DNA from: Desulfovibrionaceae bacterium
GTDB lineage: Bacteria > Desulfobacterota > Desulfovibrionia > Desulfovibrionales > Desulfovibrionaceae
Direction: 5' to 3'
Assembly (NCBI GenBank): GCA_015709205.1
Contig: JACCQO010000005.1
Location: 62,001-126,000, forward strand
Length of the DNA: 64,000 nucleotides
How positions within the stretch are numbered: position 1 is the stretch's first letter; every line of letters starts with the position of its first letter. The position numbers and the translations under genes are program-made. Shown piece after piece: positions 1 through 64,000 of this stretch. Under the pieces are notes generated by a model. It was not told where the DNA came from and made no database searches. It was given only the letters and a program-made list of their open reading frames with translations.

Positions 1-159
1 TTCCGGACCTTCGGCGGAAGACCCGCGCAGGGTCGGCGGGGGAACCGACGTTGCGCCTTCGCCGGAGGGCGCGCGGGAGGACGCGCCGATCCGGCTCAAT
101 GGGCCGATGCCGCCAAATTCCTTGATGATGTTTCTGCGCAGCCGGTTCTGGAGGTCCAT
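1..159 (-). CDS. cpaF: CpaF/TadA pilus ATPase, N-terminal fragment (cut by window edge)
   Basis: The 53 codons from the ATG at 159 to the window edge are open and start MDLQNRLRRNIIKEFGG. A short basic N-terminus of this kind is common in CpaF/TadA ATPases, the motor of Flp pilus secretion. The catalytic ATPase domain lies outside the window, so identity rests mainly on position: it is the next leftward gene after cpaE, 10 bases downstream, in a complete Tad gene order. After the first 20 residues the fragment becomes Ser/Gly/Pro/Ala-rich, which looks like a linker. It could be another Tad gene, but CpaF after CpaE is the usual order. Confidence 0.6.
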   Translation of the reverse strand, partial: MDLQNRLRRNIIKEFGGIGPLSRIGASSRAPSGEGATSVPPPTLRGSSAEGPE

Positions 160-169
160 GGCCCGCTCC

Positions 170-1348
170 CTATGCCGCGGCCGGGCGCGCGAAGAGGTTC
201 AGCCCCAGCAGGCCGCCGGACCGGGCCGCGTGGCCGGGCAGCCGGTTGTCGGCCAGGGCCGCGGCCATGCTCGAAAGGGCGCGCGCGGCCTTGCACTTGG
301 GCGCGGCCGCGAGCAGCGGCAAGCCCTGGTTGATGGCCGAAAGGGCCTCCTTGTAGTCGTTGGGCACCAGCCAGAAGGCCTTGCGCCCGATGATCTCCTC
401 GGCGTCCTGCACGGAGATCTCCGCGTTGGAGAGGTGGCGGTTGTAGACCACGCGCACGTCCTCGTCGTCCACCGCGCCCAGGCTGGTCAGCGCCGCGGAG
501 ACCTTGCGCAGGTTGGCCAGGCAGGGCAGGGACAGGGAGGAGACCAGCAGCACCCGCGTGGACAGGGCCATGACGTTGAAGCAGACCTCGTCCAGGTAGG
601 AGCCGCCGTCCACGACCACGAAGTCGAAGGTCTCGGCGAGCACGGTGAACATGCGGTCCAGGGCCGCGGCCGTGACCTCCGGGCGGTCCTGCAGGTCCGG
701 CGCGGGCAGCACGTAGAGGCCCGAGGGGTGGCGGCTGACGATGCCCATGAGGTAGGAGGCGTCCAGCCGGTCCAGGTTGCGGACCACCTCGCCCCAGTTG
801 TAGAGCGGGTCCAGGTCCAGGAACAGGGGCACCTCGCCGAAGGCGGTGTTCATGTCCACCAGGACCACGGAGGGCGGTTCGGCCTTGCCGTGCGGCCGGG
901 CCAGGGCGTGGGCCAGATTCACGGCCACGGTGGTCGCGCCCACGCCGCCCTTGACCCCGACCACGTCGAAGACGCGCGCGGAGCGTCCGGTGCGGCCCGC
1001 GCCCTGGCTCCGGGCCAGGATGCGGTTCACGGCCGCGCACAGTTCGGTCTCGTCCGGCGGCAGGACCACGAACTCCTGGGCCCCGGCGCGCATGGCCGCC
1101 AGCAGCACCTCGCGCCCTCCGTCGGCCGAGGCGGCCAGCACGGGCGCGCCGCTTTCGGCCCAGCGCGCCAGGCGCGCCGCGTCCCCGGGGCCGTCCAGCT
1201 CGACCACGGCCAGCGCCGCGCCCCGGGCCGCCGAAGGCCGCGCCGCGCGCACGGGCGTGAGCCCCAGCCGCTCCTGCGCCAGCATGCCCACGCGCTGGGC
1301 GTGTTCCTCGTTCCGGAAATCCAGGGCTATGGCCTGCCTGTCGTTCAT
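170..1348 (-). CDS. cpaE: CpaE/TadZ-type pilus localisation ATPase
   Basis: A 392-residue MinD/ParA-family protein that in Tad systems helps place the pilus machine at the pole. Residues 1-115 look like a receiver fold without a phospho-acceptor aspartate. Residues 131-140 (GVKGGVGATT) form a deviant Walker A in which the usual lysine of GKT is Ala, as is typical of CpaE/TadZ. A ParA-like core follows (VLVDMNT, VVVDGGSYLDE). The ATG at 1348 is chosen because GGGGGAGA lies just upstream; the open frame extends 41 codons further but that stretch has no family similarity. It sits between the TadE-like gene and cpaF in the leftward operon. Confidence 0.85.
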   Translation of the reverse strand: MNDRQAIALDFRNEEHAQRVGMLAQERLGLTPVRAARPSAARGAALAVVELDGPGDAARLARWAESGAPVLAASADGGREVLLAAMRAGAQEFVVLPPDETELCAAVNRILARSQGAGRTGRSARVFDVVGVKGGVGATTVAVNLAHALARPHGKAEPPSVVLVDMNTAFGEVPLFLDLDPLYNWGEVVRNLDRLDASYLMGIVSRHPSGLYVLPAPDLQDRPEVTAAALDRMFTVLAETFDFVVVDGGSYLDEVCFNVMALSTRVLLVSSLSLPCLANLRKVSAALTSLGAVDDEDVRVVYNRHLSNAEISVQDAEEIIGRKAFWLVPNDYKEALSAINQGLPLLAAAPKCKAARALSSMAAALADNRLPGHAARSGGLLGLNLFARPAAA

Positions 1349-1397
1349 GGCGTCTCCCCCGCTGTGTTCCTGTGTGCGTCGTTTCGCGCCCGCGTTT

Positions 1398-1859
1398 TTA
1401 GGGTTCGTCGTGGTGCATGACCGACGTGGAGGCCACGCGGGTCGGGCGCGCCGCGTCGCCGAGCAGGGCATCGAGGACCATCAGGTCCACCGAGGCCTCC
1501 ACGTGCACGGTGACGGGCTGCGAACTCTCGCGCGGGCCGATGGTCACGGAGTGGTCCGTGTCCAGGCCCCGGTCGAGCAGGGTGCTCTCCACCGCGTCGG
1601 CCACCTCGGCGTCCGTGGGCCCGTGCAGCAGGGCCATGCGCGCGCCCTCGGCCGCGGCCTCGGCCACCGCGCCCGCCACCCAGATGTAGCGGCCCAGCTC
1701 GACCACGCCGAAGACCAGGAACAGGATCAGGGGCAGGGCGACGATTTTCGTGACCGGACCGGCAAAGCGGCGGGAGTCCGCAACGTGGCGTCCGGCTTCG
1801 CAGCGGGCGGGGGCGGTGGAAACGGGGGCCAGGGTCGCGGTGGCGGTGGCGGCGTGCAT
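1398..1859 (-). CDS. TadE-like pseudopilin
   Basis: A 153-residue protein with a basic N-terminus and one hydrophobic segment (about residues 35-60: IVALPLILFLVFGVVELGR) followed by an Ala/Glu-rich helix (AVAEAAAEGARMA). This is the layout of TadE-like minor pseudopilins of Flp pili. The rest is a soluble C-terminal domain ending in VASTSVMHHDEP. The ATG at 1859 overlaps the stop codon of the preceding lipoprotein gene (TGATG), implying translational coupling. It lies in the leftward Tad operon. Two further TadE-like genes lie in the divergent operon. Confidence 0.7.
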   Translation of the reverse strand: MHAATATATLAPVSTAPARCEAGRHVADSRRFAGPVTKIVALPLILFLVFGVVELGRYIWVAGAVAEAAAEGARMALLHGPTDAEVADAVESTLLDRGLDTDHSVTIGPRESSQPVTVHVEASVDLMVLDALLGDAARPTRVASTSVMHHDEP

Positions 1860-2128
1860 CACTTCTTCTCCATCATGGATTTGATCAGTTGGTTGAAATC
1901 CAGGGAACTCTCCGGGGCAAAGCCCTTGGCATAGCCCTGCATGGTTCCCTGGGCGGCCTGGCCGTCGAAGCCCGTGACCGGGTCCGTGGACGGCTCGCCG
2001 GGATACAGGGTCTGCGCGGCCATGGCCTGGTGCACGGACGCGCCCATGGGTTCGGACGGAGCGGTCATGTAGCACCCGGTCGCGCCCGCGAGGAGCAGCG
2101 TCAGCAGCATGGCGGCGGTTCTCGGCAT
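1859..2128 (-). CDS. small lipoprotein of the Tad operon
   Basis: An 89-residue protein with a lipoprotein-type leader: hydrophobic residues 7-15, then A16-T17-G18-C19 as lipobox. The mature part has no domain I recognise. It is polar, with a possible helix at the C-terminus (SLDFNQLIKSMMEKK). It sits 10 bases after the secretin gene, and its stop overlaps the next start. TadD or an outer-membrane pilotin-like lipoprotein often occupies this place in Tad loci, but this protein is too short for TadD and shows no TPR repeat. A pilotin-like helper for the secretin is a guess from position. Confidence 0.65.
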   Translation of the reverse strand: MPRTAAMLLTLLLAGATGCYMTAPSEPMGASVHQAMAAQTLYPGEPSTDPVTGFDGQAAQGTMQGYAKGFAPESSLDFNQLIKSMMEKK

Positions 2129-2138
2129 GGTCCTCTCC

Positions 2139-3665
2139 TCACTGCCTGGGCAGGATGTGCCCGAAGCTGCCTTCCAGCCCGTGCTCGCCGCCCTCGGGCG
2201 CGAGCGGGACCGTGTGCGCGGCCGGAGCCACGACGGGCTTGTTGCGGCCTTCGGTCAGACCCAGGAAATACAGTTCCGTGTCGTCGGGCTCCACGTAGGA
2301 ATCCGTGGGCAGCGTCTGGCGTGCGACGTCCAGGGGCCGGGCCAGCCGCGGGGTGACGATGATGATCAGCTCGGACTCGTTCTTCTGGAACGACGTGGAG
2401 CGGAACAGGGTGCCGAGCACCGGGACCTCGCCCAGGCCCGGAATCTTGTCCGCGACCTCTCGCACGTTGTCCTTGAGCAGTCCGGCGATGGCGAAGCTCT
2501 GGCCGTCCTCCAACTCCACGGTGGTGGCGGCGCGCCGCGTGTTCAGGGCCGGGATCAGGAAGTTGTTGATGTTCACGGCGTTGTTGTAGTCCAGCTCGCT
2601 GACCTCCGGGGCCACCTCCATGGAGATGCGCCGGGGGCCGATGACGCGCGGGGTGAAGTTCAGGCTCACGCCGAACTGCTTGTACTCGATGGCCGTCTGG
2701 CCCAGGCCCTGGGGGATGGGCACGGGGATTTCGCCGCCCGCCAGGAACGAGGCGCTCTTGCCCGAGATGCAGATCAGCGTGGGCTCGGCCAGGATCTTGA
2801 TCAGCCCGTCCTGCTTGAGGGCGTCCAGGAAGCCGGTGATGGCCGCCTTGCCCACGGAGAAGCGGAACATGGAGTTGACCGAGTCCGTGACCGCGAGGTT
2901 GCCCGCGGAGGACTGCGACGGCGAGATGGGCAGCGGGCCGTTTTCGTTGTCCAGGTAGACCATGTTGTTGAGGAACTGGTAGATGAAGTCGCCGTCCATG
3001 AAATAGCTGAAGTTCACGCCGAGTTGCCTGAGCACCGAGCGGCTCATCTCCGCCACCTTGACCTCGAGCATGACCTGGTGCACGCCGCCCACGCTGAGCA
3101 TGTTGACCACGCGCTTGGGCGCGAAGGTCTCGGCCAGGGTCACGGCGCGCGAGAGGTTGGCGGCGCTGGACACGGTGCCCGAGAGGGTCACGGCCTCGCC
3201 CGCCGGAACCACGCGGATGGAGCGCTCCGCGGGCATGATCTGGTGCAGGGCGCTCTTGAGCTGGGTCAGGTCCGGGACCACGGTCACGTCGTAGAGCGCG
3301 CTGATGACGTCGTCGTTGGCCCAGGCCGTGACGGTCGCGGTCCCCGGGGCCTTGCCCGTGAGGTAGATGCGCCAGGGCGAGAGCAGGCGGATGTCCACGG
3401 CCTCGGGGTTGGACAGGGAGATGCGCGCCGAGGGGCCCGGGCAGTCGAGGATGATCGACTTGCCGCGCACCAGCTCCACGGGAATGGGCGTGAAGTTCGC
3501 GGTGCCCGGGGCCACGGCCGGGGGCGCGCCCACCAGGGGCCCGGCCTGGGCGGCCACGGCGCTCAGGAGCATGCACAGGGCGGCGAGCAGGAGCGCGCGC
3601 ACGGAGCGCAGGCGGCCGAGCCGGGAGCACAGGCCGATGAGGAGCAGGGCGGCGTCGGCGATCAT
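2139..3665 (-). CDS. cpaC: Tad outer-membrane secretin RcpA/CpaC
   Basis: A 508-residue secretin that forms the outer-membrane channel for the Flp pilus. It begins with a long signal peptide (positive region to about residue 25, hydrophobic core, cleavage near AAQAG). A periplasmic pilus-assembly N-terminal domain follows (VELVRGKSIILDC, VDIRLLSPWRIYLTGKAPG), then a BON-like segment, then the secretin core with FLAGGEIPVP, FGVSLNFTPRV and the closing IPGLGEVPVLGTLFRS and ELIIIVTPRLARPL. The start at 3665 gives a 4-base ATGA overlap with the cpaB stop. An open frame continues upstream through cpaB in another reading frame and is not coding. Confidence 0.93.
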   Translation of the reverse strand: MIADAALLLIGLCSRLGRLRSVRALLLAALCMLLSAVAAQAGPLVGAPPAVAPGTANFTPIPVELVRGKSIILDCPGPSARISLSNPEAVDIRLLSPWRIYLTGKAPGTATVTAWANDDVISALYDVTVVPDLTQLKSALHQIMPAERSIRVVPAGEAVTLSGTVSSAANLSRAVTLAETFAPKRVVNMLSVGGVHQVMLEVKVAEMSRSVLRQLGVNFSYFMDGDFIYQFLNNMVYLDNENGPLPISPSQSSAGNLAVTDSVNSMFRFSVGKAAITGFLDALKQDGLIKILAEPTLICISGKSASFLAGGEIPVPIPQGLGQTAIEYKQFGVSLNFTPRVIGPRRISMEVAPEVSELDYNNAVNINNFLIPALNTRRAATTVELEDGQSFAIAGLLKDNVREVADKIPGLGEVPVLGTLFRSTSFQKNESELIIIVTPRLARPLDVARQTLPTDSYVEPDDTELYFLGLTEGRNKPVVAPAAHTVPLAPEGGEHGLEGSFGHILPRQ

Positions 3666-4489
3666 TTCGCGTTCCTCCAGAAGCCCATGATCTGCCGCTG
3701 CCCGCCGCGCAGGACCTCGACCACGTAGTCCGGCCGACGGCGTGTCTTGGCCTTGTCGGAAGACGAGGCGATGGACAGGGTGGACTTCACGCTCGCGCCC
3801 GGGGTGGCCACCAGGGTTTCGTCCGCCGGGTTGCGCAGGGCGAAGTGCAGGGTGCCCTTGGTGGCGGCGAGGGAGAGCCGTTCGCCTTCGGCAGGCGTCA
3901 GTTCCAGGGTGTAGGTATCCACGGGCGACGGCTCTCCCTTGCCGTTGTCCTCGAGCTCGGTTCCGGTCGCGAGCACGGGAATGTTTTCCAGCACGGTCTT
4001 GGTCCGGATGCGGCCCGGGACCTGCTTGTTGTCGATGGTCACGAGCACGTCCACGCGGTTGCCCGGGCGGATGAACCCGGCCAGCCCCAGGACCTTGTTG
4101 CCCTTGACGGCGATGGCCCGCTTGCCGGGCGCGATCATGGCGCTGATGCCCGCGCCGCCGTCCTTGGGCACGAGGCGCGCCTCGGTCAGGGGCTCGTTCT
4201 GGTAGATGCGTTCGCGCAGGGTGCGGCCCACCAGGGTGGCGGGGTCGGAAAAGGCGTTCTGCGGCAGGCTTTCGGCCGGAAGGCGCACGGTGCGCAGCAT
4301 GGCGGCGTCGATGGCCGCGCCCCGATCGAGGTCCTTGGCGGCCACGACCACGGCCGTGGCGTTGTCGGCCCGCACGGCGGCCGTGGGCGCGTTGCGCGGC
4401 ACGGCCATCCACTGGAAGACCAGTACGCCCGTGGCCAGGGCCAGCACCAGCGCGCCGACGAGTTGCAGCATCCATCGCGAAGAACCCAT
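3662..4489 (-). CDS. cpaB: CpaB/RcpC pilus assembly protein
   Basis: A 275-residue inner-membrane-anchored periplasmic protein of Tad pilus assembly. One N-terminal transmembrane segment (about residues 8-28) is followed by an SAF domain (VVVAAKDLDRGAAIDAAMLR) and the RcpC/CpaB body with the conserved AIAVKG and FIRPGNRVDVLVT motifs. GAGGAGG lies just upstream of the ATG. It overlaps the secretin gene by 4 bases and follows the prepilin peptidase by 36 bases, so all are likely one transcript. The C-terminal tail is basic (KTRRRPDYVVEVLRG). Confidence 0.93.
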   Translation of the reverse strand: MGSSRWMLQLVGALVLALATGVLVFQWMAVPRNAPTAAVRADNATAVVVAAKDLDRGAAIDAAMLRTVRLPAESLPQNAFSDPATLVGRTLRERIYQNEPLTEARLVPKDGGAGISAMIAPGKRAIAVKGNKVLGLAGFIRPGNRVDVLVTIDNKQVPGRIRTKTVLENIPVLATGTELEDNGKGEPSPVDTYTLELTPAEGERLSLAATKGTLHFALRNPADETLVATPGASVKSTLSIASSSDKAKTRRRPDYVVEVLRGGQRQIMGFWRNAK

Positions 4490-4525
4490 GGGAGCCTCCT
4501 CGGATCCGGCCGGTTCGCGACCGGC

Positions 4526-5056
4526 CTAGCCGATCCAGCCGGGCGCCGTGCGCCAGGCGGTTACGGCCAGGGTTCCTGCGGCCAAGGCCACGCCGTAGCA
4601 GAGCCTGGGCAGCCCATGCGTTCCTGACCGCACGTGCACGCGGCCGGTGGCCACGAGCATCTGAAATTGTTCGCGCAGTCCGGCGAAAAGCCGCACGGCC
4701 ACGCCCCTGCGGACCGCGATCAGGATCAACGCGTAGACGCCGCCCGCGACGGAGGCCAGCAGAAAGGCCCAGATCACCCCGTACCAGCCCAAGGCCGCGC
4801 CCGCTGCGGCCAGGAACTTCACGTCGCCCGCGCCCATCACGCCGAACATGTGCGGTACGATGAGCAACGCGAATCCCGCGCCCAGTCCGGCCAGCGAATA
4901 GAGCAGACCGGGCATGCCCGCGGCGATGGCGTGCAGGCCCAGGAAGACGAGCATGGCCGGAAAGGTCAGCAGGTTGGGGATGCGCCGACTGGCGAGGTCG
5001 GTGGCGGCGGCCGCGATGCAGACGACGGCCAGAATGGCGCTGATGGCGATGTGCAT
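4526..5056 (-). CDS. cpaA: Flp prepilin peptidase CpaA/TadV
   Basis: A 176-residue polytopic aspartic protease (A24 family) that trims the basic leader from Flp and TadE-like prepilins. The two catalytic aspartates are visible: D20 in the ATDLASRRIPN motif and D78 in GAGDVK. Several hydrophobic segments flank them. It lacks the N-methyltransferase domain of PilD, as TadV proteins do. The ATG at 5056 is preceded by GGGGGAA. The open frame goes 42 codons further, but that part covers the hairpin after flp and has no family similarity. Confidence 0.92.
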   Translation of the reverse strand: MHIAISAILAVVCIAAAATDLASRRIPNLLTFPAMLVFLGLHAIAAGMPGLLYSLAGLGAGFALLIVPHMFGVMGAGDVKFLAAAGAALGWYGVIWAFLLASVAGGVYALILIAVRRGVAVRLFAGLREQFQMLVATGRVHVRSGTHGLPRLCYGVALAAGTLAVTAWRTAPGWIG

Positions 5057-5095
5057 GTTCCCCCCTTGCCCCGGATGGGGCGGTGGCTGCCGGTC

Positions 5096-5128
5096 GGGGC
5101 CGGACCGTCTCTCCCACGGTCCGGCCCC
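5096..5128 (-). promoter_or_regulatory. intercistronic hairpin between flp and cpaA
   Basis: A perfect 13-bp stem (5096-5108 with 5116-5128) and a 7-base loop lie between the flp stop and the cpaA start. No run of T follows on the minus strand, so it is not a classic terminator. A hairpin here would suit mRNA end stabilisation or partial attenuation, making far more pilin than assembly proteins. That role is inference. Confidence 0.6.
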
Positions 5129-5156
5129 GTCCACGGGCTGCGCCCGCGGCTGGCGG

Positions 5157-5324
5157 CTAGACGGTGGGCATGGAGCCGGCAATCGTGTTGAAGGTGCCCT
5201 GGACGTTGGTGCCCAGCAGGGTCACGGCGGTGATGATCACACCGGCGATCAGGGCGGCGAGCAGGCCGTATTCCAGAGCGGTGACGCCTTCTTCGTTACG
5301 CAGGAAGTTACGGATCGTACGCAT
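5157..5324 (-). CDS. flp: Flp/Fap type IVb pilin
   Basis: A 55-residue major pilin. The leader ends at G13, followed by VTALEYGLLAALIAG, which carries the type IVb signature: glutamate at position +5 and tyrosine at +6 of the mature protein, then the hydrophobic assembly helix. The C-terminal part (GTNVQGTFNTIAGSMPTV) is short, as in other Flp pilins. AAGGAG lies 8 bases before the ATG at 5324. It is the first gene of the leftward Tad operon, about 60 bases downstream of the predicted sigma-54 transcription start. Confidence 0.95.
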   Translation of the reverse strand: MRTIRNFLRNEEGVTALEYGLLAALIAGVIITAVTLLGTNVQGTFNTIAGSMPTV

Positions 5325-5396
5325 GGTGAATTCTCCTTGGGCTTGCGGTGTTGGGTTGCGTGTCCTCGGCCTCGCGGCCGGATGCCCCCCCCTTGA

Positions 5397-5411
5397 GCAA
5401 CCCGTGTGCCA
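5397..5411 (-). promoter_or_regulatory. sigma-54 promoter for flp operon
   Basis: On the minus strand TGGCACA, four bases, TTGC, with GG and GC exactly 10 bases apart, matches the -24/-12 consensus (TGGCACG N4 TTGC) at all but one base. The transcription start would be near 5385, leaving a leader of about 60 bases before flp. A second sigma-54 box faces the other way at 5954. Confidence 0.8.
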
Positions 5412-5558
5412 GCCTGCGCGCCGCACCGGTTCGCCCGGCGTGCCCCTGGCTCGGTGCATTCCGAAAAATCTCTTGTATTCCGCAGGAATGCAGGCTGCGA
5501 AAAAAGTGCGCCGCCGGTCACGGTTGCGGCCAGCGTGCAGACGAGAGGGCCCGGGATG

Positions 5559-5573
5559 TCCATTTTTTGTGGA
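5559..5573 (-). promoter_or_regulatory. 15-bp dyad, putative enhancer site 1
   Basis: Read on the minus strand it is TCCACAAAAAATGGA, an imperfect palindrome TCCA-N7-TGGA. It is identical to the copy at 5822 but in opposite orientation. It lies about 180 bases upstream of the expected flp transcription start, the right range for an enhancer-binding protein. Confidence 0.65.
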
Positions 5574-5662
5574 GTATCGTTTTCCGTCTGTTTTTATCTA
5601 ACATTTCAAAATAAAATATAAAATGACAATAATTTCCATTGAACAGGCGCTGCGGACGGTTG

Positions 5663-5677
5663 TCCATGAAAAATGGA
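5663..5677 (+). promoter_or_regulatory. 15-bp dyad, putative enhancer site 2 (variant)
   Basis: TCCATGAAAAATGGA keeps both TCCA and TGGA arms and differs from the other two copies at two central bases. It lies about 285 and 310 bases from the two expected transcription starts, near the middle of the control region. Confidence 0.55.
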
Positions 5678-5821
5678 GGGAGGCTTTTTGGTAATAGCCG
5701 CAAATTATTAACCGGTTGAATAGAAAAGGTTTATTTTTGGACCTCGTCGGTGTGCGCCGCGCCGTGGCGCGCCGGTGGCGTCGCGGGGCGGGGTTGGAGC
5801 GGGATTGAAAGAGGACGTGTG

Positions 5822-5836
5822 TCCACAAAAAATGGA
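5822..5836 (+). promoter_or_regulatory. 15-bp dyad, putative enhancer site 3
   Basis: TCCACAAAAAATGGA on the plus strand is the exact inverse of the copy at 5559. It lies about 150 bases upstream of the expected start of the rightward Tad operon, so each promoter sees the same sequence in the same orientation. Confidence 0.65.
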
Positions 5837-5953
5837 AGACTGCGCGCAGCGGTTTGGCCCGGCGTCGGGAAGGATATCCTGGACTATTTAGAAAACTATT
5901 TTAATACAATATGTTGAAGAAAATGAGCGGCGGCGGCGCGCGAACCTGCGGCT

Positions 5954-5968
5954 TGGCACGGGTGTTGC
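5954..5968 (+). promoter_or_regulatory. sigma-54 promoter for the rightward Tad operon
   Basis: TGGCACG, four bases, TTGC is a full match to the sigma-54 -24/-12 consensus with correct GG-N10-GC spacing. Transcription should begin near 5980, about 200 bases before the chosen TadE start. Confidence 0.88.
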
Positions 5969-6186
5969 CTAGGGAACAGCGGACCGTGCCGAACGGCTGC
6001 GCGACGGTTCCGGCTTCGGCCGGGCGTCGGCCAGGAGCCGGGGACGCGGAACGTGAGGCGGCCGTGCCCCCGGCCGGAGAGAGCGGGGGCGCGGCCCGGC
6101 CGCGACGGAGATCGAGCCGCCGGGGCCGGGATGGGACCTTGAGCCCGGCGGGTCCGGCCACGGGCAAAACGAAATGGGCAAAGGCG

Positions 6187-6627
6187 ATGCAAACGAAAGC
6201 AGAGCACCCGCGAGCGATGCGACCGAGAGCGATGTGGATCAAGAGGACGGGCGAGGGCCGGGAAGGACTGGCCGCCGTGGAGTTCGCCCTGGTGCTGCCC
6301 CTGTTCGTCGTGCTGCTCTTCGTGCTCGTGGAGGGCGCCAACGCCCTGGCCATGCGCCAGGCCCTGGTGAGCGCGAGCCGCGAAGCCGCGCGCCTGGTTC
6401 TCAGGGAAGGGGACTCCGCCCAGGTTCAGAACCTGGTGGACTCCCTGACGACGGGCATGCCCGGCGAATCGCCCCGCGCCACGGTCAGCGTGGACAGCGC
6501 GGCGCAAACCGTAACCGTGCAGGTGGACTATGACTACCACTCCTTCTACACCGACGAATCCTTCGAACAAATGTTCGGCACCGATCCGCTGGTGCTCAGC
6601 GCCGCGACCACAATGCCCTTCCCCTGA
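6187..6627 (+). CDS. TadE-like pseudopilin
   Basis: A 146-residue protein with a basic leader (KRTGEGREG), then AAVEFALVLPLFVVLLFVLVEG, the TadE hydrophobic helix with its conserved glutamate, then the usual LVSASREAARLVLREG segment. The remainder is a soluble domain. The start is uncertain: ATG codons at 6187, 6217 and 6232 are all in frame and none has a strong ribosome site (AAAGG before 6187, GAGAG before 6232). Starts before 5980 are excluded by the promoter. The 3' end overlaps the next gene's only ATG by 98 bases. Confidence 0.8.
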   Translation: MQTKAEHPRAMRPRAMWIKRTGEGREGLAAVEFALVLPLFVVLLFVLVEGANALAMRQALVSASREAARLVLREGDSAQVQNLVDSLTTGMPGESPRATVSVDSAAQTVTVQVDYDYHSFYTDESFEQMFGTDPLVLSAATTMPFP

Positions 6628-7915
6628 TCGGGAGGGGCCGCGCGCGCCGCAGGGCCGCGCGGGCCGTTCGGGCCCGTCGGACGGGCGGCGCGGCTCCGTG
6701 GCCGTGCTCGTGGCCGTGGTCCTGCCCGTGCTGCTCGGCATGATCGGCCTGGCCGTGGATCTGGGCAACGTCTACCTGTCGCATTCGCGCATCCAGGCCG
6801 CGGTGGACGCCGCGGCCCTGGCCGGTTCCCTGGAGTTGCCCTACGACCCGGAGATCACCAACGGCCGCGTGGCCACGGCCAGCGCGGGCATGCTTGCCAA
6901 GAACTATCCCGAGGCGCACGTGGCCGCCCTGACGGCCGGCACCGAGGTGCGCAGCGTGTGCGTCACGGGCGAAGCCGACGTGGACATGCTCTTCATGGGC
7001 GCGGTGGGGCTGCTTTCGAGCACGGTGCAGGCCAAGGCCTGCGCCGGTTTCAACGACCTGGAGATCGTCTTCGTCATCGACAACTCCGGCTCGATGAAGG
7101 GCACGCCCATCACCAATACCAACGCCGCGGCCTCGGAACTGGTCAACCTGCTCATTCCCGACGGCGCGAGCCCGGCCATCAAGTTCGGGCTGGTGCCCTT
7201 CCGCGGCAAGGTGCACATCCCCGGCGATGTGGACGGCCTGGCCGACGGCTGCCGCAACGCGGACGGCACCCTGAACACCGGGCTGCTTTCCGAATACACC
7301 AAGCCGGAGTACCGCTATCCCCGGGGCTCCTACCTGCGCGTCAGCTCCGACACCTGCTCCTCCATTCCGCGCGTCCGCGGTCTCACCGAGGACAAGTCCG
7401 AAATCCTGGCGGCCATCGCCAGCCAGACCGCCCTGGGCGCGGCCTCGGGCACGCTCATCGGCGAGGGCGTCAAGTGGGGCCGCCACGTGCTCACGCCCGA
7501 ACCGCCCTACGAGGAGGGCGACGACTCCGACCGGATGCGCAAGATCATGATCCTGCTCACGGACGGCGACACCGAGGACGGCGGGTGCGGCGGGGCCTAC
7601 AGCGTGTACTACACGCCCAACGACTACTGGACCAACGCCTGGTACGGCATGGGCGTGACCGACGCCCACTGCCAGGACGGCGGTCCCCTGAACGCGGCCA
7701 TGCTCGAGCAGGCCCAACTGGCCAAGGACGCGGGCGTGGAGATCTTCACCATCCGCTACGGCTCCTCGGACGCGGTGGACGTGAGCCTCATGCAGCAGGT
7801 GGCCTCGTCCAAGACGGGCACCAACGACCACTACTTCGACGCGCCCAGCGCCGACGACATCGAGGACATCTTCCGCAAGATCGGCAAGCACCTGGGCTGG
7901 CGGCTGCTGCAGTAG
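6530..7915 (+). CDS. TadG-like pilus protein with von Willebrand A domain
   Basis: Up to 461 residues. Residues 53-95 (GSVAVLVAVVLPVLLGMIGLAVDLG, then QAAVDAAALAGSL) are the TadG N-terminal membrane helix and its Ala-rich continuation. From about residue 180 a von Willebrand A domain follows, with the MIDAS motif DNSGSM and a later LLTDGDTEDGG. Paired cysteines in the middle may form disulfides. The start is problematic: in frame there is only the ATG at 6530, deep inside the TadE gene, or a GTG at 6698 within the membrane helix. GGGAGG at 6630 precedes no usable start codon. Presumably it binds or organises surface pilus components. Confidence 0.8.
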   Translation: MTTTPSTPTNPSNKCSAPIRWCSAPRPQCPSPDREGPRAPQGRAGRSGPSDGRRGSVAVLVAVVLPVLLGMIGLAVDLGNVYLSHSRIQAAVDAAALAGSLELPYDPEITNGRVATASAGMLAKNYPEAHVAALTAGTEVRSVCVTGEADVDMLFMGAVGLLSSTVQAKACAGFNDLEIVFVIDNSGSMKGTPITNTNAAASELVNLLIPDGASPAIKFGLVPFRGKVHIPGDVDGLADGCRNADGTLNTGLLSEYTKPEYRYPRGSYLRVSSDTCSSIPRVRGLTEDKSEILAAIASQTALGAASGTLIGEGVKWGRHVLTPEPPYEEGDDSDRMRKIMILLTDGDTEDGGCGGAYSVYYTPNDYWTNAWYGMGVTDAHCQDGGPLNAAMLEQAQLAKDAGVEIFTIRYGSSDAVDVSLMQQVASSKTGTNDHYFDAPSADDIEDIFRKIGKHLGWRLLQ

Positions 7916-7930
7916 GGCAGGGAGGTGGCA

Positions 7931-8416
7931 ATGCGCGCCCACACCGCAAGGACGGAAACCGACGAGCGCCGCGACGCGGCGCGGCGGGGGCTGGCGGCCG
8001 TGGAAATGGCCCTGATCCTGCCCGCGTTCCTGCTCCTGGTCTTCGGGATCATCGAGGTCAGCACGATCATGCGCTCGTGGCTGACCCTGCAGGAGGCCGC
8101 CGAGACCGGCGCGCGCTACGCGTCCACGGGCCAGGGGCTGGACGAGGGCGACCGCCTGGCGCGCGTGGTGGCCGAGACCAACCGGCTGCTGGACACGCTG
8201 CCGTCCGGTGCGCACGAGGTGCTGGTGCGCAGTTGGCCGCAGTCCGGGGGCGGCGCCGTGGAAAACGACGCGGGCGGCCCGTGCCAGATGGTCGAGGTGG
8301 AGGTGCGCTACGCCTATGAGCCCATGACCGCGATCATGGAGAGGATCCTTCCGGACGAGATCGATTTGCAGAGCGCCGTACGCAAGGTGAACGAGCCCTG
8401 GAACCCCTGCGATTAA
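7931..8416 (+). CDS. TadE-like pseudopilin (third copy)
   Basis: A 161-residue protein with leader RRDAARRG followed by LAAVEMALILPAFLLLVFGIIE, the TadE helix with its conserved glutamate, then TLQEAAETGARYAST. A cysteine pair in the C-terminal part (GGPCQ and NPCD) could form a disulfide. The ATG at 7931 is preceded by GGGAGG at good spacing; a GTG two codons earlier lies inside that ribosome site and is rejected. It starts 15 bases after the TadG-like gene and ends just before a strong terminator, closing the rightward operon. Confidence 0.85.
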   Translation: MRAHTARTETDERRDAARRGLAAVEMALILPAFLLLVFGIIEVSTIMRSWLTLQEAAETGARYASTGQGLDEGDRLARVVAETNRLLDTLPSGAHEVLVRSWPQSGGGAVENDAGGPCQMVEVEVRYAYEPMTAIMERILPDEIDLQSAVRKVNEPWNPCD

Positions 8417-8443
8417 TGGATTGCGGGAAGCGCGGGAGGTTCC

Positions 8444-8477
8444 GGCCCCCGGCGGACGGTCCGCCGGGGGCCTTTTT
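8444..8477 (+). terminator. rho-independent terminator of the rightward Tad operon
   Basis: A near-perfect GC stem (arms 8444-8457 and 8459-8472, a few inner pairs open as loop) is followed by CCTTTTT. It lies 28 bases after the last TadE-like gene. Confidence 0.9.
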
Positions 8478-8506
8478 CGTGGCGTGCGGCGGACGGCCGG
8501 ACCTCC

Positions 8507-8821
8507 CTAAAGCTGGTCCTGCAGATCGTGGATGCCCATGGGCAGGGGCGTGGCGAAGCGCACGCCGATCTCGTTGCCGCGCAGCCAGTCGACGATGCAG
8601 TCCAGCCCCTCGGGGCCGGAGTCCAGGCGCGGCAGGCAGGGATTCAGGCGCAGCCTGCGGCCCGGGGCGTAGAGATCGCCCGCGGCCCGGCCCAGGCGCA
8701 CGCGGGCGGCCGCGGCGTTGATGGTGACGAGTTCCGCGGGGACCGTGCCGTTGCGGTCGCGCAGTTCGGTGGGATGATGAAAGGCGAAGGCCGCGAGTTT
8801 TCCGCACAGCGAGTGGTTCAT
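8507..8821 (-). CDS. PilZ-like small protein
   Basis: A 104-residue protein whose end (DCIVDWLRGNEIGVRF) resembles the last strands of PilZ domains. The c-di-GMP binding signature (RxxxR then D/NxSxxG) is not clear: the matching region reads TINAAAARVRLG. It may therefore not bind c-di-GMP. AAGGAG lies 9 bases before the ATG. It stands alone between the Tad terminator and the sigma-54 activator gene, reading in the same direction as the activator. A role tied to the pilus locus is only suggested by position. Confidence 0.55.
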   Translation of the reverse strand: MNHSLCGKLAAFAFHHPTELRDRNGTVPAELVTINAAAARVRLGRAAGDLYAPGRRLRLNPCLPRLDSGPEGLDCIVDWLRGNEIGVRFATPLPMGIHDLQDQL

Positions 8822-8962
8822 GGCGCAGGCTCCTTGTTCGAGGGAATCCGACGCCGTCAGGTCTAGGCGCGTTCGGTGAAGGACGCGCGAAGGCCCCGTG
8901 GAGATTTCGCGTCGCGCTGCGGGACGCCAGGGGTGCGAAAGGAGGGGAAAAGAGTCGGCGGG

Positions 8963-10378
8963 TTACGAGCCCGTGCCGATGCCGTGCTTCTGCAGCTTGT
9001 TCCAGAGGTTCTTGGGCGAGATGCCGAGCAGGCGCGCGGCTTCGGCCTGGCGGCCCCCGGCCTTGTCCAGGGCCCCGAGGATCAGCGTGCGCTCCACCTC
9101 GCGCAGGGTATCCTTGAGGCACAGCCCCCCGGTCCTTCCGGACCCCCCGGCGGCAGCGCCGGGCAGGTCCCCGTTCTCGCCGTCCTCGGCCAGGGCCGGG
9201 CGCAGGTCCTTCTGAAAGGCCAACCGGACCTCGCGGCCCGTGATGTAGGCCGACTCGCCCAGAATGGCGGCGCGCTCGATGACGTTGGCCAGCTGCCGCA
9301 CGTTGCCCGGCCAGTCGCAGGCCATGAGTTCGGTCATGGCGTCGGCGGAAACCCCCTTGTACTCCGTGCCCAGGCGCACGTTGACGCGGTGCACGAAGTG
9401 CTCGGCGAGCAGGGGCAGGTCCTCCTTGCGCTCGCGTAGCGGCGGCAGGCTCACCGAGGCCACGTTGAGGCGGTAGTAGAGGTCCTCGCGGAAGCGCTTT
9501 TCGCGGCTCAGGGTCAGCAGGTCCTGGTTGGTGGCGGCCACGATGCGTACGTCCACAGCGATCTCCGCGCGGCCGCCCACGCGCTGGATGCGCTTTTGCT
9601 CCACGGCGCGCAGGAGCTTGGGCTGGAGCGAGACGGGCATGTCCCCGATCTCGTCCAGGAGCAGGGTGCCGCCCTGGGCCAGCTCGAACCAGCCGGCCCG
9701 GGCCGCGGCCGCGCCGGTGAAGGCCCCCTTTTCGTGGCCGAAGAGTTCGCTTTCCAGCAGGTTTTCCGGGATCGCGGCGCAGTTGACCTTGACGAAGGGC
9801 CCGGAGGCGCGGCGCGAAAGCTCGTGCACCGTGTCGGCCACCAGTTCCTTGCCCGTGCCCGATTCGCCCGTGACCAGCACCGTGGATTCCAGGGGCGCGA
9901 CCTTGCGGATCAGCGCCACCACGCGGCGCATGGCCGCGCCCTCGCCCACGATGCGGATGCCCGGCCCGCGCTCCTCCAGGGACTGGCGCAACCGGTCCAC
10001 CTCGTTCTGCAGCCGCCGTTTCTCCAGGGCGCGGCGGATCACGATCTCCATTTCGGCCAGGCTGAAGGGCTTGGCGAAGAAGTCGTAGGCCCCGAGGCGC
10101 ACGGCCTCCACCGCGGCCTCCTTGGGCGAAAAGGCGCTCATGACCACGATGTCCGTGCGCGGGGCCATGGCCGCCAGGCGCGGAATGGCCTCGATGCCCG
10201 ACATGCCCGGCAACCGCACGTCCGTGAGCACGATGTCGAAGACGCCCGCCTCGAGCAGGGTCAGCCCCTCCTCGGCGCTGGACGCGGCGGTCACGTCGTA
10301 GGACTTGAGCTCCAGGGCGTCGGTGAGCATCTCGCGGAATTCGCGGTCGTCCTCGATGATCAGGATGCGTTCGGCCAT
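8963..10378 (-). CDS. sigma-54-dependent response regulator (NtrC family)
   Basis: A 471-residue activator with three domains. An intact receiver (residues 1-120) has the acidic pair E9-D10, phospho-acceptor D53 and K103 (FFAKPF). The AAA+ domain has Walker A GESGTGKE (171-178), the sigma-54 contact loop GAFTGA (218-223) and LLLDEIGD (239-246). A Fis-type helix-turn-helix lies at the end (RQAEAARLLGISPKNLWNKL). No partner kinase is adjacent. It sits next to a locus with two sigma-54 promoters and shared dyads, which makes it the obvious candidate regulator of the Tad pilus (inference). The start is the ATG at 10378; the open frame runs far upstream antisense to the RTX gene and is spurious there. 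Confidence 0.93.
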   Translation of the reverse strand: MAERILIIEDDREFREMLTDALELKSYDVTAASSAEEGLTLLEAGVFDIVLTDVRLPGMSGIEAIPRLAAMAPRTDIVVMSAFSPKEAAVEAVRLGAYDFFAKPFSLAEMEIVIRRALEKRRLQNEVDRLRQSLEERGPGIRIVGEGAAMRRVVALIRKVAPLESTVLVTGESGTGKELVADTVHELSRRASGPFVKVNCAAIPENLLESELFGHEKGAFTGAAAARAGWFELAQGGTLLLDEIGDMPVSLQPKLLRAVEQKRIQRVGGRAEIAVDVRIVAATNQDLLTLSREKRFREDLYYRLNVASVSLPPLRERKEDLPLLAEHFVHRVNVRLGTEYKGVSADAMTELMACDWPGNVRQLANVIERAAILGESAYITGREVRLAFQKDLRPALAEDGENGDLPGAAAGGSGRTGGLCLKDTLREVERTLILGALDKAGGRQAEAARLLGISPKNLWNKLQKHGIGTGS

Positions 10379-10456
10379 GATGCCGGAAGTATACCCTGCG
10401 TGCGGCCCGGGCACAACCGGCGCGGCTTCGGCCGGGGCGCGGTTTTTTGCACAGAT

Positions 10457-10472
10457 TGGGAAAAACGGTTGC
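10457..10472 (+). promoter_or_regulatory. weak sigma-54-like box before the RTX gene
   Basis: TGGGAAAAACGGTTGC has GG and GC ten bases apart and a good TTGCTTT -12 element, but the -24 half lacks CAC. It lies about 100 bases before the RTX gene start. A possible promoter, not more. Confidence 0.3.
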
Positions 10473-10573
10473 TTTTGGTTGCAAAATAAAATATGTAGCG
10501 TAAAATCAGCGCAGATGTACCCGCCCGCGCCCCGTGCGCGGGCCTGCCGGGGGGGAAAGAAAGGGAGGCTCCG

Positions 10574-13500
10574 ATGGCTGCAACGCCCGCCGGAGTGGTC
10601 GTCAATTTCAGCGGCACGGTCACCGCCGAGAGCGGTGGCGAGGTGCGGACCCTCGGTCTGCACAGCGAGGTCTTTTCCGGAGATTCGCTCACTACGGGCG
10701 CTTCGAGCGCCGTGGAAGTCGAGTTCGCGGACGGCACCAAGATGTCCCAGGGGCCGGAAGGGACCTTCAGCATCGATTCCTACGTCTTCGACCCCCAACA
10801 GGGCGAGTCGTCCGGCTTTCTCTTCAATCTTTCCCAAGGCACCTACCGCATGGTCACCGGGACCATTGCGGACCAGAACCCCGACGGGGTTCACGTCAAG
10901 TCGCCCCTGTCCACCATGGGCATCCGGGGCACCACCACGGTCCACCAGATCAAGTCCGACGGCACGGAATCGCACGGCGCCGAGGAACTGACCGGCGGCC
11001 GCTCCATCATCCTCACCGACACCTTCGGCCGTTCGGTGGTCATCTCCTTTCCCATGGGCATGGTCAGCATGGCCCCGGGCCAGCCCATGAGCGAGGTCCG
11101 CGTCATGAGCCCGGAGGAACTGGACCAGTTCGTCCAGATCATCCAGTCCGTGCTGCCGCCCCCGCCCGACGAGGGCGATACGGGCGAGCAGGGCGACGGC
11201 GAGGGAGATGGAGAGGGTGACGGCACCGGCGAAGGTGACGGCACTGGAGAAGACGACGGCACCGGTGAAGGCGACGGCACTGGAGAAGACGACGGCACCG
11301 GCGAGGGCGACGGTACCGGAGAGGGAGAGGGCGAAGGGGATGGCGAGGGCGAAGGCCTGGGTAACGACGGCATGGGCCCGGGCGAGATCGTTCTGGCCCT
11401 GAGCGCCGAGCAACTGGCCGCGCTGCTGCCCTCCATGGATCAGGGCGAGCAGGATATCCTGACGAATCTGTTGTCCGATATCCTGGATTTTCCGGACATC
11501 GAGCCGGAATCTCCGGATCCCGAAGATGACGATCCGGACCCGGAGGAGACGGACACGCTCTCCGGCGGCGAGGACACGCACTCCGGCGGCGACGACACCG
11601 GGACCGGCGGCAGCCATGTGCTCTACGGCAGTTCGGGCTCCGACAACCTGATGACCGTCGGCAGCGGCGACTACGAAATCTACGCCGGGCAGGGCAACGA
11701 CACCGTGCAGGCCCTCTCGGGCGCGGACACGGTCTACGGCGGCATGGGCGACGACTGCCTGCTCAGTGGCTACACGGTCGGCGACACCCTCTACGGCGAG
11801 GCGGGCGACGACACCCTGGTGGGCCGCACCGCGGCGGGCCAGGCCGTGGGCCACGTGCTCGACGGCGGCGAGGGGTCCGATTCGCTCCAGGGCGGCGCGG
11901 GCGACGATGCGCTCTACGCCGGTCTCGGCCAGGGCTACGACACCCTGGACGGTGGCGCTGGCGACGACACCCTTTACGGCGGCGAAGGCCACACCACGCT
12001 GCTCGGCGGGGCGGGCGACGACCTGCTCGTGGGCGGCGACGGCGTGGACGAATATTACGGCGGCGCGGGCAGCGACACCGTCAGCTTCGTCAATGCCGAT
12101 GGCGGCATCGTCTTCAACAGCGACGGCCTGTTCGACGAGAGTTACGGCACCGAATACTTCGAGGGCGTGGAGTGGATCCAGGGCAGCACGTACGGCGACG
12201 AGTTCCGCACGACCGGCACCGTGGAGCCCTCCTTCGACGGCGGCGGCGGGGACGACACCCTGTACCTGGACGCCGACGTGAGCGGCTTCGCCTGGGACTC
12301 CGAGGACGGCTCGGGCACGTTTTCCCTGGCCAACGGCTCCGTCACCTTCACCGACGTGGACGGCTTCGTGCTCAATGCCTCCACCGCCGACTCCCTGGAT
12401 CTTTCGTCCTGGGGCTCGTCCAACTCCGTCTGGGCCGAAGACGGCGACGACCACGTGGTGGACGGCGCGGGCGACGACAGCCTGTTCGGCGGCGGCGGCG
12501 GCGACACCCTTGAGGGCGGGGCGGGCGACGACACCCTTTTCGGCGACGACGTGGACCCGCACAACTCGGATGTGCAAGGGGATGATTACCTGCTCGGCGG
12601 CGACGGCGCGGACCATATCTACGGGGGCTACGGCAACGACACCATCGCTGGCGGAGAGGGCAACGATCTCATCTACGGCAACGACGGCCAGGACTCCATC
12701 GACGGCGGCGGCGGCGACGACACCCTCTACGGCGACGGCAGCGGCGCGCCTGCGGACGGCGACATCGTGCTCGGCGGCGACGGCGACGACATGCTCTACG
12801 GCGGGGCGGGCAACGACACCCTGGACGGCGGGTCCGGGGAGGACACCATCTACGGCCAGGAGGGCACCAATACGCTGCTCGGCGGCGACGACAACGACAT
12901 GCTCTACGGCGGCGTGGGCAACGACAGCCTTGCTGGCGAGGATGGCGACGACACCCTTTACGGCGGCTCCGGCGGCTCCAAGTTGCTCGGCGGCCACGGC
13001 GACGACCTGCTGGTGAGCGGCACGGGCGCCGACGAATACGTCGGCGGTGACGGCGAGGACACCATCAGCTTCGCCCTGGCCGGCGGCGCCATCTCGCTGA
13101 ACAGCGACGGCCTGTTCGACGACAACGGCAACTCCGAATCCTTCAGCGACGTGGAATGGATCCTGGGCAGCGGCCACGACGACGATTTTCTCGCCCGTTA
13201 CGGCAATCCCGACTTTGACGGCGGCGACGGCCTCGACGTTCTGCGCTTCGACGATACGTTGGTCGCGGCGTCCTTCACCGACGGCGTGAACACCCTGGAC
13301 AACGGCATCCGGTTCACCAACGTCGAGGGGTTCGCCCTGGCCGACGGCGACTGGAACGCCCTGGACCTCACCGGCATGGGCGAGACGGACAACCTCGTCT
13401 ACGGCAGCTATTCCGTCGATTCCGTCACCCTGGGCGGCGGCGACGACACGGCCTACGGCGAGGGCGGCGACGACTACCTGGAAGGCGGTACGGGCAACGA

Positions 13501-15409
13501 CTACCTGGATGGCGGCGAGGATGCCGACACCATTGTTGGCGACGAAGGCAACGACACGCTGTTCGGCGGCGACGGCGGCGACGAGATTTACGGCGGCCTG
13601 GGCAACGACAGCATCCAGGGCGGCGCGGGCGACGACAGCATCGAGGGCGGGGAGGGCCAGGACGTCGTCTACGGCGACGCAGGCGACGACCTCATCCTGG
13701 GCGGCGACGATTACGACGTGCTCTACGGCGGCGCGGGCAACGACACGCTCGACGGCGGCACGTGCGGCAACGAATTGTACGGGGACGACGGGAACGACAG
13801 CCTCGTGGGCGGCGACGACGACGACCTGCTCTACGGCGGCGTGGGCAACGACACCCTGGACGGCGGTACGGGCGACGACGAACTGCACGCCGAAGGCGGT
13901 GACGACAGCCTGGTGGGCGGCGACGGCGACGACACCCTCTACGGCGACGCAGGGGACAATGTGCTCGTCGGCGGCGACGGCAACGACCTGCTTTACAGCG
14001 GCGTCGGCCTGGACACCTACGAGGGCGGCGATGGCGACGACACCCTGAGCTACGCCCTGGCGGCGGGCGGCATGGCCCTCGGCCTGGGCATCTCGGACGG
14101 CGACGGCAATACCGAGAGCGAAGTCTCGGGAATCGAGTGGATTCAGGGCAGCGCCTACGGCGACCTCGTGGCCTGGACGTGGGGCACGCCGTCGTTCGAC
14201 GGCTACGACGGCGACGACACCTTGGTCTTCGATGAAAGGATTCTGGGCTCGACGTTGTCCGGCGATGCGGGCGTGGTGGAGATCGCGGGCGACATGGTCG
14301 GCTACTACGCCTTCGCCAACGTGGAGGCCTTCGTGCTCGAAGGCAACGGCAACGAACTCGACCTTTCGGGCATGGCCGGCGACGCCACGGTCACGAGCGC
14401 CGACGGCGCGGACGCCATCACCATGGGCGACGGCGACGACGTCGTGTTCTCGGGCTGGGGCGACGACGAGATCTACGGCGGGGCGGGCGACGACTGCCTG
14501 GTGAGCGGCCAGGACGTCGACGGCGTCACGGACAACGACTACCTGGATGGCGGGGCCGGCAACGACTGGCTCTACGCCGGTCTGGGCGACGACGAACTGC
14601 ACGGCGGAACGGGGAACGACGCCCTTTCCGGCGGCGCGGGCGAGGACGTGCTCTACGGCGACGAAGGGGATGACGTCCTGCAAGGCGGAGCGGACAACGA
14701 CACCCTGTACGGCGGCGCGGGCGACGACTGCCTCGCCGGAGATCCGGACTCCGGCCAGGATATGGTCTACGGGTCCGACGATCTTTACGGCGAAGCGGGC
14801 GACGACACGCTGTCCGGCAGCGACGGCTACGACTGCCTCTTCGGCGGCGACGACAACGACTATCTCGATGGCGGCGCCGACGACGACAGCCTGGACGGCG
14901 GCGCGGGCGACGACATCCTCTTGGGCGGCGACGGCTCCGACTACCTGGTGGGCGGCACGGGCGACGACACCCTGGACGGCGGCGCGGACGGCGATATGCT
15001 GTGGGGTGGCGAAGGTCACGATTCCCTGCTCGGCGGCAGCGGCGACGACGACTACGTCTTCGAGCACGTGGGCTCGGCGGACCTCGACACGGTCTTTGAC
15101 GGCGACGGCAACGACGCGTTCTTCTTCAAGGCCGCCGCCATCGGCTGGACCGGAATCGTCGAGACCAATAGCCTGGGGGCCGCGGGCGGCGCCCTGAACT
15201 TCGTGACGGCCGCGCCCACCAACCCGGTCTCCAACGCGTTCTACTACGTCACCCAGGGCACGCAGGCGGGCTATCTGCTGTACGACCACGACGGAGCGGG
15301 AACCGCCCCCCTGATCACCCTGGCCGTGCTGCGCACGGCCGAGGGGTATAATGCGCTGGCCTCCCAGGGCGCGGACGGATTTTCCGCCTCGGACATCATC
15401 CTCTTCTGA
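10574..15409 (+). CDS. giant secreted FecR/RTX-repeat protein, adhesin-like
   Basis: A 1611-residue, very acidic protein. Residues 1-175 form a FecR-like domain ([19 protein letters not shown], then MGIRGTT near residue 115). Residues about 200-262 are a Gly/Asp/Glu/Thr linker of short repeats, then an Asp/Pro/Glu-rich stretch. From about residue 350 come dozens of calcium-binding nonapeptides (GGxGxDxLx) in blocks, separated by three related 130-residue inserts. The end ([10 protein letters not shown]) fits a type I secretion signal. There is no Sec signal and no type I exporter in the window. GGGAGG lies before the ATG. Adhesin or surface-layer protein is inference from architecture. The N-terminus could act as a retention module as in LapA-type adhesins. 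Confidence 0.85.
11206..11350 (+). repeat. coding low-complexity repeat, Gly-Asp-Gly-Thr-Gly-Glu linker
   Basis: Short in-frame units encode DGTGEG and DGTGED alternately, giving a roughly 36-base higher period. It forms the flexible acidic linker between the FecR-like and RTX parts of the giant protein. Copy number is likely to vary between strains. Confidence 0.8.
12047..14990 (+). repeat. three tandem supermodules of about 980 bases in the RTX gene
   Basis: The motif DEYxGGxGxDTxSF begins a module at 12047, 13031 and 14012 (spacing 984 and 981 bases, both whole codons). In each copy it is followed by a non-RTX insert with a conserved VEWIxGS/IEWIQGS segment, a strand-rich stretch ending in LDLSxxG/LDLTGMG, and then a block of nonapeptides. 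The copies have diverged, so this is old internal duplication. Confidence 0.85.
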
Positions 15410-15431
15410 GCGTTCTCGAACCGGAACGCCC

Positions 15432-15474
15432 GCCGCCCGTCCCGCGCCATCGGCGCGTGACGGGCGGCTTTTTT
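15432..15474 (+). terminator. rho-independent terminator after the RTX gene
   Basis: The stem GCCGCCCGTC/GACGGGCGGC, with an inner CGCGCC/GGCGCG helix, is followed by six T. It lies 23 bases after the RTX stop codon. Confidence 0.92.
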
Positions 15475-15566
15475 GCGGGTAGGCTGCGGTCGGGCCGGAC
15501 GTGGCGCGACGCGCCTGGGCGCGCCGCGCAAACCTCCAGGACCGCAACCCCCAGCCACCGTAGCCC

Positions 15567-16799
15567 ATGAGCACCACACCCCGGCTGACCCTGTGCACCT
15601 ACACGCGCGACGATGCCCCCCTGGTTCTCGGCCTGCTGGACTCCGTGTCCGGCTGGACCGTGCGGCCGGACGAGATCGTGGTCGTGGACGACGGCTCGCG
15701 CACGCCGCTGGACGCCTCCCGCCTGCCGCCCGGCGCACGGTTGCTGCGCAACGCCGCGCCCCAGGGGCCCATGCGCGCCAAGGTGCGCGGCCTGGGAGCG
15801 GCGCGCGGCGAGTTTCTGCTCTCCGTGGACTGCGACATGCGCCTTTCGCCGAACTGGGTGGCGGCCGTGCTGGAGCACGCGGCGCGGCCCGAGGTGGGCA
15901 TCGCCTGTTCCGTGTGGAGCTACGTCGAGCGCGGGGCGGAATCCTCCGGCCGCGCGGCGGCAACGGCCGAGGCGCACGACCCGGCCGGGCCGCAGCCTGC
16001 CGACGCGCCGGACGCCGGGCTGGCCCAGCGCTACCTGCGCGTCTACGTGGCCAGCGAGGTGCAGACGGGCGAGGTGGAGCTCATGCCGGGCACGGCCTGG
16101 CTGCTGCGCCGCGCCGTGTGGGAGGAGGTGGGCGGCTTTTCCGGCTTCACCATGCCCACGCACGAGGATCTGCTCTTCTGCGCCCGCGTGCGCGCCGCGG
16201 GCTACACCCTCTATCGCACCGGCGCGGCCGCCGCGCGCCAGGTGCGCCGCCTCTCGCACACGGCCGTGGTGCGGCGGCAGTGGATCTTCGTGGACGGCAT
16301 GTACCGCGCCGGTCTCGCCCGGAAGCCGTTGGCCGAGCGCGTGGACGGCATGGGCGCGCGCTCCCTGGCGCGCGCCGCGCTCTTCCTGCGCAGCGGCCGG
16401 CGCGAGCTGTGCTACGTGGAGCTGCTTTTCCTCGTCTTTGCCCACCTGCGGCTGCTGCTGGACCACGCCCTGCCCGGGCTGGACGCGGCCGAGGCCGCCG
16501 GGGCCCAGCTCGGGGCCCTGGGCGTGCATCTGGCCCCGTACGCGCGGCTGCGCGCCGAACTGGCCGCCGACCTTCTTCGCCTCGGCGTGCCCGCCGTCCG
16601 GGCGGTGCGGCCCGTGGACCGTTGCCCCAGGCTGGCGGAGTTGCTGGATCTGCTGCGCCGCGCGGACGCGCTGCGTTGGCTGGATGCGCACGCGCCGGAG
16701 TTCCTGGCGCGCGACCGGGCCCGGGCCGCGGACTATTCCTTCTACGAGCGGATGCGGCCCGGCGACGGGCCGGACCTGCTGGACGGCGGCCTGGCATAG
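15567..16799 (+). CDS. family 2 glycosyltransferase
   Basis: A 410-residue GT-A fold enzyme. It opens with LTLCTYTRDDAPLV and IVVVDDGSRTPLD (nucleotide-binding strand), then SVDCDMRLSPNWV, the DxD-type metal site, and later ELMPGTAWLLRRAVWEEVGGF and THEDLLFCARVRAAGY, the acceptor/catalytic ED motif. The C-terminal 150 residues are Leu/Ala/Arg-rich and unfamiliar. It transfers a sugar from a nucleotide sugar; donor and acceptor cannot be told. It follows the RTX gene after a terminator, so it has its own transcript. Glycosylation of the neighbouring secreted protein is possible but unsupported. Confidence 0.85.
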   Translation: MSTTPRLTLCTYTRDDAPLVLGLLDSVSGWTVRPDEIVVVDDGSRTPLDASRLPPGARLLRNAAPQGPMRAKVRGLGAARGEFLLSVDCDMRLSPNWVAAVLEHAARPEVGIACSVWSYVERGAESSGRAAATAEAHDPAGPQPADAPDAGLAQRYLRVYVASEVQTGEVELMPGTAWLLRRAVWEEVGGFSGFTMPTHEDLLFCARVRAAGYTLYRTGAAAARQVRRLSHTAVVRRQWIFVDGMYRAGLARKPLAERVDGMGARSLARAALFLRSGRRELCYVELLFLVFAHLRLLLDHALPGLDAAEAAGAQLGALGVHLAPYARLRAELAADLLRLGVPAVRAVRPVDRCPRLAELLDLLRRADALRWLDAHAPEFLARDRARAADYSFYERMRPGDGPDLLDGGLA

Positions 16800-16929
16800 G
16801 CCCATGCGGGCTCGACCGAACGCGCATCCGCGAGCAGGAGACGGCGGGGAAACGGGGAAAGGGATCATGGCCGCAACGGCCGACGGTGCGCCATGGGACG
16901 GGCCGTCCGACGGCGTCCCGGAGGGGGCG

Positions 16930-17982
16930 TCAGTTCGCGGTCAGGCCTTCGAGCACCCCGGCGAGGCCGGGCACGCCGTGGTCCGGATCCACGCGCGCCC
17001 ATTGCAGGGTGTCCGGCGCGCCGTTGCTTGCGCCGCGGTGGGTGAACTGGATGCCCAGGATGACCTTGCCGCCCGAAACGTTGATGCGGTTGCGGATCAC
17101 GCCCGCGACCCACAGGGAACGGAACTTCTTGGTCTGGCGGTTGAGGACCAGGAGGTTCATGGTCACGGGCTCCTCGGCCTCCAGGGTGCCGTCGCGCCGG
17201 GCCAGGGGCATGAGCATGGCCATGCCCGTGACCGAGATGTCCTTGACCCGCGGCTGCGCGGGCCCGCTTCTTTTCATCCAGTCCACGTCCAGCCGCGGCG
17301 GGGTGTCCTCCAGCCGCTGCAGCGCGCCGTCCGAGGGCGGCAGGGTCAGCCACAGCCGGGCCTTGACGAACCGGGGGTCCTTGACGTCCGCGCGGAAATG
17401 GCGGCGGCGCGATTCGTAGCCGAAGCAGCAGCGCCGCCCCAGGACCACTCCCTTGTAGTCGATGGCCTCGATCACGGCGCGCAGGCAGTTGAGGCGCGTG
17501 CCGTTTTCCGCGGCCATGGGCGGGAAATAGGCCGTGGCCAGGCAGCCGCGCAGGTTCGCGCCCGTGTTGTTCGGGGACATGATCACCAGACGGATGTCCG
17601 CGGCCGTGACCTTTTCCAGCCGCGCCAAGCCCACGAAGCGGTTCACGCCCTTGTGGCAGGCGAAGACTTCCAGCTCGCAGCGCTTTCCGGCCAGGACGTC
17701 GAGCGACCGCGCCGAGTCCTCGCCCCGATCGCCGGAAAGCAGGTGCCGGACGCGCATGCGCACCAGGGCGCGGTGGGTCGCGAGCCAGTAGAGCCCGAGC
17801 AGCACGGGAACCAGGGCCAGGCCGAAGAGCAGGATCATGAGGCTGTCGCCGCCGAATCCGCTGGGCGGCTGGATGCGGCCGCCGCGATAGCCGGAATTGA
17901 AGTCCAGCGTGCCCTGCTGCGCGCTGAACAGGGTCGCGGCGCGCGTCAGTTCCAGCAGGGGGGCGAGGGATGCGGGACCCAT
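16930..17982 (-). CDS. membrane-anchored PilZ-domain protein
   Basis: A 350-residue protein with one transmembrane segment (about residues 49-66: LMILLFGLALVPVLLGLYWLA) and two soluble parts. The C-terminal PilZ domain carries VKDISVTGMAM, matching the D/NxSxxG motif of c-di-GMP binding, preceded by an Arg-containing stretch, so second-messenger binding is plausible. The start is uncertain: ATG at 17982 is chosen because the segment LLELTRAATLFSAQQGTLDFN looks coding, yet its ribosome site is poor. A later ATG at 17838 would begin right at the membrane helix. The open frame further upstream looks non-coding. Confidence 0.75.
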   Translation of the reverse strand: MGPASLAPLLELTRAATLFSAQQGTLDFNSGYRGGRIQPPSGFGGDSLMILLFGLALVPVLLGLYWLATHRALVRMRVRHLLSGDRGEDSARSLDVLAGKRCELEVFACHKGVNRFVGLARLEKVTAADIRLVIMSPNNTGANLRGCLATAYFPPMAAENGTRLNCLRAVIEAIDYKGVVLGRRCCFGYESRRRHFRADVKDPRFVKARLWLTLPPSDGALQRLEDTPPRLDVDWMKRSGPAQPRVKDISVTGMAMLMPLARRDGTLEAEEPVTMNLLVLNRQTKKFRSLWVAGVIRNRINVSGGKVILGIQFTHRGASNGAPDTLQWARVDPDHGVPGLAGVLEGLTAN

Positions 17983-18221
17983 GGAGCCGTCCGTGGCGGT
18001 TATGGGGAAGCGGGCCGGGTCGACACGCCCCCACCGGTTCACTATACTTCGCGATAGACAAGCCGATCGCACCCGAGCCGTTCTCGCGATGCCGAGAGTC
18101 ATATCGGCGCGTTTGGCGGATTGCTTTGGGGTAGTCGCAAAACGACCGGGCCTTGCTCCGGAACCGCCCGTGCGGCGGCGGTCCGGCTCGACGCCCGACA
18201 CGTCCACAGACGGGAGGAAAC

Positions 18222-19037
18222 ATGGAAAGCGCCATCGTGCGACACCTGCAGCCGACCTTCGAGCCGGTGGCGGTTGTCTGGAGCGATATGTTACCCGCGG
18301 ATGCCTTTCAGTTCAAGGCGGGCAGATTCGGTTGCATTCTCCACCTGTTCGCGGAGGCAAGCAGACGGGGCAGGATCGCCGCCGCCGACCGGGAAAGCGT
18401 CGCGTGTCCCGGCGGCCGCGCGGCCCTGGGGTTCGGGGTCGAATTCGATGCCTCGGCCGATGCGCTCGATCACTTCGCCGCCCTGTTCAGCAAGGGGCTC
18501 GCCGCGGCGGAGAACCGGGAGGCCTACCGCAGCGTGCTGGAGGCGGCCCCCAGGCAGTGGCGCGACATGTATGAATACGGCGAGCGCATGCACTGCAGCC
18601 TGGAGGCGGCCAAGGAGTGGATCCGGCATGGCCTGCCCCGCTACGACGCCCCGTGCCGCTACGTGCTCTTCAAGCCGCTGCGCCGCACCGACGCCGACGA
18701 GGACATCCGCGCCGTCATTTTTCCCGTCAGCCCCGTGGAGCTTGCGGGCCTGACCACCCTGGCCGGTTCGGTCCTGCCGGGAACGGACCCGGTCCAGGTT
18801 CCCACCGGGGCGGACTGCAACAGCATCACCGCCTTTGCCCATGCCCAGGGCGCGGCGGCCGAACCCCGCGCCGTGCTGGGGATGCTCGGGATCGACGGTC
18901 GGGAGGTCATGCGCAGGCGCTTTCAGGAAGCTACGCTGACGCTGACCCTGCCGCGCTCGCTTTTTGAGCGCATGGAGGCCGAAGCGGACGACAGTGTCTT
19001 CCGGATCCCGGCATGGCGGAAGCTGGTCGGCCGATGA
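18222..19037 (+). CDS. DUF169 family protein
   Basis: A 271-residue cytoplasmic protein that fits DUF169, a family common in anaerobes and methanogens. Typical segments are PVAVVWSDMLPADAFQFK near the start, CILHLFAEASRRGRIAA, the central RYVLFKPLRR and the late VPTGADCNSITAFAHAQ. Scattered cysteines could bind metal. The biochemical role is unknown. GGAGG lies 5 bases before the ATG at 18222; the frame is open for 23 codons upstream but without a ribosome site. It is a single gene, divergent from the PilZ protein. Confidence 0.75.
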   Translation: MESAIVRHLQPTFEPVAVVWSDMLPADAFQFKAGRFGCILHLFAEASRRGRIAAADRESVACPGGRAALGFGVEFDASADALDHFAALFSKGLAAAENREAYRSVLEAAPRQWRDMYEYGERMHCSLEAAKEWIRHGLPRYDAPCRYVLFKPLRRTDADEDIRAVIFPVSPVELAGLTTLAGSVLPGTDPVQVPTGADCNSITAFAHAQGAAAEPRAVLGMLGIDGREVMRRRFQEATLTLTLPRSLFERMEAEADDSVFRIPAWRKLVGR

Positions 19038-19213
19038 ACCGGTCGCGGTAGGCGTCGGCGGGTGCGGACGGCATTGCGCCCGGGACGCCGGGCGTGGGAA
19101 CCCGATGCGTGTGGGGCGGGTGGGGGCAAGGGAGAGGAAAAACGGTCGGAGCGGCGCCGCCCGGGCCTGGCCCTGGACGGCGCGCGCCGGAGCCCGGCCG
19201 GATGGCCGGGCCC

Positions 19214-19996
19214 TTAGCTGGCGGTGGCCGCGAAGTCGGAATCCTCCAGAAGCAGGCGCTTGACCCCGGTGGGCATGGCCGCGTCCGCCTGGGCGGCCAG
19301 GGGCGGGGTGGCGTGCAGGTAGCCCGTGCCGCGCACGGTGCGGATGCGTTTGCCGCCGCCGGGCAGTCGTCCGAGTTTCTTGCGCAGGCTGGAGATGTGC
19401 ACGTCCACGCTGCGGTCGTAGGGCACGTAGGTGCGGCCGAGAACCACCTCGGAGAGTTCGTCGCGCGTGACCACGGTGCCTGCTCGGCGCACCAGCAGTT
19501 CGAGCATGCCGAATTCCGCGCTGGTGAGCTGCACGGGCTCGCCGTGGCGGGTCACGGTACGCGCCGAGGGGTCGATGCGCAGGTCCGCGACCTCCATGAC
19601 CGGCTCCCGGCCGAGCAGGCGGCTGGACTTGCCCGCGCGGCGCAGCACGGCGCGCACCCGCGCCAGGAATTCGCGGATGCTGAAGGGCCGGATCAGAAAA
19701 TCGTCGGCTCCGGTCTCGAAGGCCAGGATGCGCTGCGTGCCCGCGCCCGGGCCGCTGTCGCCCATGAGCATGAAGGGCATGTCCGAATGCGCGCGCACCG
19801 CGGCCAGCAGGTCCAGGCCGGTGCCGTCGGGCAGGACCGCGCCCGCGGCCACCAGGTCACAGCCGCCGCCAAGCGCGAATTCGACGCCCTCCCGCGCGGT
19901 GCGCACGGCCCGCGCCGGTATGCCGTTGTCGTCCAGACAGGCGCGCAGGGTGGCGCTGAAGGCCTTGTCCGTTTCAACGATCAGTATGGAAGTCAT
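19214..19996 (-). CDS. OmpR-family regulator with degenerate receiver
   Basis: A 260-residue regulator. The C-terminal winged helix is canonical for OmpR/PhoB (LTSAEFGMLELLVRRAGTVV, SVDVHISSLRKKLG, IRTVRGTGYLH). The receiver lacks its chemistry. Where the phospho-acceptor Asp should be it has G52 (DLVAAGAVLP), the conserved Thr aligns with G79, and the conserved Lys is R103 (FLIRPF). It therefore probably works without phosphorylation, through dimerisation or ligand. GAGGTGA precedes the ATG. No kinase gene is adjacent. It stands alone between the DUF169 gene and a GC-rich gap. Confidence 0.88.
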   Translation of the reverse strand: MTSILIVETDKAFSATLRACLDDNGIPARAVRTAREGVEFALGGGCDLVAAGAVLPDGTGLDLLAAVRAHSDMPFMLMGDSGPGAGTQRILAFETGADDFLIRPFSIREFLARVRAVLRRAGKSSRLLGREPVMEVADLRIDPSARTVTRHGEPVQLTSAEFGMLELLVRRAGTVVTRDELSEVVLGRTYVPYDRSVDVHISSLRKKLGRLPGGGKRIRTVRGTGYLHATPPLAAQADAAMPTGVKRLLLEDSDFAATAS

Positions 19997-20451
19997 CGTC
20001 ACCTCGTATGGCAGAATCTTCCCAATAGGGTTTTTTCCGGTGGGAAGAGCAAGGAGCGCGCCAGAGTGGGGCGACGGGGCGGCCCCGCGCAGCCCGGGCG
20101 GCGCGGCGCGGCGCACGGACGCAGCACTGGCGCGGCCTGACGGCCGATGGCCGGTGCGCGCCGCGGCGCAGGCCGGGCCGCCGCCGGAGCCGCTGCGGCC
20201 GCCCGGCCCGGGCCGGGGCGGCAGTCTTTTCCGGCCGACGGTGCGCGGCGTGGTGGGGTGTGGAGGGGCGGCGCGGTACGGGGAGGCGCGGTACGGGGAG
20301 GCGCGGCGCGCCGCGCCGACGTTGAGGGATGGGGCGTGGAGATGCGCGGGGTCGAGGTGCAGAGGCGGGGTGGGTCGCGCCGAATCGCGGTGCGGGAGCA
20401 GGCCGGGCCGCCCGGTCGGCGCTGGCCGGGGAGGTCCGGCCGTTCGCGCGG
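19997..20451. other. GC-rich gap without a gene
   Basis: This 455-base stretch between the regulator and the unknown gene 20452 has no frame I would call a gene. It contains a 15-bp tandem duplication at 20271 and runs of GGCGCG-like sequence. The regulator's own promoter should lie near 20010-20040, where the sequence turns briefly AT-richer. Confidence 0.5.
20271..20300 (+). repeat. tandem 15-bp repeat, two exact copies
   Basis: GCGCGGTACGGGGAG occurs twice head to tail, followed by a partial third copy (GCGCGG). It lies in the non-coding GC-rich gap. Confidence 0.9.
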
Positions 20452-21516
20452 TCAGCGCGGACCGAGGAGGTCCAACAGGTCCCGCGCGCCGTCCTCGCCG
20501 GTGAATTCGCCCAGGTCGCGCTCCACGGGCGTTCCCGGGGCCAGGGCGGGTTCGCCGTAGACCGCCAGGCACAGCCGCGCGATGCGCCGCACCTCCAGGC
20601 GCAGTTCCTCCGGGTCCACGTGGGCGGGCATGCCCCCGCCCAGGCGCATGATCTCGAAGTTGGAGTGCGCGAACTGCTCCTGGAAGCGGGCGTGGCCCTT
20701 GAGCGCGTCGCGCGCCGAGGCGTGGCGCGCGCGCAGGGCCGCAAGGCCGTCCGCGCCCGGCGCGAGCGTCTCCAGGAAGCGGCAGGCGTAGTCCAGCAGC
20801 CCGGCGAAGCCGGAGTCGCGCTCCCCGGCGGCCGTGCCCACGGCCCGCGCCCGCAGCAGGCGCGCGAGGAAATCGCAGTGCGCGTCGGTGAACTCCAACC
20901 GCGCGTGGCGCAGCAGCACCTTCAGGCGCAGCCCCGCACCCGGGGCGGAGGGCGTTTCCGCTCTCCCGGATTCTCCCGTGAAGGCCTCGTCCACGGCCGC
21001 GAGCAGCGGGGGGGGCGGCGTGTGCTCGGGCCGGAGCCGCTGCACCCATCGTTGCGCCGCGCCCGCGTCCAACTCCAGTTCCGCCAGCGGCGGCCCCTCC
21101 GGCTCCGCCCCGTCCGGCATGCTCCCGCCGCCGGGCGCGTCCGGCAGCACCGTGACGCGCACCGCGCGCCGGGACAGCTCGCGGGCCAGCTCTTGGGCGT
21201 CGGCGGGCGTGCAGCGCGCCGCGAGCAGGGCGGGTTCCAGTTCCGCTTTGCAGGTCTCGTCGGGGAAAAGAAGATATTCCAGAAAGATGCGTCCGTCGGC
21301 CCCGTCCGGGTCCGCGAGCAGGGCGCGCAGGTCGTCGGCGCTGTCGGTCCCAAAGGCCGAGGCCGCGAACTCCAGGGCCTGGGCCGGGACCGTCAGGGGC
21401 CGGGCGAGCCGTTGCGCCAGCAGGTCGGCGAGGCGGGCGACGCGTCCGGGTGAGCTGGGGGAGCTGGAGGAGCCGGGGGAGCAGGACTGGTCGAACTGGC
21501 CGGAGTGATCGGACAT
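20452..21516 (-). CDS. conserved-looking protein of unknown function
   Basis: A 354-residue protein with no domain I recognise. It starts with a Ser/Pro-rich tail (MSDHSGQFDQSCSPGSSSSP), then mostly helical, Ala/Leu/Arg/Glu-rich sequence. A more conserved-looking stretch lies near the C-terminus: FQEQFAHSNFEIMRLGGG and RIARLCLAVYGEPAL. There is no signal peptide or membrane helix. It begins 75 bases after the end of the PEP/pyruvate-binding-domain gene and reads in the same direction, so the two may be co-transcribed. Codon use is strongly biased to G/C in third positions, supporting that it is real. Confidence 0.6.
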   Translation of the reverse strand: MSDHSGQFDQSCSPGSSSSPSSPGRVARLADLLAQRLARPLTVPAQALEFAASAFGTDSADDLRALLADPDGADGRIFLEYLLFPDETCKAELEPALLAARCTPADAQELARELSRRAVRVTVLPDAPGGGSMPDGAEPEGPPLAELELDAGAAQRWVQRLRPEHTPPPPLLAAVDEAFTGESGRAETPSAPGAGLRLKVLLRHARLEFTDAHCDFLARLLRARAVGTAAGERDSGFAGLLDYACRFLETLAPGADGLAALRARHASARDALKGHARFQEQFAHSNFEIMRLGGGMPAHVDPEELRLEVRRIARLCLAVYGEPALAPGTPVERDLGEFTGEDGARDLLDLLGPR

Positions 21517-21591
21517 GGGGAGAGGATAGCGGGTCGGCCCCGGGCCTGTCCACGGCGGCGTGGGCGGGCCCCGGTCGGGAGCACGGCGCGC

Positions 21592-24225
21592 CTACTGCTT
21601 GAAGGTGTAGTTGCCCTTGAAGAATTCCTCGACGTACCAGTCGATCTGCCCGTTGTCCGAGAGGACCATGTCCAGCAGCCGCACCGAGCCGAGCAACCGG
21701 CCGACCATGTCCAGCTTGGTCTTCATGACCTCCTGGCCGTATTTCTTGACCGTGCCCTTGACCATGTCGGCCTTGAGCTCGGTCTTGAAGCCTAGGTGCT
21801 TGAGGATGGACTGGATGAGCAGGGCGCGGCGCGAGCGACGGCCGATGTCCGCGGCCCCGCCCTTGAAGGAGAAGGTGATGTAGTTGTCGTTGATGCTCTC
21901 GCCGATGTAGCTGTCGATGGTCGCGAAGTGGTAGCCCAGGCGCGCGTTGAAGTTCATGTAGTGGCGCGAGACGGCCAGGTAGTTGGGCCCGCCCATGCCC
22001 TGCTGCTGGGCCGGGTCGTGGAACGCGCTTTCGGCCACGATGGCGGCGAACCCCTTGATGTTCACGCCGATGGGCCCGAGCCATTCCACGTCCGGGTGGA
22101 GCATGCCCTTGAGCAGGGCCTGGAAGGGGACGCTGTGCACGTCCTCGTGCTCCACCTCGCGCAGGCCGTGCTTCTCCAGGGCCTCGCCCAGGTCCACGGC
22201 GTAGAGCTGTAGGGGCAGGGGCACGCGCACGCGGGTGGAAAAGCACTTGCCCGCGTCGTCGCCCATGCGGAACATCTCGCGCATGCTGATCTCGTGGCTG
22301 AAGCGGATCACGTCGTGCAGCGTGCGGCAGCCCTCGGGCGAGAAATCCTCGGCCTCCGGGTCCACCAGGCCCAGGGGGCTGATGGCCTTGATGGCCGCCT
22401 GAGCGGCCTTGTAGACCGGGCTGCCCTTCATGGGGTTCACGGCGCGCTTGCGCTCCAGGATGTCCCCGGCCTTGCCCAGGAAGACCATGCGGTTGGTGGC
22501 GTCCACGGTCACGTCCGCGCCGTGGGGAACGGTCGTGGTGGCGTTGCCCGTGCCCACCAGGGTGGGCACGCCGAACTCGCGCGCCACCGAGGCCAGGTGC
22601 CCGGTGGCCGAGCCCACGTCGGTGACGATCGCCTTGACGCGGCCCAGCACCGTGACCAGGCGCGGCGAGGTCTGGGGCACCACCAGGATGGAGCCCTCGG
22701 GAATGTTGCAGAGGTTGTGGTCCGAGGTAAGCACGTAGGCCGGGCCGTAGGCCTTGCCCCGGCAGGCCGTGGACCCGGCGGAGAGCAGCGCCGGGCACGC
22801 GGCGCCGCAGGACGGGGCGGCGTCGGCGGCTTTCGGGGCCTGGGGCCCGGGGCCGGATTCCGCGGGCTTCTCGCCTTGGCTCATCTCGGCCGAATGCGGC
22901 TCAACCGGTCGCATTTCGGCCGGACGCATCTGGAGCGGCCGGGCCTGGAGCACGAAGATGCGGTTGTCCCCGTCCATGGCCCATTCGATGTCCAGCGGAA
23001 AGCCGTAGTGGTCCTCCAGGACCAGGGCGTAGACGCCCAGGGTGACGATCTGCCCGGGGTCCAGGCAGGGAGTCGAGCGCAGTTCCGTGGGCACCTCGCG
23101 CACCACCAGCCCGCCGTTCTCGTCGAGCACGACCATGCCCTTCTTCTCCGCCACGCGCGAGGCGATCACGTGCTTGTCGATCTTGTCCACCTCGTAGTCG
23201 TCGGACTCCACGGACCCTTCCACCGCGCCCACGCCCAGGCCGCGCACGGCGTTGACCAGGATCAGGTCGCGCGCGGGGTCGTTGGGGTCGCGGGTGTAGA
23301 GCACGCCCGAGCACTTGGCGTCGATCATGTTCAGGCAGAGCACGCTCATGATCACGTATTCGTCGGGATAGCCCCGGCTGCGGCGGTAGAAGACCGCGCG
23401 CGGGTTGAAGGCGCTGGCCACCACGCGGCGGTAGGCGTCGGCCAGATCGTCGGTGCGCACGTTGAGGATCGAGGAGTGCTGGCCTGCGAAGCTGGCCACC
23501 GAATCTTCGCTGGTGGCGGAGGAGCGCACGGCCAGGCGCACCTCGGGCCCGTAGCGGCGCACCAGTTCCTCGGCCTGGCGGCCCAGTTCGGTCTCCAGGT
23601 CCGGCGGCAGGGGGGTGGCCAGGATCTTTTCCTGGATTTCGGCGCAGCGCTCGATGAGCGCGGAGGTGTCGTTGATGTCGAGGCCTTCGAGGATGGTCCG
23701 CGCGGCCGGGAGCAGGTCACCGGAGCGCAGGAAGTTGAAGGTGGCGAAGGCCGTGACCGCGAAGCCGTAGGGCGTCGGCAGGTGCACGCGGTTGCAGACC
23801 TCGCCGAGGTTGGCGGCCTTGCCGCCGGTCTCGGGCACGTTGTCCAGGGACAGCTCGCGGAAGGACAGGGTCAGGCGCGAGGGCGGGATTTCCCGTTTTC
23901 GGGCCAGCGGGGCCAGCACGCTCACACCGATGGTCTCCACGGTCTCGAAGAGTTCCTCGTACTGCCCGGCGGCCATGCCGTTGAGGTCCTCGACGATGTC
24001 GTAGACGGTCTTGAAGAGCCGCTCGGTGCGCGAGAGCACGTCGTCGACGGTGAAGGGCCGCACGCCGTAGCAGAGCTCCTCCAGTTCGGCGATGATCTCC
24101 AGCGCGGCGTTGTTGCCAGTGAGCAGCTGACGGAAATATTTGTATTTTTCCCGGAACGCGGCGAGATGCGCCTCGCAGCCGGAGTGGCTTTTGGCGGAAC
24201 TGAAGAAGTCGAAGAGTCTGATCAT
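21592..24225 (-). CDS. PEP synthase-like protein: pyruvate/ATP-grasp plus phosphohistidine domains, unusual C-terminus
   Basis: An 877-residue protein. After about 130 residues of helical N-terminus comes the nucleotide/pyruvate-binding domain of PEP synthases (VPETGGKAANLGEV, RLAVRSSATSEDSVASFAGQ, DIEWAMDG, FVLQARPLQ). Then, after an Ala/Pro/Glu linker, comes the swivelling phosphohistidine domain with VGSATGHLASVAREFGVPTLVG, keeping the catalytic His. The usual C-terminal PEP-binding TIM barrel is absent; about 300 residues I cannot place follow (RVRVPLPLQLYAVDLGEALE, IVAESAFHDP, YHFATIDSYIGESIND). It could be a phosphotransferase acting on another substrate or protein. AAGGAACC precedes the ATG at 24225. 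Confidence 0.8.
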   Translation of the reverse strand: MIRLFDFFSSAKSHSGCEAHLAAFREKYKYFRQLLTGNNAALEIIAELEELCYGVRPFTVDDVLSRTERLFKTVYDIVEDLNGMAAGQYEELFETVETIGVSVLAPLARKREIPPSRLTLSFRELSLDNVPETGGKAANLGEVCNRVHLPTPYGFAVTAFATFNFLRSGDLLPAARTILEGLDINDTSALIERCAEIQEKILATPLPPDLETELGRQAEELVRRYGPEVRLAVRSSATSEDSVASFAGQHSSILNVRTDDLADAYRRVVASAFNPRAVFYRRSRGYPDEYVIMSVLCLNMIDAKCSGVLYTRDPNDPARDLILVNAVRGLGVGAVEGSVESDDYEVDKIDKHVIASRVAEKKGMVVLDENGGLVVREVPTELRSTPCLDPGQIVTLGVYALVLEDHYGFPLDIEWAMDGDNRIFVLQARPLQMRPAEMRPVEPHSAEMSQGEKPAESGPGPQAPKAADAAPSCGAACPALLSAGSTACRGKAYGPAYVLTSDHNLCNIPEGSILVVPQTSPRLVTVLGRVKAIVTDVGSATGHLASVAREFGVPTLVGTGNATTTVPHGADVTVDATNRMVFLGKAGDILERKRAVNPMKGSPVYKAAQAAIKAISPLGLVDPEAEDFSPEGCRTLHDVIRFSHEISMREMFRMGDDAGKCFSTRVRVPLPLQLYAVDLGEALEKHGLREVEHEDVHSVPFQALLKGMLHPDVEWLGPIGVNIKGFAAIVAESAFHDPAQQQGMGGPNYLAVSRHYMNFNARLGYHFATIDSYIGESINDNYITFSFKGGAADIGRRSRRALLIQSILKHLGFKTELKADMVKGTVKKYGQEVMKTKLDMVGRLLGSVRLLDMVLSDNGQIDWYVEEFFKGNYTFKQ

Positions 24226-24451
24226 GAGTCCCGGTTCCTTCGGGGCCGGGGGGCCGTTGCTCGGTTGCGGGCGGCGCAGCGATTCGCCCGTCTTCAAGTG
24301 CTTATCCGCTCTTGCGCAGGGCCGCAACGGTTGACCCAAGATTCACGAACCGCAACGGGCCGGGGCGCAGGCGGAGGCAGAAAGGGACGCGGAAGGGGAT
24401 GCGCAGCGGGCGGGCACGGTTTCGCAGGCCTCGGCGCCGGGCTGCGGGCGC

Positions 24452-24484
24452 AAAAAAGGGCCCTTCGCGGTGTCCGGGCCCTTT
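24452..24484 (-). terminator. rho-independent terminator of the tRNA-Thr gene
   Basis: On the minus strand AAAGGGCCC and GGGCCCTTTTTT form a stem around a 12-base loop and end in a T run. It begins 9 bases after the encoded CCA end of the tRNA. Confidence 0.85.
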
Positions 24485-24493
24485 GGTGCTCTC

Positions 24494-24569
24494 TGGAGCC
24501 AGCGAGGAGACTTGAACTCCTGACCTGATGATTACGAATCAACTGCTCTACCAACTGAGCTACGCTGGC
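24494..24569 (-). tRNA. tRNA-Thr (anticodon CGU)
   Basis: The 76-base cloverleaf includes an encoded CCA end. The acceptor stem GCCAGCG/CGCTGGC is perfect. The D arm GCTCAGTTGGTAGAGC and T arm AGGAG-TTCAAGT-CTCCT are standard. The anticodon loop TTCGTAA gives CGU, reading ACG threonine codons. The anticodon stem has one T-T mismatch. It stands as a single tRNA with its own promoter and terminator. Confidence 0.95.
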
Positions 24570-24585
24570 GAAGTGAGAGTGGGTT

Positions 24586-24613
24586 TTTATATCAGCCTCC
24601 AAGGGGTGGTCAA
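24586..24613 (-). promoter_or_regulatory. sigma-70 promoter of tRNA-Thr
   Basis: On the minus strand TTGACC (24613-24608) and TATAAA (24591-24586) are 16 bases apart, followed by the tRNA 5' end 17 bases after the -10 box. This is a good match to -35/-10. The rest of the gap up to the trmL start at 24884 shows nothing I can name. Confidence 0.8.
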
Positions 24614-24883
24614 GAAAAATCCGCACACCGGGAGAAGGGCCCCGAAGGGGTTGCCGAAGGGGATGGAAGGGAGGGCGGAGAGCGTTCGGATGCGCGCGTT
24701 TACGGGACCGGGCCGGGCCGGGCGGCCCCGTACGTTCGGCCCTGCCGACGGGGGACCGCGTTCCGGCGGACAGGCGGCGGGGCAGGGTGCGTGCACCTGG
24801 GCGGGCGGGCCTTGACCCCGGCCGCGCACAAGGCTACTGCGGCCCATGCGCGACGCGCCTGTAGCGCCCGCGCCGGAGATCCC

Positions 24884-25456
24884 ATGCAGCTCGTGCTCTA
24901 CGAACCCGAAATCCCGCCCAACACCGGCAACGTGGCCCGGCTTTGCGCCGCCACGGGCACGCGGTTGCACCTCGTGGAGCCCTTGGGCTTCAGCCTGGAG
25001 GACAAGTATCTGAAGCGCGCCGGGCTGGACTACTGGCCCAGCGTGGACCTCACGGTCTGGCCCGGGTGGGCGGCCTTCACGGCCGCGCAGGCAGGGCGCG
25101 GGCGGCTGGTGTTCTCCTCGTCCCACGCGGGCGAGCGGCTCGACCGCTTCGCCTTCCGCGCCGACGACCTCATCGTGCTCGGCCCGGAGACGCGCGGGCT
25201 GCCCCGGGAACTCCTGGACGCGGCCCTGGCCGCGCAAGAGACGGCCCCCGGCGGACACGTTTTTCCTGACGCGCCCGGGTTGGTGCGCATCCCCATCCTG
25301 CCCTGCGTGCGCAGTCTGAACATGTCCACGGCCGCGGGCATCCTGCTCCTGGAGGCCCTGCGCCAGACCGGTGGCCTGGACCTTCTCGAGGCCCGGGCCC
25401 CGGCCGGTTCGCCCGGTTCGGCCGGACCGGCCGGTTCGACGGGTCCGGCGCACTAG
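24884..25456 (+). CDS. trmL: tRNA (cytidine/uridine-34 2'-O) methyltransferase TrmL
   Basis: A 190-residue SPOUT-class enzyme that uses S-adenosylmethionine to methylate the ribose of the wobble base in some tRNA-Leu. It begins MQLVLYEPEIPPNTGNVAR, the signature start of TrmL, and carries the knot motifs LGPETRGLP and IPILPCVRSLNMSTAAGI. The last 25 residues form a Gly/Ser/Ala/Pro tail built of short repeats, beyond the usual family end. The ATG at 24884 is chosen for the family N-terminus. It lies 3' to the divergent tRNA-Thr gene and is transcribed away from it. Confidence 0.93.
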   Translation: MQLVLYEPEIPPNTGNVARLCAATGTRLHLVEPLGFSLEDKYLKRAGLDYWPSVDLTVWPGWAAFTAAQAGRGRLVFSSSHAGERLDRFAFRADDLIVLGPETRGLPRELLDAALAAQETAPGGHVFPDAPGLVRIPILPCVRSLNMSTAAGILLLEALRQTGGLDLLEARAPAGSPGSAGPAGSTGPAH

Positions 25457-25905
25457 CCGCCCGCCGTTTCCGGCCGTTCGCCCGCCTTCTGGGCGCCTCC
25501 GCCCGGGCGTTCCCCGGCCGGTCTCGGCCCCCTGGGACGAGGCGGTCGGCGCGGGCGGGAAAAGCGGCGGCCCCGCCTCTGCCGCCTGGCTCGGCCCGCG
25601 TCCCGTCTCCCCTCTCCCGTCGTTTGCGCGGTCCTGCTCGCTCTGCACATCGGTCCTCAGACGTCTGTTGCACGCGCTTCGGCACGCAGCCGGGCTCTGC
25701 AATCGGACTTTTTTACGCTCCGTTTGGACTTCCAGCGCCTCCGGGTGAACGAGCGAACGATCGTTACCCGCGTGCGGCGCGGGTTAGGGGGACGTGCGGC
25801 GCCGATATTGTGAAAGGTCTCCCATATGTTGATCGATGATGTGTTTTTATGGTAGGATGTTGTGATAAGGCTGCCGTTCCACCTCAACACATCAGGGAGA
25901 CAGAC
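25457..25905. other. upstream region of the TRAP operon
   Basis: A 449-base gap. The first 300 bases are GC-rich with no gene. From about 25790 the sequence becomes AT-richer (25805-25865), which is where the TRAP promoter should be, but I see no convincing -35/-10 pair or sigma-54 box. Confidence 0.5.
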
Positions 25906-26901
25906 ATGAAGAGACATGCCTCAACCGCCTTGGCCGCATTGTGTGCGGTGGCGCTGCTGCTGTGCGCCACCACCGCCTTCGCCAAACCCATTCTCATCAA
26001 GTTTTCCCACGTCGTGGCCGAAAATACCCCCAAGGGGCTGATGGCCAACAAGTTCCGTGAGTTGGTCGAACAGCGCATGGGCGACAAGGTCGTGGTCGAG
26101 GTCTATCCGAACTCGCAGTTGTTCGGCGACGACAAGGTGTTGGAAGCAATGCTGCTCGGCGACGTGCAGCTCGCCGCCCCGGCGCTCTCCAAGTTCGAGA
26201 GCTACACCAAGGTGTTGCAGATCTACGACCTGCCCTTCCTGTTCAAGGATATGGGCGCGGTGGAGAAATTCCAGCAGGGCCCCAACGGCCAGAAGATGCT
26301 GCATTCCATGGAGGACAAGGGCGTCCTGGGCCTGGGCTACCTGCACAACGGCCTCAAGCAGCTCTCGTCCAGCGATCCGCTGCGCGTGCCCGCCGACGCC
26401 GTGGGCAAGAAGTTCCGGATCATGGCTTCCGACGTGCTCGCCGCGCAGTTCGAGGCGCTCCAGGCCATCCCGCTGAAGAAGCCCTTCTCCGAGGTCTTCA
26501 CCCTGTTGCAGACCAAGGCCATCGACGGACAGGAGAACACCTGGTCGAACATCTATTCCAAGAAGTTCTACGAGGTGCAGCCCTACATCACCGAGTCCAA
26601 CCACGGCCTGCTCGACTATCTGGTGGTCACCAGCGCCGAGTTCTGGAACGGCCTGCCCGACGACGTGCGCGCCGAGCTGAAGAAGTGCCTGGACGAGGCC
26701 ATCGCCTTTGGCAACAAGATCGCCGGCGACAAGGACGACGAGGACAAGAAGAAGATCGCCGATTCCGGCCGCTCGAAGATCATCGAGCTGACCCCGGAGC
26801 AGCGCGAGCAGTGGGTCGAGGCCATGAAGCCCGTGTGGAAGCAGTTCGAGGGGCAGGTCGGCACGGACAACCTGGAGGCCGCCATCGCCTCCAACAAGTA
26901 G
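25906..26901 (+). CDS. dctP: TRAP transporter solute-binding protein DctP
   Basis: A 331-residue periplasmic binding protein for C4-dicarboxylates or similar organic acids. The signal peptide is cleaved near AFA-K27. DctP features follow: IKFSHVVAENTPKG, VVEVYPNSQLFGDDK, IYDLPFLFKD, and GKKFRIMAS with the substrate-carboxylate arginine, then VDGQENTWSN-like IDGQENTWSN. AGGGAGA precedes the ATG at 25906. First gene of the three-gene TRAP operon. The exact ligand cannot be read from sequence. Confidence 0.93.
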   Translation: MKRHASTALAALCAVALLLCATTAFAKPILIKFSHVVAENTPKGLMANKFRELVEQRMGDKVVVEVYPNSQLFGDDKVLEAMLLGDVQLAAPALSKFESYTKVLQIYDLPFLFKDMGAVEKFQQGPNGQKMLHSMEDKGVLGLGYLHNGLKQLSSSDPLRVPADAVGKKFRIMASDVLAAQFEALQAIPLKKPFSEVFTLLQTKAIDGQENTWSNIYSKKFYEVQPYITESNHGLLDYLVVTSAEFWNGLPDDVRAELKKCLDEAIAFGNKIAGDKDDEDKKKIADSGRSKIIELTPEQREQWVEAMKPVWKQFEGQVGTDNLEAAIASNK

Positions 26902-26916
26902 CCCTCTGGCCTATAG

Positions 26917-27462
26917 ATGCTGCGCACCTTCATAAACAAGCTGGAGGAGGGGATCATTTCCCTCCTCCTGGCTTCCATGACGCTGCTCGTGTTCGTGGAG
27001 GTCGTGTTGCGGTTCGGGTTCAACACCGGGCTCCTCTGGGCCCAGGAGTTGACCCTGCATCTGTCGGCATGGATGGTGCTCTTCGGCGCGTCGTACGGCA
27101 TCAAGGTCGGGTCGCACATCGGCGTGGACGCCTTTGTGCGCATCCTGCCGAAAAAGGCCGCGCGCGCCGTGAGCCTGGCGGCCTGCCTGCTCGGGCTGGC
27201 CTACTGCGGCCTGTTCGTCAAGGGCTCGTGGGTCTACCTCGCCAAGATGTACAAGATCGGCATCGATCTCGAGGACCTGCCCATTCCCAAGTGGGTCGCG
27301 CATTCCATCCTGCTGATCGGTTTCGTGCTCATCGCCATCCGCCTGGTGCAGCTCTTCATCGCCATCCTCCAGGGCCGGGCCGAAGGGTTCCAGCTCATGG
27401 ACGAGGCCAAGGAGTCCATGCACCTGGCCAACCAGGGGGATGAAGAGGAGGTGGCCAAATGA
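26917..27462 (+). CDS. dctQ: TRAP transporter small membrane subunit DctQ
   Basis: A 181-residue inner-membrane protein with four hydrophobic segments. The family motif WAQELTLHLSAWMVLFGASYG is at about residues 45-65. It pairs with the large subunit to use a sodium or proton gradient for uptake. It starts 15 bases after dctP without a strong ribosome site, and its stop overlaps the dctM start by 4 bases (ATGA), so translation is probably coupled. The last 35 residues are charged and cytoplasmic. Confidence 0.9.
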   Translation: MLRTFINKLEEGIISLLLASMTLLVFVEVVLRFGFNTGLLWAQELTLHLSAWMVLFGASYGIKVGSHIGVDAFVRILPKKAARAVSLAACLLGLAYCGLFVKGSWVYLAKMYKIGIDLEDLPIPKWVAHSILLIGFVLIAIRLVQLFIAILQGRAEGFQLMDEAKESMHLANQGDEEEVAK

Positions 27463-28856
27463 CCACCGCCATGCTCTTCATCCTGCTCTTCGCGTGCCTG
27501 CTCACGGGCATGCCCATCGCCATCGGTTTGGGGCTGGCCTCGATCACCACCATCCTGCTGTTCTCCAGCGACTCCCTGGCCTCCATCGCCCTCAAGCTCT
27601 TCGAGGCCGAGTCCGGACACTACACCCTGTTGGCCATCCCCTTCTTCATCCTCTCCTCCGCCTTCCTTTCCACGGGCGGAGTGGCCAACCGCTTGATCCG
27701 TTTCGCCATCGACTGCGTGGGGCACATCCGGGGCGGCCTGGCCATGGCCTCGGTCCTGGCCTGCATGCTCTTCGCCGCCGTGTCCGGATCGTCCCCGGCC
27801 ACCGTGGCGGCCATCGGCTCCATCGTCATTGCGGGCATGGTCCGCGCGGGCTATCCGGAATCCCTGGCCGCGGGCGTCATCGCCAACGCGGGCACCCTGG
27901 GCATCCTCATCCCGCCGTCCATCGTCATGCTCGTGTACGCCGCGGCCACCGAGGAATCCGCGGCGCGGCTGTTCATGGCCGGGTTCATCCCCGGCCTGCT
28001 CATGGGCTCCATGCTCATGTTCGCCATCTACATCGTGGCGCGCTACAAGGGGCTGCCCGCGCACCCCTGGCCGGGTTTCCTGGCCCTGCTGAGCTCCGGC
28101 TGGCGGGCCACGGGCGGCCTGCTGCTCATCGTCATCGTGCTCGGCTCCATCTACGGCGGCATCTGCAGCCCCACCGAGGCCGCGGCCATCTCCGCGGTGT
28201 ATGCCTATCTCGTGGCCATCTTCATCTACCGCGACATGGGCCCGCTCAAGGGGGTGCAGTGGCGCAAGCCCGGGGAGGGCGCGGTCACGGCCTTGGCCCG
28301 CAACCTGGCCCTCTCGGCGATCGCGCTGCCGCGCTCGCTCTACCACCCCGAGGTGCGCAAGGTCGTGCTCGACGCCTCCAAGGTCTCGATCATGCTCCTG
28401 TTCATCATCGGCAACGCCATGCTCTTCGCCCACGTGCTGACCACCGAGCGCATCCCGCACATGATCGCGGAGCAGATCATCGGCTGGGGGCTGCCCGCCT
28501 GGGGCTTCCTGGTCGTGGTCAACATCCTGCTGCTCATGGCCGGCAACTTCATGGAGCCGTCGGCCATCCTGCTGATCATGGCCCCGATTCTGTTCCCCAT
28601 CGCCGTGAAGCTGGGCATCGACCCCATCCACCTCGGCGTGATCATGGTCGTGAACATGGAGATCGGCATGATCACCCCGCCCGTGGGGCTGAACCTGTTC
28701 GTCACCGCGGGCATCACCGGCCACAACATCACCTGGGTGCTGCGCGCGGCCCTGCCGTGGCTGTGCATCCTGTTGATCTTCCTCGTCATCATCACCTACA
28801 TTCCGGAAATCTCGCTCTTCCTGCCCAACTATATCGATCATCTCAAGGGCTTTTAA
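27459..28856 (+). CDS. dctM: TRAP transporter large permease DctM
   Basis: A 465-residue polytopic permease of the DctM family, the ion-coupled transport subunit. Typical motifs include GMPIAIGLGLASI near the start, FAAVSGSSPATVAAIGSI, ANAGTLGILIPPSI and VNMEIGMITPPVGLNLF. The family usually has about 425 residues; the additional length lies in a loop (about 240-300) between two halves. A clear terminator follows 30 bases after the stop, ending the operon. Confidence 0.94.
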   Translation: MTTAMLFILLFACLLTGMPIAIGLGLASITTILLFSSDSLASIALKLFEAESGHYTLLAIPFFILSSAFLSTGGVANRLIRFAIDCVGHIRGGLAMASVLACMLFAAVSGSSPATVAAIGSIVIAGMVRAGYPESLAAGVIANAGTLGILIPPSIVMLVYAAATEESAARLFMAGFIPGLLMGSMLMFAIYIVARYKGLPAHPWPGFLALLSSGWRATGGLLLIVIVLGSIYGGICSPTEAAAISAVYAYLVAIFIYRDMGPLKGVQWRKPGEGAVTALARNLALSAIALPRSLYHPEVRKVVLDASKVSIMLLFIIGNAMLFAHVLTTERIPHMIAEQIIGWGLPAWGFLVVVNILLLMAGNFMEPSAILLIMAPILFPIAVKLGIDPIHLGVIMVVNMEIGMITPPVGLNLFVTAGITGHNITWVLRAALPWLCILLIFLVIITYIPEISLFLPNYIDHLKGF

Positions 28857-28885
28857 GGAACGGGCGAAACAGACCGCGAAAGCAT

Positions 28886-28917
28886 ACCGGCGGGCCGTTC
28901 ACGGCCCGCCGGTTTTT
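28886..28917 (+). terminator. rho-independent terminator of the TRAP operon
   Basis: A perfect 12-bp stem (ACCGGCGGGCCG with CGGCCCGCCGGT) with loop TTCA is followed by five T. Confidence 0.95.
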
Positions 28918-28964
28918 CCGTATACCCGGCGGGGAGGCGACGACATGCACGCAGAGGCAACGAC

Positions 28965-30086
28965 ATGCCGGGAATGACGGACGGCGCGGCAGCGCTCCTG
29001 GTGGCCCTGGCCGTGGTCCTGGACTTGGCCGTGGGCGACCCGCGCGGCTGGCCGCATCCGGTGCGCGCCCTGGGCGCGGCCGCGAACGCGCTGGAGCGCG
29101 CGGCGCGGTCCTGGGCCCGGAGGAGGGCGGAGCGCGCGACGGCGGGCGCGGCGGCGGGCGAGGCGCAGGAGACGGCGCGGGACCGGGCGCGTGAGCGCGC
29201 GCTGCGCCTGGCCGGGGTCGCGGCAGTGGCCGTGCTTGCGGGCGGAGCCTGGGGCGCGGCGCGGCTGGCCATGGCCCTGCCCGGGGTGGGCTGGGCTGCG
29301 GGGCTCTACCTGGCCTATGCCGGGCTGGCCCTGGGCAGCCTGCTGCGCGAGTGCCGCGACGCGGCGCGCGCCGTGCGTTCCGGCACGCTGGAGGAGGCCC
29401 GCGCCGCCGTGGGCCTGCTCGTCAGCCGCGACACCTCGGCTCTGGAGCGGCCCGCGCTGGCCCGCGCCCTGGCCGAAACGCTTTCCGAGAACCTGGGCGA
29501 CGGGTTCGCGGCCCCGCTGTTCTATCTGGCCCTGGGCGGTCCTCCGCTGCTTTGGATCTACAAGGCCGTGAGCACCCTGGACTCCATGTGGGGCTACCGC
29601 ACCGAGCGCTGGCGCAGCCTGGGCTGGGCGGCGGCGCGGCTGGACGACGTGCTGGCCTTTGCGCCCGCGCGGCTGGCGGCCCTGGCCTTGCTCGCGGCCG
29701 CTCCATTTATGGGTCTGGGGCTGGGGCCGGCGCGGCACGGTCGCGGGGCATCGCTTCTGGGCAAGGTGCGCCGCGACGCGCGGACCATGGCCAGCCCCAA
29801 CGCGGGCTGGCCCATGGCCGCGGCCGCGTGGATCATGGGTGCGCCCATGGGCGGCCCGGCGGTCTATTTCGGCGTTGCCGTGCAAAAGCCCGTGCTCGGC
29901 CCCAGGCCCGCTGCGGCCGGGCAGGGCGGAGCCGGGGGGGGCGGAACGGACCAGGGCGCGACGCAAGGAGCGCCGTCCCCGGACGGCTGGGACGACGCCC
30001 GGCTCGCCGGGCTGCTGCGACTGTGCCGCGCGGCCGGGCTGCTGTTGGCCGCGGCGGCCGTGGCCGCGCTCTGGGCCCTGGCCTGA
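28965..30086 (+). CDS. cbiB: adenosylcobinamide-phosphate synthase CbiB
   Basis: A 373-residue membrane enzyme that attaches aminopropanol (or its phosphate) to adenosylcobyric acid in B12 synthesis. Family motifs are all present: LDLAVGDPRGWPHPVRALG, LVSRDTSALE, ENLGDGFAAPLFY, IYKAVSTLDSMWGY and SPNAGWPMAAAAWIM. Two low-complexity Ala/Gly/Arg stretches (about residues 45-75 and 310-335) make it longer than the usual 310-320. ATG at 28965 has AGAGG upstream; 28974 is an alternative. It stands alone after the TRAP terminator; no cobalamin riboswitch is visible in the 48-base gap. Confidence 0.92.
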   Translation: MPGMTDGAAALLVALAVVLDLAVGDPRGWPHPVRALGAAANALERAARSWARRRAERATAGAAAGEAQETARDRARERALRLAGVAAVAVLAGGAWGAARLAMALPGVGWAAGLYLAYAGLALGSLLRECRDAARAVRSGTLEEARAAVGLLVSRDTSALERPALARALAETLSENLGDGFAAPLFYLALGGPPLLWIYKAVSTLDSMWGYRTERWRSLGWAAARLDDVLAFAPARLAALALLAAAPFMGLGLGPARHGRGASLLGKVRRDARTMASPNAGWPMAAAAWIMGAPMGGPAVYFGVAVQKPVLGPRPAAAGQGGAGGGGTDQGATQGAPSPDGWDDARLAGLLRLCRAAGLLLAAAAVAALWALA

Positions 30087-31071
30087 GCCGCGCGACCCCT
30101 AATCCTGCGGTGCGCATCCTAATCGGGCCGCCGTGTCGCCTGCGCCCGCCGCTGTTCGGGCGCAGCCGGTCGCTTCCATGTCGCTCTCCGGTCCCTCCGT
30201 ATCCGTCGTCCCGTGTTCGCCCGGGGGCGGCGTCCGCCCGGTTCCTTTTTCGTCCCTCGTCGTATTTGGCGACGGTGGCGGCTGCCCCGGGCGCGGCTGC
30301 CCGGCCTGCCTTCCCCTTCCCGCTGTTCTTTTTTTCGCGTTGGCCGTGCGACCATGCCGGGCAGATTGTCTTTGGTCTGCAACGGGCCCGCGAGTGAACC
30401 ATTGTTTGATAAAATTGTAGAAGAAGAACGCAGGAACGACAATTCCGAAAGATTTTGGACCCGAAAGCCGGAGCGGCAACGTTCCGGGCGAGGCCGCGCC
30501 AGGAAGGAACGGTCAGGCCCCGCGTGCCCACGCCCGAGCCGGTCAGCACCCGCGTTTGCGCTGCCCGGAACAGGCATCATCTTCCTCCCGCCTTGTTTCG
30601 CACCCCGCGCCGGGCATGCCCCGCCGTGGCCGGGCCCTTTCCCCTCGCTGGGCCAGCCCCGCCGCCGGCCGCCCCGGGCTTTTGTGCCCGTCGTCCACGC
30701 CCTCGCGGCCTGTTGTTCCGCCTGCGGCCGTTGATCCACCTGCAGTGGCCGTCGCGCCGTCCGGCCCGTGCACCGGGCCTCCGGAATGTTGATCCACATT
30801 GTTATACAGAAATGGTAACAAAATGTATGTAACATTCACACAATTGTAATGCATGTTTTGCGCAAATTTTTTAATGTGCTGAAATAGCATGTTCTTTTTT
30901 CGTGTCGGATTGGTACGCATATTGCCAATGGGGGGGGAACGCCCGCCGGCATCCGCCCCGGCGCGCAACGGCGGCCGCCCGCGGCTGGCCGCCACCGGCA
31001 GCAACTCCACCCGGCACCAACCTCATCATCCGGCGCACCCGTTTCCGGCGAACGACAAGGAGGCATCCCCC
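30087..31071. other. long gap before amtB
   Basis: This 985-base stretch has no supported gene. The first 700 bases are GC-rich with frequent stops in all frames. The part from about 30780 to 30900 is AT-rich and holds the sigma-54 promoter of amtB. GTTGATCCAC occurs twice (30729 and 30787). An imperfect dyad TGCT-N5-AGCA lies at about 30875, just upstream of the promoter. Confidence 0.55.
30911..30925 (+). promoter_or_regulatory. sigma-54 promoter of the amtB-glnB operon
   Basis: TGGTACG, four bases, TTGC matches the sigma-54 consensus with one change and the exact GG-N10-GC spacing. It lies about 160 bases before amtB. Nitrogen-control genes of this type are classic sigma-54 targets. Confidence 0.75.
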
Positions 31072-32704
<1,633 letters not shown>

Positions 32705-32797
32705 GCAGGTCCGGATCCCGTTCCGCGGCCCGACGCTCGCGCCTCGGACCGCGAAAAGAAAGGGACTTTTTCCCGGAAATCGGATACGTCCCACTGC

Positions 32798-35700
32798 ATG
32801 AACGCTCAAGCGGCAAACGGCGGCCAGGATGCGGCGGGTGTCCTGGCCGCTTCTCGTGCGGCGCTGATCGCCGAACGCATCGACGGCCCGGCCGCGCCGG
32901 GCGCAATGGCCGCGCCGGGCGCTTCACCCGCTCCCACCGATGCGCCCAGGGCCGGGCGTGGCGGTTCCCGCCGAGGGCGGCGCGTGCCCTTCGAGACCGC
33001 GCACGCCCGCCTGCTCGACGACTTCTTCCGCGCCCGACTGGCCGAGCTCGGCCCGGCGGGCTCCGGTTCCCGCCGCGCCGGGAAGGGGGGCGGGCCCATC
33101 GCCCTGGTGGCCGTGGGCGGCTACGGCCGCTCCGAGCTTTCCCTGGCCTCGGACATCGACCTGCTCATCGTCTGCCGCGAAACCATCCCGCCCGACGCCC
33201 TGGACATGGCCCAGCCCCTGCTCCTGCCCCTCTGGGACATGGGCTTCGCCCTGGGGCACGGCTTCCGCACCATCGCCGACTGCGTGGACCTTTCGTCCGA
33301 GGACTCCAAGGTCCTGGCCTCGCTCCTGGACATGCGCTTTCTGGCCGGGAGCCGCCCGGTCTTCGACGCATTGGCCGCGGCCATGCAGAAGCGGGTCTTC
33401 GCCCGCCGCCGCGCGCGCTTTCTCAAGTGGCTCCTGGAGCGGCGCGCCGAGCGGCTGGAGCGCTACGGCGACGGCAGCGCGCTGTTGGAGCCGCAGCTCA
33501 AGGAGGGCGTGGGCGGCCTGCGCGACTACCACTGCGTGCTCTGGCTGGCGCACTTCCTGCGGGGCGCGGCCGGGGCCGGGCTCGCGCCCGACGCGCTGCT
33601 GGCCGGGCTCCTGGACGACGAGGAGCGCTCCCTGCTGCGCACGGACGTGGGCTACCTGCTGCGCGCGCGCAACCAGCTCCACCGCATCTCCCGGCGCAAG
33701 AACGACCTGCTCTACCTGGACCTGCAGCCGGACATCGCCGCGCGCCTGGGCTTTGCGGACACGGCCGAAAGCCTCGGCGTGGAGCGCTTCCTGGGCGGCC
33801 TGCACCGGGCCATGGCCGCCGTCAAGGGGCTCACCGGGGCCTTTTGGCGCGCGCATTTCGGCCGTCCGTCCGCCCGTGGGGGCGGAGCCCGGAGTGGAGC
33901 GGGGCGGGAGCAGGCGGCTGTGGAACTTTCCCCGACCGTGCCCGGCGTGCTCCTGCGCGACGGCGAACTGGAGCTGGCCCCGGACGCCCTGGCGGACGCG
34001 ATCCCCGGGGCCGGACCGGACCATGCGGACCGGGCGGACCATGCGGACCGGGCGGACCAGGAACGGGACGCGGCCGACCCGCTGCTCTTTCTGCGCCTGT
34101 TCGAGGCCGCGGCCCGCTCGGGCGCGCCCCTGGGCTGGGAGGCGCGCCGCGCCGTGGCCGCGCACGTGGCCCGCGCGGGCCGGGGGCCGGTCCGCACCGG
34201 GCTTGACGGTAACGGGCCCAACGGTTCTGGGACGAAGGGGCCTGGGAGAAGCGGCCCGGGGCCGAACGGCAACGGAACAAGCGACGGCGGCCTGGGCGAT
34301 GCGCAGACCTATCCGCTCTTCGAGCGCGTGCTCCTTTCCGGCCGCGCCGGGCCGACCCTGGAGCAGATGCTGGAGACCGGGTTCCTGGCCGCGTTCTTCC
34401 CGGAATTCGGCCGCGTGCAGGACCGCGTGCAGTTCGACGCCTATCACACCTATCCCGTGGGGTCGCACACCCTGCACGCCGTGGCCCACCTGGAGGACCT
34501 GGAGCGCGAGCGCGTGCCCGTGTTCGGCCCCCTGTGGGCGGCCATGGGCGTTTCGGAGCGCCGTGCGCTGCTCCTGGGCGCGCTCTTTCACGACATCGCC
34601 AAGGGCAGCCGGGACCACGAGGCCGACGGCGCGCGGCTCACCGACGAGGTCCTGGCGCGCTGGGGCGTGGGCGTGCCCGGCGGGCCCAACGGCCCGGAGA
34701 GCGTGGCCCGCGACGCCGCCTTCCTGGTGCGCCACCACCTGCTCCTGGCCGTCACGGCCACGCGCCGCGACCTGGGCGACGAATCCGTGGTCGTGCAGTG
34801 CGCCGGAACCATCGGCACGGTCCGCCGTCTGGACATGCTCTACCTCCTGGCCTACGCCGACTCCCGCGCCACCGGGCCCAAGGCCTGGAACGACTGGTCC
34901 GCGCGGCTCATGGCCGAACTCTACGAGAAGACGCGGCGCATCCTCGAACAGGGGCGGTTGGCCGTGGGCCACGTGGCCCAGCGCATGCTGCGCACCCGCG
35001 ACCGCGTGCGCGAAGGGGCCCGGGAGCAGGGGCTCGATCCGGCCTGGGTGGAAAAGCGGCTGGCGGCCATGCCCGCGCGCTACGTGCAGACCGTGGACGC
35101 CGCGGACATCGTGCGCCACCTGCATCTGGTGCGGGGTTTCTGTCGCGAACTGGAGGAGGCCGCGCACCGCCAGGCCGTGGAGCGCGCCGCGCGCGGCCTG
35201 GTGGCCCTGGACCCGGTGCGCCTGGGGCCGAACCTGTGGTCCGTGGCCGTGGCCGCGCGCTGGCACCACGGGCTGTTCTCCACCCTGGCCGGGGTCTTCG
35301 CCCTGCACGACATGAACATCTTTTCCGCCGACGTCTTCGTCTGGTCCGACGGCACGGTCCTCGACGTCTTCACGGTCTCGGACCCGCCGGACCCGCTCTA
35401 CGCCGACGAATACTGGAAGCGCATCCGCGGCGCGGTGCGCTTCGCGCTCACCGGCAAGCTGCACCTGGCCTCGCGCCTGAAGGAGCGGCGCGAGTCCGGC
35501 GCGGCGCTGCGCGCGGGCAGGACGGCACCGGCCCCGGCGGCGGTCCAGGCGGGCGGCGGGGTGGCCGTGGCCGTGGACAACGAGTCCTCGGATTTCTACA
35601 CCGTCGTGGAGGTGCGCGCGCCGGACCGCTCCGGCGTGCTCTTCGACATGGCCCATGTCTTTTCGGAACTGGGTGTGGTCCTGCACGTGGCCCGCGTGGC

Positions 35701-35824
35701 CACGGACGGGGACATGGCCGTGGACGCCTTCTACGCGCGCGACGAGACGGGCGGCAAGCTCGTGGATGGCCAGCGCGTGGAGGAACTGGTGCGCGCCCTG
35801 CGCCACCGGCTGGCCGGGGCCTGA
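32798..35824 (+). CDS. glnD: PII uridylyltransferase / uridylyl-removing enzyme GlnD
   Basis: A 1008-residue bifunctional nitrogen sensor, longer than the usual 850-900. Domains in order: Ala-rich leader; nucleotidyltransferase with GGYGRSELSLASDIDLL (about residue 107); GlnE-like helical linker (LLEPQLKEGVGGLRDYH); HD domain with LFHDIAKGSRDHE (about 597), which removes UMP; two ACT domains at the end (HHGLFSTLAGVFALHD and DRSGVLFDMAHVFSELG) that sense glutamine. Extra length comes from two low-complexity inserts, one with a tandem His-Ala-Asp-Arg repeat and one Gly/Asn/Pro-rich. It acts on the PII protein encoded just upstream. Confidence 0.93.
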   Translation: MNAQAANGGQDAAGVLAASRAALIAERIDGPAAPGAMAAPGASPAPTDAPRAGRGGSRRGRRVPFETAHARLLDDFFRARLAELGPAGSGSRRAGKGGGPIALVAVGGYGRSELSLASDIDLLIVCRETIPPDALDMAQPLLLPLWDMGFALGHGFRTIADCVDLSSEDSKVLASLLDMRFLAGSRPVFDALAAAMQKRVFARRRARFLKWLLERRAERLERYGDGSALLEPQLKEGVGGLRDYHCVLWLAHFLRGAAGAGLAPDALLAGLLDDEERSLLRTDVGYLLRARNQLHRISRRKNDLLYLDLQPDIAARLGFADTAESLGVERFLGGLHRAMAAVKGLTGAFWRAHFGRPSARGGGARSGAGREQAAVELSPTVPGVLLRDGELELAPDALADAIPGAGPDHADRADHADRADQERDAADPLLFLRLFEAAARSGAPLGWEARRAVAAHVARAGRGPVRTGLDGNGPNGSGTKGPGRSGPGPNGNGTSDGGLGDAQTYPLFERVLLSGRAGPTLEQMLETGFLAAFFPEFGRVQDRVQFDAYHTYPVGSHTLHAVAHLEDLERERVPVFGPLWAAMGVSERRALLLGALFHDIAKGSRDHEADGARLTDEVLARWGVGVPGGPNGPESVARDAAFLVRHHLLLAVTATRRDLGDESVVVQCAGTIGTVRRLDMLYLLAYADSRATGPKAWNDWSARLMAELYEKTRRILEQGRLAVGHVAQRMLRTRDRVREGAREQGLDPAWVEKRLAAMPARYVQTVDAADIVRHLHLVRGFCRELEEAAHRQAVERAARGLVALDPVRLGPNLWSVAVAARWHHGLFSTLAGVFALHDMNIFSADVFVWSDGTVLDVFTVSDPPDPLYADEYWKRIRGAVRFALTGKLHLASRLKERRESGAALRAGRTAPAPAAVQAGGGVAVAVDNESSDFYTVVEVRAPDRSGVLFDMAHVFSELGVVLHVARVATDGDMAVDAFYARDETGGKLVDGQRVEELVRALRHRLAGA
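34021..34056 (+). repeat. tandem 18-bp repeat inside glnD
   Basis: CCATGCGGACCGGGCGGA occurs twice head to tail, encoding HADRAD twice. It lies in a low-complexity insert between the nucleotidyltransferase and HD domains. Confidence 0.9.
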
Positions 35825-35906
35825 TCCGGCCTTGGCCCGTGGGCGGCCGCCTTCGGGGGCCGCCGCTTCGTTCGATCCGCACGTGTCGCAAACAGGAGGA
35901 AACGCC

Positions 35907-36377
35907 ATGTACGGCGCACAGACAAGGGAATGGTTCGGCAGGGGACGGCTGTTTTGCGCCGAGAGCGTGTTGCTGGCCGTGTGCCGGGCCGCGGGGGTGG
36001 AATCGCCCCTGGTGCCGGGCATCGCCACGGGGCTGTGCTCGGGCATCGCGCGGACGCGCCACACCTGCGGCGCGCTCACCGGCGGGGTCCTGGCCCTGGG
36101 CGCGCTCACCGGGCGCAGCGAGCCGGGCGGCGACTTCGAGCGCTGCTTCGCCCTGGTCCAGGAGTTCGAGGAAGCCTTCCGCACCAAGTGGGGCGGGACG
36201 AACTGCTTCGAGTTGGTGGGCGTGGACTTCGCCGTGCCCGAGGACCAGCTCCGCTTCCGCGAGGACGGGCTGATCAAGGGCTGCATGGACATGGTCGAAT
36301 GGACCGTGGACACGCTGGTGGACATGCTCTGCCTGGGGGACGAGGACCGCGACACGCCCGGCGACGCACTGCGTTGA
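35907..36377 (+). CDS. C_GCAxxG_C_C family protein
   Basis: A 156-residue cysteine-rich protein of a family widespread in anaerobes, likely binding a metal or redox cofactor through its conserved cysteines; function not established. The motif is recognisable as FCAESVLLAVC, then ATGLCSGIARTRHTCGALTGGVLALG, with further cysteines at RCF, NCFEL and GCMDM. AGGAGG lies 8 bases before the ATG. It is 82 bases after glnD, with a GC hairpin in between but no T run, so co-transcription with glnD cannot be excluded. Confidence 0.85.
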   Translation: MYGAQTREWFGRGRLFCAESVLLAVCRAAGVESPLVPGIATGLCSGIARTRHTCGALTGGVLALGALTGRSEPGGDFERCFALVQEFEEAFRTKWGGTNCFELVGVDFAVPEDQLRFREDGLIKGCMDMVEWTVDTLVDMLCLGDEDRDTPGDALR

Positions 36378-36560
36378 GCCGTTTTGGTATGAATCTAATA
36401 TATTGGTACTAAAGAACAACAACAACATTGTCCGGCCGTTTGCAAATTTGTCAGTCCGCGAAAAAAGCTGGCAGAGGGCGCCGTTGTGAGGTATACGCTG
36501 AATTTTGCGTATTGCGGCTGAGTGCGCCATTGTCTCCAATATCAAAAAAGTGAGGTTGCG

Positions 36561-36722
36561 GTGAGCGCCGAGCAGCGGAAAAGTCAGGCGGTCGAGGCCG
36601 TGTGCCCCAAGTGCAAACGCAAGGAGATCGTCTACATTCCCCGTGAGGAGTTGCCCAAGTGCCCGGTCTGCAAGGTGCAGATGGTGGTCAGCGAGTTGCT
36701 CACCGAGGGGAAGTCGTATTGA
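36561..36722 (+). CDS. small zinc-ribbon protein
   Basis: A 53-residue protein with two CxxC pairs (CPKCKRKE and CPVCKVQ) about 20 residues apart, forming a rubredoxin-like zinc ribbon. The GTG start at 36561 is chosen because GTGAGG lies 5 bases upstream; an earlier GTG at 36522 has no ribosome site. It ends 43 bases before the amino-acid binding protein gene, and may share its transcript. Role unknown. Confidence 0.75.
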   Translation: MSAEQRKSQAVEAVCPKCKRKEIVYIPREELPKCPVCKVQMVVSELLTEGKSY

Positions 36723-36765
36723 GGCTTGGAGAGGACCTGCGGTTATTCATTTCAAAGGAGGACCC

Positions 36766-37680
36766 ATGAAATTTCGTTCTCTGATCGGGGTGTTGGTGCT
36801 CTGCCTGTTCGCCGCCATGGCCTTCGGCTGCGGCAATGACGGCGGCAAGGGCGTGAGCGAGGAGGCCGTCAAGGCCATGGTCGCCGAGGCGGTCAAGGCC
36901 CAGTCGGGCGCCGCTTCCAGCGGCGAGACGCGCATGGACCTGGTCAAGCAGTCCACGCTGGAGAAGATCCTGCAGCGCGGCGAACTGCGCGTGGGCTTCG
37001 AGTCCGGCTACATGCCCTTCGAGATGACCGACAAGAAGGGGGAATTCGTGGGCTTCGACGTGGACTGCGCCAAGGAGATGGCCAAGGCCATGGGCGTGAA
37101 GCTCGTGACCATCAACACCGGTTGGGACGGCATCATTCCCGCCCTGATGACCGACAAGTTCGACATCATCATGAGCGGCATGACCGTGACCCAGGAGCGC
37201 AACCTGAAGATCGGCTTCGCCGACCCCTACATCATCGTCGGCCAGACCATCTTGCTCAACAAGAAGCACGCGGGCAAGGTCCTATCCTACAAGGATCTCA
37301 ACGATCCCAAGTACATCGTGACCTCCAAGCTGGGCACCACCGGCGAACAGGCCACCAAGCGCATGATCCCCAAGTGCACCTACAAGTCCTTCGAGACCGA
37401 GCAGGAGGCCTTCCTCGAGGTGCTCAACGGCAAGGCCGACGCCTATGTCTATGACCAGCCCAACTGCGTGGTCCAGTACGCCCAGCAGGGCGCGGGCAAG
37501 GTCATCTTCCTGGACAAGCCCTTCACCTACGAGCCCTTGGGCTGGGCCATCAACAAGGGCGACCCGGACTTCCTCAACTGGCTGAACAACTTCCTGCGCC
37601 AGTTGAAGAACGACGGCCGGTACGACGCCATCTACAACAAGTGGATCACCGGTACCGAGTGGATCAAGGAAGTGGAATAG
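36766..37680 (+). CDS. polar amino-acid ABC transporter, substrate-binding lipoprotein
   Basis: A 304-residue family 3 solute-binding protein. The leader ends in AFGC, a lipobox, so the mature protein starts at the lipid-modified Cys20. Typical motifs follow: GELRVGFESGYMPFEM, FVGFDVDCAKEMAKAMG, FDIIMSGMTVTQERN, and GWAINKGDPDFLNWLNN near the end. About 30 residues of extra helix (VSEEAVKAMVAEAVKAQSG) separate the lipid anchor from the binding domain. AAAGGAGG precedes the ATG. The ligand is an amino acid of the Glu/Gln/His/Arg type; which one is not readable. Confidence 0.92.
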   Translation: MKFRSLIGVLVLCLFAAMAFGCGNDGGKGVSEEAVKAMVAEAVKAQSGAASSGETRMDLVKQSTLEKILQRGELRVGFESGYMPFEMTDKKGEFVGFDVDCAKEMAKAMGVKLVTINTGWDGIIPALMTDKFDIIMSGMTVTQERNLKIGFADPYIIVGQTILLNKKHAGKVLSYKDLNDPKYIVTSKLGTTGEQATKRMIPKCTYKSFETEQEAFLEVLNGKADAYVYDQPNCVVQYAQQGAGKVIFLDKPFTYEPLGWAINKGDPDFLNWLNNFLRQLKNDGRYDAIYNKWITGTEWIKEVE

Positions 37681-37698
37681 CCGTAGCAGCGATATACG

Positions 37699-37726
37699 GC
37701 GGCGGGGGCTCTGCGGCCCCCGCCGC
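37699..37726 (+). promoter_or_regulatory. intercistronic hairpin between binding protein and permease
   Basis: A perfect 11-bp GC stem (37699-37709 with 37716-37726) and 6-base loop, followed by ATTTGAG rather than a T run. It would protect the upstream mRNA or stop part of transcription, giving more binding protein than permease. That role is inference. Confidence 0.6.
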
Positions 37727-37792
37727 ATTTGAGCAGAGGACCGGCGCGGCGGGCCCGCGCCTTGGGCGCAAGCATCCAACAAAGAAGACCCC

Positions 37793-38799
37793 ATGAGTTC
37801 CGGATTAGGCAAACCGAGAAGCAGAGCATATTTCGCCACCTGGACGGCCGCGTTCGTTCTGCTGGTCCTGGGCATCGTCTGGGCCCTGGGCTACGCCACC
37901 CAAAAGGTGGACTACGTGTGGCGCTGGTACAAGGTCCCCCGCTATTTCTACTACCAGGACGACGTGGAGATCCACGCCGGGATCCAGGGTACCGTGGCCG
38001 CCATCGTTCAAGGGTCCGATGGCGTCACGACGATCATCGTGAAGGGCGACGGGGAGCAGGAAAGCTATTCACTGCCCAAGGGCACCGGGTCGCGCGTCTC
38101 CAAGGGCGACTTCATCTATCCCGGCGACGTGCTCGGCTCGTACAAGGACTGGAAGGTGGGCATCCTGCTCATCGGCTTGTGGATCACTCTGAAGGTCAGC
38201 TTCCTGGCCATCATCGCGGGCATCGTGCTCGGCCTGCTCACCGGGCTCATGCGCATCTCCGACAACCCGTGCTTCCGCTGGCTCTCCATCACCTACATCG
38301 AGCTCATCCGCGGTTCGCCCCTGCTGGTGCAGATCTTCATCTGGTATTTCGTGGTCGGCACGCTGATCAACTCCATGCTGGGGCAGGCCGGGCTGCCCCT
38401 GGTTCCGCCCCTGTGGTTCGGCGTGGCCTCCCTGGCCTTCTTCTCCGGGGCCTACATCGCGGAGATCGTGCGCGCGGGCATCCAGTCCATCCATCGAGGC
38501 CAGACCGAGGCGGCGCGCTCCCTGGGCATGAACGGCACCCAGTGCATGGTGCACGTCATCCTGCCCCAGGCCTTCAAGCGCATCCTGCCGCCCCTGGCCG
38601 GGCAGTTCATCAGCCTGGTCAAGGACTCCTCACTCCTGGGCATCATCGCCATCCGCGAACTGACCAAGGTCACACGCGAGGTCATCACCACCAGCCTGCA
38701 GCCCTTCGAGCTCTGGTTCATGTGCGCGCTGCTCTATCTGGTGCTGACGTTTGCGTTGTCCATGCTGCTGCAATATATGGAAAAAAGGATGATAAACTC

Positions 38800-38803
<4 letters not shown>
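37793..38803 (+). CDS. polar amino-acid ABC transporter permease with periplasmic insert
   Basis: A 336-residue inner-membrane permease of the HisM/GlnP family. The EAA loop is [26 protein letters not shown]-like and other family motifs are [13 protein letters not shown] and [18 protein letters not shown]. Unusually, after the first membrane helix (about residues 14-38) come about 85 soluble residues before the next helix. That insert ([30 protein letters not shown]) has the look of a biotinyl/lipoyl-like beta-barrel. The stop overlaps the ATPase start by 4 bases. Confidence 0.9.
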
Positions 38804-39531
<728 letters not shown>

Positions 39532-39556
39532 GCGCGCCCGCACGACGCACGCAAGA

Positions 39557-39584
39557 AGCCCCCGGAAGTCCGGGGGCTTTTTTT
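39557..39584 (+). terminator. rho-independent terminator of the amino-acid ABC operon
   Basis: A 10-bp perfect stem (AGCCCCCGGA with TCCGGGGGCT) is followed by seven T. Confidence 0.95.
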
Positions 39585-39612
39585 GTCGGGCGAGGGGGGG
39601 CGGACGGTTGCC

Positions 39613-40137
39613 TCAGGCTCCGAGGGCGGCGAGCCCCCGGCGCAGGGCCGCGCGCACCACCAGGACGTGGAAGGGCCGGATGAGCGCGAAATAGACGCGG
39701 CCCAGGCGGTTGTGGAAGTGCACGAAGGTGGAGACGAGCACGGCCGCGGGCGTCCCGCCGCCCTTGTCCAGGACGCGCAGGGTGACGCGGAAGTCCAGGT
39801 GGCGGTCCTCGGCGCCGAAGACGATCTCCGACTCCGAGCGTGCCTTGACCTGGAAGAGGCGGATGGCGTCGCCCGGACGCAATGGCGCGGCGGGCAGGTC
39901 GCGGCCCGTCGCGGGCACGTCGCATTTCAGGCCCAGGGGCCGCACCAGGGCGTTGCGCAGCCGCAGCAGGCTGCGCACCCAGGCCGGGAAGTCTCCGAAC
40001 ACGGCCAGGGCCAGGCGGTCCGGGTCCGCCGGAACGCCTGGCGGCAGGTCGGCCTGGAAGGCGTCGGCATGGTGCACGGCGCCGAGGTCGGCCGCGGCCA
40101 GGGCCGAGGACGGCGTGGGGACGGATTCGATGCGCAT
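39613..40137 (-). CDS. DUF2867 family protein
   Basis: A 174-residue protein matching the DUF2867 pattern: HHADAFQADLPPGVPADP, AVFGDFPAWVRSLLRLRNALVRPLGLK, EDRHLDFRVTLRV and HFHNRLGRVYFALIRPFHVLVVRAALRR. The fold is probably a START-like lipid or ligand-binding domain, as in related short-chain-dehydrogenase-associated proteins; function unknown. GGAGG lies 5 bases before the ATG at 40137. It converges on the ABC operon and is divergent from the small membrane protein at 40347. Confidence 0.75.
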   Translation of the reverse strand: MRIESVPTPSSALAAADLGAVHHADAFQADLPPGVPADPDRLALAVFGDFPAWVRSLLRLRNALVRPLGLKCDVPATGRDLPAAPLRPGDAIRLFQVKARSESEIVFGAEDRHLDFRVTLRVLDKGGGTPAAVLVSTFVHFHNRLGRVYFALIRPFHVLVVRAALRRGLAALGA

Positions 40138-40346
40138 GGGGCCTCCGGGGGACGCTCCGTGGCGGAGCGGTTGCAGAGCGTTTATCATCCTCCGTTCTTC
40201 GTGTATACGTGCAGGCGGCGGCTGGACGCAGGGTGCGGTCCGCCCGGCCCCGCCCGCGCGGGGCCCTTTTCCGGCATTCCGGCCAGTTCCGGCCTTCGAC
40301 GGCCTTTGGCCGAAACACCCGGCCCGGCGCGGCCGCGGGAGGTTCC

Positions 40347-40622
40347 ATGCAGCAGCGGCAGGTCATCGTGGTCAAGTCCCCCAAGAGCGTCGGCATTTCC
40401 CTGATCCTGACGTTCCTCCTCGGCCCCCTGGGCATGTTCTATTCCACCATCCTGGGCGGGCTGATCATGTCCGCGCTTACCGTGGTGCTCGGGGTGCTGA
40501 CCCTGGGCATCTCCTGGTGGCTCACCTGGCCGGTGTGCATGCTCTGGGGCGCGCTGGCCGTGGGGGCCTACAACCGCAGGCTGGCCGCCGAGGCCACGGC
40601 CCAGGTCTACATGGACCGCTGA
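40347..40622 (+). CDS. small membrane protein
   Basis: A 91-residue protein with two or three hydrophobic segments (SVGISLILTFLLGPLGMFYS and IMSALTVVLGVLTLGISWWL, then VCMLWGALAVGAYN). There is no signal peptide; a polar tail ends the protein. I do not recognise a specific family, though the pattern resembles TM2-like or DUF-type small membrane proteins. GGGAGG precedes the ATG. It is monocistronic, with a terminator 36 bases after the stop. Confidence 0.75.
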   Translation: MQQRQVIVVKSPKSVGISLILTFLLGPLGMFYSTILGGLIMSALTVVLGVLTLGISWWLTWPVCMLWGALAVGAYNRRLAAEATAQVYMDR

Positions 40623-40657
40623 CGCGGCGCGCAGGAGCGCGCGCAACGACGTTCGGG

Positions 40658-40684
40658 ACCCGGCGAAAGCCGGGTCTTTCTTTT
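40658..40684 (+). terminator. rho-independent terminator after the small membrane protein gene
   Basis: The stem ACCCGGC/GCCGGGT with GAAA tetraloop is followed by CTTTCTTTT. Confidence 0.85.
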
Positions 40685-40711
40685 GGGGCGTGCGGGGGAA
40701 GGGCGGCGGGC

Positions 40712-41767
40712 TCAGGCCCAGTCGTCCAGGCGGCCCTGGGCGGCGTCCGGCGGAGCCGCGAAATCCGTGCCGTCGGCCTGGCGATAGGCGCGCAGCGCCG
40801 CGGCCGTGCGGCGCCCGGGATTCCGGGCGGCATCCGTGTCCAGGACGGCGGCGAGGTCGTCGGGGAGGCCGTCGGACGCGCCGGCCGCAGCCGCAGGGGC
40901 ATCTTCCTCCGCCCCGATCCCATCCTCCGCCCCGATCCCATCCTCCGCCCCGATCCCGTCCGGCGGCCGGTTCGCGCCCGTGCGGTCCTGCGTTTTCTCG
41001 GTCCGGGCCTCGGCCTCCATCTGCGCGGCCTCGGCCGCCACCTGGCGGTCCTGGGCCGAGGGCTCGGCCGGGGCCAGGGCCGCGCGGCGCACGGTGCGCG
41101 CCTTCTCGATGGTCGCGTCCGGATCGCCGGGCACAGGCGCGACGTCCATGTGCACCTCGCCCGCCGTGGCATATTGGCGGCCGTCCGGGCCCGTGGTGGT
41201 GGTATAGGTTGCGCCGCCCTGCACGTACTGCCCGCCCGCGCTGACATGGGCCTGTTCGTGCGTGCGCACCTCCTGGTCCGTGCGGCGCAGTTCGGCCACG
41301 GCCTGCTGCACGGCCAGGGACACGGCCGTGAGCGCGCCGGAGGAGCGTTCCCGGGGCGTCGAGTCGTCTGCGGCTTGGGGCATGTCCTGGGAGGCGCCCG
41401 GCCCGCTGTCCGCGGCCGCCTGGGCGGCGGCCACGGACGCGGCGCCTTCGGCGGAACCGACCGCCGTCAGGGAGGGGAGGAAGAGGGGCGCAGCCGGGGT
41501 GGTGCCGGACGTCGCTGTGTCCGTCGCCGCCGCCTCCGCGGCGGTCCTTTCGGCGGGGCCTGCGTTTGCCGGGGCGGCGCGCAGGGGCGCGCCGTACCGT
41601 TCGCCTTCGCTTTCGACGCTCCGAATGGCCTCCGGGGCGGGCTTCGGCACGGAGCCCGAAGCGGCCCCCGGGGAAGGGGCAGCCCCGGAGGGAGGGGCGG
41701 CCTGGCCGTGCAGGGCGAACGGAGCCGAAAGGCCGAAGGCCGGGCTGTGGACGGCCGAGACGTGCAT
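40712..41767 (-). CDS. SprA-like putative metalloprotease (CJM1_0395 family)
   Basis: A 351-residue protein whose middle carries the recognisable SprA/CJM1_0395 family core: ELRRTDQEVRTHEQAHVSAGG with HEQAH as the HExxH zinc motif, then GGATYTTTTGPDGRQYATAG and VPGDPDATIEKARTVRRAAL. The flanks are Ala/Pro/Glu-rich and disordered-looking; after the core comes a GIGAED repeat coded by tandem 18-bp units. There is no signal peptide. Substrate and site of action are unknown. The gene stands alone, reading left. The proteolytic role is family naming, not proven. Confidence 0.8.
   Translation of the reverse strand: MHVSAVHSPAFGLSAPFALHGQAAPPSGAAPSPGAASGSVPKPAPEAIRSVESEGERYGAPLRAAPANAGPAERTAAEAAATDTATSGTTPAAPLFLPSLTAVGSAEGAASVAAAQAAADSGPGASQDMPQAADDSTPRERSSGALTAVSLAVQQAVAELRRTDQEVRTHEQAHVSAGGQYVQGGATYTTTTGPDGRQYATAGEVHMDVAPVPGDPDATIEKARTVRRAALAPAEPSAQDRQVAAEAAQMEAEARTEKTQDRTGANRPPDGIGAEDGIGAEDGIGAEEDAPAAAAGASDGLPDDLAAVLDTDAARNPGRRTAAALRAYRQADGTDFAAPPDAAQGRLDDWA
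40905..40958 (-). repeat. tandem 18-bp repeat, three units, in the SprA-like gene
   Basis: TCCTCCGCCCCGATCCCA on the plus strand is repeated three times (the third differs in its last base), encoding three Asp-Gly-Ile-Gly-Ala-Glu units in the C-terminal linker. Confidence 0.9.
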
Positions 41768-42050
41768 GGCGCGGCTCCCTGAAGGGGGCTGCGGTTGGAT
41801 GCAGAACCCTTCTTATCGGTCCTATCGGCCTCTTCTCCCGGATTCTTTAGGGCGGAATAAAAAAAAGTTCGCGCCGCCGTGGTGGCGGCCAATGGGACCG
41901 GGGCGTTCGGACTGGGCCGCACCGTGCGTATCGCTTCGGCAGGCGCGCGCATGGTCCGTAATCGCCGTGGCGGCGTTGCAGGTGTGCCGCGAGAGAACGG
42001 CCGGAGTGCGCGCAGAAGGCGCGGCGGGCGCGGAGGGGCGCGAGGTGGGC

Positions 42051-42404
42051 CTAGGAGGCCTTCTTGGGGCGGTTGGCCGCGTCCACCAGGACCACGGCCG
42101 GGCGGTGGCCGTCGATCTCGGCCGCGTCCAGCAGGCAGTAGGCCGCAATGATGACCTTCTGGCCGGGCTGGCCCTTGAGCGCGGCCGCGCCGTTGAGGCA
42201 GATCTGGCCGGGCCCGCCCACGATGGCGTAGGTGGTCAGCCGCTCGCCGTTGTCGATGTTGTAGACGTCCACCTGCTCGAAGGGGCGGATGTCGGCCAGG
42301 GCCAGGAGTTCGGGGTCGATGGAGATGGACCCCTCGTAGTCCACGTCGGCCTCGGTGATCGTGGCCCGGTGGATCTTGCCGTGCAGAAAGGTGCGTTGTG
42401 CCAT
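42051..42404 (-). CDS. panD: aspartate 1-decarboxylase PanD
   Basis: A 117-residue pyruvoyl enzyme that makes beta-alanine for pantothenate and CoA. It starts MAQRTFLHGKIHRATIT and has the self-cleavage site G25-S26 (DYEGSISID), where Ser26 becomes the pyruvoyl group. The active-site lysine (GKIH) and tyrosine (VDVYNIDNGER) and the core GPGQICLNGAAA are present. GGAGC precedes the ATG at 42404; a start ten codons earlier is less likely. It is a single gene between the SprA-like gene and the mla terminator. Confidence 0.94.
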   Translation of the reverse strand: MAQRTFLHGKIHRATITEADVDYEGSISIDPELLALADIRPFEQVDVYNIDNGERLTTYAIVGGPGQICLNGAAALKGQPGQKVIIAAYCLLDAAEIDGHRPAVVLVDAANRPKKAS

Positions 42405-42557
42405 GTCGGTGCTCCGGATGCGTTTGGGCCGCAAAACGTCCTGCGGCCGGAGGTGCGTATGGCTCCATTTCGCGCCGCTGTCAAATCTCGCCGTTCGTTT
42501 CGCACCGGTTCGCTTTCCAGTGGTCCGGCCGGGCCCGGCGTCCTTCCCTCCCCCCCC

Positions 42558-42587
42558 AAAAAAAAAAGCCCCTGCCGGAACAGGGGC
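42558..42587 (-). terminator. rho-independent terminator of the mla operon
   Basis: On the minus strand the stem GCCCCTG/CAGGGGC with a 6-base loop is followed by ten T. It lies 28 bases after the mlaA stop. Confidence 0.95.
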
Positions 42588-42615
42588 CTTGGAGGCGTTG
42601 CCGCGCGCCGGGCCG

Positions 42616-43461
42616 CTACTTGGCGACCTTCTTGGTGCGGTACTGGGAGTAGGCGTTGCGCATGGCGGTGTAGGGGTCCACGGCCGCGTTGACCAGGGCC
42701 TCGTAGTCGCCGATGCGCAGGGAGGTGTCGTTGAATCCGCGGTAGGCCTTGATGCCCAGGGAGTCGTACCACGGCGTGATGTAGGACACGGGGTCGGCCA
42801 GGGAGTCGCCGAGCAGGCCCACGCTGTCGCGCACCGAGGAGGAGCCGAGCACCGGCCAGACCAGGTAGGGGCCGTCGCCGAATCCCCAGACGCCGAGGGT
42901 CTGGCCGAAGTCTTCCTCGTCCTTGATGATCAGGTCCGGGTGGCGGTTGGAGAGGTCGCCGAAGCCGCCGAAGCCGCCCAGGGTGTTGACCTGGAACCGG
43001 GAGAATTCCATGGCCGCCTGGTTGAGCTTGCCCTGGAGCAGACAGTTGAGGAAGCGCACCGGGAAAAGCAGGTTCTTGAAGATGTTGCGGATGCCCGTGC
43101 GCAACTGCTCGGGCAGGATGTAGCCGTAGCCCTGGGCCAGCGGCTTCAAGGCGTTGAAGTAGAGGAAGTCGTTGAAGGAGAACCAGAAGCGGTTCCAGCG
43201 CTCGAAGGGATCGGCGATGGCCGGCCCGGCGGCTTCGTCCTTGTAGTCGTCGTCGAAGTCGTCCCGTTCGGGCACGAGGTCGGCGGAGGCGGCGTTGTTG
43301 GCCGCGTCCACCCAGGCCGAGGCGACCATGACCAGGGTTTGGTCCGGGGCCGCGTTCCGTGCGGCCTCCCGATCGGTGCCGGCCAGGACAGCGCCCGTCC
43401 CGCAGAGCACAAGGACGAGGGCCAGGGCGAAGGCCGGGGCGAGGGAACGATGGTGGCGCAT
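42616..43461 (-). CDS. mlaA: MlaA family outer-membrane phospholipid protein
   Basis: A 281-residue VacJ/MlaA protein that removes misplaced phospholipids from the outer leaflet. Family motifs are clear: DPFERWNRFWFSFNDFLYF, PEQLRTGIRNIFKNL, NRHPDLIIKDEEDFGQTLGVWG and DSVGLLGDSLADPVSY. The leader has Cys20 but in the context LVLC, which is a poor lipobox. A standard signal peptide cleaved at VLAG is as likely, whereas E. coli MlaA is a lipoprotein. An acidic stretch (ERDDFDDDYKDE) precedes the domain. AAAGGAAG precedes the ATG. It is the last gene of the mla operon. Confidence 0.93.
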   Translation of the reverse strand: MRHHRSLAPAFALALVLVLCGTGAVLAGTDREAARNAAPDQTLVMVASAWVDAANNAASADLVPERDDFDDDYKDEAAGPAIADPFERWNRFWFSFNDFLYFNALKPLAQGYGYILPEQLRTGIRNIFKNLLFPVRFLNCLLQGKLNQAAMEFSRFQVNTLGGFGGFGDLSNRHPDLIIKDEEDFGQTLGVWGFGDGPYLVWPVLGSSSVRDSVGLLGDSLADPVSYITPWYDSLGIKAYRGFNDTSLRIGDYEALVNAAVDPYTAMRNAYSQYRTKKVAK

Positions 43462-43472
43462 AGGGGCTTCCT

Positions 43473-44075
43473 TTATTTCCCGGTCGTGCGCAGGGAGGCG
43501 ACCTTCTTGGTCATGGTTTCGATAAGGTCGCTCGGCTTGCCGTTGACCAGGATTTCCTGGAACTGGGTCCGGTAGTTCTTGACCAGGCTCACGCCCTCCA
43601 CGAGCACGTCGTAGACCATCCATTTGCCGTGGTGCGTCATGCGGTAGAAGATGGGGATCTCCTTGTCCGCGGTCACGACCTTGGTCTGGATTTCGACGTT
43701 GCCCTTCTGGTTGGTGCGCTGGTCGATGAATTCGACCTTCTCGTCGGTGTACTGCCGGATGCGGTCGATGTAGGTTTCGGTGAGCAGCTGGGCGAAGAGC
43801 CCGGCGAACTCGTCCTGCTGGTCCTCGGTGAAGGTCTGCCAGGGGCGGCCCACGGTGCGCATGGACATTTCCTTGAAATCGAAGGTCTCGTCCATGATCG
43901 GCTTGAGCCGGGCCGCCAGGGAGTCCTTGGACGCGGGGTCGGCATAGTCGCCGGTGCGCAGGATGGAAATGACCTCGTCGATGGCCGCGAGGATGGTGTC
44001 CTTGGCGGTCTGGGCGCCGTGCAGCGGCACCGCGAGACAGAGAATGAGGATGGATGTAAGCAGCAAGCGTTTCAT
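43473..44075 (-). CDS. mlaC: MlaC periplasmic phospholipid carrier
   Basis: A 200-residue Ttg2D/MlaC protein that ferries phospholipid between the MlaA complex and the MlaFED transporter. A signal peptide is cleaved near LHGA. The family core follows: IMDETFDFKEMSMRTVGRPWQTF, EFAGLFAQLLTETYIDRI and KWMVYDVLVEGVSLVKNYRTQF. It lies 11 bases before mlaA and 39 bases after mlaD, so all are one transcript. Confidence 0.94.
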   Translation of the reverse strand: MKRLLLTSILILCLAVPLHGAQTAKDTILAAIDEVISILRTGDYADPASKDSLAARLKPIMDETFDFKEMSMRTVGRPWQTFTEDQQDEFAGLFAQLLTETYIDRIRQYTDEKVEFIDQRTNQKGNVEIQTKVVTADKEIPIFYRMTHHGKWMVYDVLVEGVSLVKNYRTQFQEILVNGKPSDLIETMTKKVASLRTTGK

Positions 44076-44114
44076 ACGAGACGAATCCCCCCGAACGAGG
44101 CGACGGGCGTCGGG

Positions 44115-44570
44115 CTATTTCTTTTCAACGTCGCCAAAAGCGTATTTCCCGATTAAGTCCTGAATGTCAACAGCCGACTCGGTTTCCGTGATCCTGTCGC
44201 CGTCGGCGAGCATGTCCGGGGAACCTCCCTGGGCCAGCTTGACGTACTTATCACCGATCAGCCCGCTTGTCTTGACGGAAGCGATGACGTCGTCCGTAAG
44301 GGCCACGCCCTTTTGGATGCGTAGGGTCAGGATGGCCGCGTCGGTCTGCGGGTCCAGCCGGATCTCCGCGACCTTGCCCACGGGCACGCCCGCGAGCTCC
44401 ACGTCCGCGCCCGTGCGCAGGCCGCTGACGTTGGCGAAGCGCGCGGTCAGCATGTAGCCGTCGTCGCTGAAGACTTCCATCTTGCCGAGCTTGATGGTCA
44501 GATAGCCCACGCAGAGCAGGCCGATGAGCACGAAGATGCCGACCCAGGTTTCCTTGCCGTATTTGTGCAT
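44115..44570 (-). CDS. mlaD: MlaD substrate-binding MCE protein
   Basis: A 151-residue protein with one N-terminal transmembrane helix (about 10-28) and a single MCE domain (ANVSGLRTGADVELAGVPVGKV, then IGDKYVKLAQGG). It forms the hexameric ring of the MlaFEDB complex in the periplasm. In length and domain number it matches E. coli MlaD, not the multi-MCE proteins. It starts 37 bases after mlaF. Confidence 0.95.
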   Translation of the reverse strand: MHKYGKETWVGIFVLIGLLCVGYLTIKLGKMEVFSDDGYMLTARFANVSGLRTGADVELAGVPVGKVAEIRLDPQTDAAILTLRIQKGVALTDDVIASVKTSGLIGDKYVKLAQGGSPDMLADGDRITETESAVDIQDLIGKYAFGDVEKK

Positions 44571-44607
44571 GCCCGTTCGCCTCGCGTTGCGGAAATGGTT
44601 GTCGCGC

Positions 44608-45444
44608 CTACTCGCCGAAGGCCTTGGCCAGCGCCTCGGCGATCTCGGCCTGGCGCTCGAAGACCGGCGGCTCGGACTGGGGCTCCGGTCTGCGTTCCAG
44701 GAAGCGCCGCAGGTACGGGTCCCCGGTGGCGCGCAGTTCGTCGATGGAGCCCTGGAAGGCCAGCTTTCCGTCGTTGACCACGAGCACGTGCTCGGCGATG
44801 GACCGCAGGCTCTCCAGGTCGTGGCTCACGACCACGATGGTCACGTCGTAGCGGCGGCGCGTGTCCAGCAGCAACTGGTCCATCTGCGCCGAGTTGATGG
44901 GGTCCAGCCCCGAGGTCGGCTCGTCGCAGAAGATGATCGGGGGGTCCATGACGATGGCCCGCGCCAGCCCGGCGCGCTTGCGCATACCGCCGGAGAGCTG
45001 GCTGGGGTAGTAGTCGTAGAACTCCTCCAGCCCGACCAGCTCCAGCTTGTAGCGCACCACCTCCTCGATGGTCCGCTTGTCCAGGCCGGTGTGCTCCTTG
45101 AGGGGCAGTCCCACGTTCTGCCCCAGGGTCATGGAGCCGAGCAGGGCGCCGTCCTGGAAGAGCACGCCGATGCGCCGCCGCGCGCGGCGGAAATCCCGGT
45201 TGTCCAGGGCGAAGAGGTCGCGTCCGCCCATGACGATGCGCCCGCGCGAAGGGCGGTTGAGCCCGAGCATGTGGCGCAGCAGCGTGGACTTGCCGTGGCC
45301 GGAGCCGCCCAGGATCATCGTAATCCTTCCGGCGGGCAGCACGGCGTTCACTCCCGAGAGCACGACCTTCTCCTCGTAGCCCACGGAGAGGTCTTCCAAC
45401 CGGATGTCCCAGGCTTGCGCCTTTTTTGCTTCGCCGTTGCCCAT
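44608..45444 (-). CDS. mlaF: MlaF ATP-binding subunit
   Basis: A 278-residue ABC ATPase of the MlaF/Ttg2A type. Walker A is GGSGHGKST (an unusual His in place of Ser/Gly, common in this family), the signature is LSGGMRKRAGLARAI and Walker B IIFCDEPTSGLDP. VVSHDLESLRSIAEHVLVV follows. The ATG at 45444 is preferred because GTGAGGG lies 5 bases upstream; a GTG at 45456 would overlap the mlaE stop but lacks a ribosome site. Confidence 0.94.
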   Translation of the reverse strand: MGNGEAKKAQAWDIRLEDLSVGYEEKVVLSGVNAVLPAGRITMILGGSGHGKSTLLRHMLGLNRPSRGRIVMGGRDLFALDNRDFRRARRRIGVLFQDGALLGSMTLGQNVGLPLKEHTGLDKRTIEEVVRYKLELVGLEEFYDYYPSQLSGGMRKRAGLARAIVMDPPIIFCDEPTSGLDPINSAQMDQLLLDTRRRYDVTIVVVSHDLESLRSIAEHVLVVNDGKLAFQGSIDELRATGDPYLRRFLERRPEPQSEPPVFERQAEIAEALAKAFGE

Positions 45445-45452
45445 GCTTGCCC

Positions 45453-46259
45453 TCACAACAGGAACGACGTGAGCACGTAGTCGGCCACCAGGATGGACAC
45501 GCAGGACAGGACCACGGCCGAGGTGGTGGAGTTGGACACGCCCTCGGGGCCCATGCCGTCCTTGCGCAGGTGCGTGAAGTAGCCCTGGTAGCAGCAGATG
45601 GTGGAGACGATCAGGGCGAAGGCCAGGGACTTGATGAAGCCGCCGGACACGTCGGTCATGTCCACGTTGGCGTCGATGCGGTAGAAGTAGATTCCGGAGT
45701 TGATGCCGAGCATGACCACGCTGGTGAGGTAGCCGCCGAGGATGCCGATGGTGTCGAAGAGCGCGGTGAGCAGGGGGAAGCTGATCAGCGAGGCGGCCAT
45801 GCGCGGGCTGACCAGGAAGTTCATGGACGGTATGTCCATGACGTCCAGGGCGTCGATCTGGTCGGTGATGCGCATGACCCCGATTTCCGCGGCCATGGAC
45901 GAGCCCGCCCGGCCCGTGACCATGACGGCGGTGAGCACGGGGCCGAGCTCGCGGATGAGCGAAAGGGCCACGGCCGCGCCGAGCAGGCCCTCGGAGCCGA
46001 ACTTGACCAGGGTGTAGTAGAGCTGCAGGCCCATGACCATGCCCGTGAACAGGCCGATGAGCGAGATGACGAAGATGGACTTGACCCCGATCACGTAGAC
46101 CTGGGTGACGATCTTCGGGAAGATCTTCGAGGAGGTGAACAGGTGCCGCAGGCCGTCGAGCAGGAAGAGGAAGAGCGCGCCCATTTCCCGGACGGCGTCG
46201 ATCGTGGTGGCGCCCAGGGCCGTGACGGGGGCGAGGGCGTTGGGGGGGCGGTGTTCCAT
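45453..46259 (-). CDS. mlaE: MlaE permease
   Basis: A 268-residue inner-membrane permease of the MlaE family, with five or six hydrophobic segments. Typical motifs are LIGLFTGMVMGLQLYYTL, IRELGPVLTAVMVTGRAGSSMAAEIG and MRITDQIDALDVM, then FLVSPRMAASLI. It is the first gene of the leftward mlaEFDCA operon. The ribosome site before the ATG at 46259 is weak. Upstream the sequence enters the long AT-rich gap where the operon promoter must lie. Confidence 0.94.
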   Translation of the reverse strand: MEHRPPNALAPVTALGATTIDAVREMGALFLFLLDGLRHLFTSSKIFPKIVTQVYVIGVKSIFVISLIGLFTGMVMGLQLYYTLVKFGSEGLLGAAVALSLIRELGPVLTAVMVTGRAGSSMAAEIGVMRITDQIDALDVMDIPSMNFLVSPRMAASLISFPLLTALFDTIGILGGYLTSVVMLGINSGIYFYRIDANVDMTDVSGGFIKSLAFALIVSTICCYQGYFTHLRKDGMGPEGVSNSTTSAVVLSCVSILVADYVLTSFLL

Positions 46260-47248
46260 GGGACGGCGGCAGTTGCTAGAGTTTTGCTAGAAAACTTTTA
46301 GAATGTGTGCCCTTTTCGCAGCCGAACGTCAACAGCGACCTGCCTCCACGGGGGGCGCCGGGCGGGCGCACGGTCTTTCCCCTCCGACCGCCGGGTGGAT
46401 CCGCTGGTGCAGGGGAATGGCGCAACCTTGCCCATCCCGGGACCGCAGGACGGGCGTTGCGGGGGCCGCGGGCTGAAAACCGACAGTCGCATTCTGCATT
46501 TTATCATATAGCAAGGTAATTCCCCAGTCCAGCCCTGAGATGGGGAAAAGAAGCGTGGAACAGTGGAGATCGTGAATTTATGTCATGCGATCCTGCAATG
46601 ATTTATTTCATTGCGATACCGGGCATGATGATTTTGAGAAAATTGCCGTCATTTCCAGAGACAGTCAGAAGTAACTCGTTCCTGTGGATCACTGTATGGT
46701 CGGAATAAATGTCTATTATATGTATTGCAGTAAATTTTATTTTGAATAAAAAATTACTATATATATTATATTTATAATTAATGAAATTCGATTACCATAA
46801 ATTTATATCAATATCATAGTAATTTGATATGGGTATTATATGCCACTTATGCAATATCTTCCAAAGCAATTATGCAGCGCAGTTGATTTTTTGTGGGCAA
46901 TGAAGATCGATTGTATATTGAAATATATCGCTTGTGTGCTTTGCGGATGGTGCCCGGAAAATCTTCGGAGAAAACCGAATCCCGGGGTAGAACCAAGGGC
47001 GCCATCGAAGGATGGGATGACGTTCGCGGGCAGCGTTTTCGCGGGCCGAGGGGCTGCATGGCGGGTGCATGGCGCACGGGGACGAGGTCTATGGCAGGTG
47101 CGTGTCCGCCGCGCTCCGGCGCGGTGGGCCCGCTGGCGGCGGCCGGGATGGATGGTGCGCGGGCGCGCCGGCCACCCCAAAAGGGAAACCGGCTGCGGGG
47201 CATCGCCCGCAGCCGGTTTTTGATCGGCAAAGAAGGTCCGGCGGAAAA
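46260..47248. other. long gap with AT-rich island
   Basis: This 989-base gap between mlaE and the arginine decarboxylase gene holds no gene I can support. From about 46500 to 46960 it is strongly AT-rich (long runs such as ATATATTATATTTATAATTAA), in sharp contrast with its surroundings. Frames in it are short and have no recognisable product. The mla promoter should lie in 46260-46500. A terminator hairpin for the decarboxylase gene lies at 47186. Confidence 0.6.
47186..47221. terminator. hairpin terminator, possibly bidirectional
   Basis: A 14-bp perfect stem (AAACCGGCTGCGGG with CCCGCAGCCGGTTT) is followed by T on the plus strand and by TTTCCCTTTT on the minus strand. It lies 28 bases after the stop of the leftward arginine decarboxylase gene, so its main job is presumably to end that transcript. 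Confidence 0.75.
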
Positions 47249-47803
47249 CTACAGCAGGAAGACAACCGCGGAGATGGTCGTGGTCCACACGCCGCTGACG
47301 CCCTTGGTCACGCACGGGGCCGAGGCCGAATCCACGATCTTGCCGCTCATGCGGTAGATCTCGCGGCGTTCGTCGAAGCCGGTGTCCGGGTCGAAGTCCA
47401 CGCCCAGGGTGGTGGCGAGCATGGTCGCGGCCAGATCCTCGGCGTAGTCGCCGATCTCGGATTCGTCCTGGCCGAAGGCGTGGTGCTCGGAGATGTAGCC
47501 GTAGTTCTCGTTGTCCGTGGGGAAGGCGAGGCCCACGGCGGAACCCACGAGGCGGCCCTTTTCGTCGGTGGCGTTGCGGGCCATGACGCAGAAGGTCACC
47601 TGGCCGGGCAGCAGCTCGGCGCGTCCTTCCTCAAGGGATATCAATTGGCATTTGGGCGGGAAGATGGACGACACGTAGACGAGATTCTGCTTCTCGATGC
47701 CTGCGTCGCGCAAGGCGAGCTCAAACGACTGGAGCTTGGCCTGGTGGCGGCCGATGCCCCGGGTGAAGAAGGCCCGCTTGGGCACGAAGGAGTTGGCGAT
47801 CAT
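47249..47803 (-). CDS. pyruvoyl-dependent arginine decarboxylase
   Basis: A 184-residue PvlArgDC family enzyme that makes agmatine from arginine, first step to polyamines. The self-cleavage site is [10 protein letters not shown] with S45-S46, where Ser46 would become the pyruvoyl group. Other family motifs are [42 protein letters not shown] and [13 protein letters not shown]. The ribosome site is weak (GAGG 12 bases upstream). It is last in a leftward row with a SPOR-domain gene, argS and fabD, and ends at a terminator. Confidence 0.92.
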
Positions 47804-47833
47804 CGTAGGTTGTTGCCTCGCTTGGTTTGTTGC

Positions 47834-48577
47834 TCAGATGGGTTTCTTGGAGCGCATGATGGGCTTTTTCACGCCCAGGCTGCGCAGGGCCTGTTTCAGT
47901 CCGGCCGTGTCCTCGGGGCGGCCGGTAAAATGAACGAGCACGCGGTGCCAGGTGGTGCCCTTGACGTCGCTGGACTCCACGCCCGCGTTGTAGCCCTTGG
48001 CGTCGATGCGGCTCTCCAGGGACCGGGCCATGGACAGCTCGCGAAAGGCGGCGCACTGGTAGACGTAGACGAAGGCGCCGGCCATGGGCAGCTCGCGCGC
48101 GGCCTCTTCGGCCCGGGGGCTTGCCGTGGCCTTTGCGGCCGGTTCGACCGGGGCGGTCTTGGCCGCGTCCGCCGTGCGGGGCGCGGGCTTGGCCGGGGCC
48201 GTCTTCGCTGCCGCCGATTTTTCCGCCGCCCGGGGAGGCTCGGCCGCCTCGGCCTTGGCCTTCAGCCGCTCGGAAAATTGCAGTTCCTCGGCCTTGAGCA
48301 CGGGGGCGGGGGCGGCTTCGGCCGTGGTCTCGTTGCGCGCGGCCGGGGCCGTGGGCATGATCCGCGCAAGCTGGGGCACGCTCGATTCGGGCTGGTAGCC
48401 GCGGCCCACCAGCACCCCGAAGATGAACACCCAGACCATGCCGAGCAGCAGCACGGTGGCCGCGCAGATCAGGCCCGTCAGGGAAAAGTGGAAGGTGAAC
48501 TTCCGTTTCCCGTCCTTGGCCGCGGCGTTTTTGCCTCCGGTGCCCCCGGTGCGCCCGGCGCCCCCGGCGTCGCTCAT
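47834..48577 (-). CDS. SPOR-domain membrane protein
   Basis: A 247-residue bitopic protein. A short cytoplasmic part is followed by one transmembrane helix (about residues 33-55: LICAATVLLLGMVWVFIFGVL), an Ala/Glu/Lys/Pro-rich periplasmic stalk, and a C-terminal SPOR domain (FVYVYQCAAFRELSMARSLE, KGTTWHRVLVHFTGRPE, LKQALRSLG). SPOR domains bind denuded septal peptidoglycan, so a role in division like FtsN is plausible. CAGGAGT lies 6 bases before the ATG at 48577. It lies 61 bases after argS, as SPOR genes often do. Confidence 0.88.
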   Translation of the reverse strand: MSDAGGAGRTGGTGGKNAAAKDGKRKFTFHFSLTGLICAATVLLLGMVWVFIFGVLVGRGYQPESSVPQLARIMPTAPAARNETTAEAAPAPVLKAEELQFSERLKAKAEAAEPPRAAEKSAAAKTAPAKPAPRTADAAKTAPVEPAAKATASPRAEEAARELPMAGAFVYVYQCAAFRELSMARSLESRIDAKGYNAGVESSDVKGTTWHRVLVHFTGRPEDTAGLKQALRSLGVKKPIMRSKKPI

Positions 48578-48638
48578 GCCAGACTCCTGTGTGTATCGCC
48601 CGCCACGATAGCGCACGGGCTCGGGGTTTCGCAAGCCA

Positions 48639-50294
48639 TTACATGGCCTCGGGCGCGTCCACGCCGAGCAGGTCGAGGCCGTTGCGGATGACCTGCGCCG
48701 TGGCCGCGAGCAGGTGCAGCCGCGCGCGCACCGTGTCCGCGTCCGGCGCGGCGAGCACCTGGTTGACCGTGTAGTAGCGGTGCAGCAGCCCGGCCAGCTC
48801 CGTGAGGTAGTAGCTCACGTGGTGCGGGCTCATGCTCTCGGCCGCTGTGGCCACGCAGTCCGGGTAGCGCTCCAGGTGCCGGAGCAGGTCCAGGTCGGCC
48901 TCGGTGTCCAGGCGCGCCAGGGTCGCGGCGTCGGGCCTGCCCGCGTCCACGCCTTCGTCGGCGGCCTTGCGGAAGACCGAGTTGATGCGCGCGTGGGCGT
49001 ACTGCACGTAGTAGACAGGGTTGTCCATGGACCGCTGCTTGACCAGCTCCAGGTCGAAGTCCAGGTGGCTGTCGCTCTTGCGCGACAGGAAGGTGAAGCG
49101 CGCCGCGTCCGCGCCCACCTCGGCGCACACGTCGGCCAGGGTCTCGAACTTGCCCGCGCGCGTGCTCATGGCGATCTGCTCGCCGCCCTGGAGCAGGTTC
49201 ACGAGCTGCACCAGGATCACGCGCAGGTCCCCGGCCTCGCGGCCCAGGGCCTGCACCGCCGCGCTCATGCGCGGCACGTAGCCGTGATGGTCCGCGCCCC
49301 AGATGTCCACCACCAGGTCGAAGCCCCGGCGGTACTTGTCGTCGTGGTAGGCGATGTCCGAGGCGAAATAGGTCAGGGAGCCGTCGGACTTGCGCAGCAC
49401 GCGGTCCTTGTCGTCGCCGAAGTCCGTGGAGCGGAACCAGAAGGCCCCGTCCTTGTCGTAGGCGCGGCCCTGGGAGCGCAGCAGCTCGAAGGTCTCCTCG
49501 ACCTTGCCCGCTTCGAGCAGGGACTTTTCCGAGAACCAGACCTGGTGCTCGCAGCGGAAGTCCTCCAGGTCCTTCTTGATGCCCGCGAGGATCTCGTCCT
49601 GGGCCACCTGGCGGCAGAAGTCCACGGCCGCGGCCTCGTCCATGGCCGGCAGGGCGTCGCCGCCGCGCTCCAGGGCGATTTTGGCCACGTCCTTGATGTA
49701 GTCGCCCTTGTAGCAGTCCTCGGGCAGTTCGGCGTCGCGGCCCAGGGCCTGCTGCGCGCGCACCCACACCGAGGTGCCCAGCAGGCGCATCTGGCGGCCC
49801 GCGTCGTTGAGGTAATATTCCGTGCGCGCGTCGTAGCCCGCGGCGCGCAGGATGCGCGCCAGGCTGTCGCCCACGGCCGCGCCGCGGCCGTGGCCGATGT
49901 GCAGCGGGCCCGTGGGGTTGGCCGAGACGTACTCGACCATGACCTTTTTGCCCGCGCCCGCGTCCAGCCTTCCGTAGGCCGCGCCCGCCTCGATGGCCTC
50001 GGCCGCGGTCTTCTGCCAGAAGGCCGGGGTGAAGGTCGCGTTGATGAACGCGGGCCCGGCGATGTCCACGGCCGCGAGGTCCGGACAGGCGGCGCGCAGG
50101 TGTGCGGCGATGTCCTCGGCCGTGGCGCGGGGGTTGGCCTTGGCCTGCGGGGCCAGGACCATGGCCAGGTTGGTGGCCAGGTCGCCGAACCGTTTGTCTT
50201 TGGGCGGCTCCACGGTGGTCTTGTCCGGCCACTGCCAGCCCCGTTCGCTCACGAACGCCGCCAGGGCCGTTTCCAATGCTTTGTTGGCGCGCAT
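48639..50294 (-). CDS. argS: arginyl-tRNA synthetase
   Basis: A 551-residue class I synthetase. The N-terminal Add1 domain ([14 protein letters not shown]) is followed by the catalytic core with [20 protein letters not shown] (HIGH motif) and [14 protein letters not shown] in place of KMSKS, as normal in ArgRS. The C-terminal anticodon-binding domain includes [21 protein letters not shown] and ends in VDAPEAM. AAGGAAG lies upstream of the ATG. It precedes the SPOR gene and the arginine decarboxylase gene in the same direction. Confidence 0.96.
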
Positions 50295-50408
50295 AACTTT
50301 CTTCTTCCTTAAAGAACAACTTGAGGGAACCGTGTCCCGGGCGAATACGCGGTCGCGTCCTGTGCAAAAAAGCGGTCGCCGTCGGGCGGCGCTGCGGCCT
50401 GCAGGGGC

Positions 50409-51344
50409 TTACAGGGCCGCGGCCGCCTCCAGGGTGGAGACGTTGGCGCCGGTCCACGCCTCGTCGCGGTCCGCGAGGTTGGCGGAGAGCAGTTTGGCGA
50501 GCACGTTCCTGGGCCCGACCTCGAGCCACGAGCGTACGCCCGCTTCCCACTGGTTGGCCAGGATTTCGATCCAGCGCACCGAGGAGGTCATCTGCGCGGA
50601 AAGGGCCTCGCGCACCTGTCCGGCCTCGACGGCCGCCGTCGCGGTGGCGTTGCAGTAGACCGGCACGCTGGGCCGCGACCAGGACAGCTTGTCCATGGCC
50701 TTGCGCAGCTCGGTCGCGGCCTCGGCCATCATCGGGCTGTGGAACGCGCCGCTCACGGCCAGGGGCACGGCGCGGGCCTTGCGCTCGCGGGCCAGGGACG
50801 CGACGGCCTCCACGGCCTCGCGGTGCCCGCTGGCCACGAACTGGGCCGGGGAGTTGTAGTTGGCCACGAGCAGGAGCCTGCCGGTGCGCGCGGCGGCCTC
50901 GGCCACAATTTCCTCGGCCCCGATGCGGTCCACCTTGAGCAGGGCGGCCATGGCCCCCTCGCCCGCGGGGTCGGCCTCGGCCATCAGACGGCCGCGCAGG
51001 GCCGTGAGTTCGATGACGTCGGCCACGGGCAGCACCGAGGCCGCGGCCAGGGCGCTGAATTCGCCGAGGCTGTGCCCGGCGAAGCAGGCCGGGCGCACGC
51101 GGCGCGCGGCCTCCATCCACAGCGTGCAATTGACAACGGTCAGCGCGGGCTGCAAATAGCGGGTCTCGGCCATGGCCTGGGCGTCGCCGTCCCAGAAGAT
51201 TTCGCGCAGCCGCGCTCCGGCGGCCTTTTCGGCCTTTTTCCAGAGGTCCATGGCTTCGGTCGAGGATTCGGCCACGTCGCGGCCCATGCCGGGCTCCTGC
51301 GAGCCCTGGCCGGGAAAGAGCACGGCGTAAGTGGTGTCCGGCAT
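50409..51344 (-). CDS. fabD: malonyl-CoA:ACP transacylase FabD
   Basis: A 311-residue enzyme that loads malonyl units onto acyl carrier protein for fatty-acid synthesis. It has VLFPGQGSQEPGMGRD at the start, the nucleophile motif GHSLGEFSALAAA with the active Ser, and AVSGAFHSPMM with the catalytic His. AAGGAGG precedes the ATG at 51344. It stands 114 bases before argS; no fab partner genes are beside it. It is divergent from rsmG. Confidence 0.95.
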   Translation of the reverse strand: MPDTTYAVLFPGQGSQEPGMGRDVAESSTEAMDLWKKAEKAAGARLREIFWDGDAQAMAETRYLQPALTVVNCTLWMEAARRVRPACFAGHSLGEFSALAAASVLPVADVIELTALRGRLMAEADPAGEGAMAALLKVDRIGAEEIVAEAAARTGRLLLVANYNSPAQFVASGHREAVEAVASLARERKARAVPLAVSGAFHSPMMAEAATELRKAMDKLSWSRPSVPVYCNATATAAVEAGQVREALSAQMTSSVRWIEILANQWEAGVRSWLEVGPRNVLAKLLSANLADRDEAWTGANVSTLEAAAAL

Positions 51345-51530
51345 GCCGGTTGCCTCCTTGTGTCGAGGATGCGCAGAGTGCGCGCAGTGGTCTGCGGGGT
51401 GGCGGGGCCACGTCCCGAGCCGTCCGCGAACCGGACGGGCGTCCGCAGACAGAGTGCCTTGCCTGCGGGGGATAGTGCATCCGGCCGCGGCTTGCAACAA
51501 AAAATCCGGCGCGCGCCGGGGGAGGGGATC

Positions 51531-52259
51531 ATGCCCACGCTTCAGCCCACTGCGGACGAGGTCGCCGCGGCCTGCGCGGCCCTGGGATTCGGACCGGAGC
51601 CGGGCGGTCCAGAATCCGGACGGACCGCCGGGCCCGTGGTGGACCGCGCCCGGGCCGAGCTGCTGGCCGCCTATCTGGGACTGCTGGTCAAATGGAACAA
51701 GGCCATGAACCTGGTGGGCCACGGCCACTGGCGCAGGATCTTCGACGATCTCGCGGCCGACAGCCTGCACCTGGCCGCGTTTCTGAAGGAACTGGGCGTT
51801 GCCGGAGCTGGCGGTACGGAGGTCGGAGCGGGGCCGCTCACTCTGGACCTGGGGGCCGGGGCCGGCCTGCCGGGCATCCCCCTGCGCATCGTCTGGCCGG
51901 CCGGGATTTACCGCATGGTGGAGATGCGCGCCAAGCGCGCCTCCTTTCTGCGCACGGCCCTGGCCCGTCTGCGCCTTGCGCGCACCGAGGTCTTCGAGGG
52001 CCGCGCCGAGGACGCCCTGGCCCGGGCCGGGAGCGCGGACCTGATCGTCTCCCGGGCCTTCATGCCCTGGGAGCGCGTGCTGGAACTGGTGGCCGGGTAC
52101 GTGGCCGACCGCGGGCGGGTGCTCTTTCTGGCCAACGAGCCCGCGCCGGGGGAGCAGGCCGTGGCCGGGCCGTGGCGGCTGGAGGCCGAACGGCCCTATG
52201 CGGCCGCGGGGCGCACGCGCTACTTCTGGTCGTTCATGCCGACCATGGCCCCCAGGTAG
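51531..52259 (+). CDS. rsmG: 16S rRNA (guanine-527 N7) methyltransferase RsmG
   Basis: A 242-residue methyltransferase that modifies G527 of 16S rRNA. Family motifs: LLVKWNKAMNLVGH, LDLGAGAGLPGIPLRIVW (SAM site), EMRAKRASFLRTALARL, VFEGRAEDAL and LIVSRAFMPW. GGAGGGGATC lies just before the ATG at 51531; the much longer open frame upstream overlaps fabD and is not coding. Its 3' end overlaps the convergent small gene 52220-52438 by 40 bases. Confidence 0.92.
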   Translation: MPTLQPTADEVAAACAALGFGPEPGGPESGRTAGPVVDRARAELLAAYLGLLVKWNKAMNLVGHGHWRRIFDDLAADSLHLAAFLKELGVAGAGGTEVGAGPLTLDLGAGAGLPGIPLRIVWPAGIYRMVEMRAKRASFLRTALARLRLARTEVFEGRAEDALARAGSADLIVSRAFMPWERVLELVAGYVADRGRVLFLANEPAPGEQAVAGPWRLEAERPYAAAGRTRYFWSFMPTMAPR

Positions 52260-52438
52260 GAGCCCTTGAAGATGACCTCGGTTGCCACTTTGTCGGCGGC
52301 CTCGCCCAGGTCCATGAGTTTCTCCAGGAATTCGAGCATCTCGATGCGGCGCTCCTCGGGCGAGCACTCGAAGTCCTGGGCCAGGTCGCCGGAGGCGATG
52401 TAGGCCTCGATTTTGTTCAGGTAGGCAATGTCGAGCAC
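52220..52438 (-). CDS. small hypothetical protein
   Basis: A 72-residue acidic, helical protein (IAYLNKIEAYIASGDLAQDFE, RRIEMLEFLEKLMDLGEAAD) with no recognised family. The GTG start at 52438 is chosen because GAGGAG lies 6 bases upstream; earlier ATG codons (52465, 52510) lack one. It overlaps the convergent rsmG by 40 bases at the 3' end, and is divergent from the gsp operon. The good ribosome site and codon use suggest it is real. Confidence 0.6.
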   Translation of the reverse strand: MLDIAYLNKIEAYIASGDLAQDFECSPEERRIEMLEFLEKLMDLGEAADKVATEVIFKGSYLGAMVGMNDQK

Positions 52439-52628
52439 GGCGGGCTCCTCGTGGGTTGGCCGCATCCGTGGGAGGCGGCGCTGTGATGGGTCCGGCAGGC
52501 ACAAGGCCATATTTCGAGGTGTTTTTCAAGTCGCCCGGTCCCCTTGTTTTTTGAGGCGTAGTTCATTATTAGCATCAGTGGTGCGACAAGAGCCCCATCC
52601 CGTGGCGGCCGCGTACCGGAGTCAGGAT

Positions 52629-53453
52629 TTGCCGACACGACTGAACCTGCGCATAGAGCATCTGTTCCTGCTCGTCCCTCTTGTCGCCGGACTCGGACTG
52701 GCGTATGCCCTGAGCGGCCTGTTGGCGGGCGGGGGCGGCGGTCCGGTCGCCAGGCCGGCGTCTTCCGTGGCCGCCGCTCCGGTGTCGCGCGGCGGGGTCA
52801 AGATGATCTACGACGCCAACGTTCTCGGGCTGGAATTGCCCGAGGGGCTGCAGAGCGCACAGGGGCCGGAGGTCGGCGATCCGTCGGACTGGGCCGTGCT
52901 CGGCACCTTCGTGGGCAGCCGTTCCCTGGCCATGGTCCTGGTGGACGGCGTGACCACGGTGCTGTTCGTCGGCGAAAGCGTCAAGGGGTGGGAGCTGTTC
53001 GCCGTCAAGCCCGACCGGCTGATCTGGCAGCACGACGCGGATGCGCGCGTGGTCATGTTCGGCGAGGGCGATCGGATCCGCAAGGCCGCGGCCGCGCGCA
53101 GCGACGGCGGAGCCACGCTGAGTGCGGGCAAGACAACACGCATCGACGTCAGCCGCGCAGAGGCCGAGCCGGTGCTCAAGGACCCCACGATTCTGTTGCA
53201 ACAGGCCCTGTTCAAGCCGTTTTTGCGCGATGGCAAGGTCGTCGGCTTCTCCATCCGCAATATCCAGCCCGGGTCGATCCTCAAGACCCTGGGCATGGAG
53301 AACGGCGACGTGCTCGTGCGCATCAACGGCGAGCAGATCACCGGGCCCCAGGGGTTGCTCAAGCTCTATTCCGGGTTGGCGGGAGCCAAGTCCGTGAGCC
53401 TGGACCTGGAGCGCAACGGGCTGGTGCTGCCCGTGCTGGTTGAAGTGAAATAG
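52629..53453 (+). CDS. gspC: type II secretion protein GspC
   Basis: A 274-residue inner-membrane protein linking the inner platform to the secretin. One transmembrane helix (about residues 12-32: LFLLVPLVAGLGLAYALSGLL) is followed by a homology region (WAVLGTFVGSRSLAMVLVDG) and a C-terminal PDZ-like domain (FSIRNIQPGSILKTLGMENGDVLVRINGEQI). The start is probably the TTG at 52629, with GGAG 7 bases upstream; GTG codons at 52578 and 52602 are alternatives without good ribosome sites. It leads the gspC-D-E-F row. Confidence 0.83.
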   Translation: MPTRLNLRIEHLFLLVPLVAGLGLAYALSGLLAGGGGGPVARPASSVAAAPVSRGGVKMIYDANVLGLELPEGLQSAQGPEVGDPSDWAVLGTFVGSRSLAMVLVDGVTTVLFVGESVKGWELFAVKPDRLIWQHDADARVVMFGEGDRIRKAAAARSDGGATLSAGKTTRIDVSRAEAEPVLKDPTILLQQALFKPFLRDGKVVGFSIRNIQPGSILKTLGMENGDVLVRINGEQITGPQGLLKLYSGLAGAKSVSLDLERNGLVLPVLVEVK

Positions 53454-53493
53454 ACCAAACGAGAACTGCCCAGAGGGCGGGAGACGTTGCGAT

Positions 53494-55683
53494 ATGTCGT
53501 TGACGACGAGCGGACTGCGGAGGGTGTTTTTCGCCGTGCTGGCTGTGGCGGTCCTGGGGGCGGCGCTTGCGCTCCAGGTTCGGCCCGTGCGGGCCCAGCC
53601 CCCGGCCGGCGATCAGTCCCTGGCGAGCCTGCAGGCCAACCTCGACAACGTGGAGCTCGAGGACTTCATCAAGTTCATCGGCAAGTACACGGGCCGCAAC
53701 ATTATTTACCGCGCCGACCAGATTCCCAAGACCACTTTCAATATTTATTCCTCCAACGCCATCGACGAGCCTCAGCTCATGGCCATCTTCAGCCAGTTGC
53801 TCGACAGCGTGGGGCTGGAGGCCGTCTCGCGCGGCGACGCGCTGCACATCCTGCCCCTGGTCGAGGCCAAGAAGCTCCAGCCCGTGCTCAAGCAGGGGGC
53901 CACGGCCGTGCGCGGGGCCGAGGACGAACTGGTGGTCACCGTGTATCAGCTGGGCGAGGACGTGGAGCCGACCATGGCCGCGGCCCTGATCAAGGGCATG
54001 CAGTCGCCGCTCGGGCTGGTGCAGGAGATTCCCCAGGCCCGGTCCATCCTCATCCGCGACAAGCGCGAGCGCATCCAAAAGATGCTCTCGGTGCTGCGCA
54101 CGGTGCTCAACGTGCGGCCGGAATGGAAGACCATGATCACGAGCCTGAAGTTCGCGGACTGCGAGTCCGTGGTCAAGATGATCCAGGGCATGTACGCCGA
54201 GTTCGTCAAGCGCGGGCGCACCGCGGACGTGCCCATGGTCCAGGCCATCCCCTGGTCCAACAGCATCTTCTTCGCCGGTTCCGAGGAGCAGAAAAAGGAC
54301 GTGGCCGATCTCATCGCCAAGCTCGACCACGTGGAGCAGGCCACCTCCGGCTATCGGGTCTTCCGGCTGCAGAACGCCAAGGCCACTTCCGTGGCCGAGG
54401 TGCTCACCTCCCTGGTCTCGGTGCTGGAGTCCACGGCGGGCACGGAGAGCGGTGCGGCCGACGCGGCCAAGGCCGCGGAAAAGGCCGCCGCCAGGCGGGC
54501 GACCAAGAAGCAGTCCGGCTCCGAGTCCATCCAGGCCTCGGCCGACGAGGACACCAACTCCGTGGTCGTCATCGCCGGCAAGGAGGTCATGCCCCAGGTC
54601 GAGGAGATCATCAAACGTCTGGACCAGCCCCAGGACCAGGTCTACATCGAGGCCCTGATCATGGAGACCACGCTGGAGAACGCGCGGGAGTTCGGCGTGG
54701 AGTGGATGGCCGGCGCGGGCGGCGATTCGGTGGGCACCATCGGTTTCGTGGACGAGGACTCGAGCACCCTGGCCTCCTATGCCGATCCGGTCTACGGGTC
54801 GACCTCCAAGGCCTTTCCCTCGCTCAGTTCGATCCCCGGCGGCTTTTCCCTCGGCGTGCTGGGCCACATCATCACCTACGGCGACAAGAAGTACCCCACC
54901 ATGGGGGCGCTCATCAATTTCGCCAAGTCCGCAACGGAGATCAACATTCTCTCCACCCCGCAGATCATGACCCTGGCCAACAGCGAGGCCGAGATCTTCG
55001 TGGGCGAGAACCGGCCCTACAAGACCTCCACCCAGTACGACTCCGAGGGCAAGCCCGTTATTTCCTACGACTACCGCGACGTGGGCATCAAGCTGGTGGT
55101 CAAGCCCTACGTCAACGAGGATTCGGACCTCATCAAGCTGGATATCGAGCAGAACGTGGATCGCGTGGCGGAAAACTCGGCCTCATCGGACGCGCCCACG
55201 ACCCTGACCCGCTATACCAAGACTTCGGTGCAGATCCTCGACGGCTCCACCGTGGTCATCGGCGGCCTGATCCGCGACGACGGGGACAAGAGCAAGAGCG
55301 GCATGCCCGGGCTGGCCACGCTGCCCTACGTGGGCTGGCTCTTCAAGCGCGAGTCCAACTCCGGCACCAAGTCCACCCTGATGGTCTTCGTTTCCGCGCA
55401 CATCATCCGCAGCCTGGACAACGCCCAGCGCATCACCAGGAACAAGATGCAGGAGGCGGAGCGCGCCCGCGGCCAGTCCAAGGACTACTTCACCAAGGAA
55501 TTCGAGACCAAGTCCCTGGGCGGCATTTTCAGCGGGGACGACGAGCAGGCCGGCGAAGGGGCGGACGCCGACAGGCGGGGGATGCCGGACGACGGCCCCG
55601 TGAGCGTCACGGAACCCGGGCCCGGCGCGGCAGCGCCCGCGCCGAGCGCCCCCTCGGGACAGGATGCCCCCTCGAATGATTAA
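53494..55683 (+). CDS. gspD: type II secretion secretin GspD
   Basis: A 729-residue outer-membrane secretin. A signal peptide (cleaved near VRAQ) is followed by the N0 domain (LEDFIKFIGKYTGRNIIYR), N1-N3 repeats with an Ala/Lys-rich insert (AADAAKAAEKAAARRATKKQ), and the secretin core (EIFVGENRPYKTS, DVGIKLVVKPYVNE, STVVIGGLIRD, ending GLATLPYVGWLFKRES). The last 70 residues are Gly/Asp/Pro-rich. A parallel open frame of nearly equal length exists but has no family similarity. Its 3' end overlaps gspE by up to 20 bases. Confidence 0.93.
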   Translation: MSLTTSGLRRVFFAVLAVAVLGAALALQVRPVRAQPPAGDQSLASLQANLDNVELEDFIKFIGKYTGRNIIYRADQIPKTTFNIYSSNAIDEPQLMAIFSQLLDSVGLEAVSRGDALHILPLVEAKKLQPVLKQGATAVRGAEDELVVTVYQLGEDVEPTMAAALIKGMQSPLGLVQEIPQARSILIRDKRERIQKMLSVLRTVLNVRPEWKTMITSLKFADCESVVKMIQGMYAEFVKRGRTADVPMVQAIPWSNSIFFAGSEEQKKDVADLIAKLDHVEQATSGYRVFRLQNAKATSVAEVLTSLVSVLESTAGTESGAADAAKAAEKAAARRATKKQSGSESIQASADEDTNSVVVIAGKEVMPQVEEIIKRLDQPQDQVYIEALIMETTLENAREFGVEWMAGAGGDSVGTIGFVDEDSSTLASYADPVYGSTSKAFPSLSSIPGGFSLGVLGHIITYGDKKYPTMGALINFAKSATEINILSTPQIMTLANSEAEIFVGENRPYKTSTQYDSEGKPVISYDYRDVGIKLVVKPYVNEDSDLIKLDIEQNVDRVAENSASSDAPTTLTRYTKTSVQILDGSTVVIGGLIRDDGDKSKSGMPGLATLPYVGWLFKRESNSGTKSTLMVFVSAHIIRSLDNAQRITRNKMQEAERARGQSKDYFTKEFETKSLGGIFSGDDEQAGEGADADRRGMPDDGPVSVTEPGPGAAAPAPSAPSGQDAPSND

Positions 55684-57160
55684 TCTCGGCGAGCTGCCCG
55701 AAGACGTCATTCGGGCCTATCTCTCCTTTCCCCAGCGAAACGAGTTCCTGCCCGTGCGCAGCGCGGACGGGGTGCTCGACGTCTGGGTGCTGCGCGAGCG
55801 GGCCTACCCCCTGGCCGACTACCTCGCCTGGTCCGTGGACATGCGCGTGCGCACCCGGCTGACCTCGGACAGCGAGTTCTATGCCGCCCTGGAGCAGGCC
55901 CTGACCCTCTGGGAGGAGGAGCAGGTGCACAAGGCCGGTGCCGAGGAGGAAGAGGATTTCGGGGAGGTCGGCGACAACCAGGACCTTTTGGGCTGGTCCC
56001 ACGACGACGCGCCCATCGTGCGCCTCGTGAACAAGACCCTGCAGCAGGCCATCACCCAGGGCGCCAGCGACGTGCACTTCGAGGGCCAGGCCAACGCGTT
56101 TCTGGTGCGTTTCCGCCTGGACGGCGAACTGCATCTGGTGCGCTCCCTGGATAAGGCCCTGCAGTCCACGGTGCTCGCGCGCATCAAGGTCATGGGCGAC
56201 ATGGACGTGGCCGAGAGCCGTGCGCCCCAGGACGGCCGCATCCAGGTGCGCCTGGCCCAGAAGGATGTGGACATCCGCGTCTCCACCGTGCCCACGCTCA
56301 ACGGCGAAAAGGCCGTGCTGCGTATCCTGGACCGCTCCAAGACCATTCTTTCCCTGCCGGACTTGGGCATGGAGGACCAGGACCTGGTCCACTTCCGCCA
56401 GGCCATCTCCGTGCCCAACGGCATCATCCTGGTCACCGGCCCCACGGGCAGCGGCAAGACGACCTCCCTCTATGCGGCGCTCTCCGAACTGGTGGAGGAG
56501 GCCCGCAACATCATGACCGTGGAGGATCCGGTGGAATACCATCTGCCGGGCGTCAACCAGGTCCAGGTCAACCGCGCCGCGGGCGTGACCTTCGCCAGCG
56601 CCATCCGCGCCTTCCTGCGCCAGGATCCGGACATCCTGCTCGTGGGCGAGGTGCGCGACCAGGAGACCGCGAGCACGGCCATCCAGGCCTCGCTCACGGG
56701 CCACTTGGTGCTCACCACCCTGCACACCAACGACGCGCCCACGGCCATCACCCGCCTGCTGGAGATGGGGCTGGAGCCGTTCCTGGTGGCCTCGTCCATG
56801 ACCCTGGCCATGGCCCAGCGGCTGGTGCGCGTGAACTGTCCGCACTGCAGCGTGGAGGTGCCCGTGGACCGGGCCACCATGGAACTGCTCGGCAAGGACC
56901 GCGGGCTCAGGCCCGTGCAGCAGCGCGGAAAGGGCTGCGAGAAGTGCCTGAACACCGGGTTCAAGGGCCGCCGGGGCATCTACGAACTTATGCCCGTGGA
57001 CGAGGAACTGCGCTCGCTGATCATCCAGAAGTCGTCGGTGGACGCCTTTGCCGACTACCGCCGCGCCCGGGGGTTGCGCACCATGCTCGAGCACGGGCTG
57101 ACCCTGGTGGAGCGCGGCCTCACGACCTACGAAGAGATCCTGCGCGTGACGCGCCAGTAG
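55664..57160 (+). CDS. gspE: type II secretion ATPase GspE
   Basis: A 498-residue hexameric ATPase that powers pseudopilus assembly. Motifs: DVHFEGQANAFLVRFRLDGE (N-terminal part of the ATPase domain), Walker A GPTGSGKTTS (about 259-268), VGEVRDQETASTAIQASLTGH (Walker B and His box), and a four-cysteine zinc site (CPHC at 392 and CEKC at 425). The start may be ATG 55664 or ATG 55676; both lie inside the end of gspD, so translation is coupled. It belongs to the gspC-D-E-F operon. Confidence 0.95.
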   Translation: MPPRMINLGELPEDVIRAYLSFPQRNEFLPVRSADGVLDVWVLRERAYPLADYLAWSVDMRVRTRLTSDSEFYAALEQALTLWEEEQVHKAGAEEEEDFGEVGDNQDLLGWSHDDAPIVRLVNKTLQQAITQGASDVHFEGQANAFLVRFRLDGELHLVRSLDKALQSTVLARIKVMGDMDVAESRAPQDGRIQVRLAQKDVDIRVSTVPTLNGEKAVLRILDRSKTILSLPDLGMEDQDLVHFRQAISVPNGIILVTGPTGSGKTTSLYAALSELVEEARNIMTVEDPVEYHLPGVNQVQVNRAAGVTFASAIRAFLRQDPDILLVGEVRDQETASTAIQASLTGHLVLTTLHTNDAPTAITRLLEMGLEPFLVASSMTLAMAQRLVRVNCPHCSVEVPVDRATMELLGKDRGLRPVQQRGKGCEKCLNTGFKGRRGIYELMPVDEELRSLIIQKSSVDAFADYRRARGLRTMLEHGLTLVERGLTTYEEILRVTRQ

Positions 57161-57196
57161 GGCGGCCGCGCGTCCGTCCCCGACCGACCACGAACC

Positions 57197-58414
57197 ATGC
57201 CCACATTTCAATACCAGGCCCTGGACGGGCGCGGAAAAAAGAAGAAGGGATTCATCGAGGCCGACACCCAGGCCCGGGCCTTCAGCATGCTGCAGGACCA
57301 GAGCCTGCTGCCCGTGAGCCTTGCGCCCGTGGCCGACAAGGGCGGCCGGGCGACCGGGCGGTTCGGCCCCGTGCTGGACGCGCTGCGCGGCCGCTTCGGC
57401 GGCGGGGTGCGCGTGGGCGAATCCTTCCACTACCTGGGCATGCTCCTGCAGACGGGCACGTCCCTGTCCGACTCCCTGGAGATGCTCGGGCGCATGTCCG
57501 GCCGCGCGGCGCGCATCTGGCTGGACGTCCGCGACGCCGTGGAGACCGGGCAGTCCTTTTCCCAGGCACTGGGGGCGTATCCGCGCCTGTTCCCGGCGGT
57601 CTACGTGGGCATGGTCCAGGTGGCCGAGCGAGTGGGGCGGCTCGGGCAGGTGCTGGAAAAGATCGCCCACTACGAGGAACAGCGCGCCGAGGTCAGCGGC
57701 AAGCTGGTCACCGCGCTCATCTATCCGTGCACGATCATGGTCGTGGGCATCGGCGCGGTCTATTTCCTGCTCTCCAACGTGCTGCCCAAGATCGCGGGCG
57801 TGTTCACCAGCGCGCGGCAGGAGCTGCCCACGAACACCAAGATCCTTCTGGCCGTGGGCGGCACCCTGCACGACCTGGGGCCCGCGGTCCTGCTCGTGCC
57901 CCTGCTCCTGGTGCTCGGCCTGACCTGGGCCTACAACCGGGGCGGCCGGTTCCGCCAGCGGGTGGACGCGCTGCTCTGGCGCGTGCCCCTGGTGCAGAAG
58001 GACATCCTGGCGCGCTTTTCCGGCATGCTCGGCTTCCAGCTGGAATCCGGCATTCCCCTGGTGCAGGCCATGGAGAGTTCGTCCCAGGCCGTGGGCTCGA
58101 CCTTCTTCAAGACGCGCATCCTCGAGGCCAAGAACGAGGTGGCCGCGGGCCAGCCCCTGGACCGGGTCCTGGCGCGGCAGAAGGCCTTTCCGGACATCTT
58201 TCTCATGACCCTGTCCACGGGGCAGCGTTCCGGCAAGCTCGGCCCGTTCCTGCTGCGCATCGGGCGGCTTCTGGAGCGCGACGTGGACAACATGCTCAAG
58301 CGGCTGGTGGCCCTGGCCGAGCCGTTGCTCATCCTTGCCGTGGGCCTGGTCGTGGCCTTCATCGTCCTTTCGATCATGGGCCCGATCTTCGAGCTCACCA
58401 CCCTGGTCCACTGA
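57197..58414 (+). CDS. gspF: type II secretion inner-membrane protein GspF
   Basis: A 405-residue platform protein with two duplicated cytoplasmic domains and three membrane helices. The first domain has FHYLGMLLQTGTSLSDSLEML and GAYPRLFPAVYVGMVQVAERVG; the second has FSGMLGFQLESGIPLVQAMESS and LMTLSTGQRSGKLGPFL. The C-terminal helix (LLILAVGLVVAFIVLSIMGPI) matches the family. It starts 36 bases after gspE. No pseudopilin genes (gspG-K) follow within the window; an oligosaccharyltransferase gene comes next instead. Confidence 0.95.
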   Translation: MPTFQYQALDGRGKKKKGFIEADTQARAFSMLQDQSLLPVSLAPVADKGGRATGRFGPVLDALRGRFGGGVRVGESFHYLGMLLQTGTSLSDSLEMLGRMSGRAARIWLDVRDAVETGQSFSQALGAYPRLFPAVYVGMVQVAERVGRLGQVLEKIAHYEEQRAEVSGKLVTALIYPCTIMVVGIGAVYFLLSNVLPKIAGVFTSARQELPTNTKILLAVGGTLHDLGPAVLLVPLLLVLGLTWAYNRGGRFRQRVDALLWRVPLVQKDILARFSGMLGFQLESGIPLVQAMESSSQAVGSTFFKTRILEAKNEVAAGQPLDRVLARQKAFPDIFLMTLSTGQRSGKLGPFLLRIGRLLERDVDNMLKRLVALAEPLLILAVGLVVAFIVLSIMGPIFELTTLVH

Positions 58415-58454
58415 CGCGGACCGGGTTCCTTTTCGCAGCAAACAGGAGTGATTG

Positions 58455-60776
58455 ATGGTTTCGAGCGATCCCATGCGGAGCGGAGCGCGCGTCGAGTGGA
58501 AGACGTTGATTGCGGCGGTCGTGCTCGTCTTTGCCGTGGCCGTGGCCGCGCGGTTCTTCGACTACGGCCCCTGGCAGGATCCCGCCATGAGCGTGGACGG
58601 CGAGTACATCATGGCCACCCACGACGCCTACCATTGGCTGGCCGGCGCGGTGGGCGTGGGCGCGGCCGTGGGCACGCCCATGTCCGAACTGCTCTCCTGG
58701 TGCTCGTCCACCTTCGGCGTGCCCCTGGGCGTGGTGGCCTTCTGGGCTCCGGCCGTGGCCGCCGGGGGCACCGCCGTGGCCGTGTGCCTGTGGGGCCTGA
58801 CCCTGGGCGGCGTGGAGGCCGGATTCCTGGCCGGCCTGCTCAGCGTGCTCGGCGGCGGGTTCTTTTTCCGCACCCGGCTGGGGTTCTATGATACGGACAT
58901 CGTGACCCTGTTCTTCCCCGTGTTCATCGGCTGGGTGCTGGCCCATTGGATGGCCCCGCACCTGGACCGCGAACGGTTGAAGGTGCTGGCCCGCCGCGTG
59001 CTGCGGCGCGGCGGCGAACAGGAGCAGGCCGGGACGAAGCGGGCACGCAAGGGGGGCAAGGCCGCCCGCGCCGGGGCCCGCAAGGGCGGGGCCGACGGTT
59101 CGGCGTCCGCCCCGGCCGACGCCGCGGCGCCCGCTGCGCCGGACGCGGCAAAGGACGCGGCAAAGGACGCGGGGCTCTTTCCCGCGGGCAGCCCGGGGCT
59201 GTGGTTTCTCGGTGCGCCCGTGCTCGCCGGGCTTCTGGCCTGGAACGCGGGCATCTGGCACGGCCAGCTCCTCAATTACGCCAAGCTTCTCGTGCCCCTG
59301 GTCCTGATGCTCGTCCTGGTCTTCGGCAAGCCCGGACGGCGCATGGCCCTGCTCTGGGGCGGTTGCCTCTACGCCATGGCGGCCTTCCTGCACTGGCCGG
59401 GCCTGGTCCTGGCCCTGCTCGTGGCCGCGTCCTTCCATTTCCAGCCGCAACGCGCCGGGCGCATTGCCGCCAGCAAGATCCTCCTGGGCCTGTTCGTGCT
59501 CGTGCTTCTGGAGCGCACCGGACTTCTGAGCACCGTCTATACCCAGGTCATCAACTCCATGGACACCTACCTGCGCCAGTCCAGCCAGCTGGTGACCACG
59601 GGCGCGGGCCAGCACGGCGTGGCCTTCCCGTCCATCGTCCAGAGCGTCATCGAGGCGCAGCTCTATCCCTTCCAGGAAGTGGTCAACAAGATCCATCCCT
59701 GGGTCGGGGTGGTCCTGTTGGGCCTGGTCGGGTTCCTGGCCGTCTGTCTGGCGCGGGTCGAGGCCGTCCTGCTGCTGCCGCTCGGGGTGCTGGCCCTGGC
59801 CTCGGTGCGGTTGGGCATTCGCATGACCATGTTCGGCGGCCCGTGCTTCGCCCTGGGGCTGGGCATCCCCGTGGCCTGGACCGTGCGGCGCCTTTTGGCG
59901 CGGCGCGGCGAACTGCGGGCCAGGGCCATGTCCTGGGGCGTGCAGATCGCCCTGCTCCTGGTGCTGGTGCAGCCGTACGCCGAGGTCTATCCCCGCCTGC
60001 CCATCGCCGGCGTGCTCAGCAAGCAGCACTGCGAGGCCCTGGTCAAGCTGCGCGACACTTCGCCCCTGGACTCCATGGTCTGGACCTGGTGGGATTGGGG
60101 TTTCGCCACCCAGTATTACGCCCGGCGCATGAGCTTTGCCGACGGCGCGCGGCACACGGGGCAGTATGTCTTCCCCCTGGGTATGGCCCTGGCCACCCCG
60201 AACCCGCTGCAGGCTTCCCAGATCATCAAGTATCTGGCCCTGAACGACTATAATCTCGTGGGCGCGTGGCAGGACAGGACCCAGGATGAGGTCGTGCAGA
60301 TGCTCTTGAGCATGGGGGCCAAGGATTACGGGCTCAAGCCCAGGAACAAGCAATACCTGGTGGTCAGCTACGAGAATCTGCGCCTGATCTACTGGATCAC
60401 CTATTACGGCAGTTGGGACCTGGCGACGAACAGGGGGACGCATCCCCGGGTGTCCATGCTCCAGGGGCAGGTGAAGTTGAACGGCGAGACCGGCGAGCTG
60501 GTCGCCGATTCCCTGGGCCCCAAGCCCCTGCGCGTGGGCAGTGTGGACATCCTCGACGAGAAGGGCGGCATGGGCAAGGGCTACCCCGGCAATCCCCAGG
60601 ACATTCACCTGATCCTCAACCGGGCCACGGGCGAGCACCACGTCATGGATTCCCTGGCCTACCACAGCATGCTGGTCCAACTGCTCCTTTGCCCGCCCAA
60701 CGATCCGCGGTTCACCCAATACTTCAAATTGGTGGAGGATCGCTATCCCTACGTGCGCGTCTACGAGGTGCTCTGA
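58455..60776 (+). CDS. STT3/PglB/AglB-type oligosaccharyltransferase
   Basis: A 773-residue single-subunit oligosaccharyltransferase. The N-terminal half is polytopic with about a dozen helices. Motifs include THDAYHWLAGA and RTRLGFYDTDIVTLFFP (acidic residues of the first and second external loops), and VWTWWDWGFATQYYARR, the WWDxG catalytic/peptide-binding motif at about residue 545. A charged Ala/Lys/Gly-rich loop lies at about 185-240. It moves a lipid-linked glycan onto asparagine of exported proteins. CAGGAG lies 8 bases before the ATG at 58455, 40 bases after gspF, so co-transcription with the secretion genes is likely. Confidence 0.88.
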   Translation: MVSSDPMRSGARVEWKTLIAAVVLVFAVAVAARFFDYGPWQDPAMSVDGEYIMATHDAYHWLAGAVGVGAAVGTPMSELLSWCSSTFGVPLGVVAFWAPAVAAGGTAVAVCLWGLTLGGVEAGFLAGLLSVLGGGFFFRTRLGFYDTDIVTLFFPVFIGWVLAHWMAPHLDRERLKVLARRVLRRGGEQEQAGTKRARKGGKAARAGARKGGADGSASAPADAAAPAAPDAAKDAAKDAGLFPAGSPGLWFLGAPVLAGLLAWNAGIWHGQLLNYAKLLVPLVLMLVLVFGKPGRRMALLWGGCLYAMAAFLHWPGLVLALLVAASFHFQPQRAGRIAASKILLGLFVLVLLERTGLLSTVYTQVINSMDTYLRQSSQLVTTGAGQHGVAFPSIVQSVIEAQLYPFQEVVNKIHPWVGVVLLGLVGFLAVCLARVEAVLLLPLGVLALASVRLGIRMTMFGGPCFALGLGIPVAWTVRRLLARRGELRARAMSWGVQIALLLVLVQPYAEVYPRLPIAGVLSKQHCEALVKLRDTSPLDSMVWTWWDWGFATQYYARRMSFADGARHTGQYVFPLGMALATPNPLQASQIIKYLALNDYNLVGAWQDRTQDEVVQMLLSMGAKDYGLKPRNKQYLVVSYENLRLIYWITYYGSWDLATNRGTHPRVSMLQGQVKLNGETGELVADSLGPKPLRVGSVDILDEKGGMGKGYPGNPQDIHLILNRATGEHHVMDSLAYHSMLVQLLLCPPNDPRFTQYFKLVEDRYPYVRVYEVL

Positions 60777-60796
60777 TCTTCGCGTCCTTCCGGGAC

Positions 60797-60853
60797 CGAA
60801 ACGCCGAGGGCCCGCCCGTTTCCGAAAGAAACGGGCGGGCCCTCGGCGTTTCG
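60797..60853. terminator. 26-bp perfect inverted repeat, likely bidirectional terminator
   Basis: Arms 60797-60822 and 60828-60853 are perfectly complementary around a 5-base loop. It lies between the convergent oligosaccharyltransferase and response-regulator genes. A terminal GTTTCG but no long T run follows on either strand, so termination is likely but not certain. Confidence 0.75.
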
Positions 60854-60878
60854 GCGCGGCCGCCCGGCCGCGCGCGGA

Positions 60879-61820
60879 TCACTTGGCGTAGGAGTTGTAG
60901 TTCTCGCGCAGCCAGCGGTCCATGCCCTTGGTGTCGTGCACCGTGTCCAGGCGCAGCAGGCGGCGGCGCACCGTGCTGGGGCCGGAAAAGAAGAACAGGC
61001 GCACCTTCTTGGAGAGCCGGGCGCTGTAGACGTTTTCCGTGCCCTTGACCTTGTGGATGTTCAGGCCCGGGTTGCCGGCGTCCTGCACGTCGAAGCGCGT
61101 CAGGATCTCGATGACCTTCTTGAAGAGGTCGTAGTTGGAGTCGAAGATGCCCTTCAGGTCCTTGATGAAGCTGGGCATGATGTCGCTGTTCTGGAGGATG
61201 GAGCTGACCAGGTCCTGCACGCGCTGGAAGGCCTTTTCCTTCTTCTCCCTGGGTTCCCTGACTTCGGCCGGTTGCTCGGCCGCCTCGGCCGGCGCCTCCA
61301 GTTCGCTCTGCAGACTCTCGATCTCTTCTTCCAGGAGCTTGTGGTATTCCTTGAAGTCCTGCAGTTCGTGCGCGAGGTGCTGGATGAGTTCGCTGCTCTT
61401 TTTGCTCTTGCCCATGTAGAAGCGGATCATGCGCGTGAGCTGGTCCGGTTGCACCGGCTTGGGAATGAAGTAGACCATCTCGTATTCCTCGGCCTCGCGC
61501 AGGGCGTCGTTGTCCATGCCCGTGAGCAGGATCACGGGCAGGTAGGGGAAGTCCTCGCGGATGTGCGGCAGGATGTCCACGCCCGAAAGTCCGGCGTTCT
61601 CGAAGTTGATGTCCAGGAGCACGATGTCCGGCTCCTCGTCGCCCTGTTCCAGGAATTCGAGGAATTCCAGCGGGGAGAAGAAGGATTCGTGACGCTGGAG
61701 CATGCCCGCCTCGCGCAGGGTCTGCACCAGGAATTCGTGGATGCGCGGCTCGTCGTCCACCAGGGCGAAGAAGTAGGCCGGCTGGGCGCTAGGCGTCTGC
61801 GGTTCGATCGTCTGTGGCAT
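60879..61820 (-). CDS. response regulator with coiled coil and RelE-like C-terminal domain
   Basis: A 313-residue protein. The receiver (about residues 12-130) is complete: VDDEPRIHEF, DIVLLDINFENAG with the phospho-acceptor, VILLTGMD, and FIPKPVQPDQ. A long charged helix follows (LIQHLAHELQDFKEYHKLLEEEIESLQSELE), then an Ala/Glu/Pro linker and a helical part. The last 60 residues (NIHKVKGTENVYSARLSKKVRLFFF, then LLRLDTVHDTKGMDRW) look like the strand core of RelE/ParE-type toxins, a weak resemblance by eye. The ATG at 61820 is preferred (GGAGA upstream) over 61832. It overlaps the kinase gene by 32 bases. Confidence 0.8.
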   Translation of the reverse strand: MPQTIEPQTPSAQPAYFFALVDDEPRIHEFLVQTLREAGMLQRHESFFSPLEFLEFLEQGDEEPDIVLLDINFENAGLSGVDILPHIREDFPYLPVILLTGMDNDALREAEEYEMVYFIPKPVQPDQLTRMIRFYMGKSKKSSELIQHLAHELQDFKEYHKLLEEEIESLQSELEAPAEAAEQPAEVREPREKKEKAFQRVQDLVSSILQNSDIMPSFIKDLKGIFDSNYDLFKKVIEILTRFDVQDAGNPGLNIHKVKGTENVYSARLSKKVRLFFFSGPSTVRRRLLRLDTVHDTKGMDRWLRENYNSYAK

Positions 61821-63126
61821 GATCGTCTCCATTGACGGGAAAAGGGGGAGCGGAGAACAGGGGGATGCGCACGGTCACGCACAGGCCGCGCTCGCCCAGA
61901 GTGTCGACGTTGGCGGCCGAAATGTCCATACCCATGCTTTCGCCGAAGAATTTTACGAAGATGGTTCCCTGGCCGTACTGCTTGCCCCCGCGCTTTTTGG
62001 ACTGCAGGGGGTGCTTGAAGAGCAGGCCGACCTGGTCGTCATCCACGCCTCCCCCGTTGTCCGTCACGCGCAGCACCGCGACCTTGTCCTCCAGGTCGAA
62101 CTCGACGGCCAGGGCGGGCCGGAAGGCGGCGTAGCGCGCGCGGTCGGTCTTGAGCAGGGCGAGCTGCCGGAATTCCAGGGCGCTCTGGCTGTTGCGGATC
62201 AGGTTGAGCAGGATTTCCCAGGTCTTGAAGGCGTCCAGGACCACGACCTTGGGCGAGTCCGCCCAGCCCCTGTCCTCGACCGTGACCGTCAGGCGATGGC
62301 CGAAGCGGGCCTTGTCCTCTTCCAGGCGGCGGCGAAAGCACGCGGCCAGTTCGCCCAGGGTTTCGCGCTTGGGCGAGAAGGACAGGCGCGTCTCCAGGTT
62401 GCGCAGGTGGGTGAGGATGTTTTTCTGGAAAGGCTCCACGATCTGGCGGTAGAGTTCGTTTTCCTTGACCGGGGGCAGGTCGTTGACGATGGAATGGATC
62501 TGGGACTTCCAGGCGCCCTGGAGCAGGAGCAGTTCGTCCTTGACCTGGTTGGCCTGGGTCACGAGGTCGTGGGTCAGCTTTTCCGTGGCGACCATGAGTT
62601 CGAGCTTGCGGCGCTCGATGCGTTGCTCCTGGATGAACCGCTCGCGCTCCTCGCGTTCGTTGTCCGCCGGGGATTTGCGCTTGACCATGATGACCATGAA
62701 GATGAGGGGGATGACGTAGAGCACGAAGAAGGAGCGCGAGAGGTAGATGTAACGCGCGTACTGCATGCCGCCGGAAAGGAAGATGAGCCGCGAGAAGATG
62801 AAGGCGAAGAAGATGTTGAAGAAGGCCACGTAGAGCATGGTCTGCTTGCCGCCCAGCGACCAGGAGAAGTAGAGGCTGGAGACCACCAGGAAGACGCAGA
62901 AGATGTAGTTGCGGACCACGCTGACCATCAGCGAGTCCACGAGCACGTAGATGAGCACGTAGGCGATGGCCAGCAGGGGCAGCCGCCACTGGCGCAGCCG
63001 GGAGAGCCGACCTTCGGGCGCGTCGTCCTGCGGGGCCTCGTCCTGGGCCGGGGAGGGCGCGGGCGTGTCTTCCTGGGGCGGCTTGGCCGTGCCGAAGAGT
63101 TTGCGGATCAGGCCTTCACGGGGCAT
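61789..63126 (-). CDS. membrane sensor histidine kinase
   Basis: A 445-residue kinase. After a charged, Pro-rich start come four or five transmembrane helices (about 50-148) with little periplasmic loop, so it probably senses a signal in the membrane. A helical segment (KLTHDLVTQANQVKDELLLL) has H186 as candidate phospho-acceptor, not a standard H box. The ATP-binding domain is clear: N box EILLNLIRNSQSALEF, G1 VTDNGGGVDDDQ, G2 GQGTIFVKFFGESMGMD. It overlaps the following response-regulator gene, so the two form a two-component pair. Confidence 0.88.
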   Translation of the reverse strand: MPREGLIRKLFGTAKPPQEDTPAPSPAQDEAPQDDAPEGRLSRLRQWRLPLLAIAYVLIYVLVDSLMVSVVRNYIFCVFLVVSSLYFSWSLGGKQTMLYVAFFNIFFAFIFSRLIFLSGGMQYARYIYLSRSFFVLYVIPLIFMVIMVKRKSPADNEREERERFIQEQRIERRKLELMVATEKLTHDLVTQANQVKDELLLLQGAWKSQIHSIVNDLPPVKENELYRQIVEPFQKNILTHLRNLETRLSFSPKRETLGELAACFRRRLEEDKARFGHRLTVTVEDRGWADSPKVVVLDAFKTWEILLNLIRNSQSALEFRQLALLKTDRARYAAFRPALAVEFDLEDKVAVLRVTDNGGGVDDDQVGLLFKHPLQSKKRGGKQYGQGTIFVKFFGESMGMDISAANVDTLGERGLCVTVRIPLFSAPPFPVNGDDHATDDRTADA

Positions 63127-63244
63127 GCGGTCTCCTGTTGGCGCATCGGGCGACGGGGTGCTTCGGGGCGCCGAGGTCTTCGTTCCGCGGCATCATCGCA
63201 TTTGGATACTTGCATTTCAAGGCGCGAGCGTTTAGCAGACCACA

Positions 63245-63733
63245 ATGCCTGTGCATCGATCATACCGGGCGTTCGCCGACGGCGTCCGCCGCCAGATCCG
63301 GCTTTCCGCCCTGGCCCTGGCCGATCCGCTGTACTACGGCTCCCTGGCCTTGGGCTTTCTGGCCTGGTTCTCGCCCGTTCCCAAAAAGGTGATTGCCTGG
63401 GAATGGCTCCTCGTCAAGGCATATTACGAGGAATTCCTCTTCCGTTTCCTGATCCAGGAGGCCCTGGACCGGCTCTTCAAGCGGCGTTTTCGGTTGGGGC
63501 CGCTTTCCTTGGCCAACGTCCTGGCGTCCTTGTCCTTCTGTATGCTGCACCTGCCCAGCCAGGGGGTCGGCCGAGCCTTGCTCGTTTTCTTCCCTTCCCT
63601 TATCTTCGGCTGGGCATGGGACCGCTACCGCAGCATCCTGCCGGTGGGGTTCCTGCATTTTTTCTACAACTACTGCCTGTTCTACCGGTTCGGGGTTCCG
63701 ATCTATTTTCCTCTGTTCGGGAACGGGGTATAG
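63245..63733 (+). CDS. CPBP-family intramembrane glutamic protease
   Basis: A 162-residue membrane protein. The family motif EExxxR is present as YYEEFLFRFLI (about residues 60-70), followed by the conserved His of MLHLPSQ and the later GFLHFFYNYCLF segment. These are the catalytic residues of CPBP (Abi/Rce1-like) proteases. The protein is short compared with typical 200-300-residue members, with few helices before the active site, resembling small variants tied to protein-sorting systems. The substrate is unknown. It starts 118 bases from the divergent kinase gene and 32 bases before a lipoprotein gene. Confidence 0.8.
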   Translation: MPVHRSYRAFADGVRRQIRLSALALADPLYYGSLALGFLAWFSPVPKKVIAWEWLLVKAYYEEFLFRFLIQEALDRLFKRRFRLGPLSLANVLASLSFCMLHLPSQGVGRALLVFFPSLIFGWAWDRYRSILPVGFLHFFYNYCLFYRFGVPIYFPLFGNGV

Positions 63734-63765
63734 CAGTCCGCAACACGCGTTCTGCCCAGGAAACC

Positions 63766-64000
63766 ATGGCGCATACGAGCGATAGCCACACTACGGGCCG
63801 CAGCGGAGGCCGCGCGATCGGGGGCACCGGAACCCCGGCGGGTTTTCCTGTCGCCGTCCGGCGGCCGGTGCGTCTGCTGGGCGCGGCCTGCGCGCTGCTC
63901 GCCCTCGCTTTCGTCCTCGGCGCCTGCGCCACCACCGAGGACGCGCCCGCGCCCTCCAACGTCATCGAGGTGCGCGAGCCCAAGCCCGCCGTGGTCTACC
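63766..64000 (+). CDS. lipoprotein, N-terminal fragment (cut by window edge)
   Basis: Seventy-eight codons are open from the ATG at 63766 to the window edge. A long polar leader (about 35 residues with basic RRPVRLLG) precedes a hydrophobic stretch ending in LGAC, a good lipobox with Cys at about residue 54. The mature start is ATTEDAPAPSNVIEVREPKP, which suggests a periplasmic or outer-membrane lipoprotein. The long n-region may mean a later start, though no in-frame ATG lies between. It follows the CPBP protease by 32 bases. Confidence 0.6.
   Translation, partial: MAHTSDSHTTGRSGGRAIGGTGTPAGFPVAVRRPVRLLGAACALLALAFVLGACATTEDAPAPSNVIEVREPKPAVVY

Follow-up and report, generated by a model that had tools for sequence, protein, structure and literature searches.

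The two divergent Tad pilus operons of a Desulfovibrionaceae bacterium (GCA_015709205.1) are very probably served by a double sigma-54 control region, in which an activator encoded at 8963-10378 is predicted to bind a set of short dyads and to fire both operons. The control region is real, with high probability functional, and ordinary in kind. The sites and promoters, their conservation, the way in which they track the regulator and an accompanying residue/base change are directly visible in the genomes compared here. All positions refer to the window, i.e. the whole stretch of 64,000 nucleotides that was analysed (positions 62,001 to 126,000 of contig JACCQO010000005.1).

The locus holds the components by which a Tad pilus locus is recognised: an Flp pilin, an A24 prepilin peptidase, CpaB, a secretin, CpaE and TadE/TadG (Table 1). 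The left operon runs in the order pilin, A24 peptidase, CpaB, secretin, TadE-like protein and CpaE, the right operon in the order TadE-like, Tad/VWA and again TadE-like. Pfam was used to call the pilin, peptidase, CpaB, TadE-like and Tad/VWA genes, and the secretin and CpaE were called mainly by similarity and gene order; on frame 2101-3630, which overlaps the secretin ORF in another frame, Pfam gave no match. The pilin gene is the sole Flp_Fap match in its own genome. The first TadE-like gene of the right operon scores 38.6 bits against TadE_Rv3655c, just below the cut-off of 40, and starts at 6187, 6217 or 6232.

Table 1. Features of the Tad pilus locus and its control region (positions in the window)
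Feature	Position	Strand	Basis
CpaE-like P-loop ATPase	170..1471	-	Pfam AAA_31 (E 2e-7); conserved order
ORF with TadE-like stretch (residues 112-146)	1398..2075	-	Pfam TadE (E 7e-9); true start probably internal
CpaC-like secretin, start inferred	2139..3665	-	Gene order kept in relatives, 39-57% identity
CpaB/RcpC	3662..4489	-	Pfam RcpC (E 1.2e-29)
Prepilin peptidase (A24)	4526..5056	-	Pfam Peptidase_A24 (E 1.5e-19); start inferred from ORF 4526-5182
Flp pilin, first gene of left operon	5157..5324	-	Pfam Flp_Fap (E 7e-15); ATG at 5324 behind AAGGAG
Sigma-54 -24/-12 element, pilin operon, TGGCACACGGGTTGCT	5396..5411	-	0 mismatches to TGGCACN5TTGCW
Proximal upstream activator dyad (candidate), pilin promoter	5559..5573	-	Exact copy; shuffles; conservation
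Distal dyad, pilin promoter (best reading), TCCATGAAAAATGGA	5663..5677	+	Proximal/distal pairs in relatives
Upstream activator dyad (candidate), tadE/tadG promoter	5822..5836	+	Exact copy; distance shared with relatives
Sigma-54 -24/-12 element, tadE/tadG operon, TGGCACGGGTGTTGCC	5954..5969	+	1 mismatch to TGGCACN5TTGCW
TadE-like minor pilin, first gene of right operon	6187..6627	+	NCBIfam TadE_Rv3655c (E 1e-9); conserved place
Tad/VWA protein (TadG-like)	6530..7915	+	Pfam VWA, Tad; true start probably within ORF
Second TadE-like gene	7925..8416	+	Pfam TadE (E 2e-13)
Sigma-54 activator, candidate dyad binder	8963..10378	-	Pfam Response_reg, Sigma54_activat, HTH_8

Promoters and dyads of the window

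The control region lies between the start of the Flp pilin gene on the minus strand and that of the tadE-like gene on the plus strand, and has an AT-rich core set between blocks of 68-70% G+C in a G+C-rich genome. Both of its sigma-54 elements show the -24 GG and -12 GC at fixed spacing that characterise this promoter class, and both point outward; the near-consensus outward promoters, one per operon, that had been proposed in the initial annotation are thus present. Elements of this class are not enriched in the window, with 15 matches against 27.3 expected when 2 mismatches are allowed. With no more than 1 mismatch the window has 3 matches (1.76 expected), and 2 of 200 shuffles contained a divergent pair spaced within 1 kb. 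Taken by itself, the pair is notable, not overwhelming. A leader of about 200-250 nt (5981-6187) is predicted for tadE.

Between the promoters there are two exact copies of TCCACAAAAAATGGA, of the form TCCA-N7-TGGA, and a middle copy with 2 mismatches. The same annotation had described two exact dyads in opposite orientation, each about 150-180 bp from its own promoter, with a third, variant one in the middle; these positions are confirmed, with the qualification that the opposite orientation concerns the A-rich core only, since the TCCA/TGGA part of the dyad is symmetric. The centre of the dyad is 155 bp from the T of TGG on the left side and 125 bp on the right (approximately 180 and 150 bp, respectively, to the inferred start sites). 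The middle dyad is located 259 bp from the left promoter, 284 bp from the right promoter and 104 bp from the proximal site at 5559.

Allowing up to 3 mismatches, TCCACAAAAAATGGA has 5 matches in the 64 kb against a shuffle mean of 0.34 (none of 100 shuffles reached 5), and three strict TCCA-N7-TGGA sites within 300 bp occurred in none of 300 Markov shuffles. A search of the whole genome with TCCAYRAAAAATGGA at 0 mismatches returned exactly the three dyads of the window, and its backwards control returned none. At 2 mismatches five additional matches appeared, and the backwards control gave the same totals (5 and 3), so that only exact matches of TCCAYRAAAAATGGA are informative.

An IHF-like match with one mismatch, on either strand, is found at 5706-5721 between the middle and right dyads, which is a weak signal given that the window contains 13 such matches against 5.6 expected. 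With a loose weight matrix a very AT-rich stretch at 46747-46785 obtains a dyad-like score, probably due to composition only. When iterated at a low threshold, the weight matrix shifted towards AT-rich sequence, and this approach was abandoned.

The dyad in related genomes

Orthologs of the activator were collected from 150 family genomes, the own genome included: a match of at least 510 bits is present in 59 of the other 149 (the next matches start from 418 bits), and these 59 genomes form the ortholog set. A 60th genome, G022, contains only the start of an ortholog, at a contig end. The stretches around all 59 orthologs, comprising 46 kb of upstream DNA and excluding the window, were scanned in an unbiased way by tallying all 4+N+4 palindromes whose gap was between 0 and 16. 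TCCA-N7-TGGA came out as the top gapped palindrome by excess (30 of the 59 loci against 0.2 expected), and in 12 shuffles of the scanned DNA no palindrome was found in more than 11 loci. The search for this dyad upstream of tad loci in relatives, as suggested earlier, thus reveals conservation. In its relaxed form, TC[CT]A-N7-T[AG]GA, the dyad is present at 42 of the 59 loci, many of which come from the same genera and are not independent.

For the promoters of relatives, a sigma-54 element was counted when at least 9 of 11 positions matched. Pilin operons linked to the activator have such an element in 34 of 36 cases, 67-114 bp before the pilin start, and a relaxed dyad in 31 of 36 against 0.63 loci expected in shuffles. 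At linked tadE/G operons the relaxed dyad is seen in 20 of 25 (0.5 expected in shuffles) and the sigma-54 element in no more than 12 of 25, a count lowered in part by uncertain gene starts. Measured to the T of TGG, most dyad centres are at a distance of 96-261 bp. The dyad therefore shows what is expected of an upstream activator sequence, i.e. a place approximately 100-250 bp upstream and conservation together with the regulator, with exceptions. In L027, L036, L046, L050, L069 and L074 the tadE/G dyad is positioned 117-128 bp from the sigma-54 element and is the same 15-mer as in the window or differs by one base. In these six loci and in L065 and L066 the sigma-54 element is only 21-44 bp before the inferred tadE start, in contrast to the long tadE leader predicted in the window, which may reflect another start codon or an additional function of the leader. 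On the pilin side, proximal and distal dyads are paired at 139/239 bp (L177), 150/249 bp (L052) and 149/252 bp (L072); the 155/259 bp of the window resembles these pairs, so that its middle dyad is best taken as a distal pilin-promoter site. An initial survey covering 40 genomes, the own genome among them, had given exact TCCAYRAAAAATGGA in 9 (backwards control: 1); in the 8 other genomes the match was at Tad genes in 4 and elsewhere in 4. Helical phasing of neighbouring dyads seemed regular at first (82, 92, 99-103 and 111 bp), but yielded a P of 0.17 with one value per genus and was dropped.

The dyad is also encountered at Tad operons that are not beside the activator gene. Sixteen non-adjacent pilin genes show a sigma-54 element in 15 cases and a relaxed dyad in 11 (0.12 expected), and eleven non-adjacent tadE/G operons show the element in 9 and the dyad in all 11 (0.08 expected). 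All but one of these pilins lie over 0.5 Mb from the activator or on a contig other than its own, with the dyad in 10 of 15; the remaining one (G023) lies at 11 kb and has the dyad as well. Six of the tadE/G operons lie on a different contig or at a distance exceeding 2 Mb (dyad in 6/6) and the other five at 9-11 kb (dyad in 5/5), counts in which separate contigs of draft genomes need not be far apart and species of the same genus are not independent. In genera g37 and g53 none of the 11 activator stretches has a relaxed dyad in the upstream DNA that was scanned, and all 11 of their tadE/G operons do; the regulon is apparently held together in trans here. In several species of these genera (L165-L177, L194-L203) the activator, pilin and tadE/G operons are scattered, the dyad being common to all. 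With a further pattern, TCCAYRWWWYRTGGA, both genome-wide places in G104 are 325 bp before its two Flp pilin genes, which were found independently with Pfam; this case was picked after the table had been inspected.

The dyad was not found at any of 6 Flp pilin promoters from genomes that lack the activator (one reached the sigma-54 threshold), nor was it found at any of 4 weak Flp paralogs (none reached the threshold), both being small samples. A CpaC match is present in 8 of the 80 genomes listed without an ortholog (one of these is G022) versus 43 of the 59 ortholog stretches.

Exceptions are found on both sides. For 17 of the 59 orthologs no relaxed dyad is present in the part of the upstream DNA that was scanned: the 11 g37/g53 loci with targets elsewhere, 2 contig ends, and L033, L048, L056 and L067. 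Among the 36 linked pilins the dyad was not found at L033, L056, L067, L063 and L064; for the latter two the search was anchored on an extra pilin, and the next pilin has both dyad and promoter. It was likewise not found at 5 of the 16 non-adjacent pilins, namely L196, L199 and three in G047. This last genome (5.8 Mb) has several Flp pilin loci, and the upstream regions of L204-L206 contain good sigma-54 elements in 2 of 3 and the dyad in 0 of 3; a second regulator or an altered site may operate there.

Counted over whole genomes, TCCAYRWWWYRTGGA is not clearly in excess where the activator is present: the 60 genomes that have it contain 30 places, and the 79 that lack it contain 26. The pattern is poorly suited to this comparison, as it leaves out the window's own sites. 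Fourteen of the 30 places are near Tad genes, 13 at loci already in the set and one at L184, where TadE-like and weak TadG-like matches adjoin. The other 16 are away from Tad genes, and in only 3 of them does a strong sigma-54 match, directed away from the site, lie within 420 bp. These three, L185 (first site), L186 and L191, match the sigma-54 element at 10 of 11 positions and are possible further members of the regulon.

The activator and its recognition helix

The protein encoded at 8963-10378 combines a receiver domain, an AAA+ domain with GAFTGA and a Fis-type HTH, the composition of an NtrC-type enhancer-binding protein. Residues D10, D53 and K103 are invariant in 15 aligned orthologs. 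The initial annotation was right about the GAFTGA of this neighbour and wrong about its distance, given as 2.5 kb: the near end of the gene is 3.0 kb from 5968. Among the ORFs scanned, no sensor kinase gene was found next to the activator gene. The surroundings include, just downstream, a 104 aa ORF at 8507-8821 (minus strand) with coding-like G+C by codon position and no Pfam or NCBIfam match, and, divergent from the activator gene, a 1611-residue protein (10574-15409) that contains 24 stretches of RTX calcium-binding repeats and has a weak FecR-like part. Outside the family, 4 genomes encode proteins with 46-54% identity whose recognition helices differ; no dyad was found within 2.5 kb of a strong sigma-54 match, and no Flp pilin match in the stretches examined, two being short contigs, so these proteins were regarded as other regulators. 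One of them (L215) has a weak CpaC-like match.

Within the family the recognition helix reads NLWNK in 44 of the 59 relatives and in the window, and NLWAK in 13; two sequences are cut before the helix. The 13 orthologs with Ala and the 2 cut ones form one clade (15 rows, support 100/99). Half-sites differ accordingly between the two sets: TCCA to TCTA is 117 : 27 in the Asn set (window included), against 19 : 53 in the set with Ala in place of N460, and genus g50, which has Ala, is mixed. The change from Asn to Ala is a single event on the tree, which makes this co-variation suggestive, not proof. The position of N460 aligns with an arginine in the recognition helix of Aquifex NtrC1, and its counterpart in E. 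coli NtrC is, we presume, one residue among those changed in a DNA-binding-dead mutant; a literature search gave no confirmation for the latter. We tentatively propose, at somewhat less than even confidence, that in one clade the replacement of Asn by Ala at the N460 equivalent, together with TCCA to TCTA across the Tad regulon, is a natural specificity switch of the NtrC family, and that the window keeps the commoner pair, with the enhancers of both operons in one 540-bp region able to act on both promoters.

Conservation, the distant sites that track the regulator and the single protein-DNA co-variation together support the earlier proposal of sigma-54 control of both halves, with the dyads as candidate activator sites and the nearby GAFTGA protein as their putative binder. 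From this we infer binding, activation, looping, co-expression and an activating signal in the following form. The activator would receive the signal through its receiver domain (D53) and bind the TCCA-N7-TGGA dyads as Fis-type dimers. Its AAA+ ring would then assemble, the GAFTGA loops would remodel the sigma-54 polymerase, and looping of the DNA would open the promoters of the Flp pilin/Cpa and TadE/TadG operons. The dyads at 5559 and 5663 would act mainly on the pilin promoter, and the one at 5822 on the tadE/G promoter. Both halves would thus be one regulon, switching together through standard units placed back to back, with no dedicated mirror-shaped enhancer.

Mirror layout, rival readings and known systems

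Pilin and tadG matches occur together in the fetched stretch of 21 relatives. By hand count the two halves are divergent in 19 of these, and in 18 of the 19 the activator gene is situated between them. The exception, L033 (G043), is the sole relative with the gene order of the window and has only degenerate dyads. In L055 and L056 the tadG-like matches are downstream of the pilin in the same direction. Of 7 genomes of genus g50, 5 carry tadG on the strand of the activator gene, some 12 kb downstream of its end, and 2 carry it on other contigs. The close pairing of the dyads in the window thus follows from the activator gene being located elsewhere. The orientation of the A-rich core at the pilin side varies among relatives (it is flipped in L018 and L058), so that the mirror symmetry emphasised by the initial annotation is not a conserved feature. 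The compact mirror is best understood as two ordinary site-plus-promoter units in a rearranged order.

The same annotation had read the region as a shared enhancer, and it might be argued that the activator occupies all three dyads in one bidirectional assembly, with the mirror layout enforcing joint firing. All dyads indeed lie between the promoters within 280 bp, and the far dyads are 259, 284, 388 and 418 bp from the TGG of the other promoter, within the range of sigma-54 enhancers (an NtrC enhancer is active at up to 15 kb, as cited by Kazakov et al. 2015, PMC4641369). Nonetheless, each promoter owns its dyad or dyads at distances known from relatives, the activator gene separates the halves in nearly all divergent relatives, site orientation is not conserved, and several target operons of g37 and g53 are far apart, which makes sharing unnecessary; we therefore consider this reading rather unlikely. 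It is still less likely that the dyads belong to another regulator (a repressor or nucleoid protein) and that the activator recognises some other sequence. Palindromes rich in A+T are frequent targets, the imperfect IHF-like match is close by, and similar dyads are also seen at other places in these genomes, as well as in genomes that lack the activator. However, the dyads at Tad operons track the activator ortholog even when distant, were not found at the 6 Tad pilin promoters without it, and change their half-sites along with its recognition helix, and no competing palindrome came near the rank of the dyad in the unbiased scan. The probability that chance repeats arose in an AT-rich island between the promoters is practically negligible: the core is richer in A+T than its surroundings, but no shuffle in either series reproduced the sites, and the dyads are conserved in other genomes. 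We thus retain two ordinary units under one activator as the preferred reading.

NtrC-family proteins bind a dyad as a dimer through a Fis-type HTH, with half-sites about one helical turn apart, and the half-site sequence of NtrC itself differs from TCCA/TCTA. The pilins under PilR are of type IVa rather than Flp/Tad, and PprB of Pseudomonas is not known to be a sigma-54 activator. Classical NtrC-family enhancers, such as that of glnA, resemble the window in having a dyad at least 100 bp upstream of a -24/-12 promoter (PMC4641369), whereas the window system is a surface-organelle regulon with the half-site TCCA or TCTA. PilR of Pseudomonas, Geobacter and Myxococcus is likewise described as a sigma-54 response regulator acting on a pilin promoter (PMC3333781); the window activator differs in having no adjacent sensor kinase gene among the ORFs scanned. 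Two-component control of a tad locus is described for PprB and for ECA0785/0786 of Pectobacterium, but the Pectobacterium regulator is presented with an OmpR domain, not as a sigma-54 activator (PMC3767616).

Closer is DVU2114 of Desulfovibrio (Nitratidesulfovibrio) vulgaris Hildenborough. According to the account of Rajeev et al. 2011 (PMC3333781), in an in vitro assay it targeted a second pilus operon in addition to Flp pilin genes, and pilin genes of a few related species carry its conserved binding-site motif upstream; Kazakov et al. (PMC4641369) count it among the GAFTGA regulators and assign pili to it. The initial annotation knew of no description of these dyads, and the regulator has in fact probably been described since 2011 as DVU2114 with its Flp/Tad targets (PMC3333781). 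The likeness includes a response-regulator sigma-54 activator with GAFTGA and two pilus target operons, as here, one of which starts with Flp pilin genes followed by cpa/tad genes; the two targets of DVU2114 are far apart by gene number, whereas those of the window are back to back. From domain type and Flp/Tad targets, on which the comparison was made, the window activator is a putative ortholog of DVU2114 and may share its motif. Most motifs in PMC3333781 are described as inverted repeats of 4-6 bp, 3-8 bp apart, which fits the window dyad but is not specific to DVU2114. Gel shifts confirmed the motifs of 15 regulators and the motifs of Figure 8 are described as validated; in the text available of that paper DVU2114 was not found named among the gel shifts. 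Its main text contains no TCCA/TGGA string, the motif letters being placed in a figure and supplements. A literature search with the three dyad strings gave no match, and among the matches listed for Tad pili and sigma-54 only the D. vulgaris studies PMC3333781 and PMC4641369 are directly relevant.

The present analysis extends what is known by defining the site across the family, by finding it at operons distant from the activator gene, by tracing the mirror to gene order, and by the co-variation of residue and base. TC[CT]A-N7-T[AG]GA combined with a sigma-54 element gives a sequence-level definition of the Tad-pilus regulon for one bacterial family, and it predicts distant pilin and tadE/G operons as members. 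For the reading of DNA by Fis-type recognition helices a one-residue/one-base rule is proposed. Tad pili function in surface attachment and biofilms, and a switch for them is of practical interest in sulfate reducers, among which the organism studied here probably belongs.
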